A stretch of 64,000 bases of DNA, taken from an uncultured Gammaproteobacteria bacterium (lineage in GTDB: Bacteria; Pseudomonadota; Gammaproteobacteria; JAADHQ01). Below the pieces are notes generated by a model. It worked only from the letters and a program-made list of their open reading frames with translations, did no database searches and was not told the DNA's origin. The DNA lies in assembly GCA_947258755.1 (NCBI GenBank), contig CAMYJO010000012.1:63994-127993 (forward strand), read 5' to 3'. A program made the position numbers and the translations under genes. Below, one piece after another: positions 1-64,000 of this stretch (the first letter of the stretch is position 1; every line of letters begins with the position of its first letter).

Positions 1-18
1 ATCGTCCACCCCATATTC

Positions 19-94
19 GGGTCATTAGCTCAGTTGGTAGAGCAGGAGACTCTTAATCTCTTGGTCGAAGGTTCGAATCCTTCATGACCCACCA
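19..94 (+). tRNA. tRNA-Lys (CUU)
   Basis: A complete cloverleaf is visible. The acceptor stem GGGTCAT pairs with ATGACCC, the D-loop and T-loop (GTTCGAATC) are canonical, and the anticodon loop CTCTTAA gives anticodon CTT, which reads the lysine codon AAG. The 3' CCA is encoded (92-94). No clear terminator follows. Confidence 0.95.
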
Positions 95-356
95 ATTTTC
101 GTGAGCACTTCAGCTGCTCTTGGGCCAAGGCTCCAAGCTTGTGGTCAATCTAGCTCCCCCCTGTTAAGCATCCAGATAGAAACAAGGCCAATCCGGCTCA
201 GTTGTAAATCATCTAAGGCTTTAGACTGTTTCTTAATCCATAAAAATAATCCGGTAAAAGACCTAAAGATTCGTCCCTGATAGCCGTTAATTTCTGCATA
301 ACTCATCTTTAGACTGAATTGTCTAAACGATGCCATTTCAGGTATGCGAGTAATTA

Positions 357-1226
357 ATGTATCAGCTTGTTATCAATGAAAAAATAGGTAGGATCAGGGC
401 GCTTCCAGACCTGCCGCCGATACCAGTTGTGGCGCAGCAGATCCTCGCTCAGGTGACCAGTGAGCAAGTGGATATCCCGCGTTTGGCGCAAACTATTGAG
501 CAGGATCCTGCGGTCTGTAGCAGGATTATTGGTGTCGCGAATTCAGCCTATTTTGGTTGTCCTGACCGGATCCACAGTATCAGTCAGGCGATCGTACGTG
601 TGCTGGGACTGAATGTGGTCAAAAGTCTGGCCCTGGGAATAGTGCTGAACGAACCGTTTAAGCAATCCCGTTGCAGTGGATTCGATCTGCAGCGCTACTG
701 GTATGAATCCATGTTCACGGCCTTGCTGTCCCGATGGCTGGCGCGTTACGTCAGCAAAACCCCGGCAGGTTTTGCAGATCAGGTTTACCTGGCGGGCTTA
801 CTTAGCAAGTTGGGTGAATTGGTGCTGGCACACCTTTTTCCTTCCGAGATGACCGATGTTTTTTCTCGCCAGCAGGTAGAGACCGATATCGACGTACTCG
901 ATTTGCAAACAGAGATTGTCGGTATCAACAGCCTTGAGGCCGGCGCCGTACTGGCAAAAAAATGGCATCTTCCTGACAGTCTGCAAACACTGTATAAGCA
1001 TTTTCGATCTGGGGATTATCAGGACCAACATTGGCAGTTGATTGAGCTTGTGCGTCTATGCAGCTTACTGGCTCAGCAAGAAGAGAGCGTTGAGCTCGAA
1101 CAGCAGCAGGCGATCATAGCGATCACAAATAAGCTCGATCTGGAGCCGATACATTTGCGCAGACTGGAGAAAAAGATACCGGCAATAAAACAGGATGTTG
1201 AAACCCTGGCAGCGGAATTGGTGTAG
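357..1226 (+). CDS. HDOD domain signalling protein
   Basis: This 289-residue protein has an HDOD domain over roughly residues 15-210, beginning with the characteristic LPPIPVVAQQIL segment and continuing through DPAVCSRIIGVANSAYFG. HDOD domains resemble HD phosphohydrolases but lack the metal ligands and act as protein-binding signalling modules, often beside GGDEF proteins. No signal peptide or membrane segment is seen, so it is probably cytoplasmic. Its stop codon lies 2 nt before the start of a GAF/GGDEF-like gene, so the two are almost certainly co-translated and probably act together. The substrate or partner is unknown. Confidence 0.85.
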   Translation: MYQLVINEKIGRIRALPDLPPIPVVAQQILAQVTSEQVDIPRLAQTIEQDPAVCSRIIGVANSAYFGCPDRIHSISQAIVRVLGLNVVKSLALGIVLNEPFKQSRCSGFDLQRYWYESMFTALLSRWLARYVSKTPAGFADQVYLAGLLSKLGELVLAHLFPSEMTDVFSRQQVETDIDVLDLQTEIVGINSLEAGAVLAKKWHLPDSLQTLYKHFRSGDYQDQHWQLIELVRLCSLLAQQEESVELEQQQAIIAITNKLDLEPIHLRRLEKKIPAIKQDVETLAAELV

Positions 1227-1228
1227 GG

Positions 1229-2458
1229 ATGGGTTTCAGTAACGAATCACTGCTTAGCCTGTTTCAGAGTGTCAATCGTGACACCGTCAGCCTCATTGAT
1301 TCATTGTCGGTGTTGACTTCCTTATCGCAATTGACGAATGCGCAAACTGAAGCAGGCCTGTATGCCGATGTATTACGGGTGTTGCTGGAAAATCAAGAGA
1401 TCGAATATGCCGCATTATATCTGCGCGGAAATGACAAGCTTGAACTGACCAGCACAGCGTTATGGGAAGGCACGCGTGTCGTTACCCGGCAAAGAAAGGA
1501 TGATTGGACAAAGTATGATACCAATACTGATCTGGGTGTCATCGACGCGGCGATCAGTAGTGGAAAAGTGCAGTATGGACAGGGCAAAAAACTACCGGAA
1601 TTTTTCGCCGCGGATGCTGATGAGCACAATCAAGGGCAGGTGGTCGTCGGTATCAGGCAACTGTCATGTTCACAAATGTGCCTGCCATTGATGAATAATA
1701 ACAAGTTGTACGGCGTGCTTTGTCTTTATCATGCCCAGAGCGCATTTTTTACTGCGGCGCACGAACAATTTTTCACCCTGTTCAGTAACCTGTTTATCCA
1801 AATGCTACTGAATTTCCGCTATACCCAAGATTTACAGCGTCAGGTTTATGAAAGGACCGGACAATTGGAAGAGGCCCTGCATTCTGCGCGTCGCTTGCAG
1901 CAAGATTTTCGCGACCTGTCGCTAATCGACGAGCCTACCGGCCTCCCTAACCGACGTTTTTTCTGCTCAGAGTCACAAAGTGCGCTGGCCATAGCATTAC
2001 GCCACGAGCGCAACTTCAGTTGTTGTATTATCGAAATGAGCAATTTCAAGGAACTGGCGGGTAACAGAAGTTTTTTTGCTTGTGACCATTTACTTGAAGC
2101 ACTCGCAGATGCATTAAAGTTACAAGTACGTGAAGGCGACATTCTGGCCTATTTACGTGGTGAACAATTCATTTTGTCGTTACCGGAACTCTCGATTGAA
2201 GATTCCAGGCAATTTGCGCAACGTATATTGAGCGTGTTGCAGGAGGCCCGTCATAATGATGTGTTTGAACAGATGCAGTTAAGGGTTGGCTTATCGACCC
2301 TTAGTGATTTCAGTAATCGTTGTACGGAAACGGTGCTGGAGTTATTGGTCACACGGGCCGACCTGGCCATGAAAGAGGGTAAGGCCGCCGGCAAGACCAT
2401 CTGTCATTATGATGATCTGAGTGAATCGGATATCAAAGACGTCATCCATTCTGGCTGA
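1229..2458 (+). CDS. GAF domain protein with degenerate GGDEF domain
   Basis: This 409-residue cytoplasmic protein has a GAF-like sensory domain at about residues 40-195, a short helical linker near 205-230 and a GGDEF-type fold from about 232 to 400. The fold is recognised by DEPTGLPNRRFF at its start and the LAYLRGEQFILSLP segment. The diguanylate cyclase signature GG(D/E)EF is replaced by RGEQF, so the active site has lost the first glycine and the usual acidic residue. The protein is therefore probably not a c-di-GMP synthase; a nucleotide-sensing or scaffold role is possible. It is translated 2 nt after the HDOD gene. Confidence 0.85.
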   Translation: MGFSNESLLSLFQSVNRDTVSLIDSLSVLTSLSQLTNAQTEAGLYADVLRVLLENQEIEYAALYLRGNDKLELTSTALWEGTRVVTRQRKDDWTKYDTNTDLGVIDAAISSGKVQYGQGKKLPEFFAADADEHNQGQVVVGIRQLSCSQMCLPLMNNNKLYGVLCLYHAQSAFFTAAHEQFFTLFSNLFIQMLLNFRYTQDLQRQVYERTGQLEEALHSARRLQQDFRDLSLIDEPTGLPNRRFFCSESQSALAIALRHERNFSCCIIEMSNFKELAGNRSFFACDHLLEALADALKLQVREGDILAYLRGEQFILSLPELSIEDSRQFAQRILSVLQEARHNDVFEQMQLRVGLSTLSDFSNRCTETVLELLVTRADLAMKEGKAAGKTICHYDDLSESDIKDVIHSG

Positions 2459-2759
2459 AGCAGTGCTGCTGTTGCCCTGGCCTGCTTGCACTCGATAAAA
2501 ATACCCATATAAAACAATAATATATAAATATATTTCACCTCCAATTTTCGATCTGTTCAGGTGTCTGCATAAAATATCATGACTATTTCACATCATCGTG
2601 CAAAAAATCAGAGAGATACGGTATAATGATCCGCTAATTACTGACAAATAAGTTGTCATTGCTGTCCGAGTCGTCATTTCGTTTCCAATAAGGGTATTGT
2701 TTTGATGCTGGCGGAGTTCCAGTCAGGTACGCAGTAATGTCAGTCAGTAACACAATCAG
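2459..2759. other. Intergenic region upstream of tRNA-Leu
   Basis: About 300 nt without a convincing gene. It is AT-rich and contains a perfect TATAAT -10 hexamer at 2622-2627 with only a weak -35 about 17 nt upstream. This is the likely promoter for tRNA-Leu and possibly for read-through into tig. No terminator for the GGDEF-like gene is obvious. Confidence 0.5.
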
Positions 2760-2844
<85 letters not shown>

Positions 2845-2909
2845 TATTTCTGACAGGCAATTACGATTGCCTGTTTTAGTGTTAATTATTCAAGATTTGA
2901 GGTAAGACC

Positions 2910-4205
2910 ATGCAAGTTTCTGTTGAATCTACCGGGACCCTGGGGCGTAAAATCACCGTACAAGTTCCTGCTGATCAGATTGATGATGCGGTAGAAAAAA
3001 AGCTCAAGGATTTAACGCGTTCGGTGAAACTGGACGGGTTCAGGCCCGGCAAGGTGCCATTGAAAGTGGTCAAACAGAAGTTCAGTGGACAGGTTCGTCA
3101 AGAGGTCATTGGCGAGGTCCTGCAATCGACCCTGTACGAGGCTATTGATCAGGAAAAACTGAAACCTGCGGAAGGTCCGAAGGTCGAAAACGTCAATATG
3201 GAGCCCGGCCAGGCGATGGAATACAGCGCCACTTTTGACGTCTATCCAGAGGTCAAACTGGCCTCCCTGGAAGGTAAGAAGGTCGAAAAAACAGTCTCCA
3301 GCGTTGATGAGTCAGATGTCGACAAGATGTTTGAAAAACTGCAGACCCAGCGTGTGATCTGGGAGAACGTCGACCGTGCAGCGCAAGAAAGTGACCAGGT
3401 CATCATTAATTTCCTTGGCCGCATCGATGGCGAGGCCTTCGAAGGTGGTAAGGCCGACAATGTACCCTTGGTGCTGGGTTCGAACAGCATGATTCCCGGT
3501 TTCGAGGAGCAATTAATCGGCGTCAAGGAAGGTGACAACAAGACCATCGAAGTGACCTTTCCCGATGACTACCAGAGCAAGGAAGTCGCCGGTAAATTGG
3601 CAGAATTCGATATCACGGTACTGAAGGTCAACAAGCCGGTGTTGCCGGAACTGGATGATGAATTTGCCAAGGGCTTTGGTATCAGTGATGGTATCGACAC
3701 CTTCCGCAAGGAAGTACGCGCCAATATGGAGCGCGAGCTGGCGACGCGCATGCAAAGCCAGATGAAAACTGCGGTTATGGACGCATTACTCGATGCCAAT
3801 GAGCTGGAGCTGCCACAGGCGCTGGTCGATGACGAATGCAACAATCTGGCCCAACAGGCCAAGGGAAATCAGCCTGAGGCCTTGAAAGATGTCAATTTGC
3901 CCAAAGAACTGTTTGTAGAACAGGCACGTAAGCGTGTCGCTCTGGGGCTGTTGGTGGCCGAGGTTATTCAAGCAAACCAGTTGCAGGTCGATAAAGGTCA
4001 GGTAACGAATAAGCTCAAAGAGATTGCCAGCACCTACGAACAACCGGATGAAGTCATCAAGGCCTATAGCCAAAACCCTAAATTGCTGCAAAGCCTGGAA
4101 GGGCTTGTATTAGAGGACCAGGTTGTGGAATTATTGTGTAAGCAGTTGGAAATTGACGAAAAAACAGTGCCTTTCGATGACATGATGAACGAATCAGCGT
4201 CATAA
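2910..4205 (+). CDS. tig: Trigger factor, ribosome-associated chaperone and prolyl isomerase
   Basis: The 431-residue length is standard. The N-terminal ribosome-binding domain carries the GFRPGKVP loop (residues about 44-51, the family's ribosome docking signature). A central FKBP-type peptidyl-prolyl isomerase domain (about 155-245) is followed by the helical C-terminal substrate-binding domain. It binds nascent chains at the ribosome exit tunnel. A GAGGT ribosome-binding site precedes the ATG. clpP starts 32 nt downstream and clpX and lon follow, the order known from E. coli. Confidence 0.97.
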   Translation: MQVSVESTGTLGRKITVQVPADQIDDAVEKKLKDLTRSVKLDGFRPGKVPLKVVKQKFSGQVRQEVIGEVLQSTLYEAIDQEKLKPAEGPKVENVNMEPGQAMEYSATFDVYPEVKLASLEGKKVEKTVSSVDESDVDKMFEKLQTQRVIWENVDRAAQESDQVIINFLGRIDGEAFEGGKADNVPLVLGSNSMIPGFEEQLIGVKEGDNKTIEVTFPDDYQSKEVAGKLAEFDITVLKVNKPVLPELDDEFAKGFGISDGIDTFRKEVRANMERELATRMQSQMKTAVMDALLDANELELPQALVDDECNNLAQQAKGNQPEALKDVNLPKELFVEQARKRVALGLLVAEVIQANQLQVDKGQVTNKLKEIASTYEQPDEVIKAYSQNPKLLQSLEGLVLEDQVVELLCKQLEIDEKTVPFDDMMNESAS

Positions 4206-4237
4206 TTGGCTACAGGTTCACTAAAGGATACTAACAA

Positions 4238-4879
4238 ATGACCGATATTTTGGATAAGAGCGGGCTTGATCCACGGGCCGTGGGACTGGTGCCCATTGTT
4301 GTAGAACAGACCCCCCGGGGTGAGCGTTCCTACGACATCTATTCACGTCTGCTCAAGGAGCGCGTTATTTTTGTTGTTGGGCAGGTAGAAGACTACATGG
4401 CCAACCTGATCGTCGCGCAACTACTGTTTCTGGAGTCTGAGAACCCGGATAAGGATATTCACATGTATATCAATTCACCGGGTGGTTCGGTGACAGCAGG
4501 CTTGTCGATCTATGACACGATGCAGTTTATCAAGCCACATGTCAGCACCATGTGTATAGGCCAGGCAGCCAGCATGGGGGCCGTATTGCTGGCAGGTGGA
4601 GAGAAGGGCAAGCGTTATAGCTTACCGCACTCAAGATGTATGATTCACCAGCCAATGGGCGGTTTTCAGGGCCAGGCGGTGGATTTCGAGATCCATGCAA
4701 AGGAAATACTGCATATACGTGAACGCCTGAACAAGATTTTGGCGGATCACACCGGCCAGCCGATGGAAACCATCAAGCTGGATACGGACCGCGACAACTT
4801 TATGAGTGGAACAGAAGCGGTGGAATACGGTCTGATAGATGAAGTGCTTTCAAATCGCCAGGAAGCAGCAACAGAATAA
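4238..4879 (+). CDS. clpP: ATP-dependent Clp protease proteolytic subunit ClpP
   Basis: This 213-residue serine protease subunit has the nucleophile serine in [11 protein letters not shown], the catalytic histidine in MIHQPMGG and the aspartate in the following segment (LDTDRDNF). It forms the double-heptamer proteolytic chamber that works with ClpX, encoded next. A short N-terminal propeptide is expected, as in E. coli. AAAGGA lies upstream of the ATG. The gene is separated from clpX by about 145 nt that contain a sigma-54-like site. Confidence 0.97.
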
Positions 4880-4931
4880 AAGTGGTATTGTGGCCAGTTT
4901 TTAATTGAAAGCTAAGTTTTACAGCAACTTA

Positions 4932-4947
4932 TGGCACAAGCATTGCA
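4932..4947 (+). promoter_or_regulatory. Sigma-54-like -24/-12 promoter upstream of clpX
   Basis: TGGCAC (4932-4937), a 5-nt spacer and TTGCA (4943-4947) match the RpoN consensus core exactly, with correct spacing. It lies about 80 nt before the clpX start. It could be a chance match; no activator-binding site was recognised next to it. Confidence 0.4.
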
Positions 4948-5024
4948 GTTTACTTGAATTGTGACGTGTTTTGATGCAATGTGCTAAACAGATAAAGCCA
5001 TCTTAGTATGGTCTGGGGTTGAAT

Positions 5025-6302
5025 ATGAGTGATGATATACACAACAAGGGCGATGACGGTGGCAAGCTGCTGTATTGTTCATTTTGCGGCAAAAGCCAGC
5101 ATGAAGTTCGTAAACTGATTGCCGGACCTTCGGTCTTTGTCTGTGATGAATGTGTCGAATTATGTAACGATATCATTCGTGAGGAAATGCAGGAAAAATC
5201 GACGACTGAAGATAGTCAGTTGCCGAAACCGAATGAAATTAATGATGTATTGAACGAGTATGTCATTGGTCAGGCCAGAGCGAAAAAAATCCTCTCGGTC
5301 GCTGTCTACAATCACTACAAGCGCATGGAGATTTCGCAGTCGCAGGCCGACGTCGAGATTTCAAAAAGTAATATCTTGCTGATTGGTCCAACCGGTTGCG
5401 GTAAAACACTGCTGGCCGAGACTTTGGCGCGCTTGCTGAATGTACCTTTCACTATTGCCGATGCAACCACGCTGACTGAAGCCGGTTATGTGGGTGAAGA
5501 CGTCGAAAACATTATTCAGAAATTACTGCAGAAATGCGACTATGACGTTGAAAAGGCGCAGACCGGTATCGTTTATATCGATGAAATCGACAAGATTTCA
5601 CGTAAGTCTGAAAATCCGTCAATCACCCGTGATGTATCGGGTGAGGGCGTACAGCAGGCCTTGCTGAAACTGATTGAAGGTACCGTTGCCTCGGTACCGC
5701 CACAGGGTGGTCGTAAACATCCGCAGCAGGAATTCCTGCAAGTGGATACCTCGAATATCCTGTTTATCGTCGGTGGCGCATTTGCCGGCCTGGAAAAAAT
5801 CATTCGTGGACGTTCTGAAAAGGGCGGCATCGGATTTTCTGCCGAGGTCAAGAGCAAGGATGAGGAAATCAGCGTCGGTGAGACCTTGTATGATGTTGAA
5901 CCCGAAGATCTGGTCAAGTATGGACTGATTCCCGAATTCGTAGGCCGCCTGCCGGTAGTCGCAACGCTTGAAGAGCTGGACGAAGAAGCCCTGGTCAGAA
6001 TCCTGACCGAGCCAAAGAACGCCCTGGTCAAACAATATGGCAAGATGTTTGAGATGGAAGGTTCAGAGCTGGAATTCCGTGAAGACGGTCTCAGTGCAAT
6101 CGCCTTCAAGGCGATGGAAAGAAAGACCGGTGCACGTGGCCTCAGGACCATTCTCGAGCAAGTCCTGCTGGATACCATGTATGACCTACCTTCAATGGAT
6201 AATGTCAGTAAAGTGGTTATTGACGAAGCCGTGATCAAGGGTGAAGCCAAGCCTTACATGATCTTTGATGGCAAAGATCAACAACGCGTCGCTTCTGATT
6301 GA
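5025..6302 (+). CDS. clpX: ATP-dependent Clp protease ATPase subunit ClpX
   Basis: The AAA+ unfoldase begins with a zinc-binding domain (CSFCGKSQ ... CDECVELC, residues about 13-40). A Walker A motif GPTGCGKT lies near residue 118 and a Walker B region VYIDEIDK near 183. The IGF pore loop that docks on ClpP is visible in GGIGFSAEV. It delivers unfolded substrates to ClpP. I chose the ATG at 5025, spaced about 6 nt after TGGGG, over an in-frame TTG at 5019. Confidence 0.96.
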
Positions 6303-6385
6303 TTAATTTGTACAAAAATTAATCACCTTGATTCTATGCCAGTGGTCACGGAAGATCACTGCGACAAAATAAATTACCTGCCGTA

Positions 6386-6410
6386 TTGAAATGGCCAGAA
6401 CTGGCCATAT
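6386..6410 (+). promoter_or_regulatory. Heat-shock-type promoter and palindrome upstream of lon
   Basis: TTGAAA (6386-6391), 13 nt, then CCATAT (6405-6410) resembles a sigma-32 promoter, the class that drives lon in E. coli. The spacer is a perfect 18-bp palindrome ATGGCCAGAACTGGCCAT (6391-6408), which could be an operator covering the promoter. The start codon is about 75 nt downstream. Promoter identity is inferred from motif similarity only. Confidence 0.45.
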
Positions 6411-6483
6411 ATATTCTCTTAACTATTATATAAAGTACACATTACGTCCGTTTCGAGACCTTATTCCATGAGAGGGAATATTA

Positions 6484-8925
6484 ATGGAGCATGAAGATAA
6501 GACATCCGAAGTGATTGATGGTCAGACATTAGTCATACCCGTACTGCCACTACGCGATGTGGTGGTCTACCCGCATATGGTTATTCCGCTATTTGTGGGA
6601 CGGGAAAAATCCATCAAGGCACTTGAGGGTGCGATGGAAAAAGACAAGAAAATCCTGCTGGTCTCTCAGAAGAGCGCTGACGTCGATGATCCGTCTGCAG
6701 AAGACATACATCGAGTCGGTACACTCTCTACTATCCTACAATTACTGAAGTTGCCGGACGGCACCGTCAAGGTGCTGGTCGAGGGCGCGGAACGTGCACA
6801 GGTCATTAGCTATGTGGCCAATGACGAGCATTTCTCAGCGCAAATAAAACTGCTTGATCAGGATGAGTCCGCGGAGCGTGAAGTCGAAGTGCTGACCCGT
6901 TCGCTGATGACGCAATTTGATCAGTATGTAAAACTGAATAAGAAGGTTCCGCCGGAAATCCTGACGTCCTTGTCGGGCATCGATGAAGCCGGTCGTCTGG
7001 TGGATACCATCGCCGCACATATGTCGCTGAAGCTCGAGGAGAAGCAGAAGATCCTTGAGATGATTGATCTGCAGGAACGCCTGGAGCACTTGTTGGTATT
7101 GATCGAGGAAGAGATCGACATACTGCAGGTTGAAAAACGTATTCGCTCACGTATCAAACACCAGATGGAAAAAAGTCAGCGTGAGTATTATCTGAATGAG
7201 CAGATGAAAGCGATCCAGAAAGAATTGGGTGATATGGAAGATGTGCCCAATGAAATGGAAGAGCTGAGCAAGAAGGTTGAAAAGGCCCGCATGCCCAAGG
7301 AAGCCAAGGAAAAGGCCACCGCTGAACTGAATAAACTGAAGCAGATGTCACCGATGTCGGCAGAAGCCACCGTGGTCAGGAATTACATCGACTGGCTGGT
7401 CAACCTGCCGTGGAAAAAGAAAACCAAGGTGCATCATGACCTCGCCGAAGCGCAGGATGTGTTGGATACAGATCATTATGGTCTGGAGAAGGTCAAGGAA
7501 CGTATTCTTGAATACCTGGCCGTGCAACAGCGTGTGAAAAAATTGAAAGGCCCGATCCTTTGTCTGGTCGGTCCTCCAGGTGTGGGTAAAACGTCACTTG
7601 GGCGCTCGATTGCGCGTGCGACCAATCGCAAGTTCTCACGTATGTCACTCGGTGGCGTGCGCGATGAAGCCGAGATCCGCGGGCATCGTCGTACCTATAT
7701 CGGTTCCATGCCGGGCAAGATCATCCAGAACCTGTCCAAGGTAGGTGTGCGTAATCCACTGTTCCTGCTGGACGAGATAGACAAGATGTCGACCGATTTC
7801 CGCGGCGATCCATCGTCGGCGTTATTGGAAGTGCTCGACCCGGAGCAAAATCATACCTTTGGTGATCACTATCTTGAAGTGGATTATGATTTGTCCGATG
7901 TGATGTTCGTTGCGACCGCGAACTCATTGAACATTCCTGCACCACTGCTGGACCGAATGGAAGTGATTCGCATCCCGGGTTATACCGAAGACGAAAAAGT
8001 CAATATTGCCGTCAAGTACCTGTTGCCCAAGCAGCTCGAGAACAATGGCCTGAAGAAAGATGAGTTGCTGATTTCTGAAGAGGCTATCCATGACATGGTG
8101 CGCTACTACACCCGCGAATCCGGTGTGCGTAATCTTGAACGTGAAATATCCAAGGCATGTCGTAAGGTGGTCAAAGAGGTATTACTGGATCCGAAGATTG
8201 GTAAAATCGAGATCACCCCGGACAATCTGGACAAATACCTGGGCGTTAAGCGCTTCCGTTTCGGCCTGGCCGAGGAGCAGGACCAGGTCGGACAGGTGAC
8301 CGGACTGGCCTGGACCGAGGTCGGTGGTGAACTGCTGACAATCGAAACGGCCTTAGTGCCCGGTAAAGGCAAGCTGATCCATACTGGCCAATTGGGTGAC
8401 GTCATGCAGGAGTCCATACAGGCCGCTATGACGATTGTGCGTAGTCGTGCCGCCAGCCTCGGCATCGAGGAAGAGTTTTATCAGAATAATGATATTCACA
8501 TCCATGTACCCGAAGGTGCAACCCCTAAAGATGGGCCCAGTGCCGGTATCGGTATGTGTACAGCACTGGTCTCGGCGCTGACACAGATACCCGTCAAGGC
8601 CACCGTGGCCATGACAGGTGAGATAACGCTGCGTGGCGAGGTGTTACCCATTGGTGGACTGAAGGAAAAATTACTGGCGGCCCATCGTGGTGGTATTAAG
8701 ACAGTCATTATACCGGAAGAGAATCGCCGCGACCTGACCGATATTCCCAGCAATATCCAGGAGCAGCTCGATATCATACCCGTGCAATGGATAGATGATG
8801 TGCTTGATATAGCGCTTCAGCACATGCCGGTTGCGTTGCCGGATAAGGGTGGGAAAAAAGTGGCGGCCGTTGATAAGGATAAGGCCGGTAAGAGCAGCAA
8901 GAAAGGAAATGTAAGAGCCCACTAA
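6484..8925 (+). CDS. lon: ATP-dependent protease La (Lon)
   Basis: This 813-residue protein has the N-terminal LAN substrate-binding domain (about 15-210), a coiled-coil region, the AAA+ module with Walker [10 protein letters not shown] near residue 363 and Walker [10 protein letters not shown], and the C-terminal serine-lysine protease. The catalytic serine is in [10 protein letters not shown] and the lysine in the [10 protein letters not shown] region. It degrades misfolded and regulatory proteins in the cytoplasm. The C-terminus is a lysine-rich tail. AGAGGGAAT precedes the ATG. Confidence 0.97.
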
Positions 8926-9357
8926 TAGCAGGCGGAAAAGGCGGGGCGTTGTCAGCGTACAAAAAGCGCGTGACGATGCCCTGCTTTTTTTTCGAAAAAA
9001 AACCTTCTTGGCAGGCATGAATCGCTCAACATGGCCGCGCCAAACGGCGCTGACTAGCCTGCTGGAAAGTGGTGTGAATGTTAGGCATAGTAAAATTGAT
9101 GACCACAAAATAGCCTAATTTATTTTTCCAGTTTGTCACGTATTTCCTTGAATAGAGTCGTTTTTTATTATCATGTCAGTGGTTTTTCAGTAGCTATTGT
9201 GGCCGCTTCCAAGTTGACACCCTGTCCGTGCAATTGGTATAAAGCCGTTTCAATACTTTGATGTCAGATGAATGGACTGGGTTGCCCGAGAAGCGTTTGC
9301 CGCCGAGTGAGTAATGTGAACCTCAAGTACTATAATTAATTTACCAGGAGTGTCTCA
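8926..9357. other. Intergenic region between lon and hupB
   Basis: About 430 nt with no credible gene. The first 60 nt hold a weak AGC-flanked hairpin followed by T-rich sequence (about 8959-8993), a possible lon terminator. A GCGCC/GGCGC hairpin lies near 9040-9053. A good sigma-70 promoter for hupB is at 9214-9243. Confidence 0.5.
9214..9243 (+). promoter_or_regulatory. Sigma-70 promoter for hupB
   Basis: A perfect -35 TTGACA (9214-9219) is followed after 18 nt by TATAAA (9238-9243). It implies a leader of about 100 nt before the HU start codon. A second possible -10, TATAAT at 9331-9336, is closer to the gene but has no good -35. Confidence 0.6.
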
Positions 9358-9630
9358 ATGAATAAAGCAGAACTAATCGAAGCCGTCTCGGACGCCGCCG
9401 ACCTACCTAAATCCGATGCCACCAAAGCCGTAGATGGTGTTATTGATGCGATCACCAGTTCACTGAAAAATGGCGACCAGGTCACACTGGTTGGCTTCGG
9501 AACCTTCCTGGTTCGTGATCGTGCCGCACGTACGGGCAGAAACCCACGTACCGGTGAGGCTATTCAAATTGCTGCTGCTAAAGTTCCCGGATTTAAGGCT
9601 GGTAAAGCGCTCAAAGATGCCGTAAACTAG
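9358..9630 (+). CDS. hupB: DNA-binding protein HU-beta
   Basis: This 90-residue histone-like protein begins [16 protein letters not shown] and carries the HU/IHF signature [22 protein letters not shown] in the DNA-binding beta arm (about residues 46-67). It is a nucleoid architectural protein. An AGGAGTG ribosome-binding site lies just upstream. Its position between lon and ppiD matches hupB of E. coli. Two tRNA genes follow within 100 nt. Confidence 0.97.
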
Positions 9631-9643
9631 CGCGCTCCTGATC

Positions 9644-9719
9644 GGGTGCTTAGCTCAGCTGGGAGAGCATCGCCCTTACAAGGCGAGGGTCGGGGGTTCG
9701 ATCCCCTCAGCACCCACCA
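9644..9719 (+). tRNA. tRNA-Val (UAC)
   Basis: Acceptor stem GGGTGCT/AGCACCC, anticodon loop CTTACAA with anticodon TAC, T-loop GTTCGATC and encoded CCA (9717-9719). It begins 14 nt after hupB. Confidence 0.96.
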
Positions 9720-9725
9720 ACTATT

Positions 9726-9802
9726 GGAGCGGTAGTTCAGTTGGTTAGAATACCGGCCTGTCACGCCGGGGGTCGCGGGTTCGAGTCCCGTCCGCTCCGC
9801 CA
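9726..9802 (+). tRNA. tRNA-Asp (GUC)
   Basis: Acceptor stem GGAGCGG/CCGCTCC, anticodon GTC in the loop CTGTCAC, discriminator G as expected for tRNA-Asp, and encoded CCA (9800-9802). It lies 6 nt after tRNA-Val, so both are probably on one precursor. Confidence 0.96.
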
Positions 9803-9811
9803 ATATTAAAG

Positions 9812-9843
9812 GGCGCTTCTTGTAAAGGAAGCGCCTTTTTTTT
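9812..9843 (+). terminator. Rho-independent terminator after tRNA-Val/tRNA-Asp
   Basis: GGCGCTTC (9812-9819) pairs perfectly with GAAGCGCC (9828-9835), followed by eight T residues. It ends the hupB-tRNA transcription unit. Confidence 0.9.
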
Positions 9844-9933
9844 ATTTCGGGTATGATATTGTCGTTGCCTCCCGGATTAGGGAGTGCAGATATTGATTAT
9901 TAAATAAAATGATAATTTAGCAGGAAGTCTCGT

Positions 9934-11874
9934 ATGTTACAGTCAATCCGCGATAAAGCCACTGGTGTATTTGCATGGGTCATTGTTGTCTTGTTGATCA
10001 TACCCTTCGCACTCTGGGGAATTCAGGAATATCTTGGCGGGGGCTCCGCTATTGTCGTGGCCAAGATCAGCGATGTTGAAATTACTCGCAATGAACTGAA
10101 TGTCAGGGTTGATCGTTCGCTGCGGGGTAGAAAAGACAGGCCCGAAGGAGCGGCCTTATTAACTCACCGACGCAATGTGCTTGAGCAGATGATACAGGAA
10201 GAGGTCCTGAACCAGGCCGCCGCAGACAGAGGCCTGCGCATTCATGAGTCAATGGTTGCCCAGCAGATCCAGGCAAACCAGAATTTTCAAAAAGACGGCA
10301 AGTTTGATCAACAAGTTTATCAAGACGTGCTTGAGTATAATAATATGGATCCGGCGGCATACCAGGCGACGTTGGCGCGTGAAATGGTTGTGCAACAACT
10401 CATTAATGGTATACAACAGAGTAGTTTTGTCACGCCTGTAGAGATCGATCACCTACAAGAGCAACAGGGTCGCAAGCTCAATATAGCCACGCTGCAAATA
10501 CCGTTCAGTCAGTATAAGGAAGCGGTGGTACTTAAGGACGAAGAGAAAGAAACCTATTACCAGGAGCATAAGCAGAATTTTTTCACACCTGAGAAAGTCA
10601 GCCTGGATTACCTATTGCTGGATAGCCGCGTTATAGAGAAGGGGCTGAAGTTTAGCGATGAGAAGCTCCAACAACATTATGATGATAACAAGGATAGCTT
10701 TGTTACCATGGAACAAAGACAGGTTGCGCATATTTTAGTAGAAGTCCCTGCGGGTAATAAAAAAGAAGATGAAGCTGCCGCTGAAAAGCGTATCAACGAA
10801 GTCTACGAGAAATTACAAAAGGGTGAGGATTTTGCAGCACTCGCTGCTAGTCATTCAGACGATGCCGGATCATCCGCGCAGGGTGGCGATATTGGCATCC
10901 TCGAAATCGGCACGCTTGATGCGGCTTTTGAGCAAGCGGCGCAACAGCTGGCCAAGGGCGAATACAGCAAACCGGTAAGAACAGCCTTCGGCTTTCATAT
11001 TATCAAGATGGTTGATATCAAACCGGGTAGCAGCAAGCCTTTCGCTGAGGTCAAAGAAGACGTACAGAAAATGCTGGCCAGGGAAGAGGCGGAAAAACTA
11101 TACCTGGATCAAAAAGAAACATTATATAACCTGACCTATGAAAATCCGGAAAGCCTGGATGTGGCTGCACGTGAGTTGCAATTGCAGATAAAGAAAACCG
11201 CCTTGTTCGGTCGTGCAGGTAATCAGGATGATGCCATCGCCAAAGACCCTAAAGTAATCAATGCCGCCTTTTCCGATGATGTGTTTGCCGAAGGAAATCC
11301 TGCCCGTTCTCTGAACAGCAAGATTATAGAACTGAAGGCTGAAAAAGAGGTCTCTGAACGCGTTGTTGTCGTCAGGCTGTCGTCATACGAGCCAAGCAAG
11401 GCGCAGACCCTGGAACAGGTCAAAGACGAAATTACCAAGACACTGACCAATAAAAAAGCCAGTGAAGCCATGGACGCAGACATCGAGGCTTATTTGAAAC
11501 AGCTCAGGGAAGGTGGCGATATGGAGCAGCTTGGCAAGGATAAATCCTTGACCTACAAGGCGGCACAGTGGGTCGGTCGCACCGAAAAGGACTATGATCA
11601 GGCAGTGCTGAATATCGCATTCAGGGCGCCAAAACCGGCTGCCGACAAGGTCAGCTATAGCTCTGCGAACACACTCAAAGGCGATGGTGTTATTGCTGCA
11701 ATCCTTGGTATAAAGATGGGTGAGGTCAAGAAAGATGATCCATCACGAAATTTCCTTGGTCAATTTATGCAGCGCATGCGCAGTGATACGGAAGTGAAAG
11801 CAGTTCTCGCAGACCTCAAGGAACAGGCTGACATCACTATCTTTGAAAGTCGATTGGCGAACGATGATTCCTGA
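9934..11874 (+). CDS. ppiD: Periplasmic folding chaperone PpiD (SurA_N / parvulin domains)
   Basis: This 646-residue inner-membrane protein starts MLQSIRDKATGVFAWVIVVLLIIPFALWG, an N-terminal anchor typical of PpiD. A SurA-like chaperone domain covers about residues 40-250, and a parvulin-type rotamase domain about 265-360 contains RQVAHILVEV and FGFHIIKM. The remainder is a helical C-terminal chaperone part. It assists folding of exported proteins at the Sec translocon exit. The location downstream of hupB matches E. coli. AGGAAG precedes the ATG. Confidence 0.93.
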   Translation: MLQSIRDKATGVFAWVIVVLLIIPFALWGIQEYLGGGSAIVVAKISDVEITRNELNVRVDRSLRGRKDRPEGAALLTHRRNVLEQMIQEEVLNQAAADRGLRIHESMVAQQIQANQNFQKDGKFDQQVYQDVLEYNNMDPAAYQATLAREMVVQQLINGIQQSSFVTPVEIDHLQEQQGRKLNIATLQIPFSQYKEAVVLKDEEKETYYQEHKQNFFTPEKVSLDYLLLDSRVIEKGLKFSDEKLQQHYDDNKDSFVTMEQRQVAHILVEVPAGNKKEDEAAAEKRINEVYEKLQKGEDFAALAASHSDDAGSSAQGGDIGILEIGTLDAAFEQAAQQLAKGEYSKPVRTAFGFHIIKMVDIKPGSSKPFAEVKEDVQKMLAREEAEKLYLDQKETLYNLTYENPESLDVAARELQLQIKKTALFGRAGNQDDAIAKDPKVINAAFSDDVFAEGNPARSLNSKIIELKAEKEVSERVVVVRLSSYEPSKAQTLEQVKDEITKTLTNKKASEAMDADIEAYLKQLREGGDMEQLGKDKSLTYKAAQWVGRTEKDYDQAVLNIAFRAPKPAADKVSYSSANTLKGDGVIAAILGIKMGEVKKDDPSRNFLGQFMQRMRSDTEVKAVLADLKEQADITIFESRLANDDS

Positions 11875-11963
11875 TTAGTCAGTTTGTTTTCAGGTTGTAT
11901 TGATCTTTTGCCGGTAGCAACATCGGTGCGTGTAGCGCACAGTTATACTGACCTGGAGCGGAT

Positions 11964-13277
11964 ATGAAACTGAAATTGCATTGGCAAATAATGATAGCGC
12001 TGCTGCTGGCCGTTGTCGCCGGCGTTGCCAGCGGCAAGGATGCCGCCATCTTTGGCATATCATTCTACTCGATGTTTGCATTTGTCGGCTCTCTGTTTCT
12101 GAATGCCTTGAAAATGATCATTGTACCGTTGGTGGTCTCATCGATCATTGTCGGTATTGCCGGCATCGGTTCCTCGGGCGCACTAGGCCGTTTAGGTGGC
12201 AAGACCCTGTTGTACTATCTGAGTACCAGCCTGTTGGCCATCCTTGTCGGCCTGTTCATGGTCAACCTGTTTACTCCGGGAATCCTCAATGGCCAACCCG
12301 CCCGTGAAGTCATGGGACAGCTCGATGCCGGTACAGTCAACGAAGTCATGGCGCGTGTCGAAGGCAAAGGGGCTAGCGATCTTGCTGGTATATTCCTGCA
12401 ATTGTTTCCGCCTAATATTATCGAGGCTGCCAGTAGTAATGGTCAGTTGCTGGGCCTGATTGTATTTTCGCTACTGATGGGTTTCTTCATGACCCGCATC
12501 GATGAGCCCTATGCTCAGGCCCTGTACGGTTTCTGGTCGGGTCTGAATCAGGTCATGATGATGATTACCGACCTGATCATCAAATTTGCACCGATAGGGG
12601 TGTTCGGGCTGGTTGCCAAAGTGGTTGCCGATACCGGCACCGAGCAATTGGATGAACTGGCGCGAACCGTCGGAGTATTCTTCCTGACCGTTGTTGCTGC
12701 ATTGGCCTTCCACTTTTTTGTTACCTTGCCATTAATATTGCGTTTTATTGCTGGCGTTAATCCACTGCGTCACTACAAGGCCATGGCCCCGGCCTTGTTA
12801 ACCGCGTTCTCGACTTCGTCATCGGCATCGACCTTGCCGTTAACCATGGAATGCGTCGAGAAGAACGCCGGCGTTTCCAATCGGACCACCAGCTTTGTGT
12901 TGCCGTTGGGTGCTACCGTTAACATGGATGGTACGGCATTGTATGAATGCGTCGCCGCCATGTTTATTGCCCAGGCCTATGGTCTGGAGCTGCCGTTTGC
13001 GCTGCAATTCACTGTCGTCCTTATTGCCTTGATGACATCGATAGGAGTCGCCGCCATTCCATCCGCGAGCCTGGTCGCGATTACGGTCATCTTGGCCGCG
13101 ATCGGCCTGCCTGCCGAGGGCATCGCCATGATCATGGCTGTTGACCGCATCCTCGATATGTTCCGCACCGCGACCAACGTCTTCAGTGATTCCTGTGGCG
13201 CGGTTGTGATTGGTAAGTTGCAGGGCGAAGAGGGTATTCTGGAGGACAGTAGCGATAGAAAAGTAGCTAGTATCTAG
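11964..13277 (+). CDS. Dicarboxylate/amino acid:cation symporter (SLC1/DAACS family)
   Basis: This 437-residue polytopic inner-membrane transporter has the family's serine-rich re-entrant loop (FSTSSSASTLPLT, about residue 285) and the NMDGTALYE sodium/substrate-binding motif near residue 318. The family takes up glutamate, aspartate or C4-dicarboxylates with sodium ions or protons. The exact substrate cannot be read from the sequence. It appears monocistronic and converges on fabI. Confidence 0.9.
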   Translation: MKLKLHWQIMIALLLAVVAGVASGKDAAIFGISFYSMFAFVGSLFLNALKMIIVPLVVSSIIVGIAGIGSSGALGRLGGKTLLYYLSTSLLAILVGLFMVNLFTPGILNGQPAREVMGQLDAGTVNEVMARVEGKGASDLAGIFLQLFPPNIIEAASSNGQLLGLIVFSLLMGFFMTRIDEPYAQALYGFWSGLNQVMMMITDLIIKFAPIGVFGLVAKVVADTGTEQLDELARTVGVFFLTVVAALAFHFFVTLPLILRFIAGVNPLRHYKAMAPALLTAFSTSSSASTLPLTMECVEKNAGVSNRTTSFVLPLGATVNMDGTALYECVAAMFIAQAYGLELPFALQFTVVLIALMTSIGVAAIPSASLVAITVILAAIGLPAEGIAMIMAVDRILDMFRTATNVFSDSCGAVVIGKLQGEEGILEDSSDRKVASI

Positions 13278-13377
13278 AGAATGGATAAACAAGCTAGTTA
13301 TATTTGTTTGCAGGGTATATAAAAAACACTTGTTGCCCCTCCCTTTGGGAGAGGGGTAAAAAATATAGAAAAGGCTT

Positions 13378-14175
13378 CTATTCCTTGCTGGCTTCCGGCA
13401 CCGTCATGCCAATCGTACTGTAACCGGCATCCACATGGGTGATTTCGCCGGTGACACCAGAGGCCAGGTCCGAACACATAAACGCGGCGACGTTGCCCAC
13501 TTCATCTATCGTAACATTCCTGCGCAAGGGGGCGACACTCTCAGTGTGGTCAAGCATCCTGCGGAAGTTGCTGATACCGGCAGCGGCCAGTGTGCGGATC
13601 GGGCCGGCTGAAACGGCATTCACGCGAATGCCTTCCGGGCCCAGTGCCTGGGCCATATAACGGACATTGGCTTCCAGGCTGGCCTTGGCCAGACCCATGA
13701 CGTTGTAATTCGGGATGGCCTTTTCAGCACCCAGATAGCTCAGGGTCAGCAGTGCGCCATTACGTCCCTGCATCATGTTGCGCCCAGCCTTGGCCAGCGC
13801 GGCAAAACTGTAGGAACTGATATCATGGGCGATGCCGAAGCCTTCGCGGGTGACGCTGTCGAGGTAGTCGCCTTCAAGGGTCTCACGCGGGGCATAAGCA
13901 ACTGAATGGATGATGATGTCGAGATGGTCCCAGTAATCGTCCAGGTGCTCGAAAACCGCGTCAATTTGCTTATCGTCGCTGACATCGCAGGGCAGGGTGA
14001 CCTCGGAATCACATTGTGAGGCCAGTTTCTCCACCCGGTCACGCAATTTTTCATTTTGATAGGTAAATGCCAGTTCTGCGCCTTCACGATGAAGTGCCTG
14101 AGCGATGCCCCAGGCGATTGAGCGGTTACTGGCGAGACCTACAATCAGTGCATTTTTGCCGGTTAATATTCCCAT
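13378..14175 (-). CDS. fabI: Enoyl-[acyl-carrier-protein] reductase (NADH) FabI
   Basis: This 265-residue short-chain dehydrogenase of the FabI type has the N-terminal NADH site [20 protein letters not shown] and the catalytic Y-x6-K in YNVMGLAK (about residues 156-163). It carries out the last reduction of each fatty-acid elongation cycle. It is transcribed divergently from the ABC transporter operon. The short gap to the symporter gene holds a CCCCTCCC/GGGAGAGGGG hairpin (about 13335-13356) that may separate the convergent transcripts. Confidence 0.95.
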
Positions 14176-14306
14176 AGTCGATGTCTCGTTATATGCTTGT
14201 TATCATGTTAAGGATAAAGATTGTAACAAACCAGAAAACATTCGTCAGTAATGGATTTTGGCTTATTTTCCGGTAAAGTAACACACTCTATGGCCGCTTT
14301 ACAGGG

Positions 14307-14312
14307 TATAAT
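14307..14312 (+). promoter_or_regulatory. -10 element for the peptide ABC transporter operon
   Basis: A perfect TATAAT lies 37 nt before the start codon of the substrate-binding protein gene. No strong -35 is seen about 17 nt upstream. Confidence 0.45.
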
Positions 14313-14349
14313 GAAAAACAATAAAACAGTCGGGAAACAATAAAAACTA

Positions 14350-16554
14350 ATGTCAGGGACACTCACCAATCGCGTATTTGGCTGGACGTCGTTTACTGCT
14401 TTCGGTCTGCTGTTATTGACTGCCTGTGATGGCCGCCCCTGGAATAATCCTTACCCGCTCAAGGACGATGGCAGCAACATCCTGTATTCCGAATTCAGTG
14501 AACGGCCCAAACACCTTGATCCGGTACGTTCTTATGTCTCTAATGAATATGAAATACTGGCACAGATCTATGAGCCGGTGGTGCAGTACCATTATCTGAA
14601 GCGCCCCTACCAACTGGCGACATTGACGGCTACCGACATACCCCAGCCACGCTATCTCGATAGCAACCAACAGCCATTGCCGCCAGATGTGGATGTGTCG
14701 CAGATTGCTTACAGTGTTTATGATATCGAGATCAAGCCCGGCATACGCTACCAGCCGCATCCAGCCTTTGCCCGTGATGAGCAAGGTCGGTTTCGTTATC
14801 ACCAACTCAGTGATGAGCAATTGAGTAACATCTATACCCTGGCCGACTTCGCCCACACAGGCTCACGCGAGCTGGTGGCAGCCGACTATGTTTACCAGAT
14901 CAAACGCCTGGCCCACCCACGCCTGCACTCGCCCATTTTTGGCGTGATGACGGATTACATCGTCGGCCTGCAGGACTATGCCGATACCTTGCAGAAGACC
15001 CATGCTCAGCGGAAGGTCGATACCCCGGATCGTACGCCCTATATCGACTTGCATAAACTGGACCTGGCCGGTGTCAAGGAGGTCGACAAGTATCGCTACC
15101 AGATTACCATCAAGGGCAAATACCCGCAGTTTGTCTATTGGCTGGCGATGCCGTTTTTCGCACCGATGCCGGCCGAGGCGGAACGCTTCTACCTGCAGCC
15201 CGGGCTGGTGGAAAAGAACATCACCCTGGACTGGTTCCCGGTTGGCACCGGCCCCTATATGCTGACAGAAAACAATCCCAATCTGAAAATGGTGCTGCAG
15301 CGCAATCCGAATTTCCATGGCGAGCTGTACCCTCAGGAAGGTGATCCGGGTGATCGAGAGGCTGGTTTGCTACGCGATGCGGGCAAGCCTTTACCGTTTA
15401 TCGACAAGGTGGTGTATAACCTGGAAAAGGAATTGATCCCGTACTGGAACAAGTTCCTGCAAGGCTATTATGATATTTCGTCCATCAGCTCGGACAGTTT
15501 CGATCAGGCCATCCAGTTTACCGGTGAAGGTGAAGCCACGCTGACAGACAGCATGCGCGAGAAGGGTATTAATTTATTAACGGCCGTACAGACATCGGTC
15601 TGGTTTTATGGGTTTAATATGCAGGATAAGCTGGTCGGTGGAGACAGTGAGCGCGCGCGTAAGCTGCGTCAGGCCATCGCCATCGCCATAGACATAGAAG
15701 AGTTTATTTCGATCTTTGCCAATGGTCGTGGTATTCCAGCGCAAGGCCCGATCCCACCCGGTATCTTTGGTCACACAGAAGGTGAGCAAGGTATCAACCC
15801 TTATGTCTATAACTGGGTCGATGGCAGGCCTCAACGTAAATCGATTGCAGATGCCAAACGCCTGCTGGCTGAAGCCGGTTATGCCAATGGCCGTGATGAA
15901 AAGACCGGCAAGCCACTGTTATTGTATTTCGATACCGCCATGCCTGGACCGGATGCCAAGGCCTTCCTCAACTGGTTGCGTAAACAGTTTCAGAAGATCA
16001 ATGTGCAGCTGGTCATTCGTAATACCGATTTTAATCGTTTCCAGGAGAAAGTAAGAAAGGGCACGGCACAAATTTTCCGCTGGGGCTGGAATGCTGATTA
16101 CCCGGACCCGGAAAACTTTCTGTTCCTGCTATACGGCCCGAACAAAAAGGTCCTCAATAATGGCGAGAACGGCGCCAACTATGACAGCCCGGTTTTCAAT
16201 CGCCTGTTCGAACAAATGAAGACCATGGAAAATGGGCCACAGCGCAAGGTGATTATCGACCAGATGCTGGAAGTACTGCGGCGGGATTCGCCGTGGGTAT
16301 TCAGTCATTTCCCGAAAGGTTTCAGCCTGTATCATTCCTGGTATGCCAATGTAAAACCTAATCTAATGGCCAATAATACCCTCAAGTACAAACGTATCGA
16401 GCCCGGGCTGCGTGAACAGAAAAGACATGAATGGAATCAGCCTGTGTTACTACCGTTATTGGTTATTGTTGTCGTTCTGCTATTGATGATTCTGCCGGGC
16501 GTGTTGACCTATATTCGTAAGGAACATCATAGTAACAATCGGAGTGCAGTCTGA
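14350..16554 (+). CDS. Peptide ABC transporter substrate-binding lipoprotein with C-terminal membrane helix
   Basis: This 734-residue protein of the SBP_bac_5 (OppA/DppA) family is longer than usual. A lipobox LLLLTAC places the lipid-modified cysteine near residue 26. The extracytoplasmic peptide-binding fold contains FSERPKHLDPVRSYVSNEYE and, near the end, the YPDPENFLFLLYGPN segment. Residues about 695-718 (PVLLPLLVIVVVLLLMILPG) form a C-terminal membrane helix followed by a basic tail, which is unusual for a binding protein. The gene overlaps the permease gene (TGATG). It probably captures oligopeptides or a peptide-like compound. Confidence 0.88.
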   Translation: MSGTLTNRVFGWTSFTAFGLLLLTACDGRPWNNPYPLKDDGSNILYSEFSERPKHLDPVRSYVSNEYEILAQIYEPVVQYHYLKRPYQLATLTATDIPQPRYLDSNQQPLPPDVDVSQIAYSVYDIEIKPGIRYQPHPAFARDEQGRFRYHQLSDEQLSNIYTLADFAHTGSRELVAADYVYQIKRLAHPRLHSPIFGVMTDYIVGLQDYADTLQKTHAQRKVDTPDRTPYIDLHKLDLAGVKEVDKYRYQITIKGKYPQFVYWLAMPFFAPMPAEAERFYLQPGLVEKNITLDWFPVGTGPYMLTENNPNLKMVLQRNPNFHGELYPQEGDPGDREAGLLRDAGKPLPFIDKVVYNLEKELIPYWNKFLQGYYDISSISSDSFDQAIQFTGEGEATLTDSMREKGINLLTAVQTSVWFYGFNMQDKLVGGDSERARKLRQAIAIAIDIEEFISIFANGRGIPAQGPIPPGIFGHTEGEQGINPYVYNWVDGRPQRKSIADAKRLLAEAGYANGRDEKTGKPLLLYFDTAMPGPDAKAFLNWLRKQFQKINVQLVIRNTDFNRFQEKVRKGTAQIFRWGWNADYPDPENFLFLLYGPNKKVLNNGENGANYDSPVFNRLFEQMKTMENGPQRKVIIDQMLEVLRRDSPWVFSHFPKGFSLYHSWYANVKPNLMANNTLKYKRIEPGLREQKRHEWNQPVLLPLLVIVVVLLLMILPGVLTYIRKEHHSNNRSAV

Positions 16555-17531
16555 TGATGGCCTATATTATCCGGCGTGTACTTTATGCCATCCCGATATT
16601 GATCGGCGTTAACCTGATCACCTTTGTGTTGTTCTTTTTTGTCAATACACCGGATGATATGGCGCGCATGCACCTGGGTGAAAAACGGGTGACCCAGGAA
16701 GCTGTGGAGAAATGGAAGGAAGAGCGCGGTTACGACAGGCCAATGATCTATAACAATGAGGCCGACGGTATCAAGACGCTGACCGATACGATTTTCTTTG
16801 ATAAATCGGTGAAGTTGTTTGCGTTTGATTTTGGTCAGTCCGATGACGGCCGTAATATTGCCCATGATATCAGTCAACGCATGTGGCCAAGCCTGGCCAT
16901 TGCCTTGCCGACCTTGCTGGTCGGATTGCTGGTCAATATAACCTTGGCGATGCTATTGGCTTTTTTTCGGGCCACCTATATCGATATCACCGGTGTCGTC
17001 CTGGGCGTGGTGTTAATGTCGATATCGTCTCTGTTTTATATTATCGGTGGGCAGTTTTTGATGAGCAAGCTCTGGCATCTGATGCCGATATCCGGCTACG
17101 ATACCGGCATCGATGCCTTCAAGTTTCTGATCCTGCCGGTGATTATCGGTGTTATTGGCGGTATCGGTAGTGGCACGCGTTGGTATCGCACTATTTTCCT
17201 GGAGGAAATCAATAAAGACTATGTGCGCACGTCCAGGGCCAAGGGCCTGTCCGAGCTCAAGGTGCTGTTCAAGCATGTACTCAAGAATGCGATGATCCCG
17301 ATCCTGACCGGTGTGGTGGTCGTTATCCCGTTGTTGTTTATCGGCAGCCTGGTCACCGAGGCCTTTTTTGCCATCCCGGGCCTGGGTAGCTACACCATTG
17401 ATGCCATCAATCATCAGGACTTTTCCATCGTCAGGGCGATGGTATTCCTCGGTTCCGTGTTGTACATCATAGGGCTTATTATGACCGATATTTCCTATAC
17501 CCTTGTCGACCCGAGGATCAGGCTGGAATGA
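16554..17531 (+). CDS. Peptide ABC transporter permease (DppB/YejB-like)
   Basis: This 325-residue inner-membrane permease begins MMAYIIRRVLYAIPILIGVNLITF, typical of DppB/OppB/YejB proteins. The EAA loop is visible as RTSRAKGLSELKVLFKHVLKNAMIP (about residues 225-250). It forms half of the membrane channel with the next gene product. It overlaps the next gene by 4 nt (ATGA), indicating translational coupling. Confidence 0.92.
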   Translation: MMAYIIRRVLYAIPILIGVNLITFVLFFFVNTPDDMARMHLGEKRVTQEAVEKWKEERGYDRPMIYNNEADGIKTLTDTIFFDKSVKLFAFDFGQSDDGRNIAHDISQRMWPSLAIALPTLLVGLLVNITLAMLLAFFRATYIDITGVVLGVVLMSISSLFYIIGGQFLMSKLWHLMPISGYDTGIDAFKFLILPVIIGVIGGIGSGTRWYRTIFLEEINKDYVRTSRAKGLSELKVLFKHVLKNAMIPILTGVVVVIPLLFIGSLVTEAFFAIPGLGSYTIDAINHQDFSIVRAMVFLGSVLYIIGLIMTDISYTLVDPRIRLE

Positions 17532-18919
17532 CCATGGGCACTATCCAGTTCGCATTTTTATGGACCGACATCCTGATTTTCATTCTGGTGGCCGCCATTG
17601 CTGTGTTTGTTATTTATACAATCAAACACAAACATCTGCGCGATCCATGGAAGCGGGTATTCCAGCGACGCCTGGGCATGGCGGCCTTCCTGGTGCTGAT
17701 GGCCTATGTGTGTGTGGGTTTGCTGGATTCGGTGCATTATAAAAAAGGGGATAACCCAGAAATCATCAGTCTGTTCGACGATCTTGTCGGTGGCCTGCGC
17801 ACCCGGGAGGAGAAGAGTTATTCAGCACCCTTTGCCACCCATCTGTTTGCCAAGGAGATGATGGAACGGGCCGATGGCAGCCGAGTCAGGGGTTACCCAC
17901 GTTTGCAATACGGTGGTGCGCACTTGCAGGATCCGCATAAAGATAAATGGGCAGACATTACGCAACGGGTACTACAAGCAGTCTTGTTGGCGTTGATTGC
18001 ATGGTTGTTGTTTAGCGCCCTGATGATCCTGTGGCTGGCGCGCAGGAAGCAACAGACCTGGCGTAGTATGCTTAGCAGTGTCTGGCATGGCAAAGAAAGT
18101 CTACCGTGGAAGGTTGTTCTGGTGACCCTGGGCCTGCTGATATTGTTCATGGCTTTACTGCTACAGCTATCAACCCATTATCATGTGCTCGGTACTGACA
18201 AGGTCGGGCAGGACGTACTGTATCAGTCACTGAAGAGTATCCGTACCGGCCTGGTCATTGGCACCCTGACGACCCTGTTCATGCTGCCGTTTGCTATCGC
18301 CCTGGGTATTATGGCCGGTTACTTCAGGGGTTGGGTCGATGACGTGATCCAGTACCTGTATACCACGCTTAATTCCATACCTGGCGTATTGTTAATCGCC
18401 GCGGCTGTGTTAATGTTGCAGGTGTATATGAGTAATCACCCGGATCAGTTTGGTGATGTCATCAGTCGTGCAGATGCACGGCTGTTGTTCCTGTGTCTGA
18501 TCCTGGGCGTGACCAGCTGGACCGGCTTGTGCCGCCTGTTGCGTGGCGAAGCGATGAAAATCAGCCAGGTGGAATATATTCAGGCGGCCAACGCTTTCGG
18601 CGTTGGTCACCTGCGCGTGATCAGTCGGCATATCCTGCCGAATGTCATGCATATCGTGTTGATTGCGGTGGTGCTGGACTTTAGCGGTCTGGTACTCGCC
18701 GAAGCCGTGTTGTCCTATGTCGGCGTTGGTGTTGATCCAACGACCAACAGCTGGGGCAACATGATCAACAGTGCTCGACTGGAAATGGCCAGAGAGCCAA
18801 TGGTGTGGTGGTCGCTGATTGCAGCATTCAGTTTTATGTTTATGCTGGTGCTGGCAGCAAACCTTTTTTCTGATGCAGTAAGGGATGCATTTGATCCACG
18901 CTTACAACGACAACAATAA
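17528..18919 (+). CDS. Peptide ABC transporter permease (DppC/YejE-like)
   Basis: This 463-residue permease is longer than ordinary DppC proteins because of an extra N-terminal part with one membrane helix, a periplasmic segment and two more hydrophobic helices before the conserved core. The core starts near residue 225 (LGTDKVGQDVLYQSLKSIRTGL) and has the EAA loop YIQAANAFGVGHLRVISRHILPN. It pairs with the preceding permease. The ABC operon continues with a regulator gene and the ATPase gene. Confidence 0.9.
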   Translation: MTMGTIQFAFLWTDILIFILVAAIAVFVIYTIKHKHLRDPWKRVFQRRLGMAAFLVLMAYVCVGLLDSVHYKKGDNPEIISLFDDLVGGLRTREEKSYSAPFATHLFAKEMMERADGSRVRGYPRLQYGGAHLQDPHKDKWADITQRVLQAVLLALIAWLLFSALMILWLARRKQQTWRSMLSSVWHGKESLPWKVVLVTLGLLILFMALLLQLSTHYHVLGTDKVGQDVLYQSLKSIRTGLVIGTLTTLFMLPFAIALGIMAGYFRGWVDDVIQYLYTTLNSIPGVLLIAAAVLMLQVYMSNHPDQFGDVISRADARLLFLCLILGVTSWTGLCRLLRGEAMKISQVEYIQAANAFGVGHLRVISRHILPNVMHIVLIAVVLDFSGLVLAEAVLSYVGVGVDPTTNSWGNMINSARLEMAREPMVWWSLIAAFSFMFMLVLAANLFSDAVRDAFDPRLQRQQ

Positions 18920-18954
18920 TAATACTATTAAATATACCAGGAACCAGGAGATAA

Positions 18955-19449
18955 ATGGATATGCCAAACGAAAAAGCGAAATTTTCACAACGGTTGAATG
19001 AAGCATTGAATGATATGAACTATCCCCCCATTGGGCATGGTCGCCAGTCGGCCTTGTCCAAAGAGCTGAGATTGCCCTCAGCCGTCATTGGCCGTTGGCT
19101 CAAGGGTGAGGATTTTCCCAAGACCTCGGAACTGGTCAAGATTTCACAATTTCTTGATGTCCGTTCCAACTGGCTGTTATCGGGAGTGGGTACCAAGTAT
19201 CCGCGAAAATCGGATCGTGCTGATATCGCCGTTCGTAAGAAACAGGAGGAAGTCACTAGCTCGGGTCACCGCCTCGATAAGGAAGCATTTGAAATGGCAT
19301 TAGCCTGGATGAAGCTGCCAAAGCAGCAACGCCTGGTGTTACGCAAAGTCATCGAAGAACTTATAGATGAACAAGCGCCAGGGCACAAGCTTGAGGAGGT
19401 TGCGGAAACCGACGATAGTGACGCACAGGAAAAGGCGCAGTCTGAATAA
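18955..19449 (+). CDS. XRE/CI-like helix-turn-helix regulator inside the ABC transporter operon
   Basis: This 164-residue protein has an N-terminal helix-turn-helix domain (about residues 8-80) of phage-repressor type. SALSKELRLPSAVIGRWLKGEDFPKTSELVKISQFLDV is a typical XRE DNA-binding segment, and SNWLLSGVG resembles the end of the CI HTH domain. The C-terminal half is helical and acidic with no recognised domain. GGAG lies 5 nt before the ATG. Its stop overlaps the ATPase start (TAATG), so it is co-translated with the transporter. It may regulate this operon; that is inferred from position. Confidence 0.8.
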   Translation: MDMPNEKAKFSQRLNEALNDMNYPPIGHGRQSALSKELRLPSAVIGRWLKGEDFPKTSELVKISQFLDVRSNWLLSGVGTKYPRKSDRADIAVRKKQEEVTSSGHRLDKEAFEMALAWMKLPKQQRLVLRKVIEELIDEQAPGHKLEEVAETDDSDAQEKAQSE

Positions 19450-21449
19450 TGCAGGCGCCGCTGTTACAACTGGATAACCTCAAGGCCTGGATCGAAGGCG
19501 GCCAATACCCAGTGCGCGCTGTGGATGGCGTGACCCTGACCATCAACAAGGGCGAGACTTTCGCCCTGTTGGGTGAGTCGGGCTGTGGTAAATCGATGAC
19601 GGCTTTGGCCATCATGGGTTTGCTACCAGCACCAGGCGGCCGTGTGGTTGATGGCAGCATTCAGTTGGATGGCGATGAGATAAGCACTTATCCGGAAGTG
19701 GCCATGCGTGAGATACGCGGTAATCGCATTGCCATGATTTTTCAGGAACCGATGACATCACTAAACCCGGTGCTGACCATCGGCGAACAAATTGGTGAAG
19801 TTTTACGTCGACATAAAGGTCTGAAGGGTGAGGCCGAGCGTCAGCGCATCCTTGAACTGCTGGATGAGGTTGGTATTCCAGACCCACCACATCGTATTCG
19901 TGAATACCCGCATCAGCTATCTGGCGGCATGAAACAGCGTGTCATGATTGCGATCGCCTTGGCCGGCGATCCGGAACTGTTGATAGCCGATGAGCCGACG
20001 ACGGCCCTGGATGTTACCATACAGTTACAGGTTCTGAGCCTGTTGAAAAAGCTGCAACAGGAAACCGGCATGGCGATATTACTGATCACCCATGACCTCG
20101 GTGTGGCCGCTCAGATGGCCGATCGTATCGGCGTGATGTATGCCGGGCAAATGGTCGAGGTGGCCGATCGCCAGAGTTTTTATCAGACCCCGGCGCACCC
20201 CTATAGTCGTAAGCTATTCCGCGCTTTGCCGGATATGGACAAACGCAGTGCCACGCTCGACATGATCGACGGTACTGTGCCGTCATTATCGCAACAGTTT
20301 ATCGGTTGCCGTTTTGCACCACGCTGTGATTTTCGTATCGATAGTTGTGAAAGTAGTGAACCCCCGTGGCAGGAACTCTCTGCAGAACATGGAGCGCGCT
20401 GTCATTTGTTGGCGCAGCTGGATGATGAACAAACAGAGTTACCGGCAGAAACGCAAACGCTTGCCAATAAAGAGCACCCTGAGCAGGTATTGTTGTCGGT
20501 AAAAAACCTCAAGGTTTATTTCCCGGTTCAACGCGGTTTATTTAAAAAGACGGTGGGTCATGTGCATGCTGTCGATGATATCAGTCTGGCGCTTGGCAAG
20601 GGTCGAACCCTGGCCTTGGTCGGTGAATCCGGTTGCGGCAAGACCACGGTCGGCAAGGGCATTTTACAGTTGCTGCGTCAATACACGTCCGGCGAGGTCT
20701 TGTTTGAAGGTCAGTCGTTGACCACCTTATCCGGAGAGTTACTGCGCAAGCGCCGCTCCGATGTGCAAATAATTTTCCAGGACCCGTATTCATCGATGAA
20801 CCCACGCATGCGTGTACGCGACATCATCGAAGAGGGCATGCTCGCTCAGAAAATCCTGCCGAATGTCGTGCAACGTCAGCAGCGTGTCGAGGAGCTGATG
20901 TTACAGGTTGGTCTGCTGCCGGACATGAAAGACCGCTACCCACATGAGTTCTCCGGCGGACAGCGTCAACGTATCTGTATTGCGCGTGCGCTGGCGGTCG
21001 ATCCGAAGTTGATCGTCTGTGATGAGCCGACCAGCGCACTGGATGTATCGGTACAGGCACAGATCCTGAATCTGTTACAGGAGTTGCAGCAGCGTCTGCA
21101 TTTATCCTATCTGTTCATTACTCATGATCTATCCGTGGTCGCCTACCTCGCCCATGATGTTGCGGTAATGTACCTGGGGCGTATCGTTGAAAAGGGCCCG
21201 GTCGAGGACGTTCTCAAGCAGCCACGCCACCCGTACACTCGGGCATTACTATCGGCGGTGCCGCGTCTGGATCCAGAGACGCAGACCGACGTGATCCGCC
21301 TGGAAGGGGACATCCCGTCACCCATTAACCCACCCAGCGGTTGTCATTTTCACCCGCGCTGTCCCGAGGCGATGCCGGTTTGCCGTGAACGTTATCCGGA
21401 TGTCAGTGGTGATGGACATACGACACGCTGTTTCCTGTATGAAAAATAA
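19449..21449 (+). CDS. Peptide ABC transporter ATP-binding protein, fused DppD-DppF type (YejF-like)
   Basis: This 666-residue protein contains two complete ABC ATPase domains. The first has Walker [14 protein letters not shown] (about residue 38), signature LSGGMKQR and Walker [13 protein letters not shown]. The second has [13 protein letters not shown] (about 390), FSGGQRQR and [12 protein letters not shown]. Each half ends with the cysteine-containing oligopeptide-binding tail ([28 protein letters not shown]). Fusion of both ATPases with separate YejA/B/E-like genes upstream is the pattern of Yej-type peptide importers. Confidence 0.93.
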
Positions 21450-21489
21450 GTAATTAGATCCATAAACACCGTACACATCAACAAACTGG

Positions 21490-21526
21490 GTCATTGCGAG
21501 CGAACAACGTGAGCGCGGCAATCTCC
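21490..21526. repeat. Intergenic repeat, GTCATTGCGAGCG family, copy 1
   Basis: Starts with GTCATTGCGAGCG and ends GCAATCTC. The ends can pair (ATTGC/GCAAT). Related copies occur at 21612 and 23006, all between genes on this window. Copy 1 has an internal AACAACGTGAGCGC insertion relative to the others. Confidence 0.7.
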
Positions 21527-21611
21527 CAAACCCATATCCAGCCCCGAAAAACATTCCCAATAACCCAGAGATTTGCTAGGATATGACGCTGTTTTTGACC
21601 CGGGAGAAGTC

Positions 21612-21638
21612 GTCATTGCGAGCGCAGCGCGGCAATCT
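21612..21638. repeat. Intergenic repeat, GTCATTGCGAGCG family, copy 2
   Basis: Begins GTCATTGCGAGCG and ends GGCAATCT, 90 nt downstream of copy 1 and in the same orientation. It is a shorter version of copy 1. Confidence 0.7.
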
Positions 21639-21731
21639 GTAGAACATCTTATCCCTGTCGATTATTTAAACGTGTTCCAATACATGCAATTGTTCTGAGT
21701 CACAACAAACACAATACAAGAGGTTTTTTTC

Positions 21732-22910
21732 ATGAGCATTTCATCCTTCCATCCGCCCAAACGCACCCTGATGGGTCCCGGTCCATCCGACGTCAACCCT
21801 CGTATACTGGAGGCCATGTCACGTCCTACCATCGGCCATCTGGATCCGGCATTTGTGGGCATGATGGAAGAAGTCAAAGGCCTGTTGCAATACGCCTTTC
21901 AAACCAAGAATGCGTTGACCATGCCGGTATCGGCCCCTGGATCAGCCGGCATGGAGAGCTGCTTCGTTAATTTGGTCGAGCCTGGTGATAAGGTCATCGT
22001 TTGTCAGAACGGCGTCTTCGGCGGCCGCATGAAAGAGAATGTCGAGCGCTGTGGTGGCACCGCGATCATGGTCCAGGACGCCTGGGGCAGTGCCGTCGAT
22101 GCCAACAAACTGGAAGACGCCTTAAAGGCCAACCCGGATGCCGGCATCGTCGCCTTTGTGCACGCCGAGACATCCACTGGCGCACAATCCGATGCCAAGA
22201 CCCTGGTCGAACTGGCGCACAAACATGACTGCCTGGCCATCGTCGATGCGGTGACCTCGCTGGGTGGCACGCCGTTAAAGGTAGACGAGTGGGGTATCGA
22301 TGCGATCTATTCCGGTACGCAGAAGTGCCTGTCCTGCACGCCGGGTATCTCGCCGGTCAGCTTCAGTGAGGCCGCGCAGAAAAAAATAAGCAACCGCAAA
22401 CACCGGGTGCAAAGCTGGTTCCTCGATATGAACCTGGTCATGGGCTATTGGGGTGCCGGTGCCAAGCGCGCTTATCATCACACCGCACCGATCAATGCCT
22501 TGTACGCCTTGCATGAAGCCTTAGTAATCCTGCAGGATGAAGGTCTTGAGAATGCATGGCAACGCCATCAGAATAATCACCTGGCCCTTCGCGCCGGTTT
22601 CGAGGCCATGGGCCTGAATTTTGTCGTTAATGAACAGGATCGTCTGCCGCAACTGAACGCGGTGACTATCCCCGATGGCGTTGATGACGCCGCCGTGCGT
22701 GGTCAGTTACTGAACGACTACAACCTTGAAATCGGCGCCGGCCTCGGCGACCTCGCCGGCAAGGTCTGGCGCATCGGTCTGATGGGTTATGCCAGTAACC
22801 AGACTAATGTATTGTTTTGTCTCGGTGCACTGGATGCGGTGATGACTGAGATGGGTGCCAATATCAATAGTGGTGAGGCTGTGAAGGCGGCTAGTGCGCA
22901 TTACAAGTAA
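21732..22910 (+). CDS. PLP-dependent aminotransferase, alanine/serine-glyoxylate aminotransferase family
   Basis: This 392-residue class V aminotransferase begins with the family's LMGPGPSDVNPRILEA segment. The Schiff-base lysine is in YSGTQKCLSCTPG (about residue 195), preceded by VDAVTSLGG, which contains the PLP-contacting aspartate. Family members move the amino group of alanine or serine to glyoxylate. The preferred donor cannot be decided here. A terminator follows at 22931-22961 and REP-like repeats precede it, so it is probably monocistronic. Confidence 0.9.
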   Translation: MSISSFHPPKRTLMGPGPSDVNPRILEAMSRPTIGHLDPAFVGMMEEVKGLLQYAFQTKNALTMPVSAPGSAGMESCFVNLVEPGDKVIVCQNGVFGGRMKENVERCGGTAIMVQDAWGSAVDANKLEDALKANPDAGIVAFVHAETSTGAQSDAKTLVELAHKHDCLAIVDAVTSLGGTPLKVDEWGIDAIYSGTQKCLSCTPGISPVSFSEAAQKKISNRKHRVQSWFLDMNLVMGYWGAGAKRAYHHTAPINALYALHEALVILQDEGLENAWQRHQNNHLALRAGFEAMGLNFVVNEQDRLPQLNAVTIPDGVDDAAVRGQLLNDYNLEIGAGLGDLAGKVWRIGLMGYASNQTNVLFCLGALDAVMTEMGANINSGEAVKAASAHYK

Positions 22911-22930
22911 CCGGTTCGTTATGTGAATGG

Positions 22931-22961
22931 AAAAGGCCGACTATTTAGTCGGCCTTTTTTT
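22931..22961 (+). terminator. Rho-independent terminator after the aminotransferase gene
   Basis: AAGGCCGAC pairs perfectly with GTCGGCCTT across the loop TATTTAG, followed by a run of T residues. Confidence 0.9.
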
Positions 22962-23005
22962 ATCGTGTCTTTGCTTGCTTGCAGGTCATACAAAAAATTT
23001 ACTGT

Positions 23006-23033
23006 GTCATTGCGAGCGCAGAGAAGCAATCTC
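23006..23033. repeat. Intergenic repeat, GTCATTGCGAGCG family, copy 3
   Basis: Begins GTCATTGCGAGCG and ends AAGCAATCTC, in the same orientation as copies 1 and 2. It lies just before the RAYT-associated scar region. Confidence 0.7.
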
Positions 23034-23146
23034 ATACTACGAAGTAGGCACTCGCAACATACTGAATTACGTGGTTTTGGCCAGGATGGCCTTATGCCGT
23101 GGAGCACAAGGAAGTGCGGGAATGCCCCAATTAAATTAAAGGGGTC

Positions 23147-23199
23147 AGAGTAGGGGAAGAGCAAACGATATACAGGGCAGAATATTTAGTATATTAGAA
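23147..23199 (+). pseudogene. 3' remnant of a RAYT transposase gene
   Basis: About 50 nt (CAGAGTAGGGGAAGAGCAAA ... to the TAG at 23195-23197) match the last codons of the intact transposase at 25530-26255 with one visible difference (AAACGAT versus AAGCGAT). The matching segment continues directly into a downstream repeat copy (R1), exactly as in the intact element. The rest of this transposase copy is absent here. Confidence 0.8.
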
Positions 23200-23277
23200 A
23201 CAATTGTTCTCTGACCCGGGTTTCTGACCCGGGTTTCTGCGGGTTTCTGGGTTTCTGGGTTCCTCGGGTTTCTCAGG
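23197..23277. repeat. 27-bp RAYT-flanking repeat copy R1 with a decaying tail
   Basis: R1 (23197-23223) is an exact reverse-orientation copy of the 27-bp repeat containing AACAATTGTT and ACCCGGGT. It is followed by progressively shorter pieces of its right end (CTGACCCGGGTTT, CTGCGGGTTT, CTGGGTTT, CTGGGTTCCT, CGGGTTTCT). This looks like slippage or repeated incomplete copying. The tail reaches the stop codon of the membrane-protein gene that follows. Confidence 0.8.
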
Positions 23278-25102
23278 TCCGACCCTCTACTTCTCGCAGG
23301 ATGTTGACATGATCTGTTGAGCATTGCTTAAAATGCGGTAATAAAAGTAGTGCTGGAATAATAGTGATAACGATATCCAACCAACTGACCCGGGGAGAAT
23401 CACTGAGGAGGGTAACAGTAAAGAGGATAAGCCACAGCGCAACTACAAGCCTGTACCACCATGTATTGAATACCTGAAGAAAACTAAGAGCAACAGGAAT
23501 AATCATTAGTAGGAGGATGCCTTGGACCAACAGGCGAGTGCTTTCTAGTCCAAAGTGCCAGCCGCGAATATTAATAGCGTAGTAAATCGAAAAAATGACA
23601 GCGAAGACGGCAACTCCGTAATAGTTATACCGGGATCGCTCAGTATTCGCAGCTATTTGCATGCATACAAGACAAGTTATCATGCAAAGAATCGATGGGA
23701 ACCAGTTCTCAGCAGAACCCGAATCTCCGCGCTCAATGGAGCCAAGAAGCACATTAGTAACGTACAAGCCCAGCATAAACAATAGGCCGATCAAAACAGT
23801 GAGAAAAACACCCGATATCATACGAAACTCATAGTGTATTTGTTTCGACTGGCTGGCATAGAGTGCTGCAGCGGTTAGAAAAGCGAGTGTGCCGAATAAC
23901 TCGGTCCCCTCTTCGATCCAGATCAATAGATCATGCATTTGCATCGATCCAGGAACATTTTGTTCCCCGAGAAGACGCATTTCTATTAACTCGAAAAAGG
24001 GATTGATGATGTATAGCGCCAAGCCGAGCCCCATTAACCAGAGCGACCAGGGGTTTTGGCGCAGATGTAACCAGGCAAACGTAGCAATAAATATGGCAAC
24101 AATAGCAATGGGTATTGCCAGTACACGTACCCATCCGATTGCATCGCCACCGGAGATGGGAAGCATACCAATGGTTTCATGCCAGGAACCGATCTCATCA
24201 GCGGACAAAGCCACGAAGACAAGCCCAAGAATAAGCCAGCCATAGCTGAGAATGCGATTCCGACCATCCGGAAAACGTTGCTGATCGGCAATGAAGCTCA
24301 ACAGGCAGGTTATTGCTACCAGTAACATCAGCATTGAAATGTACCAACTGGCAAAAACATTTTCAGTGGCCAGGTTAAGCTGTACCAATCCGAAGCGGAC
24401 CCAGCCGGGCGATTCTTCAAACGGAATGTCGTTGTTTTGAAAAAAGCGTATAAATTTCCACATGCCGGCCAGTACTAGGAGATTCACAACAATCAGAACG
24501 CCAGTTAGGGTTGCGACACCTGATCTGGTAATGTGCATGTTTACCGCCACTACCTGCCTCAGGTTTACTCTCTCCTGCCGTGAATTTCTGATAAACACTA
24601 TAGCAGTGGCAAGCCCAATGCCAATACCAAGTATCAGCCAGTAGATTGATTTGAGATTTATTCGATCAAATCGATTGCTCTGCCCATCGATTTCTATTGG
24701 AATATCCTGTGTAACTGCCCGATGATAGTCATCCCCCTTGTCCGCGATCCAGGTCGTAACTACCTTGCTATCGTTCATTTTGGTCACTAAGAATCCAAAA
24801 TCCACAATACTGCCTGCATCCAACTTGATCTGTGTGACATAATAATCATTATGTCGTTTCATGGGAGTATGCATGACACCTTTGACAGTTTTAGTGCCGG
24901 GTGGACGCTCTCCCTCAGGCATCAGATTCCAGCCATCAACACCCCAAACAAGCTCTACCTTGGTTGCCTGCTTAGATACAAATCGAATTTCCTGGATAAT
25001 GGGTTCGGGAACTTGAATAGCATATAGCTGCTCATTAGTCAGCAATGCGAACAGAAATAGGCAGGAGATTAGCAGCCTGTACTTTTGAAGTAGGACTTTC
25101 AT
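23273..25102 (-). CDS. Multi-pass membrane protein with N-terminal CBM-like periplasmic domain, function unknown
   Basis: This 609-residue protein has a signal peptide (LISCLFLFALLTNEQLYA). A periplasmic beta-rich segment follows (about residues 30-135; VELVWGVDGWNLMPEGER ... DFGFLVTKMND) that resembles glycogen-binding CBM48/AMPK-type modules. About ten hydrophobic segments occur from residue 150 to 595. No catalytic motif is recognised. The coding sequence ends inside the repeat-derived tail of R1, so the natural C-terminus may have been altered. It is flanked on both sides by pieces of a RAYT element (3' end on one side, 5' end on the other). Confidence 0.75.
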   Translation of the reverse strand: MKVLLQKYRLLISCLFLFALLTNEQLYAIQVPEPIIQEIRFVSKQATKVELVWGVDGWNLMPEGERPPGTKTVKGVMHTPMKRHNDYYVTQIKLDAGSIVDFGFLVTKMNDSKVVTTWIADKGDDYHRAVTQDIPIEIDGQSNRFDRINLKSIYWLILGIGIGLATAIVFIRNSRQERVNLRQVVAVNMHITRSGVATLTGVLIVVNLLVLAGMWKFIRFFQNNDIPFEESPGWVRFGLVQLNLATENVFASWYISMLMLLVAITCLLSFIADQQRFPDGRNRILSYGWLILGLVFVALSADEIGSWHETIGMLPISGGDAIGWVRVLAIPIAIVAIFIATFAWLHLRQNPWSLWLMGLGLALYIINPFFELIEMRLLGEQNVPGSMQMHDLLIWIEEGTELFGTLAFLTAAALYASQSKQIHYEFRMISGVFLTVLIGLLFMLGLYVTNVLLGSIERGDSGSAENWFPSILCMITCLVCMQIAANTERSRYNYYGVAVFAVIFSIYYAINIRGWHFGLESTRLLVQGILLLMIIPVALSFLQVFNTWWYRLVVALWLILFTVTLLSDSPRVSWLDIVITIIPALLLLPHFKQCSTDHVNILREVEGRT

Positions 25103-25163
25103 TATTATAATTCTAACTATAGGCGAAATTTAAAAAACTGTCACTTCAATTTATAAGTTAACA

Positions 25164-25190
25164 AAACCCGGGTCAGAGAACAATTGTTTC
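25164..25190. repeat. 27-bp RAYT-flanking repeat, forward copy F1
   Basis: Exact forward copy of the 27-bp unit, with palindromic cores ACCCGGGT and AACAATTGTT. It is followed by TAATATAGATTAGCGCTAA and the 5' leader of a truncated transposase gene, the same arrangement as before the intact transposase (F4). Confidence 0.9.
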
Positions 25191-25242
25191 TAATATAGAT
25201 TAGCGCTAATATTATCAGGTCGATTTCATATGGAGGTGAATG

Positions 25243-25428
25243 ATGCCACGCAAGCCCAGATTCAATCTGATAGGTGTACCACAGCATGTCATACAGCGCG
25301 GCAACAACCGTGAGCCCTGCTTTTTTTCTGAAGCCGATTATTATCGTTACTTGGACGAAAACCCGGGTCAGAGAACAATTGTTTCAGAAAACCCGGGTCA
25401 GAGAACAATTGTTTCTAATATAGATTAG
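25243..25428 (+). pseudogene. 5' fragment of a RAYT transposase gene, interrupted by repeat copies
   Basis: The first 38 codons (MPRKPRFNLIGVPQHVIQ onward) match the intact transposase with one substitution (G for S). The match breaks at YYRYLDE, where two tandem 27-bp repeats (F2, F3) fuse in frame and add ENPGQRTIVS twice before a stop. The HUH motif and tyrosine region are missing, so it cannot be active. A GGAGG ribosome-binding site is present, so a chimeric peptide of about 60 residues could be made. Confidence 0.85.
25359..25415. repeat. Tandem forward repeat copies F2 and F3
   Basis: Two exact 27-bp copies at 25359-25385 and 25389-25415 lie in direct tandem with a 30-nt period. They sit at the point where the first transposase fragment is broken. 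F3 carries about 30 nt of the normal element leader (TAATATAGATTAGCGC...). Confidence 0.9.
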
Positions 25429-25450
25429 CGCTAATATTATCAGGTCCAAA

Positions 25451-25477
25451 AAACCCGGGTCAGAGAACAATTGTTTC
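25451..25477. repeat. 27-bp RAYT-flanking repeat, forward copy F4 (left end of the intact element)
   Basis: Exact forward copy 53 nt before the intact transposase start. With the next 7 nt (TAATATA) it is a perfect 34-bp inverted repeat of the right end at R2. Confidence 0.9.
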
Positions 25478-25529
25478 TAATATAGTTTAGCGCTAATATT
25501 ATCAGGTCGATTTCATATGGAGGTGAATG

Positions 25530-26255
25530 ATGCCACGCAAGCCCAGATTCAATCTGATAAGTGTACCACAGCATGTCATACAGCGCGGCAACAACCGTGA
25601 GCCCTGCTTTTTTTCTGAAGCCGATTATTATCGTTACTTGGACGATTTAAAAACCGCATCCGCTAAATTTGACTGCCGTATTCATGCCTATGTGCTTATG
25701 ACGAATCATGTTCATATGCTTGTCACACCTATGGCAGAACACGCCGTTTCTGAAATGATGCAGTCCCTGGGCGGACGCTATGTCCGCTATATCAATAAGG
25801 AATATAAGCGTACCGGGACATTGTGGGAGGGAAGGTATAAGTCGAGTCTAATAGACAGTGAAAGGTATTTATTGACTTGTATGCAATATATTGAGATGAA
25901 CCCTGTAAGGGCGGCAATGGTAGAGCATCCAGCAGAGTATCAATGGAGTAGTTATCAATTCAATGCACAAAATAAAGCAAGCAAGCTGCTTGAGTCCCAC
26001 CCTGTTTATGACGGATTAGGGGCTACGGTAGAGGAAAGAAAGCAGGCGTATCGAGAATTATTTAGCCAACTGATAGACAAGAGCATCGTACAGGATATAA
26101 GAGAAGCGCTGAATCATGAGCTTGTTTTGGGCCGTTCATACTTTAAGGAAAAAATTGAGCAGATAACGAAACGTCAAACAGAAATGGGCAAGCCAGGTAG
26201 GCCCAGAGTAGGGGAAGAGCAAGCGATATACAGGGCAGAATATTTAGTATATTAG
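25530..26255 (+). CDS. REP-associated tyrosine transposase (Y1 / IS200-like)
   Basis: This 241-residue HUH-family single-strand DNA transposase has the HUH motif in MTNHVHMLVTP (His60 and His62). The helix expected to carry the catalytic tyrosine (GGRYVRYINKEYKRTGTLWEG) follows at about residues 78-98, with the typical RAYT segment LLTCMQYIEMNPVRAAMVEHP after it. RAYT proteins act on flanking REP palindromes. The GGAGG at 25519-25523 favours the ATG at 25530 over the adjacent ATG at 25527. The stop codon TAG shares its last base with repeat R2. The gene looks intact, unlike its three neighbours. Confidence 0.9.
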   Translation: MPRKPRFNLISVPQHVIQRGNNREPCFFSEADYYRYLDDLKTASAKFDCRIHAYVLMTNHVHMLVTPMAEHAVSEMMQSLGGRYVRYINKEYKRTGTLWEGRYKSSLIDSERYLLTCMQYIEMNPVRAAMVEHPAEYQWSSYQFNAQNKASKLLESHPVYDGLGATVEERKQAYRELFSQLIDKSIVQDIREALNHELVLGRSYFKEKIEQITKRQTEMGKPGRPRVGEEQAIYRAEYLVY

Positions 26256-26394
26256 AAACAATTGTTCTCTGACCCGGGTTTTTTGGGAAACAATTGTTCT
26301 CTGACCCGGGTTTTTCGAATATTTAGTATATTAGAAACAATTGTTCTCTGACCCGGGTTTCGTATTAGAAACAATTGTTCTCTGACCCGGGTTT
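26255..26394. repeat. Four reverse repeat copies R2-R5
   Basis: Exact 27-bp reverse copies lie at 26255-26281, 26287-26313, 26334-26360 and 26368-26394. R4 is preceded by a duplicate of the transposase 3' tail (AATATTTAGTATATTA), and R5 by a shorter ATTA. The spacers differ in length (5, 20 and 7 nt). Confidence 0.9.
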
Positions 26395-26405
26395 CGGGTT
26401 TTTCT

Positions 26406-26867
26406 ATAGGCCGCCATTATGTTCCATGCATTAATTTTACGTACGGAACCAGTGGGACAATATGGGAAGGTCGTTACAAGGCCAGTTTGGTCAATGACCA
26501 ACAGTATTTACTGACCTGTATGCGCTATATAGAGTTAAATCCTGTTCGTGCCAATATGGCCCGCTCGCCGGGAACATACAGATGGTCCAGTTACCAAGTA
26601 AATGGGCGGGGGAAACGCAACAGCCTTATAACACCGCATCCTCTATATTTACAACTGGGGAAGTCACTTGAAGTTCGCTTACCCGCCTACCGCGAATTAT
26701 TTAAAGCACATATTGATGATATCGATTTGAACTCGATTCGAGAGACATTACAGAGTGGTACACCTTTAGGAAATGATTATTTCAGAAGTAAGATTGAGGC
26801 TAAATTAAAACAGAAGGTTGGTCAGGCGAAGCGTGGACGCCCAAGGAAACAGCAAAAAGGGCTCTGA
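26406..26867 (+). pseudogene. 5'-truncated remnant of a second, different RAYT transposase
   Basis: The reading frame begins directly after the repeat copies with GRHYVPCINFTYGTSGTIWE, which corresponds to the tyrosine-helix region of a RAYT protein. It continues to a complete C-terminus (GRPRKQQKGL). The N-terminal part with the HUH motif is missing. The protein differs clearly from the intact copy (for example YIELNPVRANMARSPGTYRW), so it is a separate lineage. GGGCTCTGACCCC follows the stop region. Confidence 0.85.
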
Positions 26868-27076
26868 CCCCTTTTTACCTCGGTTTGGGGAGCGATATTT
26901 TTACATTGTTTGTCGTTTATAGATTATTATCGTATTTATTAAGATTTCATAAGCATATGATATAAATAATATAAATCGAAAATACTCGTTATTAGCACCT
27001 GACAATCCTTAACATTTTTTTCGGGAGAAAGTTATTGTACTTTTACCTCGGACATGAATGAGTCGGGGTTATGGTT

Positions 27077-27364
27077 ATGAACACACTACAGATGGTCGAA
27101 ACTCTGTATGACCTTAATATCATGCAGGGAGTCACAACAATAGGTCGTTCTGAAGGTAATGACATGGTGCTATCTCTGGAGACGGTTAGTTTTCATCATG
27201 CAAAAATTACAGCATTGAAGAATGTTGCTTATATCCAGGATCTTGGGAGCACTAACGGGACTTACGTCAACGGAAAGTTAGCCGACTATCAACTGTTATA
27301 TCCAGGTGATCATGTGAAAATTGGTAGCTGTAAATTCGTCATTAGTGGGATCATTAGAAAATAG
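27077..27364 (+). CDS. Small FHA domain protein
   Basis: The 95-residue protein is almost entirely a forkhead-associated domain: TTIGRSEGNDMVL, then the SFHHAKI strand and DLGSTNGTYVNG. FHA domains bind phosphothreonine peptides. The conserved arginine, serine, histidine and asparagine positions are present. I prefer the ATG at 27077, 8 nt after GGGG, over 27071. No kinase gene is nearby. Confidence 0.8.
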   Translation: MNTLQMVETLYDLNIMQGVTTIGRSEGNDMVLSLETVSFHHAKITALKNVAYIQDLGSTNGTYVNGKLADYQLLYPGDHVKIGSCKFVISGIIRK

Positions 27365-27604
27365 AAAGAGCTCAGAGATTTCAGTTATCAATGGGGTCTA
27401 TCAATGGGGTCAGACTCGATTGATTGCCGTCGATTGATGACATTGCAGGGTGCTCGAACATTAATAGTGGTGCGGATATCAATTCTGCAATCGCACAATA
27501 GAAAATGACAGATTATCATAATAGAATTAATTGGATTCAGGTCAGATCACAATTGTTGTTCATTTAGCCATAGAGTAGCCCCCTGTTTCTCTATGACTGA
27601 AGTT
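27365..27604. repeat. Intergenic region with diverged repeat traces
   Basis: GGGGTCAGAC (about 27411-27420) and GGTCAGATCACAATTGTT (27540-27557) resemble the GGTCAGAG and CAATTGTT parts of the RAYT-flanking repeat in forward orientation. They look like old, decayed solo copies. No gene is supported in these 240 nt. Confidence 0.5.
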
Positions 27605-28054
27605 TTACTCAGGACTAAAAGCACCACCAATATCAAATGGAATAGCAAAGACCTGGTTCTGGACGCTAAGTTTTCCGCTTAGGCGGTAGGCAAGGGTTGC
27701 CCCTTTCTTGTTTTGCAAATCTTGAATCTGCCGGGCGATACCAAACAGGGTTGTGGTGCCTGTTGCCTCGATCACGGCGTCACTGTATGCAGGGATGCTC
27801 GTTTCATGATTGCTCAGGCCGGTCATGAATTTCTTGCCATTAATTTCCAACGCAAAATGCATTCCGGTAATGGGCATGCTTTCAGGGTTAGGATTTTGTA
27901 CGCGAAATTTTAACTGATAGCGTTGCTCAAACAAGGTCGACTCAAGCAGGTTCAGGTTGACGAGATTGATGCTGGGGCTCTCCTTGAATTTGGTCAGGCT
28001 CGCGCAGCCAAGGAGTAGGCTTGAAATAATGATTAGTAGCGTTAGTTTTCTCAT
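27605..28054 (-). CDS. LEA14-like (LEA_2/WHy domain) lipoprotein
   Basis: This 149-residue protein has a lipobox ISSLLLGC, putting the lipid-modified cysteine at about residue 17. A single beta-sandwich domain follows, of the late-embryogenesis-abundant type 2 kind: NLLESTLFEQRYQLKFRVQNPNPESMPI and FALEINGKKFMTGLS. Such proteins are found in bacterial envelopes and are linked to stress tolerance; the molecular role is unclear. Confidence 0.8.
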   Translation of the reverse strand: MRKLTLLIIISSLLLGCASLTKFKESPSINLVNLNLLESTLFEQRYQLKFRVQNPNPESMPITGMHFALEINGKKFMTGLSNHETSIPAYSDAVIEATGTTTLFGIARQIQDLQNKKGATLAYRLSGKLSVQNQVFAIPFDIGGAFSPE

Positions 28055-28456
28055 GTACCTGATTTGATCTCAATTTCCGAATAATTGCAATCCTGATCTT
28101 GGCGTTTGTACTCTGTGTAGGGTATTCAATGGCGTCAGATACCTTGTTTTTATCCATTTACATGCATTAAATCTGGTAATAAATGTTGTGAATATTTCAC
28201 TGTATTTATTACTAATATCTCACAGAATGACTATGTTTTGTTTGTCATTAATACACAGTGAGCCTCGCTTAGACTTGAAATGTAGGGGTCGGGTGAAAAG
28301 TCTGGAGTGTTGAAATAATCATGGCAGCGAATGCGCGAGGGAATGTGATTAAGCTGTATCCTGATTACCTTAGCTATAGCTAGAATGCAGTTGAACCGCT
28401 TAGCTTTTTCCTGAGCGCCGCCTGAAAATACTGAATGATAATAGACAGGTGATGGT
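28055..28456. other. Intergenic region between LEA14 and beta-domain genes
   Basis: About 400 nt, AT-rich, with no credible gene on either strand. A short palindrome TTAGCTATAGCTA lies near 28370-28383 and TGAACCG near 28393 resembles an ECF -35 core, but no matching -10 was identified. Confidence 0.4.
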
Positions 28457-28723
28457 TTGATCGAATTTGGCAGCATCAGTGGTGTAGTATCAGATATTAC
28501 TGGCAGGGCTGTCGTCGACGCAGCAGTATTTATTGTTGGTGATTGCCCCGAGCACCCTGACATTCTCGTATTAACGGATATGAATGGCCATTATCTTCTC
28601 GACCATCTAGCAGGTGGATTATATATAGTGATGGTTTATGCAGAAGGGAAAAAACCGCTTAACGCCGAAATTGTTGTAGAGCCTGGTCATAATTCAAGAC
28701 TTGATTTTGTAATCAGTTACTAG
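28457..28723 (+). CDS. Small carboxypeptidase-regulatory-like (CNA-B type) beta-domain protein
   Basis: This 88-residue protein fits a single CarboxypepD_reg-like beta-sandwich: GSISGVVSDITGRAVVDAAVF, then DMNGHYLLDHLAGGLYIVMVYAEGKKP. No signal peptide is present in this reading, so its location is uncertain. The start is TTG, with AGGTGAT about 8 nt upstream; no in-frame ATG is close. Confidence 0.6.
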   Translation: MIEFGSISGVVSDITGRAVVDAAVFIVGDCPEHPDILVLTDMNGHYLLDHLAGGLYIVMVYAEGKKPLNAEIVVEPGHNSRLDFVISY

Positions 28724-28746
28724 TCGAACCTCCCAGGGCCATTTTC

Positions 28747-28851
28747 ATGGCCATGTTTCCAGAATTATACATCGTCCTTGCCCTTTGGCTGGCGCTGATA
28801 ATGTTAAAAATATCACATAAGCATAAGATATTATTGAGAAAAATGAATTAA
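28747..28851 (+). CDS. Possible 34-residue single-pass membrane peptide
   Basis: An ATG opens a 34-codon frame, MAMFPELYIVLALWLALIML, with one hydrophobic helix and a basic tail. It lies between the beta-domain gene and the ECF sigma gene. Size and composition fit a small membrane protein, but short hydrophobic frames also arise by chance. Confidence 0.35.
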   Translation: MAMFPELYIVLALWLALIMLKISHKHKILLRKMN

Positions 28852-28881
28852 CTTCTATGTGGTCAAAAATAATGGGAATAA

Positions 28882-29019
28882 ATGAGACGTATATGCATCT
28901 ATAGTACTGTTAATCTTTGTATCCTGGTTGCTGGCATAGTACTTATTTGCGGTTCGGTCACGAGCAGGCACGATCTTAAATGGAATAGTAAGACAGCAAA
29001 AAATCAGCAGGAGCGATAA
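28882..29019 (+). CDS. Possible 45-residue membrane peptide upstream of the ECF sigma gene
   Basis: The frame MRRICIYSTVNLCILVAGIV continues to a polar tail (SKTAKNQQER) and ends 6 nt before the sigma factor start. It has a positively charged N-terminus and one hydrophobic helix, like a small membrane or exported peptide. Its stop is close enough for translational coupling with the sigma gene. A weak GGGA precedes the start. Confidence 0.4.
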   Translation: MRRICIYSTVNLCILVAGIVLICGSVTSRHDLKWNSKTAKNQQER

Positions 29020-29025
29020 TAATAA

Positions 29026-29589
29026 ATGAAAGCCATACGGGCAGTCATCAATAGACGCCAGATAGCGAAGCAGTTTGAGCACTCATTAAAAAGAATGCAC
29101 TGCATTGCTATGTCCTGGGGATGTGAACCTGACCTCGCGCGTGATCTGGTCCAGGAAACCTTTCTGATCGCACTGGATAAACATAGTCAGCTGCGTGAGA
29201 GTAGTGCATTGGAGAGCTGGTTGATTAGTATCCTGGCCAATTGTCACAAGAGTTATATTCGCAAACATCGCAATACATGCTCTTTAGATGATCATGATGA
29301 GCTGCAGAGTATTGACCTCCCGGATAAGTTACTTGAACAGCAGAATACTGTTGCTCGTATTAATTATGCTATCAATCGTCTAAATGATGAGCATCGTAAG
29401 GTGTTGACGCTGGTTGATATGGAAGGCATGAGTTACACAGAAGTTTCCCGAATACTTGATATACGTGTTGGCACAGTCATGAGTCGCCTGTCACGTGCGC
29501 GCAAAAGGATGAAATCCTATCTTCGTGATGGTTTATTGCTGGCCGAGGGCAGTGATTCCTCAGCGGGGCCGGTAAGGAGGATTAAATGA
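29026..29589 (+). CDS. ECF (extracytoplasmic function) RNA polymerase sigma factor
   Basis: This 187-residue sigma-70 family protein has region 2 (DLARDLVQETFLIALDK ... SWLISILANCHKSYIRK, about residues 30-85) and region 4 (LNDEHRKVLTLVDMEGMSY ... VGTVMSRLSRARKRMK, about 115-170). It has no region 1 or 3, as usual for ECF factors. The next gene overlaps by 4 nt (ATGA) and encodes a membrane anti-sigma-like protein, the normal pairing. The controlled genes are not known; the exported protein downstream is a candidate. Confidence 0.92.
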   Translation: MKAIRAVINRRQIAKQFEHSLKRMHCIAMSWGCEPDLARDLVQETFLIALDKHSQLRESSALESWLISILANCHKSYIRKHRNTCSLDDHDELQSIDLPDKLLEQQNTVARINYAINRLNDEHRKVLTLVDMEGMSYTEVSRILDIRVGTVMSRLSRARKRMKSYLRDGLLLAEGSDSSAGPVRRIK

Positions 29590-30299
29590 AAGGCGGGAAG
29601 AGTTTATCTGAAGAAATTCTGAATGCATTTGTTGATAATGAGCTGGACGCAGCTGAGCGTCGGCGAATTTTTGAATTATTGCACCAGGATCCTTTATTAG
29701 CACAGCGGGTATGTGAATTGACACACATGAAGGAACTGGTTAAGGCGGCACGCCCGGATATGGCAGCATCATCGGCACCTTACAAGCAACGTCATTGCAA
29801 CAGGTACGTTTTTACTTCTGCGGCGATGTTCCTTATCGTCCTGGGTGTCGCTTCCATGACATTCTTATTCGATCGCACACCCGTCCATTCGAACATGGAC
29901 AGTACCCTGCAAGCTATCATCGAAAGTCCTGCGGATGAAATCAAGGTGGTCATGCAGATCACACAAAACGACCAGGTAGCCATCGATCGATTATTAAAAC
30001 GTGCCGAGTATCTGGTCAGTATGGGTTCGCAACTAGAAAGGCCCGTGCGTATCGAGGTCGTGGCCTATGGCCCGGGCTTGTCGATGTTGCGCTCCGATCA
30101 ATCACCTTATGCCGAGCGCATTATGCATCTGCATAAGCGCTATGACAATTTGCTATTTGTTGCCTGTCAGGAAACGCTGCAAAAGCAACAGCAGGGTAAG
30201 TCGCCCGTTCGTTTATTGCAGGGTGTCATGGTTGCTCCTACGGGGAAAGGCGAAGTCAGATTGCGACGCTCACAGGGCTGGTCAATAATCAATACCTAA
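29586..30299 (+). CDS. Membrane anti-sigma factor-like protein with C-terminal DsrE-like domain
   Basis: This 237-residue protein begins with an anti-sigma-like helical region (LSEEILNAFVDNELDAAERR, residues about 7-55) without a clear zinc-binding HxxxCxxC. One membrane helix follows (FTSAAMFLIVLGVASMTFLF, about 77-97). The outer part, about 118-237, matches the DsrE/COG1416 pattern: EVVAYGPGLSML, SPYAERIMHL, FVACQETL, LLQGV and QGW near the end. DsrE-type folds usually act in sulfur-relay chemistry; here the domain would lie outside the membrane and could sense a signal. The retained cysteine is in VACQETL. Confidence 0.82.
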   Translation: MKGGKSLSEEILNAFVDNELDAAERRRIFELLHQDPLLAQRVCELTHMKELVKAARPDMAASSAPYKQRHCNRYVFTSAAMFLIVLGVASMTFLFDRTPVHSNMDSTLQAIIESPADEIKVVMQITQNDQVAIDRLLKRAEYLVSMGSQLERPVRIEVVAYGPGLSMLRSDQSPYAERIMHLHKRYDNLLFVACQETLQKQQQGKSPVRLLQGVMVAPTGKGEVRLRRSQGWSIINT

Positions 30300-30456
30300 T
30301 GACTTTAGCGTGTCTGTTGTAGATCGGAGTGGCGACTGGATGCAAAAACATTTCATCGTAAATAGATCATTATCATAAACAGGGTAGAGGAGGAAGCTAG
30401 CGCGGTATTCGACAGGTAGTATCAAATAACCAAAAAATCTACAAGGAGTCATCGAT

Positions 30457-31728
30457 ATGAAATTACACAGTCCAAAAACCAAGCGGTCATGTTTCAGCTT
30501 ACTGCTACTGGCGAGTGTCGTCTTTGTCAGTAGCCATGCCATGGCCGGTGTTAAAAGAATTCATATGCAAATTATCAGTGCGCCGGTCGTACCTAATGGT
30601 ATCACAGCCTATGAGCCTGCCGAGTTTAATGTATTGCTGCGTCGTAGCGGTGTACCTGCACATAAAGCCATGGACCCGAAAGTATTTGGTTTACAAATTC
30701 CGGCGGGCGGGCGTATGGAAGTGGAACTGGATGGTTCGTTTATCGCCAATCCCGATTTCTCGGAGCCGGAACCGGCTGTACCATTGTTCAAGCCCGCTCG
30801 TAATATCATCCTGACTACCGGGCCACAGAACCCGGTCAAGCCTAATACGGAAATGGTCTCCGGAGGTTTCTGGGGGGTGTCATTCGATCAGGCGGCTAAC
30901 CCGTATCTGGTGACGGTATTCCCGCGCTGCGGTGATGCTGTGACATGTAATAACCTCGATGCCAAACACCCGGGTGGTCTGAATGGGGAACGTGCGCGTG
31001 CACTGGGATTCAAGGTGATTCATGTGCGCCCCAACGATAAAGGCCAGAAGCATGAGACGACTCCGTTCTATAATGGACCGGCCGGTAGCGTCGGTATCAT
31101 TTATGTTCGTATCTATGATGCGGACTCTGCGTTGGTGGCAAGAGGCTCAGCGAGTGTTGTTTTTCGCGCCCAGGTGGGTGCACAGGTGCATTTGACCAAC
31201 GCCGCTGCCCGTGATGATGATTCGGTCGTCTCGCTGACCAATTTCCAGCGTGTGGCACCAGGTACCGTCCTTGATGGTACCGCTATCCCGAGTGGTGGCT
31301 CCTTCGATGGCGGCGCGCCCTATGCACCACAATTCCTGTTGTTCGAAAATTTCGGTAAACACGATGCCGATCAATACCCGACAGGAGATGTTAAGCCAGG
31401 CCCTGGGGATGATTCCTATATCAAGTTTCCCGGTATCGGCGGTGTTACCGTAGTGCCATCACCGCACAACCCTCGCTTTGCTCGATTGGTGCAGGATGGA
31501 CACAAAACCATCGGCTGGGTAACTATGATGGGAACGGGAAAAGGGACGGGCGCGGCCATACTAGGCAACAGTGAACCGACCGAGGCCTCGGATGATGCCA
31601 ATGGCAGTCTGCTGTTCATACCTGTTAAGGTCGGTCGTGTCCCAGGCAAGTACAGGGTCATTGTCAATCTGAAAGGTGGTGGTAAGGCGGTTAACACGAT
31701 TGTCGTGGACAGACGCAGGTACTGGTAG
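30457..31728 (+). CDS. Exported protein of unknown function downstream of the ECF module
   Basis: This 423-residue protein has a clear signal peptide (FSLLLLASVVFVSSHAMA, cleavage near residue 31). The mature part is rich in glycine, proline and asparagine and looks beta-rich; no known domain or catalytic motif is recognised. AAGGAG precedes the ATG. It lies 157 nt after the anti-sigma gene and is followed by a strong terminator, so it may be in the same regulon. Confidence 0.7.
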   Translation: MKLHSPKTKRSCFSLLLLASVVFVSSHAMAGVKRIHMQIISAPVVPNGITAYEPAEFNVLLRRSGVPAHKAMDPKVFGLQIPAGGRMEVELDGSFIANPDFSEPEPAVPLFKPARNIILTTGPQNPVKPNTEMVSGGFWGVSFDQAANPYLVTVFPRCGDAVTCNNLDAKHPGGLNGERARALGFKVIHVRPNDKGQKHETTPFYNGPAGSVGIIYVRIYDADSALVARGSASVVFRAQVGAQVHLTNAAARDDDSVVSLTNFQRVAPGTVLDGTAIPSGGSFDGGAPYAPQFLLFENFGKHDADQYPTGDVKPGPGDDSYIKFPGIGGVTVVPSPHNPRFARLVQDGHKTIGWVTMMGTGKGTGAAILGNSEPTEASDDANGSLLFIPVKVGRVPGKYRVIVNLKGGGKAVNTIVVDRRRYW

Positions 31729-31759
31729 TCATATACCTACATGATCTTTAAAAAGTTTC

Positions 31760-31797
31760 ATCCCCTGTCGTGTCTAGCATGGCAGGGGATTTTTTTT
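31760..31797 (+). terminator. Rho-independent terminator after the exported-protein gene
   Basis: ATCCCCTG (31760-31767) pairs with CAGGGGAT (31783-31790), followed by a run of T residues to 31797. Confidence 0.88.
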
Positions 31798-31838
31798 ACT
31801 TGATCAGAATTTATTGTTGTTCAGAAACGGATAATGTT

Positions 31839-33527
31839 TCAAGATTGTCGGGTTACATCGACCAGTAGTTTCAGTCGTTGCCCCGGCTGCAGGTATTTAC
31901 CAGCAGGCAGGCGATTCCATCGACGCAATTGCTTTACGGTCACACTGAATTTATTCGAGATCAATGCGAGTGAGTCACCACGTCGAACGGTATAGTGTAT
32001 CGTGCGCACCGTGGCTGCGGGTAGCTTGCGCTGGTAGGGTGAAGTATTTGTATGCTTTTTGCCTGAGCGCGTCCACAGGACCAGTTTTTTCCCAGGCTTC
32101 AATGTATCGCCCGGTGCCATGCCATTCCATCTTGCCAATGTTTTTATGCTGACCTTATATTTTTTTGACAGGTCCCAGAAGGTGTCTCCATTGCTGACGG
32201 TAATGATCTTTTTATGCCCTTTACCCTGACGGGCCAGGCGTGATGCCGTGCGTTGTTTGTCGGTTAAGGTGTAGTCGCTCAGTGTCTTCTGTGCTACCGG
32301 GATCAACAGGTGTTTGCCCTGACGTATGCGGTTATTGTTGAGTTGATTAACGCTGCTCAGCAACTTCACAGTCGTTTGATAACGCTTTGCTATATGACTC
32401 AGGGTTTCGCCTGATTTGATTTTGTGTCGCTTCCATTGTACGAATTTTTCCTTCGGAGTATTCGCGAGGCCTTCGCGAAACAGGTTTTCCTTTTCGACCG
32501 GAATGAGTAGTTTGTGTTTTTTGTCCGGTGCGGTCGCCCAGCGATTGAAGGCCGGGTTCAGACGATAAACATCTTCGATGGACATGTCGGCGAGTTTGGC
32601 CACCAGGGCCAGGTCTATTTGCGAAGCCGTTTCGACTTCGACGACGCGGGGTTCATTCAAGATGGGTTTCAAGCTGATGTTATAGTGTTCCGGTTTGGCG
32701 ATGATCTTACTAATGGCCAGCAACTTGGGTACGTAGGCCTCGGTTTCATCGGGCAGGTCCAGATGCCAGAAGTCGATCGGCAGGCCTTTTTTCTTGTTCT
32801 TGCGAATCGCGCGCCAGACATTGCCGGAACCGGAGTTGTAGGCTGCCAGGGCCAGTAACCAGTCGCCATTGAGGCGTTTGTGTAATGACTCAAGGTAATT
32901 CAGTGCCGCGTTTGTTGAAGCAACGATGTCGCGACGGCCGTCATACCACCAGTCCTGTTCGAGTCCGTACATGCGTCCGGTGCCAGGGATAAACTGCCAG
33001 ATGCCGGCTGCACGACCATGTGAATAGGCGAAAGGTTGAAAGGCGCTTTCGACGATTGGCAGTAAGGCGATTTCAGCGGGCATGTTTCTTTCATCGATCT
33101 GTTCCATGATCAGGTGCAGGAAGGGCTCGGCACGATCAACTACCCGATCAATATAGTGTTGGTGACGGCTGTAGTTCTTGATATGTATGGCCACCCGTTG
33201 ATGCTCGCTGAGTTCCTCAAGTTGCATACCTTGTCTCAGGCGTTTCCATAGGTCGGTTTCATCGGCCTTTTCAAAATGGGGAATATTCTCGACCGGAGCA
33301 TTGCCGCTAGAATGCGTAGAGGTTGTGATGATCTCTGTGGCCGGCGTTGCAGTATCCGATGCTGGAGTTAAATGGGTGTTGGCCGTGTTGAGCTCAGGCA
33401 CGTTAACCGCACTGGTTAGCGGTGTGCTGTTATCTGATTTGAAAATATGCGTATTACAGGCACTGGTCGTGACCAATAGTGCCAATAAGATTATCCAGAC
33501 TGTATGCATGCCTTTTTTATGAATCAT
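31839..33527 (-). CDS. mltD: Membrane-bound lytic murein transglycosylase D with three LysM domains
   Basis: This 562-residue lipoprotein has lipobox VTTSAC (cysteine at about residue 24). The SLT domain has its catalytic glutamate in PIVESAFQP, the GIWQFIPGTGR signature and AAYNSGSGNV (about residues 135-290). Three LysM peptidoglycan-binding repeats lie near 374-420, 440-485 and 510-555. It cleaves the glycan strand of murein to 1,6-anhydro ends. It lies 21 nt after gloB, as in E. coli. Confidence 0.94.
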   Translation of the reverse strand: MIHKKGMHTVWIILLALLVTTSACNTHIFKSDNSTPLTSAVNVPELNTANTHLTPASDTATPATEIITTSTHSSGNAPVENIPHFEKADETDLWKRLRQGMQLEELSEHQRVAIHIKNYSRHQHYIDRVVDRAEPFLHLIMEQIDERNMPAEIALLPIVESAFQPFAYSHGRAAGIWQFIPGTGRMYGLEQDWWYDGRRDIVASTNAALNYLESLHKRLNGDWLLALAAYNSGSGNVWRAIRKNKKKGLPIDFWHLDLPDETEAYVPKLLAISKIIAKPEHYNISLKPILNEPRVVEVETASQIDLALVAKLADMSIEDVYRLNPAFNRWATAPDKKHKLLIPVEKENLFREGLANTPKEKFVQWKRHKIKSGETLSHIAKRYQTTVKLLSSVNQLNNNRIRQGKHLLIPVAQKTLSDYTLTDKQRTASRLARQGKGHKKIITVSNGDTFWDLSKKYKVSIKTLARWNGMAPGDTLKPGKKLVLWTRSGKKHTNTSPYQRKLPAATVRTIHYTVRRGDSLALISNKFSVTVKQLRRWNRLPAGKYLQPGQRLKLLVDVTRQS

Positions 33528-33548
33528 GATTTTTATTCTTGATCGTTA

Positions 33549-34322
33549 TTAATCGAGCGTGTCTTTCCAATGCCGTACTATAGCAAATGTGTCGGCACCT
33601 GATTGTAAACGCTTTAGAGAGAAATTTTCTGCTGCCTTGATCACATTGGGTAGATGGCAGCGTAAAAACGGGTTTGTGGACTTTTCCAGCGATAATGGCG
33701 CCGGAACGGTGGCCAGGCCCTGATTTCGTGCCTTCAGGGTCTGCTGCAGGCGTTGTTCCAGCGCAGGGCTATCCGGCTCCACAACCTTAGCAAATTTAAG
33801 GTTATCTAGGGTGTACTCATGCGCGCAATAGACCTGGGTGTCATCAGGCAAGGCGGCGATTTTCTGTAAGGATTGATACATCTGTTCGGCCGTGCCTTCG
33901 AACAGGCGACCACAGCCTGCAGTAAACAGGGTATCGCCACAGAACAGTGATTTCTGGCTGTAATAGGCGATGTGTCCACGCGTATGCCCGGGTACCTCGA
34001 TGACATCGAACACACAGTCCAGCGCATCTATCGCGACTTGCTCACCTTCACCGACAGGGTGGCTGATGGCACTGATGTTTTCGTTGGCGGGGCCGTACAC
34101 CGGTACCGGGTAGTCCTGAAGCAGTCTGTGTATGCCGCCAATATGGTCGCCATGGTGATGGGTCACAAGGATGGCAACAGGGATATAGCCCTCACTGGCA
34201 ATAGCCGCCAGCACCGGTCGTGCATCACCGGGATCGACGATGACGATATGCGGATCATTTTCCTTATGAATCAACCAGATATAGTTATCATCAAAGGCGG
34301 GTACATAACTGACCTTAATCAT
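33549..34322 (-). CDS. gloB: Hydroxyacylglutathione hydrolase (glyoxalase II)
   Basis: This 257-residue metallo-beta-lactamase-fold enzyme has the metal site THHHGDH (about residues 53-59), further ligands in VPGHTRGHI and FCGDTLFTAGCGRLFEG, and a C-terminal glyoxalase II domain ending NPFLRC. It hydrolyses S-lactoylglutathione in methylglyoxal detoxification. It is divergent from the methyltransferase gene and upstream of mltD. Confidence 0.95.
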   Translation of the reverse strand: MIKVSYVPAFDDNYIWLIHKENDPHIVIVDPGDARPVLAAIASEGYIPVAILVTHHHGDHIGGIHRLLQDYPVPVYGPANENISAISHPVGEGEQVAIDALDCVFDVIEVPGHTRGHIAYYSQKSLFCGDTLFTAGCGRLFEGTAEQMYQSLQKIAALPDDTQVYCAHEYTLDNLKFAKVVEPDSPALEQRLQQTLKARNQGLATVPAPLSLEKSTNPFLRCHLPNVIKAAENFSLKRLQSGADTFAIVRHWKDTLD

Positions 34323-34421
34323 CCCTGTATCGTGTCAGTTCTTGTCTTTGTGGTCAATATCCCTGGCCGCGAACTGTGTGTGAGTGATCGCAACAGGGAG
34401 TGGATATGATATCCTTAATGG

Positions 34422-35198
34422 ATGAGTGAAGGTGTGGGTACAGACGATATATTTCAGCGTGATCAGCAGTTATCAGACTGGTACCGTACCGACCTCGGGC
34501 AATTGCTGGCTGCGGACGAGCAACAGGAACTGGATGCAGTGCTACCGGATCTGTTCGGTTATCACCTGTTGCAATTGGGCTCGGCCGGCCCGTCATTATT
34601 ATCTGCCAGTCGCATCCTGCATAAGGTGGTTCTCGATGGGCAGGAAAAATCCACTGATTACCCGTCGCAGATCATGGGTCTGTCCGAACATTTACCGATC
34701 CAGGCAGATTGCGTGGATGCGGTGTTATTACACCATTCGCTCGATTTGGCTACGGATCCGCGCCAGGTGTTGCGTGAAGTGGAACGTATTCTGGTGCCGG
34801 AGGGTCATCTGATAATCCTCGGCTTTAATCCGCATAGCCTGTGGGGCATGCGTCGCTTGCTCAGCTTTCGTCGTCAGGACGTGCCCTGGGGCAGGGGGTT
34901 TTTACCGGTAAAAAGAATCAAGGACTGGCTGACCCTGCTCGACTTCGATATATCCATGATACGATACCGTTTTTTTCGACCGCCGATGGGGCGTAAGGCC
35001 ATGGCCGATAAATTACGTTTTATGGAGACCTGGGGCCAGAAATGGTGGCCGGTACTCGGCGGCGTGTATCTGATCGTTGCCAAGAAAAAGGTGGCGACGC
35101 TGACGCCGATTAAACCACGTTGGCGACCACAGCGCAGTATAGTAGCCGGCCTCAGTGATGCCGCATCAAGGAGCCGTAACGCCGATGTCCAGGGTTGA
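34422..35198 (+). CDS. SAM-dependent methyltransferase (YafS-like)
   Basis: This 258-residue class I methyltransferase-like protein has the acidic turn and motif [29 protein letters not shown] (about residues 102-130), followed by [18 protein letters not shown]. The typical glycine-rich motif I is weak. Its place between gloB and rnhA matches yafS of E. coli. The substrate is unknown. It overlaps the start of rnhA by 14 nt. Confidence 0.82.
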
Positions 35199-35625
35199 AA
35201 TATTTACTGATGGTGCCTGCCGCGGCAACCCAGGTCCCGGAGGTTGGGGGGCCATGCTTCGTTTCAATGGTACAGAGAAGCATTTGTATGGTTCGGATGC
35301 CGAGACCACCAATAACCGCATGGAATTGATGGCCGCTATCGTTGCCCTCGAGTCGCTCAAACGTCAATGCGATGTGGATTTGACGACGGATTCACAATAC
35401 GTCATGAAGGGCATCAGTGAATGGATTGAAGGCTGGAAAAAGCGCAACTGGAAGACGGCCGCGCGCAAACCGGTCAAGAATGTCGATCTGTGGCAGCGCC
35501 TTGATAAGGCCGTTGCACAACATAATGTTGAATGGCATTGGGTCAGGGGACACACCGGCCACCCCGAGAATGAATTGGCCGATCAGTTGGCCAACCAGGC
35601 GATTGATGAAATGCTGGCTAGCTAA
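35185..35625 (+). CDS. rnhA: Ribonuclease HI
   Basis: This 146-residue enzyme has the catalytic acidic residues in [19 protein letters not shown] (Asp), [10 protein letters not shown] (Glu), TTDSQYV (Asp) and the [10 protein letters not shown] region near the C-terminus (Asp). It cleaves RNA in RNA-DNA hybrids. I chose the ATG at 35185, preceded by AAGGAG, over an upstream in-frame ATG at 35155. Confidence 0.95.
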
Positions 35626-35650
35626 ATCAGGTCAATAAAGAGGAACCGAG

Positions 35651-36358
35651 ATGCGACAGATAGTACTGGATACTGAAACCACCGGCCTGGAACCCCGTCA
35701 GGGTCATCGGATAATCGAGATCGGTTGTGTCGAGGTGCTTGATCGTAAGTTGACCGGTAATCACTACCATCAGTATATCCAACCCGATCGTGATATTGAT
35801 GCAGGTGCCATCGAAGTACACGGTATTACCAATGAATTCCTTGCAGATAAACCTCGATTTGAAGATATCGTTGACGATTTCCTGACCTTTATCAAAGGCG
35901 CAGAGCTGGTCATCCATAACGCCCCATTTGACGTGGGCTTCATTGATCATGAGCTAGGCATGCTGAAGCCGGTCCCTGGGACAGTAAGCGGTTTATGTAG
36001 CGTGCTGGACACCTTGCAACTGGCCAGGCAAATGCATCCCGGGCAACGCAATAGCCTGGATGCGTTGTGCAAGCGTTATGATATAGATAATTCACAGCGC
36101 GAAAAACATGGCGCCTTACTCGACTCCGAGATACTTGCTGATGTCTACCTGGCGATGACCGGTGGCCAGGTCAGTCTTGGCCTCGGTATGTCACAGGAAC
36201 AGGAGCATGAGCATAGCGAAGAGATAGTGCGCCTGGATGAGCAGCGCAAACCCCTGCGGGTCATACGCGCCAGCGCGGATGAAGTCGCGGAGCATGAACA
36301 ATACCTGCAGCATCTCGACAAGAGTAGTGATGGCCAGTGTGTCTGGAGCGCTGAATAG
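35651..36358 (+). CDS. dnaQ: DNA polymerase III epsilon subunit (3'-5' exonuclease)
   Basis: This 235-residue DEDDh exonuclease has motif Exo I in VLDTETTGLEP, Exo II in VIHNAPFDVGFIDHE and Exo III with the histidine in EKHGALLDSEILADVY (about residue 155). It proofreads replication errors. The tail after residue 185 is the polymerase alpha-binding region. It follows rnhA by 25 nt. Confidence 0.95.
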   Translation: MRQIVLDTETTGLEPRQGHRIIEIGCVEVLDRKLTGNHYHQYIQPDRDIDAGAIEVHGITNEFLADKPRFEDIVDDFLTFIKGAELVIHNAPFDVGFIDHELGMLKPVPGTVSGLCSVLDTLQLARQMHPGQRNSLDALCKRYDIDNSQREKHGALLDSEILADVYLAMTGGQVSLGLGMSQEQEHEHSEEIVRLDEQRKPLRVIRASADEVAEHEQYLQHLDKSSDGQCVWSAE

Positions 36359-36507
36359 TACACAAGCACTTCATTTTTTAATTGTGACGTTTACAAATCT
36401 ATCTCTGTTGGCCACGCCTGAATCCTGATTTTCCAAGCCTGCAAGCAGTGTCACAGACGCTGAATTTTGTTAGAATGTGCCATTATTAATTCGAATTTCA
36501 GGTTCAC

Positions 36508-37932
36508 ATGGCTATAAAAACACGTTTTGCGCCCAGCCCTACCGGTTATCTGCATATTGGCGGGGCCCGTACTGCACTTTTCTCCTGGTTGTATGCACGT
36601 CGACATGGCGGCACATTTGTGTTGCGTATTGAGGACACAGACCTGGAACGATCGACGGCCGAATCAGTCAATGCGATCCTGGAAGGGATGACCTGGCTTG
36701 GACTTGAATACGATGAAGGCCCGTTTTATCAGACGCATCGTTTCGAGCGTTACCGGGAAGTCATCGATCAGTTGTTGAGCGAAGGCCATGCCTATCGTTG
36801 CTATTGTTCCCGCGAACGTCTGGACGATTTGCGCAACTCGCAAATGGCCAACAAGGAAAAGCCTAAATATGATGGCCATTGTCTGCAGCATGAACAGGAA
36901 GACGCTGGTGACCGGCCCTATGTGATTCGCTTTAAGAACCCGCAACAGGGGCAGATCGTCGTCGATGATCTGGTCAAGGGCCAGGTCATATTTGATAACA
37001 GCGAACTGGATGACCTGATTATCGCGCGTACTGACGGAACGCCGACCTATAACCTGACGGTAGTTGTCGATGATCTCGATATGGGTATCAATCATGTTAT
37101 CCGCGGTGACGATCACCTCAATAACACCCCCAGACAGATCAATATCCTCAAAGCCATGGGTGTCGAGCCACCCTTGTATGCGCATGTGCCGATGATCCTG
37201 GGTGATGATGGCAAGCGCATGTCGAAACGTCATGGCGCGACCAGTGTGATGCAGTATCGTGCCGAAGGTTATCTGCCCGAGGCCGTGCTTAATTACCTGG
37301 TGCGCCTTGGTTGGTCGCATGGCGACCAGGAAGTGTTTACGGTCGATGAGATGATAGGCTTGTTTGATGCCAAAGACATTAACAAGGCGGCCTCGACATT
37401 CAATACCGATAAACTGTTATGGCTCAATCAGGAATACATAAAAAACAGCAGCCCGGAACATATTGCCCATCAGCTCAGCTGGCATCTGGGACAGCTTGAT
37501 ATCGATCCTAGCAAGGGCCCGGATCTGATCGATGTGGTCGGGCCACAGCAGGATCGCGCCCGTACCCTGGTCGAGATGGCCGAGAATATAGCCTTTTTCT
37601 ACAAGGATTTTGATGCCTACAACCCGGCGGCGGCAAAAAAACACCTCAAAGTTGGTATCCTGGATGCCATGCAAGCCATACACGATGGATTTGTCGACAT
37701 AGAGTGGCAGCCATCGTCAATTCAGGCCGCCATCGATCAGGTTCTGACGCAATACGAACTGAAGTTGCCGAAGCTGGCGTTGCCTATCCGTGTCGCGATT
37801 GCCGGCAAGGCAGCCACACCGGCCATCGATATCACCTTGCATTCGCTTGGTCGCGACAAGACCCTGGAGCGACTGCAATGCGCCATCCGCTTTATACAGG
37901 AACGTGCAGCACAACAGGTGCAGAAATCATAG
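36508..37932 (+). CDS. gltX: Glutamate-tRNA ligase
   Basis: This 474-residue class I aminoacyl-tRNA synthetase has HIGG (the HIGH motif) in PSPTGYLHIGGARTALF (about residues 9-25) and MSKRHG (the KMSKS motif) near residue 240. Its four-cysteine insertion region is partly visible (CYCSRERL ... HCLQHEQE). A -10-like TTAGAAT lies about 40 nt upstream. tRNA-Ala follows. Confidence 0.96.
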   Translation: MAIKTRFAPSPTGYLHIGGARTALFSWLYARRHGGTFVLRIEDTDLERSTAESVNAILEGMTWLGLEYDEGPFYQTHRFERYREVIDQLLSEGHAYRCYCSRERLDDLRNSQMANKEKPKYDGHCLQHEQEDAGDRPYVIRFKNPQQGQIVVDDLVKGQVIFDNSELDDLIIARTDGTPTYNLTVVVDDLDMGINHVIRGDDHLNNTPRQINILKAMGVEPPLYAHVPMILGDDGKRMSKRHGATSVMQYRAEGYLPEAVLNYLVRLGWSHGDQEVFTVDEMIGLFDAKDINKAASTFNTDKLLWLNQEYIKNSSPEHIAHQLSWHLGQLDIDPSKGPDLIDVVGPQQDRARTLVEMAENIAFFYKDFDAYNPAAAKKHLKVGILDAMQAIHDGFVDIEWQPSSIQAAIDQVLTQYELKLPKLALPIRVAIAGKAATPAIDITLHSLGRDKTLERLQCAIRFIQERAAQQVQKS

Positions 37933-37986
37933 ATTTGTATCATTCTTGACAGGAATGCCGGAGTCGCGTAAATTTGCGCACTTGTC

Positions 37987-38062
37987 GGGGCTATAGCTCA
38001 GCTGGGAGAGCACTTGCATGGCATGCAAGGGGTCGGCGGTTCGATCCCGCCTAGCTCCACCA
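37987..38062 (+). tRNA. tRNA-Ala (GGC)
   Basis: Acceptor stem GGGGCTA/TAGCTCC, anticodon stem CTTGC/GCAAG with loop ATGGCAT giving anticodon GGC, T-loop GTTCGATC, and encoded CCA (38060-38062). Confidence 0.96.
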
Positions 38063-38072
38063 AAACCCGAAA

Positions 38073-38106
38073 GGGGCTACAGGTTCACTGTAGCCCCTTT
38101 GTTTTT
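38073..38106 (+). terminator. Rho-independent terminator after tRNA-Ala
   Basis: GGGGCTAC (38073-38080) pairs with GTAGCCCC (38090-38097) and is followed by TTTGTTTTTT. Confidence 0.92.
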
Positions 38107-38173
38107 TGGCTTGCTAAACTATCCAGAGATATCAGCGGATACGTTTTACGCAGAAACGTGCATGCACCCCTGT

Positions 38174-39451
38174 CTAAATACGGCCATCGACGTCCTCTTT
38201 GTCGAATAGATATTTTACATCGTAGATGATGTGATTGGGTTTGCAAAGTGCGCGGATTTTTTCGATGCCCATGTCCCTGAATTCATTATGGGCCACAGTA
38301 ACAATAACGGCATCATATTTACCTTGTTCGAGTTGTGTGCACAGCTCAATGCCGTATTCCTTGGTGGCCTCATCCGGGTCGACCCATGGATCATAGATAT
38401 CGACATTGGCATGATAGCCTTTTAGCTCATTGACCATGTCGATGACGCGCGTGTTGCGTAGATCGGGGCAATTTTCCTTGAATGAAAAACCCAGCAACAG
38501 GATATTGGAATCAACAACATGAATTTTTTTCAAGGTCATTAATTTTGTGACCTGGATAGTAATATATTCCCCCATCTTGTCGTTGATGCGTCTGCCAGCG
38601 AGAATCAGTTCCGGGTGGTGTCCGGTTTCCTCGGCCTTGTGGGTCAGGTAATAGGGGTCAACGCCTATACAATGGCCGCCGACTAGGCCCGGACGAAAAG
38701 GCAGGAAATTCCACTTGGTACCGGCGGCCTCGAGTACTTCAAGTGTATCGATGTCGAGTTTCTGGAAGATAACCGCCAGTTCATTGACCAAGGCAATATT
38801 GAGGTCACGTTGGGTGTTCTCGATGACCTTGGATGCCTCGGCCACCCGTATGCTGCTGGCCTTGTGCGTGCCGGCCGTAATGACACTGTTATATAATGCA
38901 TCAACCAGACCAGCTGTTTTTGGCGTCGATCCGGATGTCACTTTCATGATATTGGAGACACGGTGTTGTTTGTCGCCCGGGTTGATCCGCTCCGGGCTGT
39001 AGCCGACATAAAAATCCTTATTCATTTCTAGACCGGAACCTGACTCGATATAGGGGGCGCAAATTTCCTCAGTCGTGCCCGGGTATACCGTTGATTCGTA
39101 GATAACGATGTCGCCTTTCGATATGACTTCGGCCAAACTCTTACTGGCCTGTATCAGTGGCGTCAGGATAGGTTGCTTGTGTCTATCAATCGGGGTTGGC
39201 ACGGTGACGATATAGACATTACATTGTTTCAGTGCTTGCAGGGTATTGGTGTAGGTCAGTTGCGTGGCACTGGCCAGTAACTCGGTTTCTACTTCATGGG
39301 TATTATCATTACCTGCCTGCAGTTCCTGTATGCGTTGGCTGTTAATATCTAAGCCAGTGGTAGGGTATTTTTTTCCGAACTCAACGGCCAGTGGCAGTCC
39401 GACGTAACCGAGTCCAATGATGCCGATATTGACCTGTTGCAGAGTGATCAT
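38174..39451 (-). CDS. tviB: Nucleotide-sugar 6-dehydrogenase, UDP-GalNAc/GlcNAc type (TviB/WbpO-like)
   Basis: This 425-residue enzyme of the UDP-glucose/UDP-ManNAc dehydrogenase family has the NAD site [17 protein letters not shown] (about residues 9-25), [10 protein letters not shown], the catalytic cysteine in [17 protein letters not shown] (about residue 262) and a C-terminal domain ending YDVKYLF. It oxidises C6 of a UDP-N-acetylhexosamine to the uronic acid for surface polysaccharide. Similarity to TviB/VipA is by pattern; the exact sugar is not proven. galE is upstream on the same strand. Confidence 0.88.
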
Positions 39452-39628
39452 GTTATTTCCATCAATAAATTATAGGGGCGATGATTGTCATCGTGGTCAA
39501 TATAGTATTCCATCATATGGATACAGTCCAAATAAACAAGTGTCGTGCTTATTTGAATGATCACAGATAGCGTTGTCCGGGTCATGGCAGCTATATTGCT
39601 TATTCATCTGGCATATAAAGATCCTGGC

Positions 39629-40621
39629 TTACACCGAAGCGCCTGCCAGTTTCCTTTCCCAATCCAGTGCGGTCCTGACTATAAGCTCAAGATTGTCGTA
39701 TTCTGGCGCCCAACCCAAGGTCTCGCGGACCCTGTCTGCCTTGGCGATCAGTGCAGGGGGGTCGCCTGCGCGGCGAGGCTCTTCAACGATATTCAGCGGC
39801 GCGCCATTGACCTTCTCAACAGTATCCAGTACTTCACGAACGCTATAGCCATGGCCATAGCCACAGTTCAAGGTGGTCGATTCTCCACCTTTGCGTAAAT
39901 ACTCGAGGGCCTTCAGGTGTGCACTGGCAAGGTCTTCGACATGAATGTAATCTCTGACACCGGTACCGTCATGGGTCGGGTAATCTGTGCCGAAGATAGT
40001 CACTTTATCGCGTTTACCTACTGCGGCTTCGCAAGCCACCTTGATCAACAGGGTGGCCTTTTTAGTAGACTGTCCAATACGACCTTTCGGATCGCATCCG
40101 GCAACATTAAAGTAACGTAATGCAACATGGCTTAAATCGGTGGATGCGGATAGATCGCGCAGCATCCATTCTGTCATCAGCTTGGAGGTGCCGTAGGCAT
40201 TGATCGGGCTGATTGGACTGTCTTCGTCAGCAAACTCCGTTTCCGGGATACCGTAAACGGCCGCCGTGGAAGAAAAAATAAAATGCTTAACCCCTGAGTG
40301 TTTGCAGCATTCCATCAGGTTGCGGCTATTGCAGGTATTGTTGCCGTAATACTTCAGCGGGTTTTCTACCGACTCAGGGACAATGGTATGGGCGGCAAAA
40401 TGAATGACAGACTCAACATTATATTTTTCGATAACGCCGCTGACCAGATCCAGGTCACCCATATTGCCTTCGACCAAATCACCATGCAATACCGCATCAG
40501 CGAAGCCGGTACTGAGGTTGTCGATGACCACCACGCGTTCACCGGCCTCACCTAATTGACGCACTACATGGCTGCCGATATAGCCAGCACCCCCTGTAAC
40601 CAGTATTGAATTTGCTGCCAT
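39629..40621 (-). CDS. galE: UDP-glucose 4-epimerase (copy 1)
   Basis: This 330-residue extended short-chain dehydrogenase has the NAD site VTGGAGYIGSHVV at residues about 8-20, the catalytic Y-x3-K in YGTSKLMTE (about 150) and LRYFNVAG. It interconverts UDP-glucose and UDP-galactose (or the N-acetyl forms). It lies 177 nt from the nucleotide-sugar dehydrogenase gene on the same strand. A second, different epimerase is encoded at 62125-63099. Confidence 0.92.
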   Translation of the reverse strand: MAANSILVTGGAGYIGSHVVRQLGEAGERVVVIDNLSTGFADAVLHGDLVEGNMGDLDLVSGVIEKYNVESVIHFAAHTIVPESVENPLKYYGNNTCNSRNLMECCKHSGVKHFIFSSTAAVYGIPETEFADEDSPISPINAYGTSKLMTEWMLRDLSASTDLSHVALRYFNVAGCDPKGRIGQSTKKATLLIKVACEAAVGKRDKVTIFGTDYPTHDGTGVRDYIHVEDLASAHLKALEYLRKGGESTTLNCGYGHGYSVREVLDTVEKVNGAPLNIVEEPRRAGDPPALIAKADRVRETLGWAPEYDNLELIVRTALDWERKLAGASV

Positions 40622-40804
40622 AATGAGTCCTGTGTTTTTGATAGCCTGAGGGATTATAGATAAATTGTATGAAAAAAAATATAATTTAAGTTAATGTGAC
40701 AAAACACAGGTAAAAATACCTTGAAATTGGGTAAAAAGGCATTAATGACCCTAAAATAGTGTATTATTAATCATCAAAATTTAGGTAATATTTTCCTTAA
40801 GCCT

Positions 40805-41701
40805 ATGGAATTAACTGCAGAAAAATTAGCCACATTGGAATTTCTACCCGCTGAACTGCGTACGCAGGTGATACAGAAGTCGCCCGTGGTCATTATGTTC
40901 GTGCTGGTAGCGGTACTGGCATACCAACTGGCAGGGATTACCTGGAGCGTGGTCGAACGGTATTTTGTCAGTCCGCAGCCGGAAATTGTAGAAACCCAGC
41001 CTCAAGCGCAGGCAAAAACAACACTCGCAACCGTATCCAATTATTCTCATCTAGCCAAGTTGCATCTCTTTGGTAAGCAGGATGAGAGCAAGCCTATTGA
41101 AAAAACTCCACAGACTGCACCCGAAACGAGTCTATCGCTGGTGCTTTACGGCGTATTCACCGAGAGTGACAACAAGAGAGGTGCAGCGATTATTGGTGAA
41201 AAAACGGGTGATCAGGAGTTTTATAATGTGGGTGATAAGGTCAGCACAGGGGTTTGGCTGTCCGAGGTGCGCAAGGACCAGGTTTTGCTTAAACGAGGGG
41301 CTAGTTATGAGGCCCTGAAGTTCCCCAAAGAACCCAGTATCGGGGTCAATATTCAAGACAGCGATAGTGGCTCTGATCCTGGTGCAGGTCATGGTATGGG
41401 CAATGTGCCTCAGCTGAGCAGAACCAAACAATCATTCATGGACAGTGTCAGAATCGTTCCGGTATTCTCTGGCAAGGAGCGAAAGCTAAAAGGTTACAGA
41501 ATACTGCCGAAAAAGGATCGTGCATCTTATAATCGTCTCGGTTTGAGGCCGAGTGATATTATTACTTCCATCAATGGCATTGCACTAAATGATCAGCGTC
41601 AAGCCATGAACGTGATAAAAGAATTGGTCGAATCAGAGCAGGTTGAGGTCAAGCTTGATAGAAATGGCCGAGAAGAGAACATGGTGTTAAAGCTGAAATA
41701 A
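40805..41701 (+). CDS. gspC: Type II secretion system protein C
   Basis: This 298-residue inner-membrane protein has one N-terminal membrane helix (PVVIMFVLVAVLAYQLAGI, about residues 27-46), the HR domain (LHLFGKQD ... LSLVLYGVFTESDNKRGAAIIG) and a C-terminal PDZ-like domain (GYRILPKKD ... GLRPSDIITSINGIALND). GspC links the inner-membrane platform to the secretin. It is on the plus strand, converging on the rest of the gsp genes. An AT-rich promoter region separates it from galE. Confidence 0.92.
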   Translation: MELTAEKLATLEFLPAELRTQVIQKSPVVIMFVLVAVLAYQLAGITWSVVERYFVSPQPEIVETQPQAQAKTTLATVSNYSHLAKLHLFGKQDESKPIEKTPQTAPETSLSLVLYGVFTESDNKRGAAIIGEKTGDQEFYNVGDKVSTGVWLSEVRKDQVLLKRGASYEALKFPKEPSIGVNIQDSDSGSDPGAGHGMGNVPQLSRTKQSFMDSVRIVPVFSGKERKLKGYRILPKKDRASYNRLGLRPSDIITSINGIALNDQRQAMNVIKELVESEQVEVKLDRNGREENMVLKLK

Positions 41702-41715
41702 TGACGGTGTGCCTG

Positions 41716-42687
41716 TCATTGGCGCAAACTATTTTTTATCCCTTTAAAATCCTTTATCCATGCATCCTTATAGCCGCGTCTGACCAGTAAATTAAGTTTG
41801 CGGCGAGCCTTGCTGAATGAATTGAAACTGCCATGGATGACTTGATATCTGGTGATATTGTTTAAGGTATCGGCATAGTAATAAACACCATCAAGCGCAA
41901 CATTACGCATGTAATCAAGAATGCGTTTTTTGACCGGGCTGCTGGCTAGTTGTATCGTGTAGTGACCGGAGGGTTGACGTAAAATCCATTTCCTGTGATT
42001 GATCTCTGTTGCGGATAGCGCCCGTACCGGCGCAGCGTCTGCTTCGATCGGCACTATTTTTTCTGGCACCGGTTTGCTGACTACAGGATCGTCTGATTTT
42101 GCTGGTTGGTTTTCGGTTATTTGGATATTAGGCTGCTGTTTTTTGATCTCGGCGTTTAGTGGAATTGCCTGTATTACTGGTGCGGGCTTGCTGCTTTTGT
42201 TTTGGCCCACTTGCGTGAGATCAATAATATTGCGTTCATCATCGGCTTGGGCCGGTAGTGGTTGTTGTTCACTATTGACGCCAGGCGTTTCGTTCATCGT
42301 GGTTTTTTTTAACATGTCTTCAATAGTATTCAGCGCTACTATCGCTTTATGGTTGCCTTGCTTGGCAGCGAGTGTAAACCAGCGGACTGCCTGATTGATG
42401 TCCTTTTTCGTTCCTTTGCCATGATAGTACAGATAGCCCAGTGAGTATTGGGCATCGGCATTGCCGTTATTGGCTAGTGGTTCAAACAAGGAAGCAGCCG
42501 TTTTATAGTTGCCGGCATTAAAGGCAGTTTTGGCCTTGTTATAGATTCCGATTTCGACATTGTTAGGTTTTTTTTCTGTTGCTTTGTCCTCAGTGCTGGC
42601 ACAGCCAGATAGGCTGAGCAGCATGATTAGTCCGGGTAGCAGGGCGGCTCGTTGGATAAAATACTGCATTTTTTCAGCTCTTTTCAT
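41716..42687 (-). CDS. SPOR-domain lipoprotein with Sel1/TPR repeats
   Basis: This 323-residue protein has the lipobox LLSLSGC (cysteine at about residue 28), Sel1-like repeats (AKTAFNAGNYKTAASLFEPLA ... AQYSLGYLYYHGKGTKKD, about residues 50-110) and a C-terminal SPOR domain (SGHYTIQLASSPVKKRILDY, about 240-315). SPOR domains bind denuded peptidoglycan. It ends the gsp operon, 15 nt after gspF, and may anchor secretion components to the wall; that is inferred from position. Confidence 0.83.
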   Translation of the reverse strand: MKRAEKMQYFIQRAALLPGLIMLLSLSGCASTEDKATEKKPNNVEIGIYNKAKTAFNAGNYKTAASLFEPLANNGNADAQYSLGYLYYHGKGTKKDINQAVRWFTLAAKQGNHKAIVALNTIEDMLKKTTMNETPGVNSEQQPLPAQADDERNIIDLTQVGQNKSSKPAPVIQAIPLNAEIKKQQPNIQITENQPAKSDDPVVSKPVPEKIVPIEADAAPVRALSATEINHRKWILRQPSGHYTIQLASSPVKKRILDYMRNVALDGVYYYADTLNNITRYQVIHGSFNSFSKARRKLNLLVRRGYKDAWIKDFKGIKNSLRQ

Positions 42688-42702
42688 AATAGGGTTCTAC
42701 AG

Positions 42703-43917
42703 TTAACCGACCAGTTGATTTAAATCGAAAACTGGCAGCAGGGTAGCGAGGACAATAAATAATACGATAGCACCCATGAGCAAGATCATAATCGGGCCCA
42801 GAAGCCCAAGGGTCGTTGACATAATAGATTCTATTTCCCGTTCCTGGATAACTGCCGCACGGGCCAGCATGTCTTCCAGTTTGCCACTGGATTCTCCACT
42901 GGCTATCAGGCTGACTGTCATCGGCGGAAAGTAGCCAGATTGTTCCATAGAATGATGGATGCTGTCACCTTCTTTGACCTTGACGGTGATTTCTTCAATC
43001 GCTTTGCGCATCGGTAAGTTGCTGACAACCTGGCCAGATATTCGTAGTGCTTCGAGAATTTGGACATTGCTGGAGCTGAGTATGCTGAGCGTGCGCGCAA
43101 AACGGGCGGAATTATTACCGCGTATCAGACGTCCGGCAAAGGGCAGTTTAAGCAGGAACTTGTGCCAGGCATATTGGGCCGCAGGTTTTTTCAGGATAGT
43201 CTTAGTCAGAATTATCGCCATGACCAATATCAATAGTAGCCACAAGCCATTGGCCTTCAGAAATTCACTCATGGCAATGAGAATTTGTGTTGCCGTCGGC
43301 AGTTCCTGAGCTACGTTCTCGAAAACACGGACAATCTGTGGAACGACAAAGGTCAGCAGGCCTATAACAATGAGTAAGGATATTATGATCAACATGACCG
43401 GGTAAAACAGAGCCATCATTGTTTTTTGCTGCATCTGTTGTTTGGATTCAGTGTAGTCCGCCAGCCGGTTAAGGACATTGTCCAAATGCCCGGACTCTTC
43501 TCCTGCTTCAACAGTTTTGCGATACAGCTCAGGAAACACGGATGGGAATTCTGACAGTCCCGTGCTGAGGCTATGACCTTCCCTGACGGTTGAGCGCACC
43601 GATAGCAAGATGCGTTTGACTTTGTTTTTTTCGCTTTGAGCGGCCACGGACCTTAGTGATTCTTCCAGCGGCATACCAGCACTTAATAAGGTCGATATCT
43701 GGCGTGTGAGCAAGGCCAGGTCCATGGCGCTGATATGTTGGCGAAACGGGCTTTTGCCACTGCTCTGTTTTTGCTGCTGCTTAACTTCATCAACCGATAG
43801 CGGCGTCAGGCCCTGTTCACGTAGCTGCTGTCGGATCTGTCTGGCAGTGTCGCCTTCGATGACGCCTTTAAGGTTCTTGCCAGTACTATCCAGGGCCTTG
43901 TATTCAAATGCACCCAT
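42703..43917 (-). CDS. gspF: Type II secretion system inner-membrane protein F
   Basis: This 404-residue polytopic platform protein begins MGAFEYKALDSTGKNLKGVIEGD and has two T2SSF domains (about 70-195 and 273-395), each with the conserved glycine-glutamate segment (GEESGHLD; GESSGKLE), and three membrane segments. It interacts with the GspE ATPase and GspL. A 42-codon frame (43921-44049) separates it from gspE. Confidence 0.95.
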   Translation of the reverse strand: MGAFEYKALDSTGKNLKGVIEGDTARQIRQQLREQGLTPLSVDEVKQQQKQSSGKSPFRQHISAMDLALLTRQISTLLSAGMPLEESLRSVAAQSEKNKVKRILLSVRSTVREGHSLSTGLSEFPSVFPELYRKTVEAGEESGHLDNVLNRLADYTESKQQMQQKTMMALFYPVMLIIISLLIVIGLLTFVVPQIVRVFENVAQELPTATQILIAMSEFLKANGLWLLLILVMAIILTKTILKKPAAQYAWHKFLLKLPFAGRLIRGNNSARFARTLSILSSSNVQILEALRISGQVVSNLPMRKAIEEITVKVKEGDSIHHSMEQSGYFPPMTVSLIASGESSGKLEDMLARAAVIQEREIESIMSTTLGLLGPIMILLMGAIVLFIVLATLLPVFDLNQLVG

Positions 43918-43920
43918 GGC

Positions 43921-44049
43921 TTAGTTGACGCCTGATAAAATGACAAAAAGGTATCCCGGTAAGCTATGGCTCAGTTGCATGCCGGGCAGGCCTGAGTGCA
44001 GTGCCTTACTGAATAGCTTCAAGTCTGTTGCTGTTTTTTCGTTGATCAT
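43921..44049 (-). CDS. Possible 42-residue peptide between gspE and gspF
   Basis: A frame MINEKTATDLKLFSKALHSG... ends with TAA 3 nt before the gspF start codon. A weak GAAG lies before its ATG. It could couple translation of gspF or be a chance frame; the 165-nt gap is unusual in an otherwise tightly packed operon. Confidence 0.3.
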   Translation of the reverse strand: MINEKTATDLKLFSKALHSGLPGMQLSHSLPGYLFVILSGVN

Positions 44050-44081
44050 CTTCAGATGTGCCGTTTGCGGAACCCCGCGGG

Positions 44082-45614
44082 TTAATCTTCCTGGGTAACG
44101 CGCAAGACTTCCTCGATGCTGGTGTCGCCATTAAGGATACGCCGCACGCCATCCTGGCGGATGCCGGTAGAGCGTGATCTGGCTTCAGCGAGCATGGCCT
44201 GCTCATCGGCGCCGTCATGGATCAGTGTGCGCAAGTCATCATCGATTTCAATCAGCTCATAGATACCGGTGCGGCCATGGTATCCCAGATTGAGGCATTG
44301 ATCGCAGCCATTCGCGCTGGCACGATAAATAGTGTGTTGTTCGTGTCTGTCAACACCCAGAATTTCACAGTCCCTGTCATTGGCGACGGTCTCTTCACGG
44401 CAACGAACGCATAGCTTACGTACCAGGCGTTGGGCCAGAATGCCGACCATGCTGGATGCCAGCAGAAAAGGTTCCACGCCCATATCGCGTAATCGAGTGA
44501 TGGCACCAATGGCCGTGTTGGTGTGTAGTGTTGACAGGACCATGTGCCCGGTCAGACTGGCTTGTACGGCAATCTGAGCCGTTTCCAGGTCACGGATCTC
44601 ACCGATCATGACCACATCAGGGTCCTGTCGGAGAATGGCGCGCAGCCCACGGGCAAAGGTCATATCCACTTTCGGGTTTACCTGGGTTTGACCGACACCT
44701 TCAAGGTTATATTCTATCGGATCTTCAACCGTAACGATGTTGCGGGTCTTGTTGTTGAGTTTGCTTAAGGCCGCATACAGGGTGGTGGTCTTACCGGAGC
44801 CGGTTGGGCCGGTGACCAGGATAATGCCGTGCGGTTTATGGATCAGTTTGTCGAGGTCGAATGTCGACTGGCTGGACATGCCGAGGTTTTCCAGATTGAT
44901 CATACCGGCCTGTTTGTCCAGCAGACGCAGTACAACGCGCTCACCATGGTTGGAGGGCAGCGTCGAAACGCGCACGTCGACCGAACGATTATTGATCCTG
45001 AGTGATATGCGGCCATCCTGTGGCAGGCGTTTCTCGGCGATGTCGAGGTGCGCCATGACTTTTATGCGCGATACCAGTAGTGGTGCGGCTGCGCGTGGCG
45101 GCTGCAGGACTTCACGCAGGATGCCGTCGACTCGAAAACGTACGACGCTGTTATGTTCATAGGGTTCGATATGGATGTCGGAAGCCCCTTCTTTCAAGGC
45201 CTCGGTCAACAGGGCATTGATCAGGCGGATAATGGGGGCATCATCCTGTGTTTGCAGCAGGTCTTCCGGTTCTGCCAGACCCATGGCCACATGGCTTAGG
45301 TCCATATCGTCACTGATGTCGTCCATGACCTGCGTGGAGCGACTGGACCCCGATTCATAGAGCTCGGAAATCCTCTTTTCGAACTCCTCATCACTGACTT
45401 TATTCAGATTAATCGAGCAATTCAGGTGACGCTTCAATTCTGAAAAGGCGCTGACTTTGCAGCCGTTTTTATACAAGACCTCGGCAACACTATCATCGAT
45501 TGCGGTGACCAGGACGCCATGTTTACGGATAAAGTTGTAGGGCAGGAAATGTGCTTCTGCTTCTTGAGCGTCCTCAGGATTCAAGGATGGATCTTGATTT
45601 TCCGGCATGTCCAT
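44082..45614 (-). CDS. gspE: Type II secretion system ATPase GspE
   Basis: This 510-residue hexameric ATPase has an N-terminal domain, Walker A GPTGSGKTTT near residue 270, Asp box, Walker B VVMIGEIRDLETAQ, and the zinc-binding tetracysteine KLCVRCREE ... CDQCLNLG (about 398-440). It powers pseudopilus assembly. Its start overlaps the gspD stop by 1 nt (TAATG). Confidence 0.96.
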   Translation of the reverse strand: MDMPENQDPSLNPEDAQEAEAHFLPYNFIRKHGVLVTAIDDSVAEVLYKNGCKVSAFSELKRHLNCSINLNKVSDEEFEKRISELYESGSSRSTQVMDDISDDMDLSHVAMGLAEPEDLLQTQDDAPIIRLINALLTEALKEGASDIHIEPYEHNSVVRFRVDGILREVLQPPRAAAPLLVSRIKVMAHLDIAEKRLPQDGRISLRINNRSVDVRVSTLPSNHGERVVLRLLDKQAGMINLENLGMSSQSTFDLDKLIHKPHGIILVTGPTGSGKTTTLYAALSKLNNKTRNIVTVEDPIEYNLEGVGQTQVNPKVDMTFARGLRAILRQDPDVVMIGEIRDLETAQIAVQASLTGHMVLSTLHTNTAIGAITRLRDMGVEPFLLASSMVGILAQRLVRKLCVRCREETVANDRDCEILGVDRHEQHTIYRASANGCDQCLNLGYHGRTGIYELIEIDDDLRTLIHDGADEQAMLAEARSRSTGIRQDGVRRILNGDTSIEEVLRVTQED

Positions 45615-47605
45615 TACTCGTCGACTGGCGGATCGGCCTCAACAGCTCGATTGTCCTTGAATGGCGCGGGTATGGGGGGTAGCACCTTCGGTAACAGTGG
45701 TATCACGGACTCGTCCATGAGGTAGATGCCACGCTGTCTTTGTTCGAGCTGTTCGGTCCTGATCATGGAGTATTTGCCTTCGGTGACGCGCATACTCGTG
45801 GCCGCGTCACGCAGGATGACCGGGCGTAGAAAAATCATCAGATTGCGTTTGGTCTTGCTGGTTTTATCGTAACTGAACAGACGCCCCAGTACTGGGATAT
45901 CGCCCAGCAGTGGAACACTTTGATGTGTTTGAGATACGGTGTCATCGATCAGGCCGCCGAGGACGATTGTGCGACCATCCTCAATCATGACGGCCGTTTT
46001 TATCGAGCGTTTACTGGTGGTCAGGTCGCTGGCACCGGTGCTACTGGGTATGACGCTGGTAATTTCCTGTTCAATATCGAGCTTGATCGCATCGCCTTCG
46101 TTAATTTGTGGAGTGACCCGCAGGGTCAGGCCGACATCCTGGCGTTCGATGGTGCGGAATGGATTAACGGTGCTGGATGTGCCGCCGGTATTACTGAATT
46201 CACCGGTGACGAAAGGAACGTTCTGACCGACCACGATTTCGGCCTCCTGGTTGTCCAGGGTCATCAGGCTCGGTGTAGATAGAATATTTGAATCGGCATC
46301 GCTGGAGAGGGCGTTGACAATGGCGGCAAAATTCAGGGTTGAACTGTCAAAACGACCGAAGCCGATCGCGGCGCCATCACCCAGGGAGGGGATACCGCCG
46401 GCGGCGACAGTCGCCCCGACACCGGCAATACCTCCGCCACCCGCGGCGCCGAAGTTGATCACGCCAATGGCACCTTTGCCGCTGGGGCTGCCATCAATGG
46501 CCCACTGCACACCCAGCTCCCTGGATTTGTCCAGTGTGACCTCGGCAATAATGGCCTCGACCAGCACCTGTGCACGACGGATATCGAGTTGGCTAATAAC
46601 GCGTTGTAGCGAGCGAAAGATGTCAGGTGGCGCGGTAATGACCAGCGCATTGGCGCTTTCATCGGCCTGAATGTTGATATTAGAACCGGCCGCGGCCCGT
46701 GCACCGGTCTTGGGCTTTTTGTCATCCAGTGATTTGCTGACCCCGGTCAGCACACTGACCAGATCTTTGGCCTTGGCGTAATGCAGATAAATAACGCGGG
46801 TGCCGCCATCGGATTCGAGCGGTGTATCCAGATGGCTGATCAGGACGCGATAGCGCAGACGTGCACTGGATTCACCGCTGAGCAGGACGCTGTTGGTGCG
46901 TTCATCGGCAGCGAAGGTGACCTGGGTCGCTACATTGGCCTTGCCCTTACCGGTCGACAGGCCATTCAGAATACGTACAATTTCACTGGCCGAGGCATGA
47001 TTGAGAGTGACGATTTCGATCTTGCTGTCACTGACGCGGTCAATTTTGCTGACAATCTTGGCCAGCCTGTCTACATTCTGTGCCCGGTCAGTGATAATCA
47101 ATACATTCTTGGATGGATAGGCGGCCAGGTGACCCTGCTGTGGGATCAATGGTCTAAGAATAGGGACCAGTTGTGCCGCAGTAACATTCTTGACACGTAG
47201 GATACGGGTGATGACCTGATCACCGGTGACATTCTCGGAGGCCTGGGTGGTCGGTATGCTGCCTTGCTTGGCTTTGCTGTTAGGTATGACCTTGATTATG
47301 TCGCCGACCGGTACAGTGGCAAATCCATGCACTTCGAGAATGGATAGAAAGATCGGGTAGATCTCATCGCTCGACAATGGGCTGGCAGAGACAACCGTAA
47401 CCTTGCCCTTGACGCGTGGATCGATGACGAAATTTTTACCGGTCAGCTTGGAGACAGTACTGATCAGGGTCGAGATATCGGCATCCTTGAGGTTCAGGGT
47501 GACATCGTTTTGCGCCATTGCCCAGCTCGGCAGGCACAACAACGCGAACAGAATGACCCCAGCCCTTAGCTTCCCCGGCCAATTGTATATTGTTTTAAAT
47601 TCCAT
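45614..47605 (-). CDS. gspD: Type II secretion system secretin GspD
   Basis: This 663-residue outer-membrane channel has a signal peptide (LFALLCLPSWAMA), N0 domain (VTLNLKDADISTLISTVSKLTG), repeated N1-N3 domains and the C-terminal secretin domain (VPFVTGEF ... VMIEDGRTIVLGGLIDD, about 450-610). The glycine-rich insert near residues 375-400 is typical of the N3-secretin constriction region. It lacks gspC beside it. It has a 244-nt upstream gap with its own palindrome, so it may have a promoter separate from gspG-N. Confidence 0.96.
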   Translation of the reverse strand: MEFKTIYNWPGKLRAGVILFALLCLPSWAMAQNDVTLNLKDADISTLISTVSKLTGKNFVIDPRVKGKVTVVSASPLSSDEIYPIFLSILEVHGFATVPVGDIIKVIPNSKAKQGSIPTTQASENVTGDQVITRILRVKNVTAAQLVPILRPLIPQQGHLAAYPSKNVLIITDRAQNVDRLAKIVSKIDRVSDSKIEIVTLNHASASEIVRILNGLSTGKGKANVATQVTFAADERTNSVLLSGESSARLRYRVLISHLDTPLESDGGTRVIYLHYAKAKDLVSVLTGVSKSLDDKKPKTGARAAAGSNINIQADESANALVITAPPDIFRSLQRVISQLDIRRAQVLVEAIIAEVTLDKSRELGVQWAIDGSPSGKGAIGVINFGAAGGGGIAGVGATVAAGGIPSLGDGAAIGFGRFDSSTLNFAAIVNALSSDADSNILSTPSLMTLDNQEAEIVVGQNVPFVTGEFSNTGGTSSTVNPFRTIERQDVGLTLRVTPQINEGDAIKLDIEQEITSVIPSSTGASDLTTSKRSIKTAVMIEDGRTIVLGGLIDDTVSQTHQSVPLLGDIPVLGRLFSYDKTSKTKRNLMIFLRPVILRDAATSMRVTEGKYSMIRTEQLEQRQRGIYLMDESVIPLLPKVLPPIPAPFKDNRAVEADPPVDE

Positions 47606-47670
47606 AAGATACAGCTATTTATACTTTGTAATTAATGTAAATTATCTGTCAGGTCAGGGTAAGTGCTATT

Positions 47671-47685
47671 TACTACAATGTAGTA
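47671..47685. promoter_or_regulatory. Perfect 15-nt palindrome upstream of gspD
   Basis: TACTACAATGTAGTA has perfect 7-bp arms around a single base and lies about 70 nt upstream of the gspD start codon. It could be an operator for the D-E-F part of the operon; no regulator is assigned. Confidence 0.4.
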
Positions 47686-47849
47686 CTATTAACGGGCTTA
47701 TAACTGGAAACTTGATACCCGTAAAAATTTATTTACTTCATGTCCTTAGCAAAAAAACCTGATTCAGTACATCAGCAAATTAAAGTACCATTCGGCGGCG
47801 CTCAAGGCAATGAGCTTTTGACGAAATTTTCGCTGTTGAGTTCCCTGTC

Positions 47850-48602
47850 CTAGTAGATTCCCTGATATTGAATTTTCATGCTGCCATCGGCTTCCATTCG
47901 CGCAAAATTCCTGAGCATACCGACCAGCATATTATTGGCCTTTGAGCCGGGCTTGAGCTTAGCTGAAAAATTGAATTTACGGCCGGCCTGCAAATTCAGT
48001 GTGCCATCGATGCTAATCGGCGCCTGTTGATCCTTGATTTTAACCAGGATTTGTTCTTCCTGTTGTGATGCAGTCAATAAAATATTGCCCAGCAGGGTTT
48101 TGACCGGCTGCTGTAGGTGACCCTCTGACAGCAATATCTCTCCAGCGGCTGCCCGCGGTTCGTTGTCGACCAGCAACAAATGCCTTATGTTGATGTGTAA
48201 CACACCTGAGAGTCTCAGCAGGGCCAGCGCTGGAATTTGCTGTAGGATTGCTGCCGGCAAGGCTCCTTTTATCTGTTTGGCCTCCAACTCATCACCACCC
48301 AGGCCAGTACTGACAGCCGCCTGTAGCGGGTATTGTGGGTCGCGGATGTCGATATCAATGCCGACGTTGCCAGTTAACAAAGCCAGTGGATGAAATTCCC
48401 AGTAGATATTTTGAAAACGCTGGTTCATCAGCTCAATACTGGTGGCTTGACCTGACCATATCGTACCCTTGAGGCCGGCCAAGTCAGGTCCTTTGATGCT
48501 GTCCTTTATCAGTGGATAGACAACACTGGCGGGTAATTTAACGACTAGAAACAATATAAAAATAAGCAAACCTGTTAAGGTCAGCGCACGTCGTGTTTTC
48601 AT
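47850..48602 (-). CDS. gspN: Type II secretion system protein N
   Basis: This 250-residue protein has one N-terminal membrane helix (LTGLLIFILFLVVKLPASVV) and a periplasmic beta domain of the GspN type (LAGLKGTIWSGQA ... YWEFHPLALLTGNVGIDI). GspN is an accessory inner-membrane component. Its start overlaps the gspM stop. Confidence 0.9.
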   Translation of the reverse strand: MKTRRALTLTGLLIFILFLVVKLPASVVYPLIKDSIKGPDLAGLKGTIWSGQATSIELMNQRFQNIYWEFHPLALLTGNVGIDIDIRDPQYPLQAAVSTGLGGDELEAKQIKGALPAAILQQIPALALLRLSGVLHINIRHLLLVDNEPRAAAGEILLSEGHLQQPVKTLLGNILLTASQQEEQILVKIKDQQAPISIDGTLNLQAGRKFNFSAKLKPGSKANNMLVGMLRNFARMEADGSMKIQYQGIY

Positions 48603-49084
48603 TATAGGCCTTTTATCAGGATTAGCCTGGCATTGACCAGGCCGGGCTGCTGTTGTTTTTCTATATTAATCGAGTTGACCTGGATGCGATGGTCGCTGTC
48701 CAGCTTGGCCAGTGATGATATAAGTTGGTTAAAATCGGTGCTTTCAAACCAGATTTGTACCTTGTGATTGCCCTGGGGTTCGAGCCTTTTCATGCTCTGA
48801 CCGAGACCAGATGCTTTAATCGTGTTGTCGACGGTCGACAGCAATGGGGCGCCGGAAGTTTGTCCACGTTGTCCAGTGTTTTGCAGCTGGTTTATCTTCT
48901 GGCCTGTATCCTGCATCCAGGCCAGCAAAGTACGTTGCGCCTCTACCCGTTTCATTTTCTGACTGTAAGCTTCTGAGGCCGGAGACCAGATTATTAGATA
49001 GATCAGGGCCAGTGCGACAATGATGCCAAGGACCATAATGATCCGTTGCTCATGGGGCTGCTTTGCGTTGTACCAGTCCTTCAT
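48602..49084 (-). CDS. gspM: Type II secretion system protein M
   Basis: This 160-residue bitopic protein has the motif WYNAKQPHEQRIIMVLGIIVALALIYLIIWSPASEAY (helix about residues 17-36), a coiled segment and a small ferredoxin-like domain. GspM binds GspL. It overlaps gspL by 4 nt. Confidence 0.93.
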   Translation of the reverse strand: MKDWYNAKQPHEQRIIMVLGIIVALALIYLIIWSPASEAYSQKMKRVEAQRTLLAWMQDTGQKINQLQNTGQRGQTSGAPLLSTVDNTIKASGLGQSMKRLEPQGNHKVQIWFESTDFNQLISSLAKLDSDHRIQVNSINIEKQQQPGLVNARLILIKGL

Positions 49085-50295
49085 TTACTCGCCTCCTGAA
49101 TGCGCAGTCGTGCAAAGACGGCCTTGCCCTGGACGGTGGCCGAGCGGATGTCGACCGTCATAGCGGCTTGCGTCAAACTTTGTTTGAGTTTTTCCAGTGC
49201 CTGCAGGTTATTGATGGTCAGTTCCAGGTCGAGTCGACCATTGCGGTAGTTCAGGCCTTTGAGGGTGATTTCCTGGTTGTCTTGTAGTGACTGCGAATAC
49301 TTGTTTAATATTTGCAGAAAGCCCGCACCAAAGGCCAGACTACTGCTTTGTAGTGCGTTGAGCTTTTGTTCCATCTGGCCCTTGGGGTTCACCATACGCT
49401 TCGTTTCGGGCATGGCCTGTTGAAACACCTGCTTGATCTCTTTATCAAGCATGTTTGATTCCTTGCTGATATCAACATAATTGATAACGGCGCTGACCGC
49501 CTGAATGAAGAGGACGATTCCCAGCAGTGCAAACACGGGCTTCCATTTCTTCAACGACGGATTGGCTATTCTCTTGGGCGCATATTCCCCCTGCAGCAGG
49601 TTAATGCCTGCATCTTCCTTATAATGTGAAGCCAGTAGTGGTAGCAGGCCATTCTCCAAAGGTCGGTGGGTGATATCGATTGTGTCGAATTCAGACCCGT
49701 CAATTAAAGGCGATTCAGTTAAGCGGGTATCGGTGATATGGATCTGCGTGGGGGCCTGATCTGCGGCTTCCTGTATGGCCATGTCCAGGTAGGCCTGCAG
49801 GTTGTCCGTGTCGATAGACAAACCCGAGTATTGTGCAGTCTGGATAGTGGACTCATGTTCGCTGATGATAATGTTCCACTCATCTGTAGGGCAGGGTAAT
49901 AACAGTATCTCCGGAATAATAACCTGAGGATGCAGTCGATGTTCGTTCAGTTGTGCCAGGATGCTATCAAGGCGTGCGCGCGCGATGGCGCAGATAGGGA
50001 CGTCGTTAGTCGATAGACGGGCAGGGATGGCAAAATGGAAATCCTTGATATCACCAATCAGGTCATCTTCCATGGCGTAGGGGACAGCTTGCAGGATTTT
50101 TTGTCGGTTTCGAACCGGGATTGCATGGGTTGAGAGATATACATCGCTGGTGGCAATGAAGACAACCAGCTTATTGCCACGACAGGACTCGACAATTTGA
50201 TCGATATCCGACGACACAACAGGCTCCTCCCCGGGGAGGTACAAATCCATTAAGTTATCGTTGTGAATTCTGATGAAAACGGTGTTGGCCATCAT
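49081..50295 (-). CDS. gspL: Type II secretion system protein L
   Basis: This 404-residue protein has an actin-like cytoplasmic domain (about residues 1-240, including IPVRNRQKILQAVPYAMEDDL), a membrane helix (WKPVFALLGIVLFIQAVSAVI, about 250-272) and a periplasmic domain. It recruits the GspE ATPase. It overlaps gspM and gspK by 4 nt each. Confidence 0.94.
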   Translation of the reverse strand: MMANTVFIRIHNDNLMDLYLPGEEPVVSSDIDQIVESCRGNKLVVFIATSDVYLSTHAIPVRNRQKILQAVPYAMEDDLIGDIKDFHFAIPARLSTNDVPICAIARARLDSILAQLNEHRLHPQVIIPEILLLPCPTDEWNIIISEHESTIQTAQYSGLSIDTDNLQAYLDMAIQEAADQAPTQIHITDTRLTESPLIDGSEFDTIDITHRPLENGLLPLLASHYKEDAGINLLQGEYAPKRIANPSLKKWKPVFALLGIVLFIQAVSAVINYVDISKESNMLDKEIKQVFQQAMPETKRMVNPKGQMEQKLNALQSSSLAFGAGFLQILNKYSQSLQDNQEITLKGLNYRNGRLDLELTINNLQALEKLKQSLTQAAMTVDIRSATVQGKAVFARLRIQEASK

Positions 50296-51305
50296 TCTGT
50301 CCCGGGACTGCGTGATATTACTTCAAGTTTACTGTCTGCTCGTCTTTTTAAGGTGCTAGTCAGGTATTTGGTCACATCGCCCATCTGCACCTGCGCCTGC
50401 ACCTGGAAATACTGTGAACTTACACCAATCAGGGGAACAATTTCCAGTTGATATTTGTTTTTATCGACCGCATAGGTATTGGTTGCGTCATAAAACTCAT
50501 CATTAGTGTCAAAGACTTCGGCACGATCTTCTACAATTTCAGTGGCTTTTTGCAGGTCAATCTGGGTGGATAATGCAGCAATGACCTCGGTCGGGGCAGT
50601 GTTGATATTGATCGTGGTGTCTGCAGGCAAGGTGCAGACAAAAGGCTTCAGCTTGGCATATATTTCTGGGCTAATGCCCTCTATCAGCATTAACTCCGTT
50701 GGGCTGCTCATGCGCCGGTTAGCGGTCCGATAAGGCGGCGTTTTTGATGAATAATTGTCATCCTCGGCGCCATCGGGGAAGTTGATGTCACTGTCTTTAT
50801 CCATCCAGTCGACTATCGCCTGAGCAATGTTTTCCTTGATATCGAGGGCCTTCAGGAGCCTGTCGAAATACTCAAACTGCTCCTTGTGCCGTTTGACTTG
50901 CTGTGCATCCGTGTTGTCATCCTTATAGAGATTATTCAGATTGAAACGACCCTGTAAATCGATAATCTGTCCAGCGATCGATCCCCCTTCGATGGCAGTG
51001 GTGGGTAGCGGTTGGGCCCAGTCTTCAAACAGATTGTCGGTGTTTTTAGTGCTCTTACTTTTATGGTCCCGATACAATAAGCCGCGGGCCCAGGATTCGC
51101 CGCCGAGGGCATAGTAATAGGCCTGTTCGCTATACAGGTGGTTGCCGACCCTGCGGATATCGTATTGTTGGCGCTCGGTAATATTGACGGCGATGATAGT
51201 CGCCAGTGACACGATCAACAGCGCAGTCAACAGGGCCACACCGGATTGTCTGTGTTTGCCGGAGGGATGCAGTTGCCTGGGCCTTGTTGTGAATCGACAC
51301 TTCAT
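50292..51305 (-). CDS. gspK: Type II secretion system minor pseudopilin K
   Basis: This 337-residue prepilin-like protein has the GVALLTALLIVSLATIIAVN hydrophobic segment after a short basic leader, and the large extracellular domain with TININTAPTEVIAAL, the family's HhH-like segment. GspK caps the pseudopilus with GspI and GspJ. Confidence 0.94.
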   Translation of the reverse strand: MKCRFTTRPRQLHPSGKHRQSGVALLTALLIVSLATIIAVNITERQQYDIRRVGNHLYSEQAYYYALGGESWARGLLYRDHKSKSTKNTDNLFEDWAQPLPTTAIEGGSIAGQIIDLQGRFNLNNLYKDDNTDAQQVKRHKEQFEYFDRLLKALDIKENIAQAIVDWMDKDSDINFPDGAEDDNYSSKTPPYRTANRRMSSPTELMLIEGISPEIYAKLKPFVCTLPADTTININTAPTEVIAALSTQIDLQKATEIVEDRAEVFDTNDEFYDATNTYAVDKNKYQLEIVPLIGVSSQYFQVQAQVQMGDVTKYLTSTLKRRADSKLEVISRSPGTE

Positions 51306-51307
51306 GT

Positions 51308-51931
51308 TCAGTAACCGGCTAACGGAATAATGCGGCGGATGGTTCCCATCTCCTGATGGGTCAGGTTAACCTCAACTGCCTTGGGCAAGGTTGCCGAGGT
51401 GGCCCCCGGAATGATCTTTGGCCAGGAAGCCTGCCATTCATTGCCTTCATCGAGAAAGCGAAATTCGAGTTCGTCGATGTTGTCGATCAGTAGGCGGTCC
51501 AGGGTTTCTGCCTCACCGGCCCGGTCCAGGGTTTTGTATCGACTGCGAATTAACTTATCTTCACTGAGCCAGTAGCGCACCCTGATCATACTGCTGCGTT
51601 TGCTGCCCTTGGGGTTGCCGATACCGATGCGGGTCAGTGCGAGTCCCTGTGGTCCGGCATTACCGGCCTGCATGGCAGCCTGGCTATCCCCGAATTCATC
51701 GCGAATATCGCGGGCAATGGCATAGCGCAGGTCCTGATTAAAATAAAAGAAGGTGTTTTGTAGTGATTTTATCCGGGCGGCAACCTTGTTCGTGGTTTCT
51801 TGAGAGTCGATGATGGTTTTGATGCCGGTCAGCGCAACGATGGACATGATAGAAAAAATAGAGACGGCAACCAGCACTTCCAGCAAAGTGAAACCTGAGG
51901 TGAATTTTTTTGTCGTGAAATTGCTGGGCAT
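51308..51931 (-). CDS. gspJ: Type II secretion system minor pseudopilin J
   Basis: This 207-residue prepilin has the cleavage/methylation motif SGFTLLEVLVAVSIFSIMS and a pseudopilin domain. It is a tip component. Its start overlaps the gspI stop by one base. Confidence 0.93.
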   Translation of the reverse strand: MPSNFTTKKFTSGFTLLEVLVAVSIFSIMSIVALTGIKTIIDSQETTNKVAARIKSLQNTFFYFNQDLRYAIARDIRDEFGDSQAAMQAGNAGPQGLALTRIGIGNPKGSKRSSMIRVRYWLSEDKLIRSRYKTLDRAGEAETLDRLLIDNIDELEFRFLDEGNEWQASWPKIIPGATSATLPKAVEVNLTHQEMGTIRRIIPLAGY

Positions 51932-52305
51932 TAGTATTGGCCAATAAAACTGGTCAGGGTGTAGACGGTTTTTTCCTTGTCTTGTTCAGGTGATATCGTT
52001 AATTCCACCTTGCGTAAACTTTCGTCTTCGGTTTTTTCGATTTTCATTTTCCAGTGCCACTTTTGCCTGGCCAGTTCGACATTGCCGTTTGAATTGCCGA
52101 TGGCTGGCCAGGTCTTGCTGGCCTGCATTTCATCTATCTTGTTCATCGCCACCAGCCCGGCCATGTATTTATCGCGTAAATAGGCTGTATTAACCGTATT
52201 TTCACTGGCTGTCTTGATCATGGCAGACAGGGCCACGGCCAGTAACACCAGGGCCACAAGCACCTCAACCAGTGTGAAGCCCTTGCTAATACTCGTTGGC
52301 TTCAC
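51931..52305 (-). CDS. gspI: Type II secretion system minor pseudopilin I
   Basis: This 124-residue prepilin has KGFTLVEVLVALVLLAVALSAM and the short C-terminal domain typical of GspI. It overlaps gspH by 20 nt. Confidence 0.93.
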   Translation of the reverse strand: MKPTSISKGFTLVEVLVALVLLAVALSAMIKTASENTVNTAYLRDKYMAGLVAMNKIDEMQASKTWPAIGNSNGNVELARQKWHWKMKIEKTEDESLRKVELTISPEQDKEKTVYTLTSFIGQY

Positions 52306-52852
52306 GCGTGATTTCCAGTTGTCCGGTTTCGATATTACTGAGAATATAGGTGATATCGTTTTTGTCTTTCTGCTTGAACAGCACTTCGAAGGAGGTCCAT
52401 TCGCCAGCGGATGAGAATATGATTTGCGGCACGGGTTTAGTCGGTGCCGAGGTTTCTAGTTGGACTTCGTCGCCTTCAATAACGGCAGTGATTTCTATAT
52501 CCTTGTCAAAGCTGCGCTGCTTTAGCAAGTTATCATCAACAGGCATCCACTTGTCCTTTTGCAGCAAATAGAAGGCATAGTTGTCTTCCAGTATCAGCAT
52601 GCCCAGGTCCTGTGACTGGAAAATAGCTTGCTGGTCGGCCAATTCCATTTTACGCGCCATGCGGCCTGTTTCCTGCTTTAGCCGTGAATCGATATTATCA
52701 ACATTGATCTTCAGCATAGCGAGACCGAGCACAATGCTGATGATGACGAGCGTAACCAGAATTTCTATTAACGTGAACCCGCGTAGTGTTGCAGGTAAGT
52801 TCAGCTCAACAACAGATGGTGAATGTGTTGATGTTGTTTTCCTTCCCTGCAT
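52286..52852 (-). CDS. gspH: Type II secretion system minor pseudopilin H
   Basis: This 188-residue prepilin has an unusually long leader of about 25 residues before RGFTLIEILVTLVIISIVLG. Shorter starts are possible, but no strong alternative ribosome-binding site was identified. It sits between gspG and gspI as usual. Confidence 0.9.
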   Translation of the reverse strand: MQGRKTTSTHSPSVVELNLPATLRGFTLIEILVTLVIISIVLGLAMLKINVDNIDSRLKQETGRMARKMELADQQAIFQSQDLGMLILEDNYAFYLLQKDKWMPVDDNLLKQRSFDKDIEITAVIEGDEVQLETSAPTKPVPQIIFSSAGEWTSFEVLFKQKDKNDITYILSNIETGQLEITREANEY

Positions 52853-52862
52853 GCGATGTTAC

Positions 52863-53288
52863 TTATTCCAGGTTCCAGTTACCGATATCATCCTCACTGG
52901 GTGAGCCATCCGGACCCAGTGAAAAAATATCGATCTTCCCCTGTCCATGCGTACCCGGGTTGAGATACTGGTATTCATTACCCCAGGCGTCCTTGGGTAA
53001 ACGTTCGATGTAACCATCCCTGTTCCAGTTACGGGGTTCGGGGGAGCCGGATGGTTTTGTGACCAATGCTTCCAGGCCCTGGTCGGTGCTCGGGTACTGA
53101 AAATTATCCAGCTTATAAAGATTCAGAGAGGTTTCCAGTATCCTGATATTCTGTCTTGTTTGGGTGATGCGCGCCTGTTCCGGCTTGCTCATAATTTTCG
53201 GTACGATAAATACGGCGAGTATGCTCAGTATCACCACGACGACCATTACTTCGATCAGCGTAAATCCTTTGGAAACGTTCTTCATCAT
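52863..53288 (-). CDS. gspG: Type II secretion system major pseudopilin G
   Basis: This 141-residue major pseudopilin has the prepilin motif KGFTLIEVMVVVVILSILAV and the GspG signature with YPSTDQGLEALV, DAWGNEYQY and DGSPSEDDIGNW (the calcium-binding region). It is the first gene of the minus-strand gsp operon. An AT-rich promoter region separates it from the divergent btuF gene. Confidence 0.96.
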   Translation of the reverse strand: MMKNVSKGFTLIEVMVVVVILSILAVFIVPKIMSKPEQARITQTRQNIRILETSLNLYKLDNFQYPSTDQGLEALVTKPSGSPEPRNWNRDGYIERLPKDAWGNEYQYLNPGTHGQGKIDIFSLGPDGSPSEDDIGNWNLE

Positions 53289-53409
53289 GTTATTTGCCCA
53301 GTTAATTTAATTATGTATATGTTTTTATTGTAATTATAATGTAATATCAAGGTTGTTGATTATAAACAGCCTATCGCTATTCGTCCATCTTACCGATATT
53401 TGATCACAA

Positions 53410-54327
53410 ATGAGTCATAAAGTGTCTTTAGTCATTAAAAATAGTCTGTTAGTGCTTATTTTGCTGGTGTTGATGCAGCCAGGCCTGCAGGCAGCCGTTG
53501 TTGTCACCGACGCCGATGGGACCTCATTTAGTTTGCCACAACCGGCACGGCGGATAATCAGTCTTGCGCCACATATTACCGAATTAATGTTTGCCGTGGG
53601 TGCTGGCGAGCGCTTGGTCGGCACCGTCGAATACAGTGATTACCCGAAGCGGGCGCGGTCATTACCGCGTGTTGGCAATCATCAGGCCCTGGATCTTGAA
53701 GCGATACTGGCATTGAAGCCGGACCTGGTACTGGCCTGGTCCGCTGGCGGTGCTGTCGCGATGCAGGAAAAGTTGCAGGCACTGGGCGTGGCGGTTTACG
53801 CCAGTAATACTGCTGGATTGCAGGATATTGCCGGTTTAATGCGTACCTATGCCCAGCTTGCCGGTGTACCCGGTCGAGGCGAGGAAGTGGCCAGGGATTT
53901 TGAACGTCAACTCGACGAATTACGCCAGCGCTATGCACATCAATCCAAGCTGCGGGTATTCATGCAAATCTGGGACAGGCCATTGATGACCATCAATGGC
54001 AATCATTACATCAATGATGTCATTACGCTCTGCGGCGGGGAGAATATATTTGCAGACCTGGGCGCTGTGGCGCCGACGGTGGGTGTAGAAGCAGTGATCA
54101 AACGCAATCCAGATATTATTTTCGTGAATGGCATGGGTAAGCAGTATCGGCGCTGGCTGGCTAGCTGGCGGCATTGGCCGCAATTGCCGGCGGTTCGTCA
54201 TGATGATTTGTATGAAATCAAGGAGCATACAATTTCGCAACAGACGCCGCGCATCCTGCTCGGGGCAAAACGGATTTGCAGTATACTGCATGACGTCAGG
54301 CGAACTAGGGCCGTGAGTAAACGCTAA
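53410..54327 (+). CDS. btuF: Cobalamin ABC transporter periplasmic binding protein (BtuF-like)
   Basis: This 305-residue protein has a signal peptide (LLVLILLVLMQPGLQAA) and a two-lobed class III binding fold (RIISLAPHITELMFAVGAGERLVGTVEYSDYP ... DLVLAWSAG). The overall pattern is that of BtuF/FecB-type proteins. The convergent BtuB gene supports a cobalamin role. Genes for BtuC and BtuD are not in the window. Confidence 0.87.
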   Translation: MSHKVSLVIKNSLLVLILLVLMQPGLQAAVVVTDADGTSFSLPQPARRIISLAPHITELMFAVGAGERLVGTVEYSDYPKRARSLPRVGNHQALDLEAILALKPDLVLAWSAGGAVAMQEKLQALGVAVYASNTAGLQDIAGLMRTYAQLAGVPGRGEEVARDFERQLDELRQRYAHQSKLRVFMQIWDRPLMTINGNHYINDVITLCGGENIFADLGAVAPTVGVEAVIKRNPDIIFVNGMGKQYRRWLASWRHWPQLPAVRHDDLYEIKEHTISQQTPRILLGAKRICSILHDVRRTRAVSKR

Positions 54328-54430
54328 TTATCTTCCTTGATATGTGTATGCAAATAAAGACCAGCAACAAAATCGCTTTTTGCCCATGCAATGATCAGAG
54401 ATTCTTAGTGGTTAGTGGTTTTATATCAGG

Positions 54431-54523
54431 GTAGGAGCGGCCCTTGGTCGCGATTATTAATATATCGCGGCCAAGGCATAGTGCCAATCCCTGGAAATAT
54501 TTATAAACGGTAGCAGCTCCTAC
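54431..54523. repeat. Intergenic nested inverted repeat (GTAGGAGC ... GCTCCTAC)
   Basis: The outer arms GTAGGAGC (54431-54438) and GCTCCTAC (54516-54523) enclose an inner hairpin, CCTTGGTCGCGAT (54442-54454) against ATCGCGGCCAAGG (54463-54475). It fills the space between the convergent btuF and btuB ends and could act as a bidirectional terminator or be a REP-like mobile repeat. Confidence 0.75.
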
Positions 54524-54526
54524 CTG

Positions 54527-56383
54527 TCATTGTTTTGGCTGATATCTCAGGGTCAGCCAAAAGTCACCCTTGGGCTGATTGTAGAAAGAGATGGTTTCAT
54601 AGTCCTTGTCAAAAAGATTATCGATGCGTGCCTGTAGTAACCAGTCCTTGGCAAAATGATAGGCGAGGCGCACATCCACCGTGGTGTAGCCTTTTATTTT
54701 TCGGTTATTAGCGAGGTCATCGTAGCTGCTACTGCGACTATGTAGAGATATACCGGTGTGGAATTTGCCGTACTGGCGATCCAGATTGATGTTGAAAGCC
54801 AGTTTATTGCGGCGAGGCAATTCATTGCCTAAATTGGGATCGGTAGATTTGTTTTTAGCATCAAGCAGGGTCAGATTGGCATCGACATCCCAGCTGGACC
54901 ATTTGGATTGTACGCGGGCCTCAATGCCATTGATGGCCGCCGAATTGATATTGACCGGAGTGAAAGTGGTGCTGTCGAAGGCGATCAACTCATCGACCTC
55001 GGTACGGAAGGCGGTGACATCCCAGCGTCCCCAGCGAGCCTTGCCTTTGATGCCGGCTTCAAGCGTTTTTGAGGATTCCGGTGCCAGGTTGGGGTTGCTT
55101 GAACCCGGAAAATACAGCTCGTTAAATGACGGTGCCTTGTAGGCGCTGCCATAGGCCGCGGTCAAGCGGATGCCTGACTTGAAGTTGTAACCCCATGACA
55201 GGCTGCCGGTGGAATGGCTGCCAAATTGTTGGTTGTCATCACGCCTTGCCGCGACGATGATGTTGTTGGCCGCATAAGTGCCCTGGTATTGAGTAAAGAT
55301 CCCTTTATTATCACGTGACGTCACATTGTAGAGAACGGAGCTATCAACTTGATCGTCTAGATAGTCCAGGCCAACTGTCAGTAAATGGTTGTTGTTGAAC
55401 GTGATGTCATTTTGCCACGACAGTGAGTCGCGTTCCGTATCGAAGGTCGAGGCGTAAGCTCCATCCTTGAAATTATCTGATTGATCAAGACTGCGTCCAA
55501 CTGTCACAGTTGCAAGCCAGTCGTCAGTGGGGGTGAATTTTACCGAGCCACCTACGACTTGTTGAACTGTATCCCCCTCATTTTGAAAATCGCCGTCAAA
55601 TTCTGCATCGCCTTGGCTGTGACTGAAGGTCAAATCGGTTTCGATGCCATTCTTGAAGCGATAGCCAGCCCGGAGTGATGCCGAGCGTTGGCGATAAGCA
55701 TCATTATCAGGCTCGACAGTGAAGCATCCAGCACCATTGGGAAAGGGTTTGCCCGTACAAGAATTGAAGCCTTCGGTATTAAAGCCACTGAGGCCGATGT
55801 TATACCATGCCTGCTTGCCACCGCCCGAGACGCCTACGTGGACCTTTTTTGTATTGTATTTGCCAACACTGGTGCTGAAATCCGGTGTTGTTTGTTTGCT
55901 TCCTTTGCGGGTGAATATCTGGATGACGCCGCCTATCGCTTCTGAGCCATACAGGCTGGAACGTGGTCCACGGACTATTTCAATGCGTTCGATATTGTTG
56001 ATCGACAGGTTTTGAAATGCAGTGGCGCCGGAAGTGGCGGAGCCTATTTTAATACCATCCACCAGTACCAGCACATGGTCGAATTCTGTGCCGCGGATAA
56101 AGGTGCTGCTGAGTTTACCTGAGCCACCGGAGTTGGCTACACTGAAACCCACTTCATTACGCAATAAATCCTGTATGGACTGGACTTGTAAGCGTTCGAT
56201 ATCTTTTCTGCTGATCACGCTGACTGAGGCCATGGTGTCGTCAATGGTTCTGGCGGTTCGTGTGGCGGTGATGATAACGGCTTCGGGTTCTGCGCTAGCT
56301 AGTACAGTCTCTGTTGATGTGATGAGTATTGTCACTTGAAGAGTAAATAGTAATGTTTTTATTGATTTGGGTGTGTTTTTCAC
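54527..56383 (-). CDS. btuB: TonB-dependent cobalamin receptor BtuB
   Basis: This approximately 618-residue outer-membrane receptor has a signal sequence, a plug domain (MASVSVISRKDIERLQVQ ... FIRGTEFDHVLVLVDGIKI) and a 22-strand-type beta-barrel ending in LTLRYQPKQ. The TonB box is close to EPEAVIITATRT. The frame is open upstream, but the GTG at 56383, preceded by GAGGAA 6-8 nt earlier, gives a proper signal peptide (MKNTPKSIKTLLFTLQ). An upstream ATG at 56401 is the alternative. The long upstream frame is inside the riboswitch and is not coding. Confidence 0.93.
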   Translation of the reverse strand: MKNTPKSIKTLLFTLQVTILITSTETVLASAEPEAVIITATRTARTIDDTMASVSVISRKDIERLQVQSIQDLLRNEVGFSVANSGGSGKLSSTFIRGTEFDHVLVLVDGIKIGSATSGATAFQNLSINNIERIEIVRGPRSSLYGSEAIGGVIQIFTRKGSKQTTPDFSTSVGKYNTKKVHVGVSGGGKQAWYNIGLSGFNTEGFNSCTGKPFPNGAGCFTVEPDNDAYRQRSASLRAGYRFKNGIETDLTFSHSQGDAEFDGDFQNEGDTVQQVVGGSVKFTPTDDWLATVTVGRSLDQSDNFKDGAYASTFDTERDSLSWQNDITFNNNHLLTVGLDYLDDQVDSSVLYNVTSRDNKGIFTQYQGTYAANNIIVAARRDDNQQFGSHSTGSLSWGYNFKSGIRLTAAYGSAYKAPSFNELYFPGSSNPNLAPESSKTLEAGIKGKARWGRWDVTAFRTEVDELIAFDSTTFTPVNINSAAINGIEARVQSKWSSWDVDANLTLLDAKNKSTDPNLGNELPRRNKLAFNINLDRQYGKFHTGISLHSRSSSYDDLANNRKIKGYTTVDVRLAYHFAKDWLLQARIDNLFDKDYETISFYNQPKGDFWLTLRYQPKQ

Positions 56384-56494
56384 GGCAGTTTCCTCAAACA
56401 TGTCTGAAGTAATACTGGCGCGAGGGAGGAATAAGCGTGTGTAAGAGAACAGGACCCCGTGTTCACTCATCGCCCGCCGCGACAGATACGATTG

Positions 56495-56690
56495 ATCCAG
56501 GCCGGTCTCCGGACTCACGAGTGGTTTATCCCGGTACGACACCTTCCCATGCTGTGCACAGTGGTGATGAAAGCCGTACCTTATCTCGTTTACCGTTGCG
56601 GGGGCAGTGCCGGAATTGACCTATGAGAAAAGTCGCACCGGCTTCCCGTTTCACCCGGCCTGGCAGTACGCCGTGCAGGGCACCTGGAAA
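56495..56690 (-). ncRNA. Cobalamin riboswitch controlling btuB
   Basis: On the minus strand the leader contains the conserved B12-box pieces: GGGAAGCCGGTG, GCCCCCGCAACGG, then GGGAAGG and AGTCCGGAGACCGGCC. The ends pair as CCAGG/CCTGG (P1). It lies about 110 nt before the btuB start, as in other adenosylcobalamin-sensing leaders. It should reduce btuB expression when cobalamin is plentiful. Confidence 0.93.
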
Positions 56691-57026
56691 CGCGCACAAT
56701 CTAGAGTTTTTAACTGGGGATGTCAAGCGACAAAAGTACTGTTGAAACAAAAATTTATGTATAATCAGTCATGTATGCTAACATGCTAAGGTCAATATAG
56801 ACCTCTACGCGGATTTCGCTTACAAGCACGTGCTAATAAAAATAATCGAGCGCAATCATATACGTAAACGAATGAAAACTAGCCTGAAGTATGCCATTCA
56901 TGTGATGGCTAAGAGGTTCTATATAATGAAATATATGGAGTTATAATGGCTGACACACAGAATTACATTTATAGCCGGAGTATATTTTGCAGCATGCTGT
57001 GTGGGCCTGTATGGAATATTAGTTGA
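56691..57026. other. Intergenic region between riboswitch and sugar transferase
   Basis: About 330 nt, AT-rich, with divergent promoters expected. A 26-codon frame starting at 56946 (preceded by GGAG) runs in frame with the downstream gene but stops with TGA immediately before its ATG. It may be a leader peptide or a chance frame. Confidence 0.35.
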
Positions 57027-58430
57027 ATGTTTCGTATTTTTCGCCACTATATCCCGAATTCATTTTTACTGCTGTTTTTCATTGAGACATGCATCCTGCT
57101 GTCTGCGATTGCTGCGGGCGTCGTCATGAGCGAAGCGTTGGGTCTCGGCAGAAAAAATATTTTTGATGTCGACTGGCTGGTGCCGCGCGCGATTCTGTTT
57201 GCGTTTATTAGCATATCTTGTATGACCTTTATGGGTATGTACTGGCGACACAGAAAAGAGAGTGAAGGATTTTATGTGTTAATTAAGATCTTCTTCAGTC
57301 TGATCTTAAGCATGACTATTTTATCGATTATCTTTTATTCTTATCCCGCTATATCTGTTAATCGATCCACGATGTTGCTAGCGCTGTTATATTCGTTGGT
57401 AATGATCGTGCTAATAAGGACATTGCATTTTAATATATCTGACCATGATGCAACACGTAGTAGAGCGCTTATTATAGGGACTGGCAAGAAGGCATTGATG
57501 GTTGAGGAGTTACGCAGAAAATCTGATCTTTATGGCATAAAAATCATGAGTTTTCTTTATGTGGTTGGTGAAAACACCAAGGTTTCCGAAGAAAATATTA
57601 TTCGTATCGATGAGTCTTTGTTGTCCTATGTTACAAAAAACCAGATAGAAGAATTGGTGGTGGCTGTAGATGACAGAAGAAGAAGTTTTCCTGTGGATGA
57701 GATCCTGGAATGTAAAATGGAAGGTATTCTGGTTACAGAAGTCAGTGATTTTATAGAACGACAGCTTAAAAAAATCAGGTTGAGTGCATTGCAACCGAGT
57801 TCCATGATTTTTTCCGAAGGCTATACCAGGGCCGTAGCGAATTCTTTCGGCAAAAGGTTTTTTGATATTATTGCCAGCAGTCTTTTACTATTGCTGACCT
57901 CACCAATCATGCTGCTAACGGCGCTATCAATCTGGATTGAGTCGGGTTTTAAGGGCTCGATCTTATACAGGCAGGAACGGGTCGGTATGGATGGTAAGAG
58001 TTTTAATGTCATTAAGTTCAGAAGTATGATGGAGGGTGCCGAAGATGATGGTGGTGCGCAATGGGCGCAAAAAGGCGATGGCAGGGTCACCAAGAACGGC
58101 AATGTGATCCGATTGCTACGCATTGATGAGCTGCCGCAGTTGTATAATGTTCTAAAAGGCGAAATGAGTTTTGTTGGTCCGCGTCCTGAACGCCCGGAAT
58201 TTGTACACAAGCTTGCACAGGTAATCCCATTCTACAACCTCAGACACAAAGTCAAGCCAGGGATAACTGGTTGGGCTCAAATTTCCTATCCGTATGGTGC
58301 TTCTGAGCAGGATGCCATCGAAAAATTACAATATGATTTATATTATATCAAGCGCTATAGTCTGATGTTTGACGCCTTTATTTTATTTCAAACAGTACAG
58401 GCGATCCTGTGGCAGCGGGGTGGTCGATGA
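57027..58430 (+). CDS. Polyprenyl glycosylphosphotransferase for exopolysaccharide (EpsB/WcaJ type)
   Basis: This 467-residue membrane protein has N-terminal membrane helices (about residues 10-130), a cytoplasmic nucleotide-binding-like segment (ALIIGTGKKALMVEEL) and the C-terminal bacterial sugar transferase domain (KRFFDIIASSLLLLLTSPIMLLTA ... VIKFRSM ... RIDELPQLYNVLKGEMSFVGPRPERPEF, about 275-460). It transfers a sugar phosphate to the lipid carrier to start polysaccharide synthesis. Together with prsK/prsR downstream it fits PEP-CTERM-type exopolysaccharide loci. Confidence 0.92.
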   Translation: MFRIFRHYIPNSFLLLFFIETCILLSAIAAGVVMSEALGLGRKNIFDVDWLVPRAILFAFISISCMTFMGMYWRHRKESEGFYVLIKIFFSLILSMTILSIIFYSYPAISVNRSTMLLALLYSLVMIVLIRTLHFNISDHDATRSRALIIGTGKKALMVEELRRKSDLYGIKIMSFLYVVGENTKVSEENIIRIDESLLSYVTKNQIEELVVAVDDRRRSFPVDEILECKMEGILVTEVSDFIERQLKKIRLSALQPSSMIFSEGYTRAVANSFGKRFFDIIASSLLLLLTSPIMLLTALSIWIESGFKGSILYRQERVGMDGKSFNVIKFRSMMEGAEDDGGAQWAQKGDGRVTKNGNVIRLLRIDELPQLYNVLKGEMSFVGPRPERPEFVHKLAQVIPFYNLRHKVKPGITGWAQISYPYGASEQDAIEKLQYDLYYIKRYSLMFDAFILFQTVQAILWQRGGR

Positions 58431-58473
58431 GTTTTGTTGGGCTGACTTGTATCGTAAACCCAGGGTTTTTAAT

Positions 58474-60567
58474 ATGAGCCTTGTTACTGCTGGATACTTT
58501 GTCAGCGCTGCGCTATTTGTCATGCTGGAATTATTATTAATCTCCCATTGGAAGGGTAGATTGCAGGGCGGTATATTACTACTCGTCGTGGCTTCTGTAA
58601 TTGCCTGGGCCTTCGCTGCTGGCATGGGTGGGTATAATGAACGGTTTTTCTTCCGTTCTGTATTATTCTTTGAGGTTCTGCGAAATATACTTCTGTATGC
58701 CTTTATGTTCGGCTTGCTAAAGTCGGTTTATAAGGCTAGTCAGCATGAATTCTTTTATCATCTACTGCATAACCTTGTTTATATTTTCTCGTTGGTGATC
58801 CTGGTTGGGACCTTGTATGTCAATTATAACTTGAAGATAGAAGAGTATGCATTCCATATTGACTATATGTTTGTAATTGGCAGTCTTTTGTTGATGTCTG
58901 TTATTGGCATTTTTTTGCTGACTGAATTATTCAGAAATGCCCATCCTGATACTCGCGAGGTATTGAAGTATCTCTATATCGCCATAGGGCTTGTTTTTAT
59001 CGCTGATTTTTTGTTGTACTCGAATGCCTTGATATTTGATCATGTTGATAAGGAGCTGTGGTCTGGTCGTGGTTTTCTGATGGTAGTTGTTGTGCCAATG
59101 TTAACACTATCTGCTCAGCGTAACCCGAACTGGTCGATCGATGTATTTGTTTCCAAGCAATTTGTCTTTCATATGACGAGCTTGCTGGGTATTGGTATTT
59201 ATATCTTTCTTGTCGCCTTGGTGAGTTATTACATTAATCAGTATGGTGGAAAATGGACTGCTACAATCCAGGTAGTGTATTTGTCGTCGGCCGGTTTGTT
59301 GTTATTTATGGCCCTGTTGTCACGCAATTTAAGAGACAGGATTAAGGTCTTTATCAATAAAAACTTCTTTAATTATAAGTATGATTATCGTGAGGAATGG
59401 ACGAAAATAACTGAAGAGTTATCGAAGGCAATCGAGGAGAATGGGCTCTATATTACCGTTATTAATTCTATTGCCGGACTGGTTAAGAGTAAAGGTGGTA
59501 TGCTATGGCTGCTGAACGATAACAAGATGAGTTATTATGATGTTGCTCATGTCGGCATCAAGGAGGTAGCCGAGCTGGAACCGGCGGATGGAGTGTTTGC
59601 CCGGTTTCTAAAGGAAAGGGATTGGATAATCGATCTCAATGAGGTGCAGAGAAGTCCTGAGCGATACATGGGTTTGGTGATTCCGCAATGGTTACAGGAT
59701 TTACAGGGCGCATGGTTGGTTATCCCGTTACGGCACCGCGATAAGCTGTATGGCTTCATCGTGTTAGCGAGGTCGAGTATGGTGCGAACGCTCAACTGGG
59801 AGGATCGTGATCTGTTAAAGACGGCCTGTATGCAGGCGGTCAGTTACCTGATTTTTCAGAAGGCTTCTGACTCTCTCGCCAGGTCGGAAAAATTCGCAGT
59901 TTTCCATCGCTTATCGGCGTTTGTTGTTCATGATTTGAAAAACCTTATTGCTCAGCTTGACCTGATTACCCGCAATGCTGAAAAATTTAAAGACAATCCC
60001 AAATTTGTAGATGATGCTTTCGAGACGGTTCAGTATGCATCGAAAAAAATGGAGCGTTTGTTAACTCAGCTGAAGCAGGGCCGTTTCAGTGCCCAGATTG
60101 CAGGAAACATTAATATCCAGGATGCTATGGAAGAGGTGGTGCGCGCCCATAATACCTACCTGCCTTATCCCGATTTACTTTGTTCCTATAATAATGTCAC
60201 AATATCGGCCAACCCTGATCGTTTCCAGTCTGTTGTCGGTCATATTATAAAAAATGCCCAAGAAGCAACGGAAGATGACGGCTACGTCAAGGTTGGTGTT
60301 GAATATAATAATAATATAGTCACTATCAATGTTGCGGACAGTGGTTGTGGTATGAATGAGTCTTTTATTAAGGAAAAATTGTTTGCCCCGTTTTTTACCA
60401 CTAAAGGTAATGCCGGGATGGGGGTGGGTGTATATGAATGTCGTGAATTTATTGAATCTCTAGGTGGTGAAGTTGTGGTGAATAGTGATCCTGGAAAAGG
60501 TACAGAATTCAAATTAAGCATACCTGCAGTAGTCGAGTCAGAAGAACAGGTAGAGGCAGAATTGTGA
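58474..60567 (+). CDS. prsK: PEP-CTERM-system histidine kinase PrsK
   Basis: This approximately 697-residue sensor kinase has several N-terminal membrane helices (to about residue 280), a GAF-like domain (about 325-460) and a kinase core. The phosphoacceptor histidine is in FVVHDLKNLIAQLD, the N box is GHIIKNAQEA, and ATP-binding glycines are in DSGCGM and GMGVGVYE. The HDLKN motif and architecture match PrsK of PEP-CTERM systems. The frame is open further upstream; I chose the ATG at 58474, which gives a membrane-helix start. It overlaps prsR by 4 nt (GTGA). Confidence 0.9.
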   Translation: MSLVTAGYFVSAALFVMLELLLISHWKGRLQGGILLLVVASVIAWAFAAGMGGYNERFFFRSVLFFEVLRNILLYAFMFGLLKSVYKASQHEFFYHLLHNLVYIFSLVILVGTLYVNYNLKIEEYAFHIDYMFVIGSLLLMSVIGIFLLTELFRNAHPDTREVLKYLYIAIGLVFIADFLLYSNALIFDHVDKELWSGRGFLMVVVVPMLTLSAQRNPNWSIDVFVSKQFVFHMTSLLGIGIYIFLVALVSYYINQYGGKWTATIQVVYLSSAGLLLFMALLSRNLRDRIKVFINKNFFNYKYDYREEWTKITEELSKAIEENGLYITVINSIAGLVKSKGGMLWLLNDNKMSYYDVAHVGIKEVAELEPADGVFARFLKERDWIIDLNEVQRSPERYMGLVIPQWLQDLQGAWLVIPLRHRDKLYGFIVLARSSMVRTLNWEDRDLLKTACMQAVSYLIFQKASDSLARSEKFAVFHRLSAFVVHDLKNLIAQLDLITRNAEKFKDNPKFVDDAFETVQYASKKMERLLTQLKQGRFSAQIAGNINIQDAMEEVVRAHNTYLPYPDLLCSYNNVTISANPDRFQSVVGHIIKNAQEATEDDGYVKVGVEYNNNIVTINVADSGCGMNESFIKEKLFAPFFTTKGNAGMGVGVYECREFIESLGGEVVVNSDPGKGTEFKLSIPAVVESEEQVEAEL

Positions 60568-61928
60568 AAGGATCAGGCAAAACTGACAGGCCGTTATTGA
60601 TAGTAGAGGACGATCCGGGCCTGCAAAAACAATTGAAATGGTCATTTGAGGGTTATGATGTAGAAATTGCGGATAATCGTGAAGAAGCGATTGTCGCACT
60701 CAGACGTTTTTCACCTCCGGTGATCACGCTTGATCTTGGGCTGCCGCCGGATCCTGCGAATGTCAGTGAAGGTTTGGCTGCGCTCGAGGAGATTCTTGAG
60801 CTTGCACCGAATACGAAGGTAATAGTCGTGACCGGGAATGATGATCGGGAACATGCACTGAAAGCGATTAGCCTGGGGGCCTATGATTTTTATCAAAAAC
60901 CGGTAGATCCGGACGTGCTCAAGATTATCATCGACCGTGCATACCAGATGTATGCCCTGGAAAAAGAGAATAGAGACCTGATTAAAAGACAGGCTACGTC
61001 GCCGCTAGATGGCGTTATCACCAGTAGTCCGGAGATGTTGAAAGTCAGCAGGATGATCGAGAAGCTGGCGCCGACCAACGCTACCATTTTGTTATTGGGC
61101 GAAAGTGGCACGGGGAAGGAAGTCCTGGCGCGCGCTCTGCATGAGCTAAACCCGCGTAGTAGCGAGCGCTTTGTCGCCATTAATTGCGCGGCCATCCCTG
61201 AAAATTTACTGGAAAGTGAATTATTCGGATATGAAAAAGGTGCCTTTACCGGTGCCTCCAAGCAAACCATCGGTAAAGTTGAAACCGCCAATGGCGGCAC
61301 ATTGTTTCTGGATGAGATTGGCGATTTGCCCATGTCATTACAGGCTAAATTACTCAGATTTCTTCAGGAGAGGGTCATAGAGCGGATCGGTGGTCGAAAT
61401 GAGATACCAGTTGATTTGCGCGTAGTTTGTGCGACACATAGAAATCTGGTTGACATGATATCGGAAGGAACTTTTCGTGAAGATTTGTATTATCGCGTCA
61501 GTGAAATCACTGTTGAAATCCCGCGTCTGAAAGATCGTACAGGTGATGCCGTGTTATTGGCCAATACTTTTTTAAAGAAATATGCCGATGAGAATGGTGG
61601 TAAGGTCAAGGGTTTTACCAAGGACGCTTTGTCTGCCATTGAACAGTATGACTGGCCTGGCAATGTACGGGAAATGGAAAACAGGGTCAAACGCGCGGTG
61701 ATCATGGCGGATGCCGCTTATGTGACTGCCGAGGAATTGCAATTGCAGGATCCAGGCCAGGAAGAAATGAGTTTAAATCTACGCGAGGTCAGGGATAAGG
61801 CGGAAGAGCAAGCCACGATCAGGGCGCTTATGCATGTCGATGGAAATGTCTCCAAGGCGGCAGGCTTGCTTGGTGTTAGCAGGCCGACTCTTTATGACCT
61901 GATTAACAAGTATGGTATTAAGCAATAG
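60564..61928 (+). CDS. prsR: PEP-CTERM-system sigma-54-dependent response regulator PrsR
   Basis: This 454-residue NtrC-type activator has a receiver domain (LIVEDDPGLQKQL; phosphoacceptor aspartate in VITLDLGLPPDP), an AAA+ domain with Walker A GESGTGKEVLA, the sigma-54 loop GAFTGA, and a C-terminal Fis-type helix-turn-helix (GNVSKAAGLLGVSRPTLYDL). It should activate RpoN-dependent promoters when phosphorylated by PrsK. The start is GTG. Confidence 0.94.
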   Translation: MKGSGKTDRPLLIVEDDPGLQKQLKWSFEGYDVEIADNREEAIVALRRFSPPVITLDLGLPPDPANVSEGLAALEEILELAPNTKVIVVTGNDDREHALKAISLGAYDFYQKPVDPDVLKIIIDRAYQMYALEKENRDLIKRQATSPLDGVITSSPEMLKVSRMIEKLAPTNATILLLGESGTGKEVLARALHELNPRSSERFVAINCAAIPENLLESELFGYEKGAFTGASKQTIGKVETANGGTLFLDEIGDLPMSLQAKLLRFLQERVIERIGGRNEIPVDLRVVCATHRNLVDMISEGTFREDLYYRVSEITVEIPRLKDRTGDAVLLANTFLKKYADENGGKVKGFTKDALSAIEQYDWPGNVREMENRVKRAVIMADAAYVTAEELQLQDPGQEEMSLNLREVRDKAEEQATIRALMHVDGNVSKAAGLLGVSRPTLYDLINKYGIKQ

Positions 61929-62124
61929 AATGGTCTCCAGTCACCATTTGATACTTTATTTTCGTATGTCTACAGCCACTCTCCGTCATGTATGAGCCTG
62001 ATAATTTCGAGAAGTTTTAATTATTCAATGATATAGTGACATAGGTAGGCAGTTGCATGCTATTCCTGTAGTCAGGATACTGAATGCGGATTAATCCAGA
62101 ATAAATTTATCAAGGGTATTTGGA

Positions 62125-63099
62125 ATGAAAATCTTGATCTGTGGTGGAGCAGGCTACATTGGGTCTCATATGGTAAAAATGCTTAGTGAGGCCGGCTATG
62201 ATGTTGTTGTATTTGATAACCTGTCGACTGGCCATAGAGAAGCTGTGAAGTGGGGCACGCTGGTTGTAGGGGATTTGTTAAACAAGTCGGACCTAAAAGC
62301 CCTGTTTGAACAGCATGATTTTGCCGGTGTGATGCATTTTTCTGCAAGATCACTCGTCGGTGAATCAATTGTGGAGCCTGCTATATACTATGAAAATAAT
62401 GTCGTCGGTACATACAATCTTCTTGAGCAAATGCGACACTCAGGCGTGGACAGGTTTATATTCTCGTCTACGGCTGCGATTTACGGCAACCCGGAAAACA
62501 CGCCTATAGATGAGGCGCACCCTAAACAACCAATCAATCCATATGGTCATTCTAAACTCATGGTCGAAACCATGCTTAATGATTATGCCCGTGCCTATGG
62601 CATCAATTCGGTCAGTCTCAGGTATTTTAATGCGGCAGGCGCCGATCCATCTGCGCAGATCGGCGAATCGCATGACCCGGAGACTCATCTCATTCCGAAT
62701 ATTCTAAGGTCCTTGCTGCTGGAAGGTATACAATTAAAGGTCTTTGGCGATGATTATGACACCCCGGATGGTACTTGTGTGCGGGACTATATCCATATCA
62801 ATGATTTATGTCAGGCACACCTGAAAGCCTTCGACTATCTCGGCAGTCACAAGGGAGCAATGGCATTCAACCTGGGTAATGGTACCGGTTTCAGTGTGAT
62901 GGAAATCATTAATGCTGTGACTGAGGTGACCAGTAAGGTTGTTGATTACAGTGTCGAAGCGCGCAGACCAGGGGATCCCGCGGTGTTAATTGCTGATAGT
63001 CAGCGCGCGGTTAAAGATTTGAACTGGATTGCGGAATATACCGATATTGAAAAAGTCATCGAAACGGCCTGGCGCTGGCATTGTCAGCAAAGTTATTGA
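62125..63099 (+). CDS. galE: UDP-glucose 4-epimerase (copy 2)
   Basis: This 324-residue epimerase has the NAD site GGAGYIGSHMV, FSSTAAIYGNPE, the catalytic YGHSKLMVE and LRYFNAAGADP. It differs in sequence from copy 1 (39629-40621). It probably supplies UDP-galactose for the exopolysaccharide made by this locus. The gene follows prsR by about 200 nt. Confidence 0.92.
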   Translation: MKILICGGAGYIGSHMVKMLSEAGYDVVVFDNLSTGHREAVKWGTLVVGDLLNKSDLKALFEQHDFAGVMHFSARSLVGESIVEPAIYYENNVVGTYNLLEQMRHSGVDRFIFSSTAAIYGNPENTPIDEAHPKQPINPYGHSKLMVETMLNDYARAYGINSVSLRYFNAAGADPSAQIGESHDPETHLIPNILRSLLLEGIQLKVFGDDYDTPDGTCVRDYIHINDLCQAHLKAFDYLGSHKGAMAFNLGNGTGFSVMEIINAVTEVTSKVVDYSVEARRPGDPAVLIADSQRAVKDLNWIAEYTDIEKVIETAWRWHCQQSY

Positions 63100-63176
63100 T
63101 AATAAATTTATTTTTTATCTGGTCCTGGCCAGCGCTTAATTGTCGTCTGACCGAATAATAGAGCTCATGATCGCCA

Positions 63177-63204
63177 AAACCCTGAGACAGTGTCGGTTTT
63201 TTTT
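63177..63204 (+). terminator. Possible terminator after galE copy 2
   Basis: AAACC pairs with GGTTT around an inner GACA/TGTC stem with a 4-nt bulge, followed by a T-run to 63204. The stem is weak. Confidence 0.4.
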
Positions 63205-63271
63205 ACAGTATCATATACACACAAATACAATAATCCCCATAACTACCTGTTTTCATGATAAATAAAAAACT

Positions 63272-63287
63272 TTGCACGATTTTTGCA
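63272..63287 (+). promoter_or_regulatory. Sigma-54-like -24/-12 promoter upstream of the FG-GAP gene
   Basis: TTGCAC (63272-63277), 5 nt, then TTGCA (63283-63287) fits the RpoN pattern with correct spacing; one base differs from TGGCAC. The adjacent gene is next to prsR, a sigma-54 activator. The predicted leader to the start codon is about 145 nt. Confidence 0.55.
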
Positions 63288-63444
63288 ATACAGATACATA
63301 TTAGGTAATTATTGCATTGTTAAATATAATTAAACTCTTGTACAATAAAGCATAACAATGCTGGTGGTATGTTTGGTAATTTTGGCTTGTAAACAGAGAT
63401 TTAAATATTAACAACGCGTGAACAACATATAATTGGGATCTATT

Positions 63445-64000
63445 ATGAAAAAGAACACTGGACGTACTGACCGTTTCATTGACAGGACACTATTAATTCT
63501 CTTCTTGTTGTTTGCGTTCCCAGTAGCATCTCTTGCAGCGATTTCTTTCCAGGATGTAACAATTGGTTCCGGTATTGAGAAAATTGCAGAGTCCTATGGC
63601 GCATCATGGGGCGATGTGAATGGAGATGGCTGGCCAGATCTGTTCGTCAATCACCATCGGGATGATCCTAGCCTCTATGTCAATCTGGGTACCGGCAATT
63701 TCTCTGACAGATGGCGCGAAACCAGTATATGGGCAACCTATCCTTATCGAGACCAGCATGGTGGTACCTGGGCTGATTTTGATAATGATGGTGACCAGGA
63801 CCTGTATATTATGCTCGGCGCAGCTGTTGATGACCAGTTTCTGGTTAACGAAGGTGGTATTCTGGTTGACCGTAGTGTCGAATTTGGACTGACTAATAAA
63901 ACCTTGGCAGGAAGAATGCCAATCTGGTTCGACTATAACGCTGACGGTTTGCTTGATTTCGCATCAATCATTCGTGGTACGAACCGATTTTATGAACAGG
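63445..64000 (+). CDS. Exported FG-GAP/VCBS-repeat protein (partial, continues beyond the window)
   Basis: The frame opens with a signal peptide (FIDRTLLILFLLFAFPVASLA) and continues without a stop to the window end. It contains repeated calcium-binding-like motifs: WGDVNGDGWPDLFVNHH, WADFDNDGDQDLYIML and FDYNADGLLDFAS, the FG-GAP/VCBS propeller pattern of the CRTAC1-like family. It is probably extracellular. Whether it ends in a PEP-CTERM sorting signal cannot be seen here. Confidence 0.85.
   Translation, partial: MKKNTGRTDRFIDRTLLILFLLFAFPVASLAAISFQDVTIGSGIEKIAESYGASWGDVNGDGWPDLFVNHHRDDPSLYVNLGTGNFSDRWRETSIWATYPYRDQHGGTWADFDNDGDQDLYIMLGAAVDDQFLVNEGGILVDRSVEFGLTNKTLAGRMPIWFDYNADGLLDFASIIRGTNRFYEQ

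Follow-up and report, generated by a model that had tools for sequence, protein, structure and literature searches.

The window analysed here, a stretch of 64,000 nucleotides, encodes a predicted membrane anti-sigma factor of 237 aa that carries a DsrE domain (29586-30299, + strand). It belongs to a family of DsrE-bearing anti-sigma factors that is spread through sulfur-oxidising gammaproteobacteria and is apparently undescribed in the literature searched. The domain order, the fold, an invariant cysteine, the gene module and a shared promoter motif are shown computationally. The function we propose, namely that of a periplasmic DsrE sensor of sulfur species or thiols that releases its sigma factor, is a reading that we consider as likely to fail as to hold, with topology, sigma binding, signal and release all being inferred. 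Its support is entirely computational and includes no experiment.

The reading frame is a real one and is coupled by an ATGA overlap to the gene upstream, which encodes an ECF sigma factor of 187 aa (29026-29589, + strand). Its regions 2 (PF04542, E=1.4e-8) and 4 (PF08281, E=4.6e-15) and the TIGR02937 match are above cut-off, and pairing with an ECF sigma gene recurs among the relatives of the anti-sigma protein. Residues 1-60 of the latter (29586-29765, + strand) are assigned, from the model and the alignment, to a cytoplasmic class I anti-sigma-like domain of three helices that contains Asp17; in the AlphaFold model, helices at residues 9-16, 22-34 and 36-55 precede the membrane helix. Single-sequence family matches of this N-terminus are weak and under cut-off (zf-HC2, E=0.02; NCBIfam anti-sigma, E=0.013), and the RseA of the same genome matches it over 29 residues (E=5e-4). 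Asp17 is the equivalent of RseA Asp11, a residue whose role has been described (PMC7406223), and an Asp occupies this position in 82 of 83 relatives. The zinc motif Hx3Cx2C is absent from the protein sequence; this motif is optional in class I membrane anti-sigma factors, about 44% of which are without it (PMC7406223). The testable features of a class I membrane anti-sigma factor are satisfied, with sigma binding and inhibition being inferred. Family-profile searches gave no match to a FecR domain, and no TonB receptor gene is adjacent, the one at 54527-56542 being 24 kb away. Matches of the protein to adenylate kinase and 3-dehydroquinate dehydratase (E 0.01-0.02) were under cut-offs and were dismissed as chance.

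A single transmembrane helix of 23 residues (residues 73-95; 29802-29870, + strand) is indicated by the model helix, the hydrophobic sequence and positive-inside charges. Across 83 family members, the mean number of lysines and arginines in the 15 residues flanking the helix is 2.9 before it versus 0.8 after it, and the count before exceeds that after in 72 of the 83. Furthermore, some of the closest relatives of this outer domain are stand-alone proteins that bear a Sec-like or Tat-like signal peptide. The N-terminus is placed in the cytoplasm because the sigma factor must be reachable. A position of the DsrE domain outside the membrane, based on the charge bias and the secreted relatives, is well supported, but remains an inference.

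The extracytoplasmic DsrE/COG1416 domain itself (residues 119-236; 29940-30293, + strand) was recognised by phmmer, the structure model, Foldseek and a family profile. The single sequence matches MTH1491 (1l1s) with E=6e-9 in phmmer, and a profile of 23 family sequences matches it with E=5.6e-22. The domain is modelled by AlphaFold mostly at pLDDT > 90, Foldseek returns 1l1s with a TM(target) of 0.90 and a probability of 1.00, and the eight best Foldseek matches are DsrE-fold or COG1416-like proteins, DsrEFH (2hy5) included. The Pfam DsrE score of the protein, 12.2 bits, is below the gathering cut-off of 22.7 bits, and a Pfam look-up alone would therefore miss the domain. This cut-off is passed by two stand-alone exported relatives (36.8 and 46.1 bits).

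Cys194 (codon 30165-30167, + strand) lies at the end of strand 189-194 and aligns with a cysteine of MTH1491 and ST0148. In 83 of 83 members it is invariant and no other cysteine follows the membrane helix; Gly231 and Trp232 are likewise invariant over this set. Since Cys194 is alone, an intramolecular disulfide is excluded, and a persulfide, an adduct or an intermolecular bond is favoured. Sulfur carriage by the domain on Cys194 is inferred, and no firmly established chemistry is known to us for COG1416 proteins.

An earlier note, made from the sequence alone, had claimed an anti-sigma protein fused to a DsrE-like domain. The fusion held, by fold, membrane helix and ECF sigma pairing, and the anti-sigma assignment, which had been argued from the N-terminal part, the helix and the operon, is supported, although sigma binding is inferred. 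Two outcomes had been named as refuting the claim, a C-terminal part without the DsrE fold or one located in the cytoplasm; structure prediction found the DsrE fold, and the topology inference places the domain outside.

Full-length relatives were counted, from the match table, in 65 of 369 genomes sampled from the class. In a sample of the phylum (299 genomes), full-length matches were confined to this same class, the other classes possessing the DsrE domain or the anti-sigma-like part singly. The plasmid search yielded stand-alone DsrE proteins only, with no match covering 80% of the query. In a tree of DsrE domains, 30 of 30 sampled fused domains fall on one side of a branch with support 99/94; the placement of all fused domains in one clade fits a single origin of the fusion. 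The earlier note knew of no described example, and the literature searched likewise gave no paper on DsrE joined to an anti-sigma factor; supplementary classification tables were not covered, so a listing there is possible.

Most relatives sit in a module, also apparently undescribed, of sigma and anti-sigma-DsrE genes together with genes for a secreted one-cysteine DsrE protein and a porin. We fetched 80 loci with the secreted DsrE protein alone and then scanned them for other genes. A Porin_O_P-type porin adjoins the secreted DsrE in 79 of these loci, and the complete sigma and anti-sigma-DsrE operon, divergent from the secreted DsrE, is present in 60; several of the loci without it are truncated by contig ends. 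The secreted partner has exactly one cysteine in its mature part (the last 122 residues) in all 80 cases. Record names of module loci include Thiohalobacter thiocyanaticus, Thiolapillus and Sedimenticola. The arrangement varies: at L036, L046 and L057 the DsrE gene lies instead downstream of the anti-sigma gene, on the same strand. At L109, L126, L135, L159 and L176 an extra secreted DsrE gene, different from the usual one, separates the latter from the sigma operon. A stand-alone exported DsrE-type gene was also seen beside a YeeE/YedE-type sulfur transporter gene (PF04143) at L060 (156-1920). The host genome of the window possesses a second full-length copy on contig C6 (L032), where the full module of porin (assigned by PF07396), secreted DsrE, sigma and anti-sigma-DsrE occupies 5951-9433; the secreted DsrE of this locus is also under the Pfam DsrE cut-off (14.6 bits).

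The module carries a recurrent promoter-like dyad, GGAATA-N16-CRTCT. Among 64 divergent intergenic regions, it points towards the secreted DsrE gene in 56 and towards the sigma gene in 56, and it faces both operons in 51, where shuffled controls give 2-7; the L032 module also has motif sites oriented both ways. A matrix built from the module promoters of other species, with no window site included, has its top match in the 64 kb at 28873-28903 (+ strand; score 21.5), while four shuffles reach at most 16.3. This putative ECF-type promoter of the sigma/anti-sigma operon is placed 122 bp before the sigma start and consists of GGAATA (28875-28880), a spacer of 15 bases, one fewer than usual, and CATCT (28896-28900). 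The block is kept at the orthologous locus L033 although the flanks differ. The second-best window match (position 3216, score 18.5) falls within a coding ORF (2910-4205), and in 557 kb of other loci nearly all matches scoring > 17 precede genes for sigma factors, DsrE proteins or porins. At L037, a motif site precedes a gene, divergent from the sigma gene, for a 724-aa SoxB-like protein of the 5'-nucleotidase family (5286-7460, - strand), whose TIGR04486 score of 175 bits is under the SoxB cut-off. A simple pattern did not find the motif in the intergenic region of T. thiocyanaticus, where a diverged promoter is therefore possible. Taken together, the motif distribution and the matrix matches make autoregulation of the sigma factor and control of the module likely, though neither is shown.

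A genome-wide regulon could not be derived from the exact motif: few sites lie outside the module, and most of these are in or near unrelated ORFs and chance-like. One exception is a canonical site at 1501, shared by two species of the genus (L203, in the window's own genome on contig C32, and L195), that precedes a gene for a TPR-repeat protein whose N-terminus is signal-like. This protein is a possible regulon member elsewhere in the genome.

Inside the fused clade, the window copy and its ortholog at L033 stand apart as a pair on long branches. The window copy is without several residues common in the family (H124, Y234 and G91), and we regard it as a diverged paralogue without an adjoining secreted DsrE or porin. 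No DsrF or DsrH companion gene is present among its window neighbours, and no gene for a sulfite-oxidising enzyme among the immediate neighbours of the operon. The next gene downstream (30457-31728, + strand) encodes a secreted protein of 423 aa and unknown family, and is kept beside the operon at L033, but that locus is from a congeneric species in which further neighbours are likewise retained. The protein has no Pfam match, occurs in only a few of 94 related genomes and is modelled with low confidence (pLDDT 43); the matrix detects no promoter motif upstream of its gene. Given the missing motif and the rarity elsewhere, its role as a sigma target is unsupported. Targets of the window copy beyond its own operon are not identified, and the 423-aa gene remains a mere candidate whose link is unproven.

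Other features of the window may be recorded here. At 25527-26867 there is an IS200-like (Y1) transposase gene (PF01797) with a similar but shorter ORF behind it, both within a region of reduced G+C (about 0.42-0.44) reaching as far as the sigma operon. A small FHA-domain protein of 97 aa is encoded at 27071-27364, about 1.7 kb upstream of the sigma gene, and Type II secretion genes C, D, E, J, K and L (by Pfam) lie at 40805-51931.

The host genome possesses dsrA, well above cut-off, and dsrA is above cut-off in 50 of the 65 genomes with the full-length protein versus 62 of the 304 without it (odds ratio 13, Fisher p=7e-18). This association is not phylogeny-corrected and, since the genomes are related to one another, the p-value overstates the case; furthermore, 15 of the 65 genomes show no dsrA above cut-off. 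The earlier note had proposed searching other genomes for the same domain order and looking for sulfur genes among the neighbours. The order was found in many genomes, usually beside the secreted DsrE and porin, and dsrA is often present in the same genomes; no sulfur genes were found among the window neighbours examined. Its suggestion that the outer domain could sense a sulfur compound or redox state and so release the sigma factor is plausible, but not shown.

As with RseA of E. coli, the ECF sigma factor is co-encoded, and N-terminal helices with an Asp11 equivalent are followed by one membrane helix and a separate outer domain. Unlike in RseA, that outer domain has a DsrE fold with one invariant cysteine, and no RseB-type partner gene lies beside it; an RseA-like pair is also present separately in the genome. 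The ECF26 sigma/anti-sigma pairs, which answer sulfite in the case of RpoE1/RpoE4 of Sinorhizobium meliloti (PMC3511301; PMC6527743), are similarly tied to sulfur compounds, with the anti-sigma factor as the presumed sensor, and according to the authors the molecular details of sensing in sulfite-responsive systems need further work (PMC6527743). Their target is a sulfite dehydrogenase (sorT), whereas here the probable adjacent targets are the secreted DsrE and porin, and no DsrE domain is reported for the anti-sigma factor in that ECF26 paper. The COG1416 proteins MTH1491 (1l1s) and ST0148 (2pd2) share the fold, with identities of 34% and 27% when aligned by Foldseek, and the aligned cysteine, but they are small, stand-alone proteins of unknown function, whereas the present domain forms part of a regulator and is tethered to the membrane on its outer side. 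The DsrEFH/TusBCD sulfur relay belongs to the DsrE fold family, which carries a functional cysteine, and 2hy5 is among the fold matches. Its members, however, are cytoplasmic hetero-oligomers encoded together, and DsrF and DsrH genes are missing from the neighbourhood here. The features of the DsrEFH relay, the ECF26 sulfite systems and FecR signalling are not met, while the testable features of class I anti-sigma factors and of the COG1416 fold are.

In the mechanism we propose, the cytoplasmic N-terminus of this single-pass class I anti-sigma factor would sequester the ECF sigma factor encoded just upstream, and the periplasmic DsrE domain would read sulfur or thiol chemistry via the lone Cys194, which may be modified to a persulfide, a polysulfide, a sulfite adduct or a mixed disulfide. 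Such a modification, or the binding of a partner, would alter the domain and free the sigma factor, whether through a conformational change or through regulated proteolysis; the genome does encode an RseP-type protease. The freed sigma factor would then transcribe its own operon and, in most relatives, the secreted DsrE and porin genes. As the window copy is without these adjacent genes and has lost family residues, its signal and targets may differ.

A possible alternative is that the DsrE domain serves mainly as a docking site. The regulon's secreted DsrE would bind there and so signal, as a form of product feedback, how much of it is present or how much sulfur it carries; direct binding of a small molecule by the anti-sigma domain would then be unnecessary. 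Both homo- and hetero-oligomers are formed by DsrE-type proteins, and the secreted DsrE may therefore bind its homologous domain. In favour of docking, sensor and main target are homologous, share a single cysteine and are encoded side by side, and the fold matches include DsrEFH, whose homologous subunits assemble into a hetero-oligomer. Some pairs, the window's included, have no adjacent secreted DsrE; since the paralogous L032 system supplies one, docking could still apply in this genome.

It is unlikely, in our view, that the protein is a general redox or envelope-stress sensor without sulfur specificity, whose Cys194 is a target of oxidants (peroxide or hypochlorous acid, for example), or whose outer domain merely gauges foldedness and feeds into proteolysis. 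Oxidative or envelope stress is a frequent signal for ECF/anti-sigma pairs, a lone cysteine is prone to oxidation, machinery for regulated proteolysis is encoded and the module's porin belongs to the envelope. Against this, the fold, the secreted DsrE, the SoxB-like gene behind the motif at L037 and the dsrA association all point to sulfur, and the genome has a separate RpoE-RseA-like pair (L208). More doubtful still is a membrane-tethered working sulfurtransferase or sulfur carrier with a vestigial or secondary anti-sigma role. The invariant cysteine at the COG1416 position favours it; the recurrent ECF sigma pairing, the conserved anti-sigma Asp (82/83) and the sigma-type promoter motif on the operon speak against it.

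The sensor reading can be extended to a bolder one, which we advance tentatively and hold to be rather more likely wrong than right. The family would then constitute an undescribed transmembrane signalling family of sulfur-oxidising gammaproteobacteria, in which a periplasmic DsrE domain reads reactive sulfur via one cysteine and, by way of a dedicated ECF sigma factor, controls a porin and a secreted DsrE; the reading may involve a mixed persulfide or disulfide formed with this homologous secreted protein, as an optional part of the scheme. Little is known of extracytoplasmic sensing of sulfur compounds by sulfur oxidisers. In this family there is a concrete one-cysteine candidate for such a sensor, together with a reporter-ready promoter motif and a probable target in the secreted DsrE and porin, and the module is present in Thiohalobacter thiocyanaticus, a species that is both named and cultured. 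The DsrE fold, familiar chiefly from sulfur relay in the cytoplasm, would here serve on the other side of the membrane in two forms, one a secreted protein and the other the external domain of a regulator.
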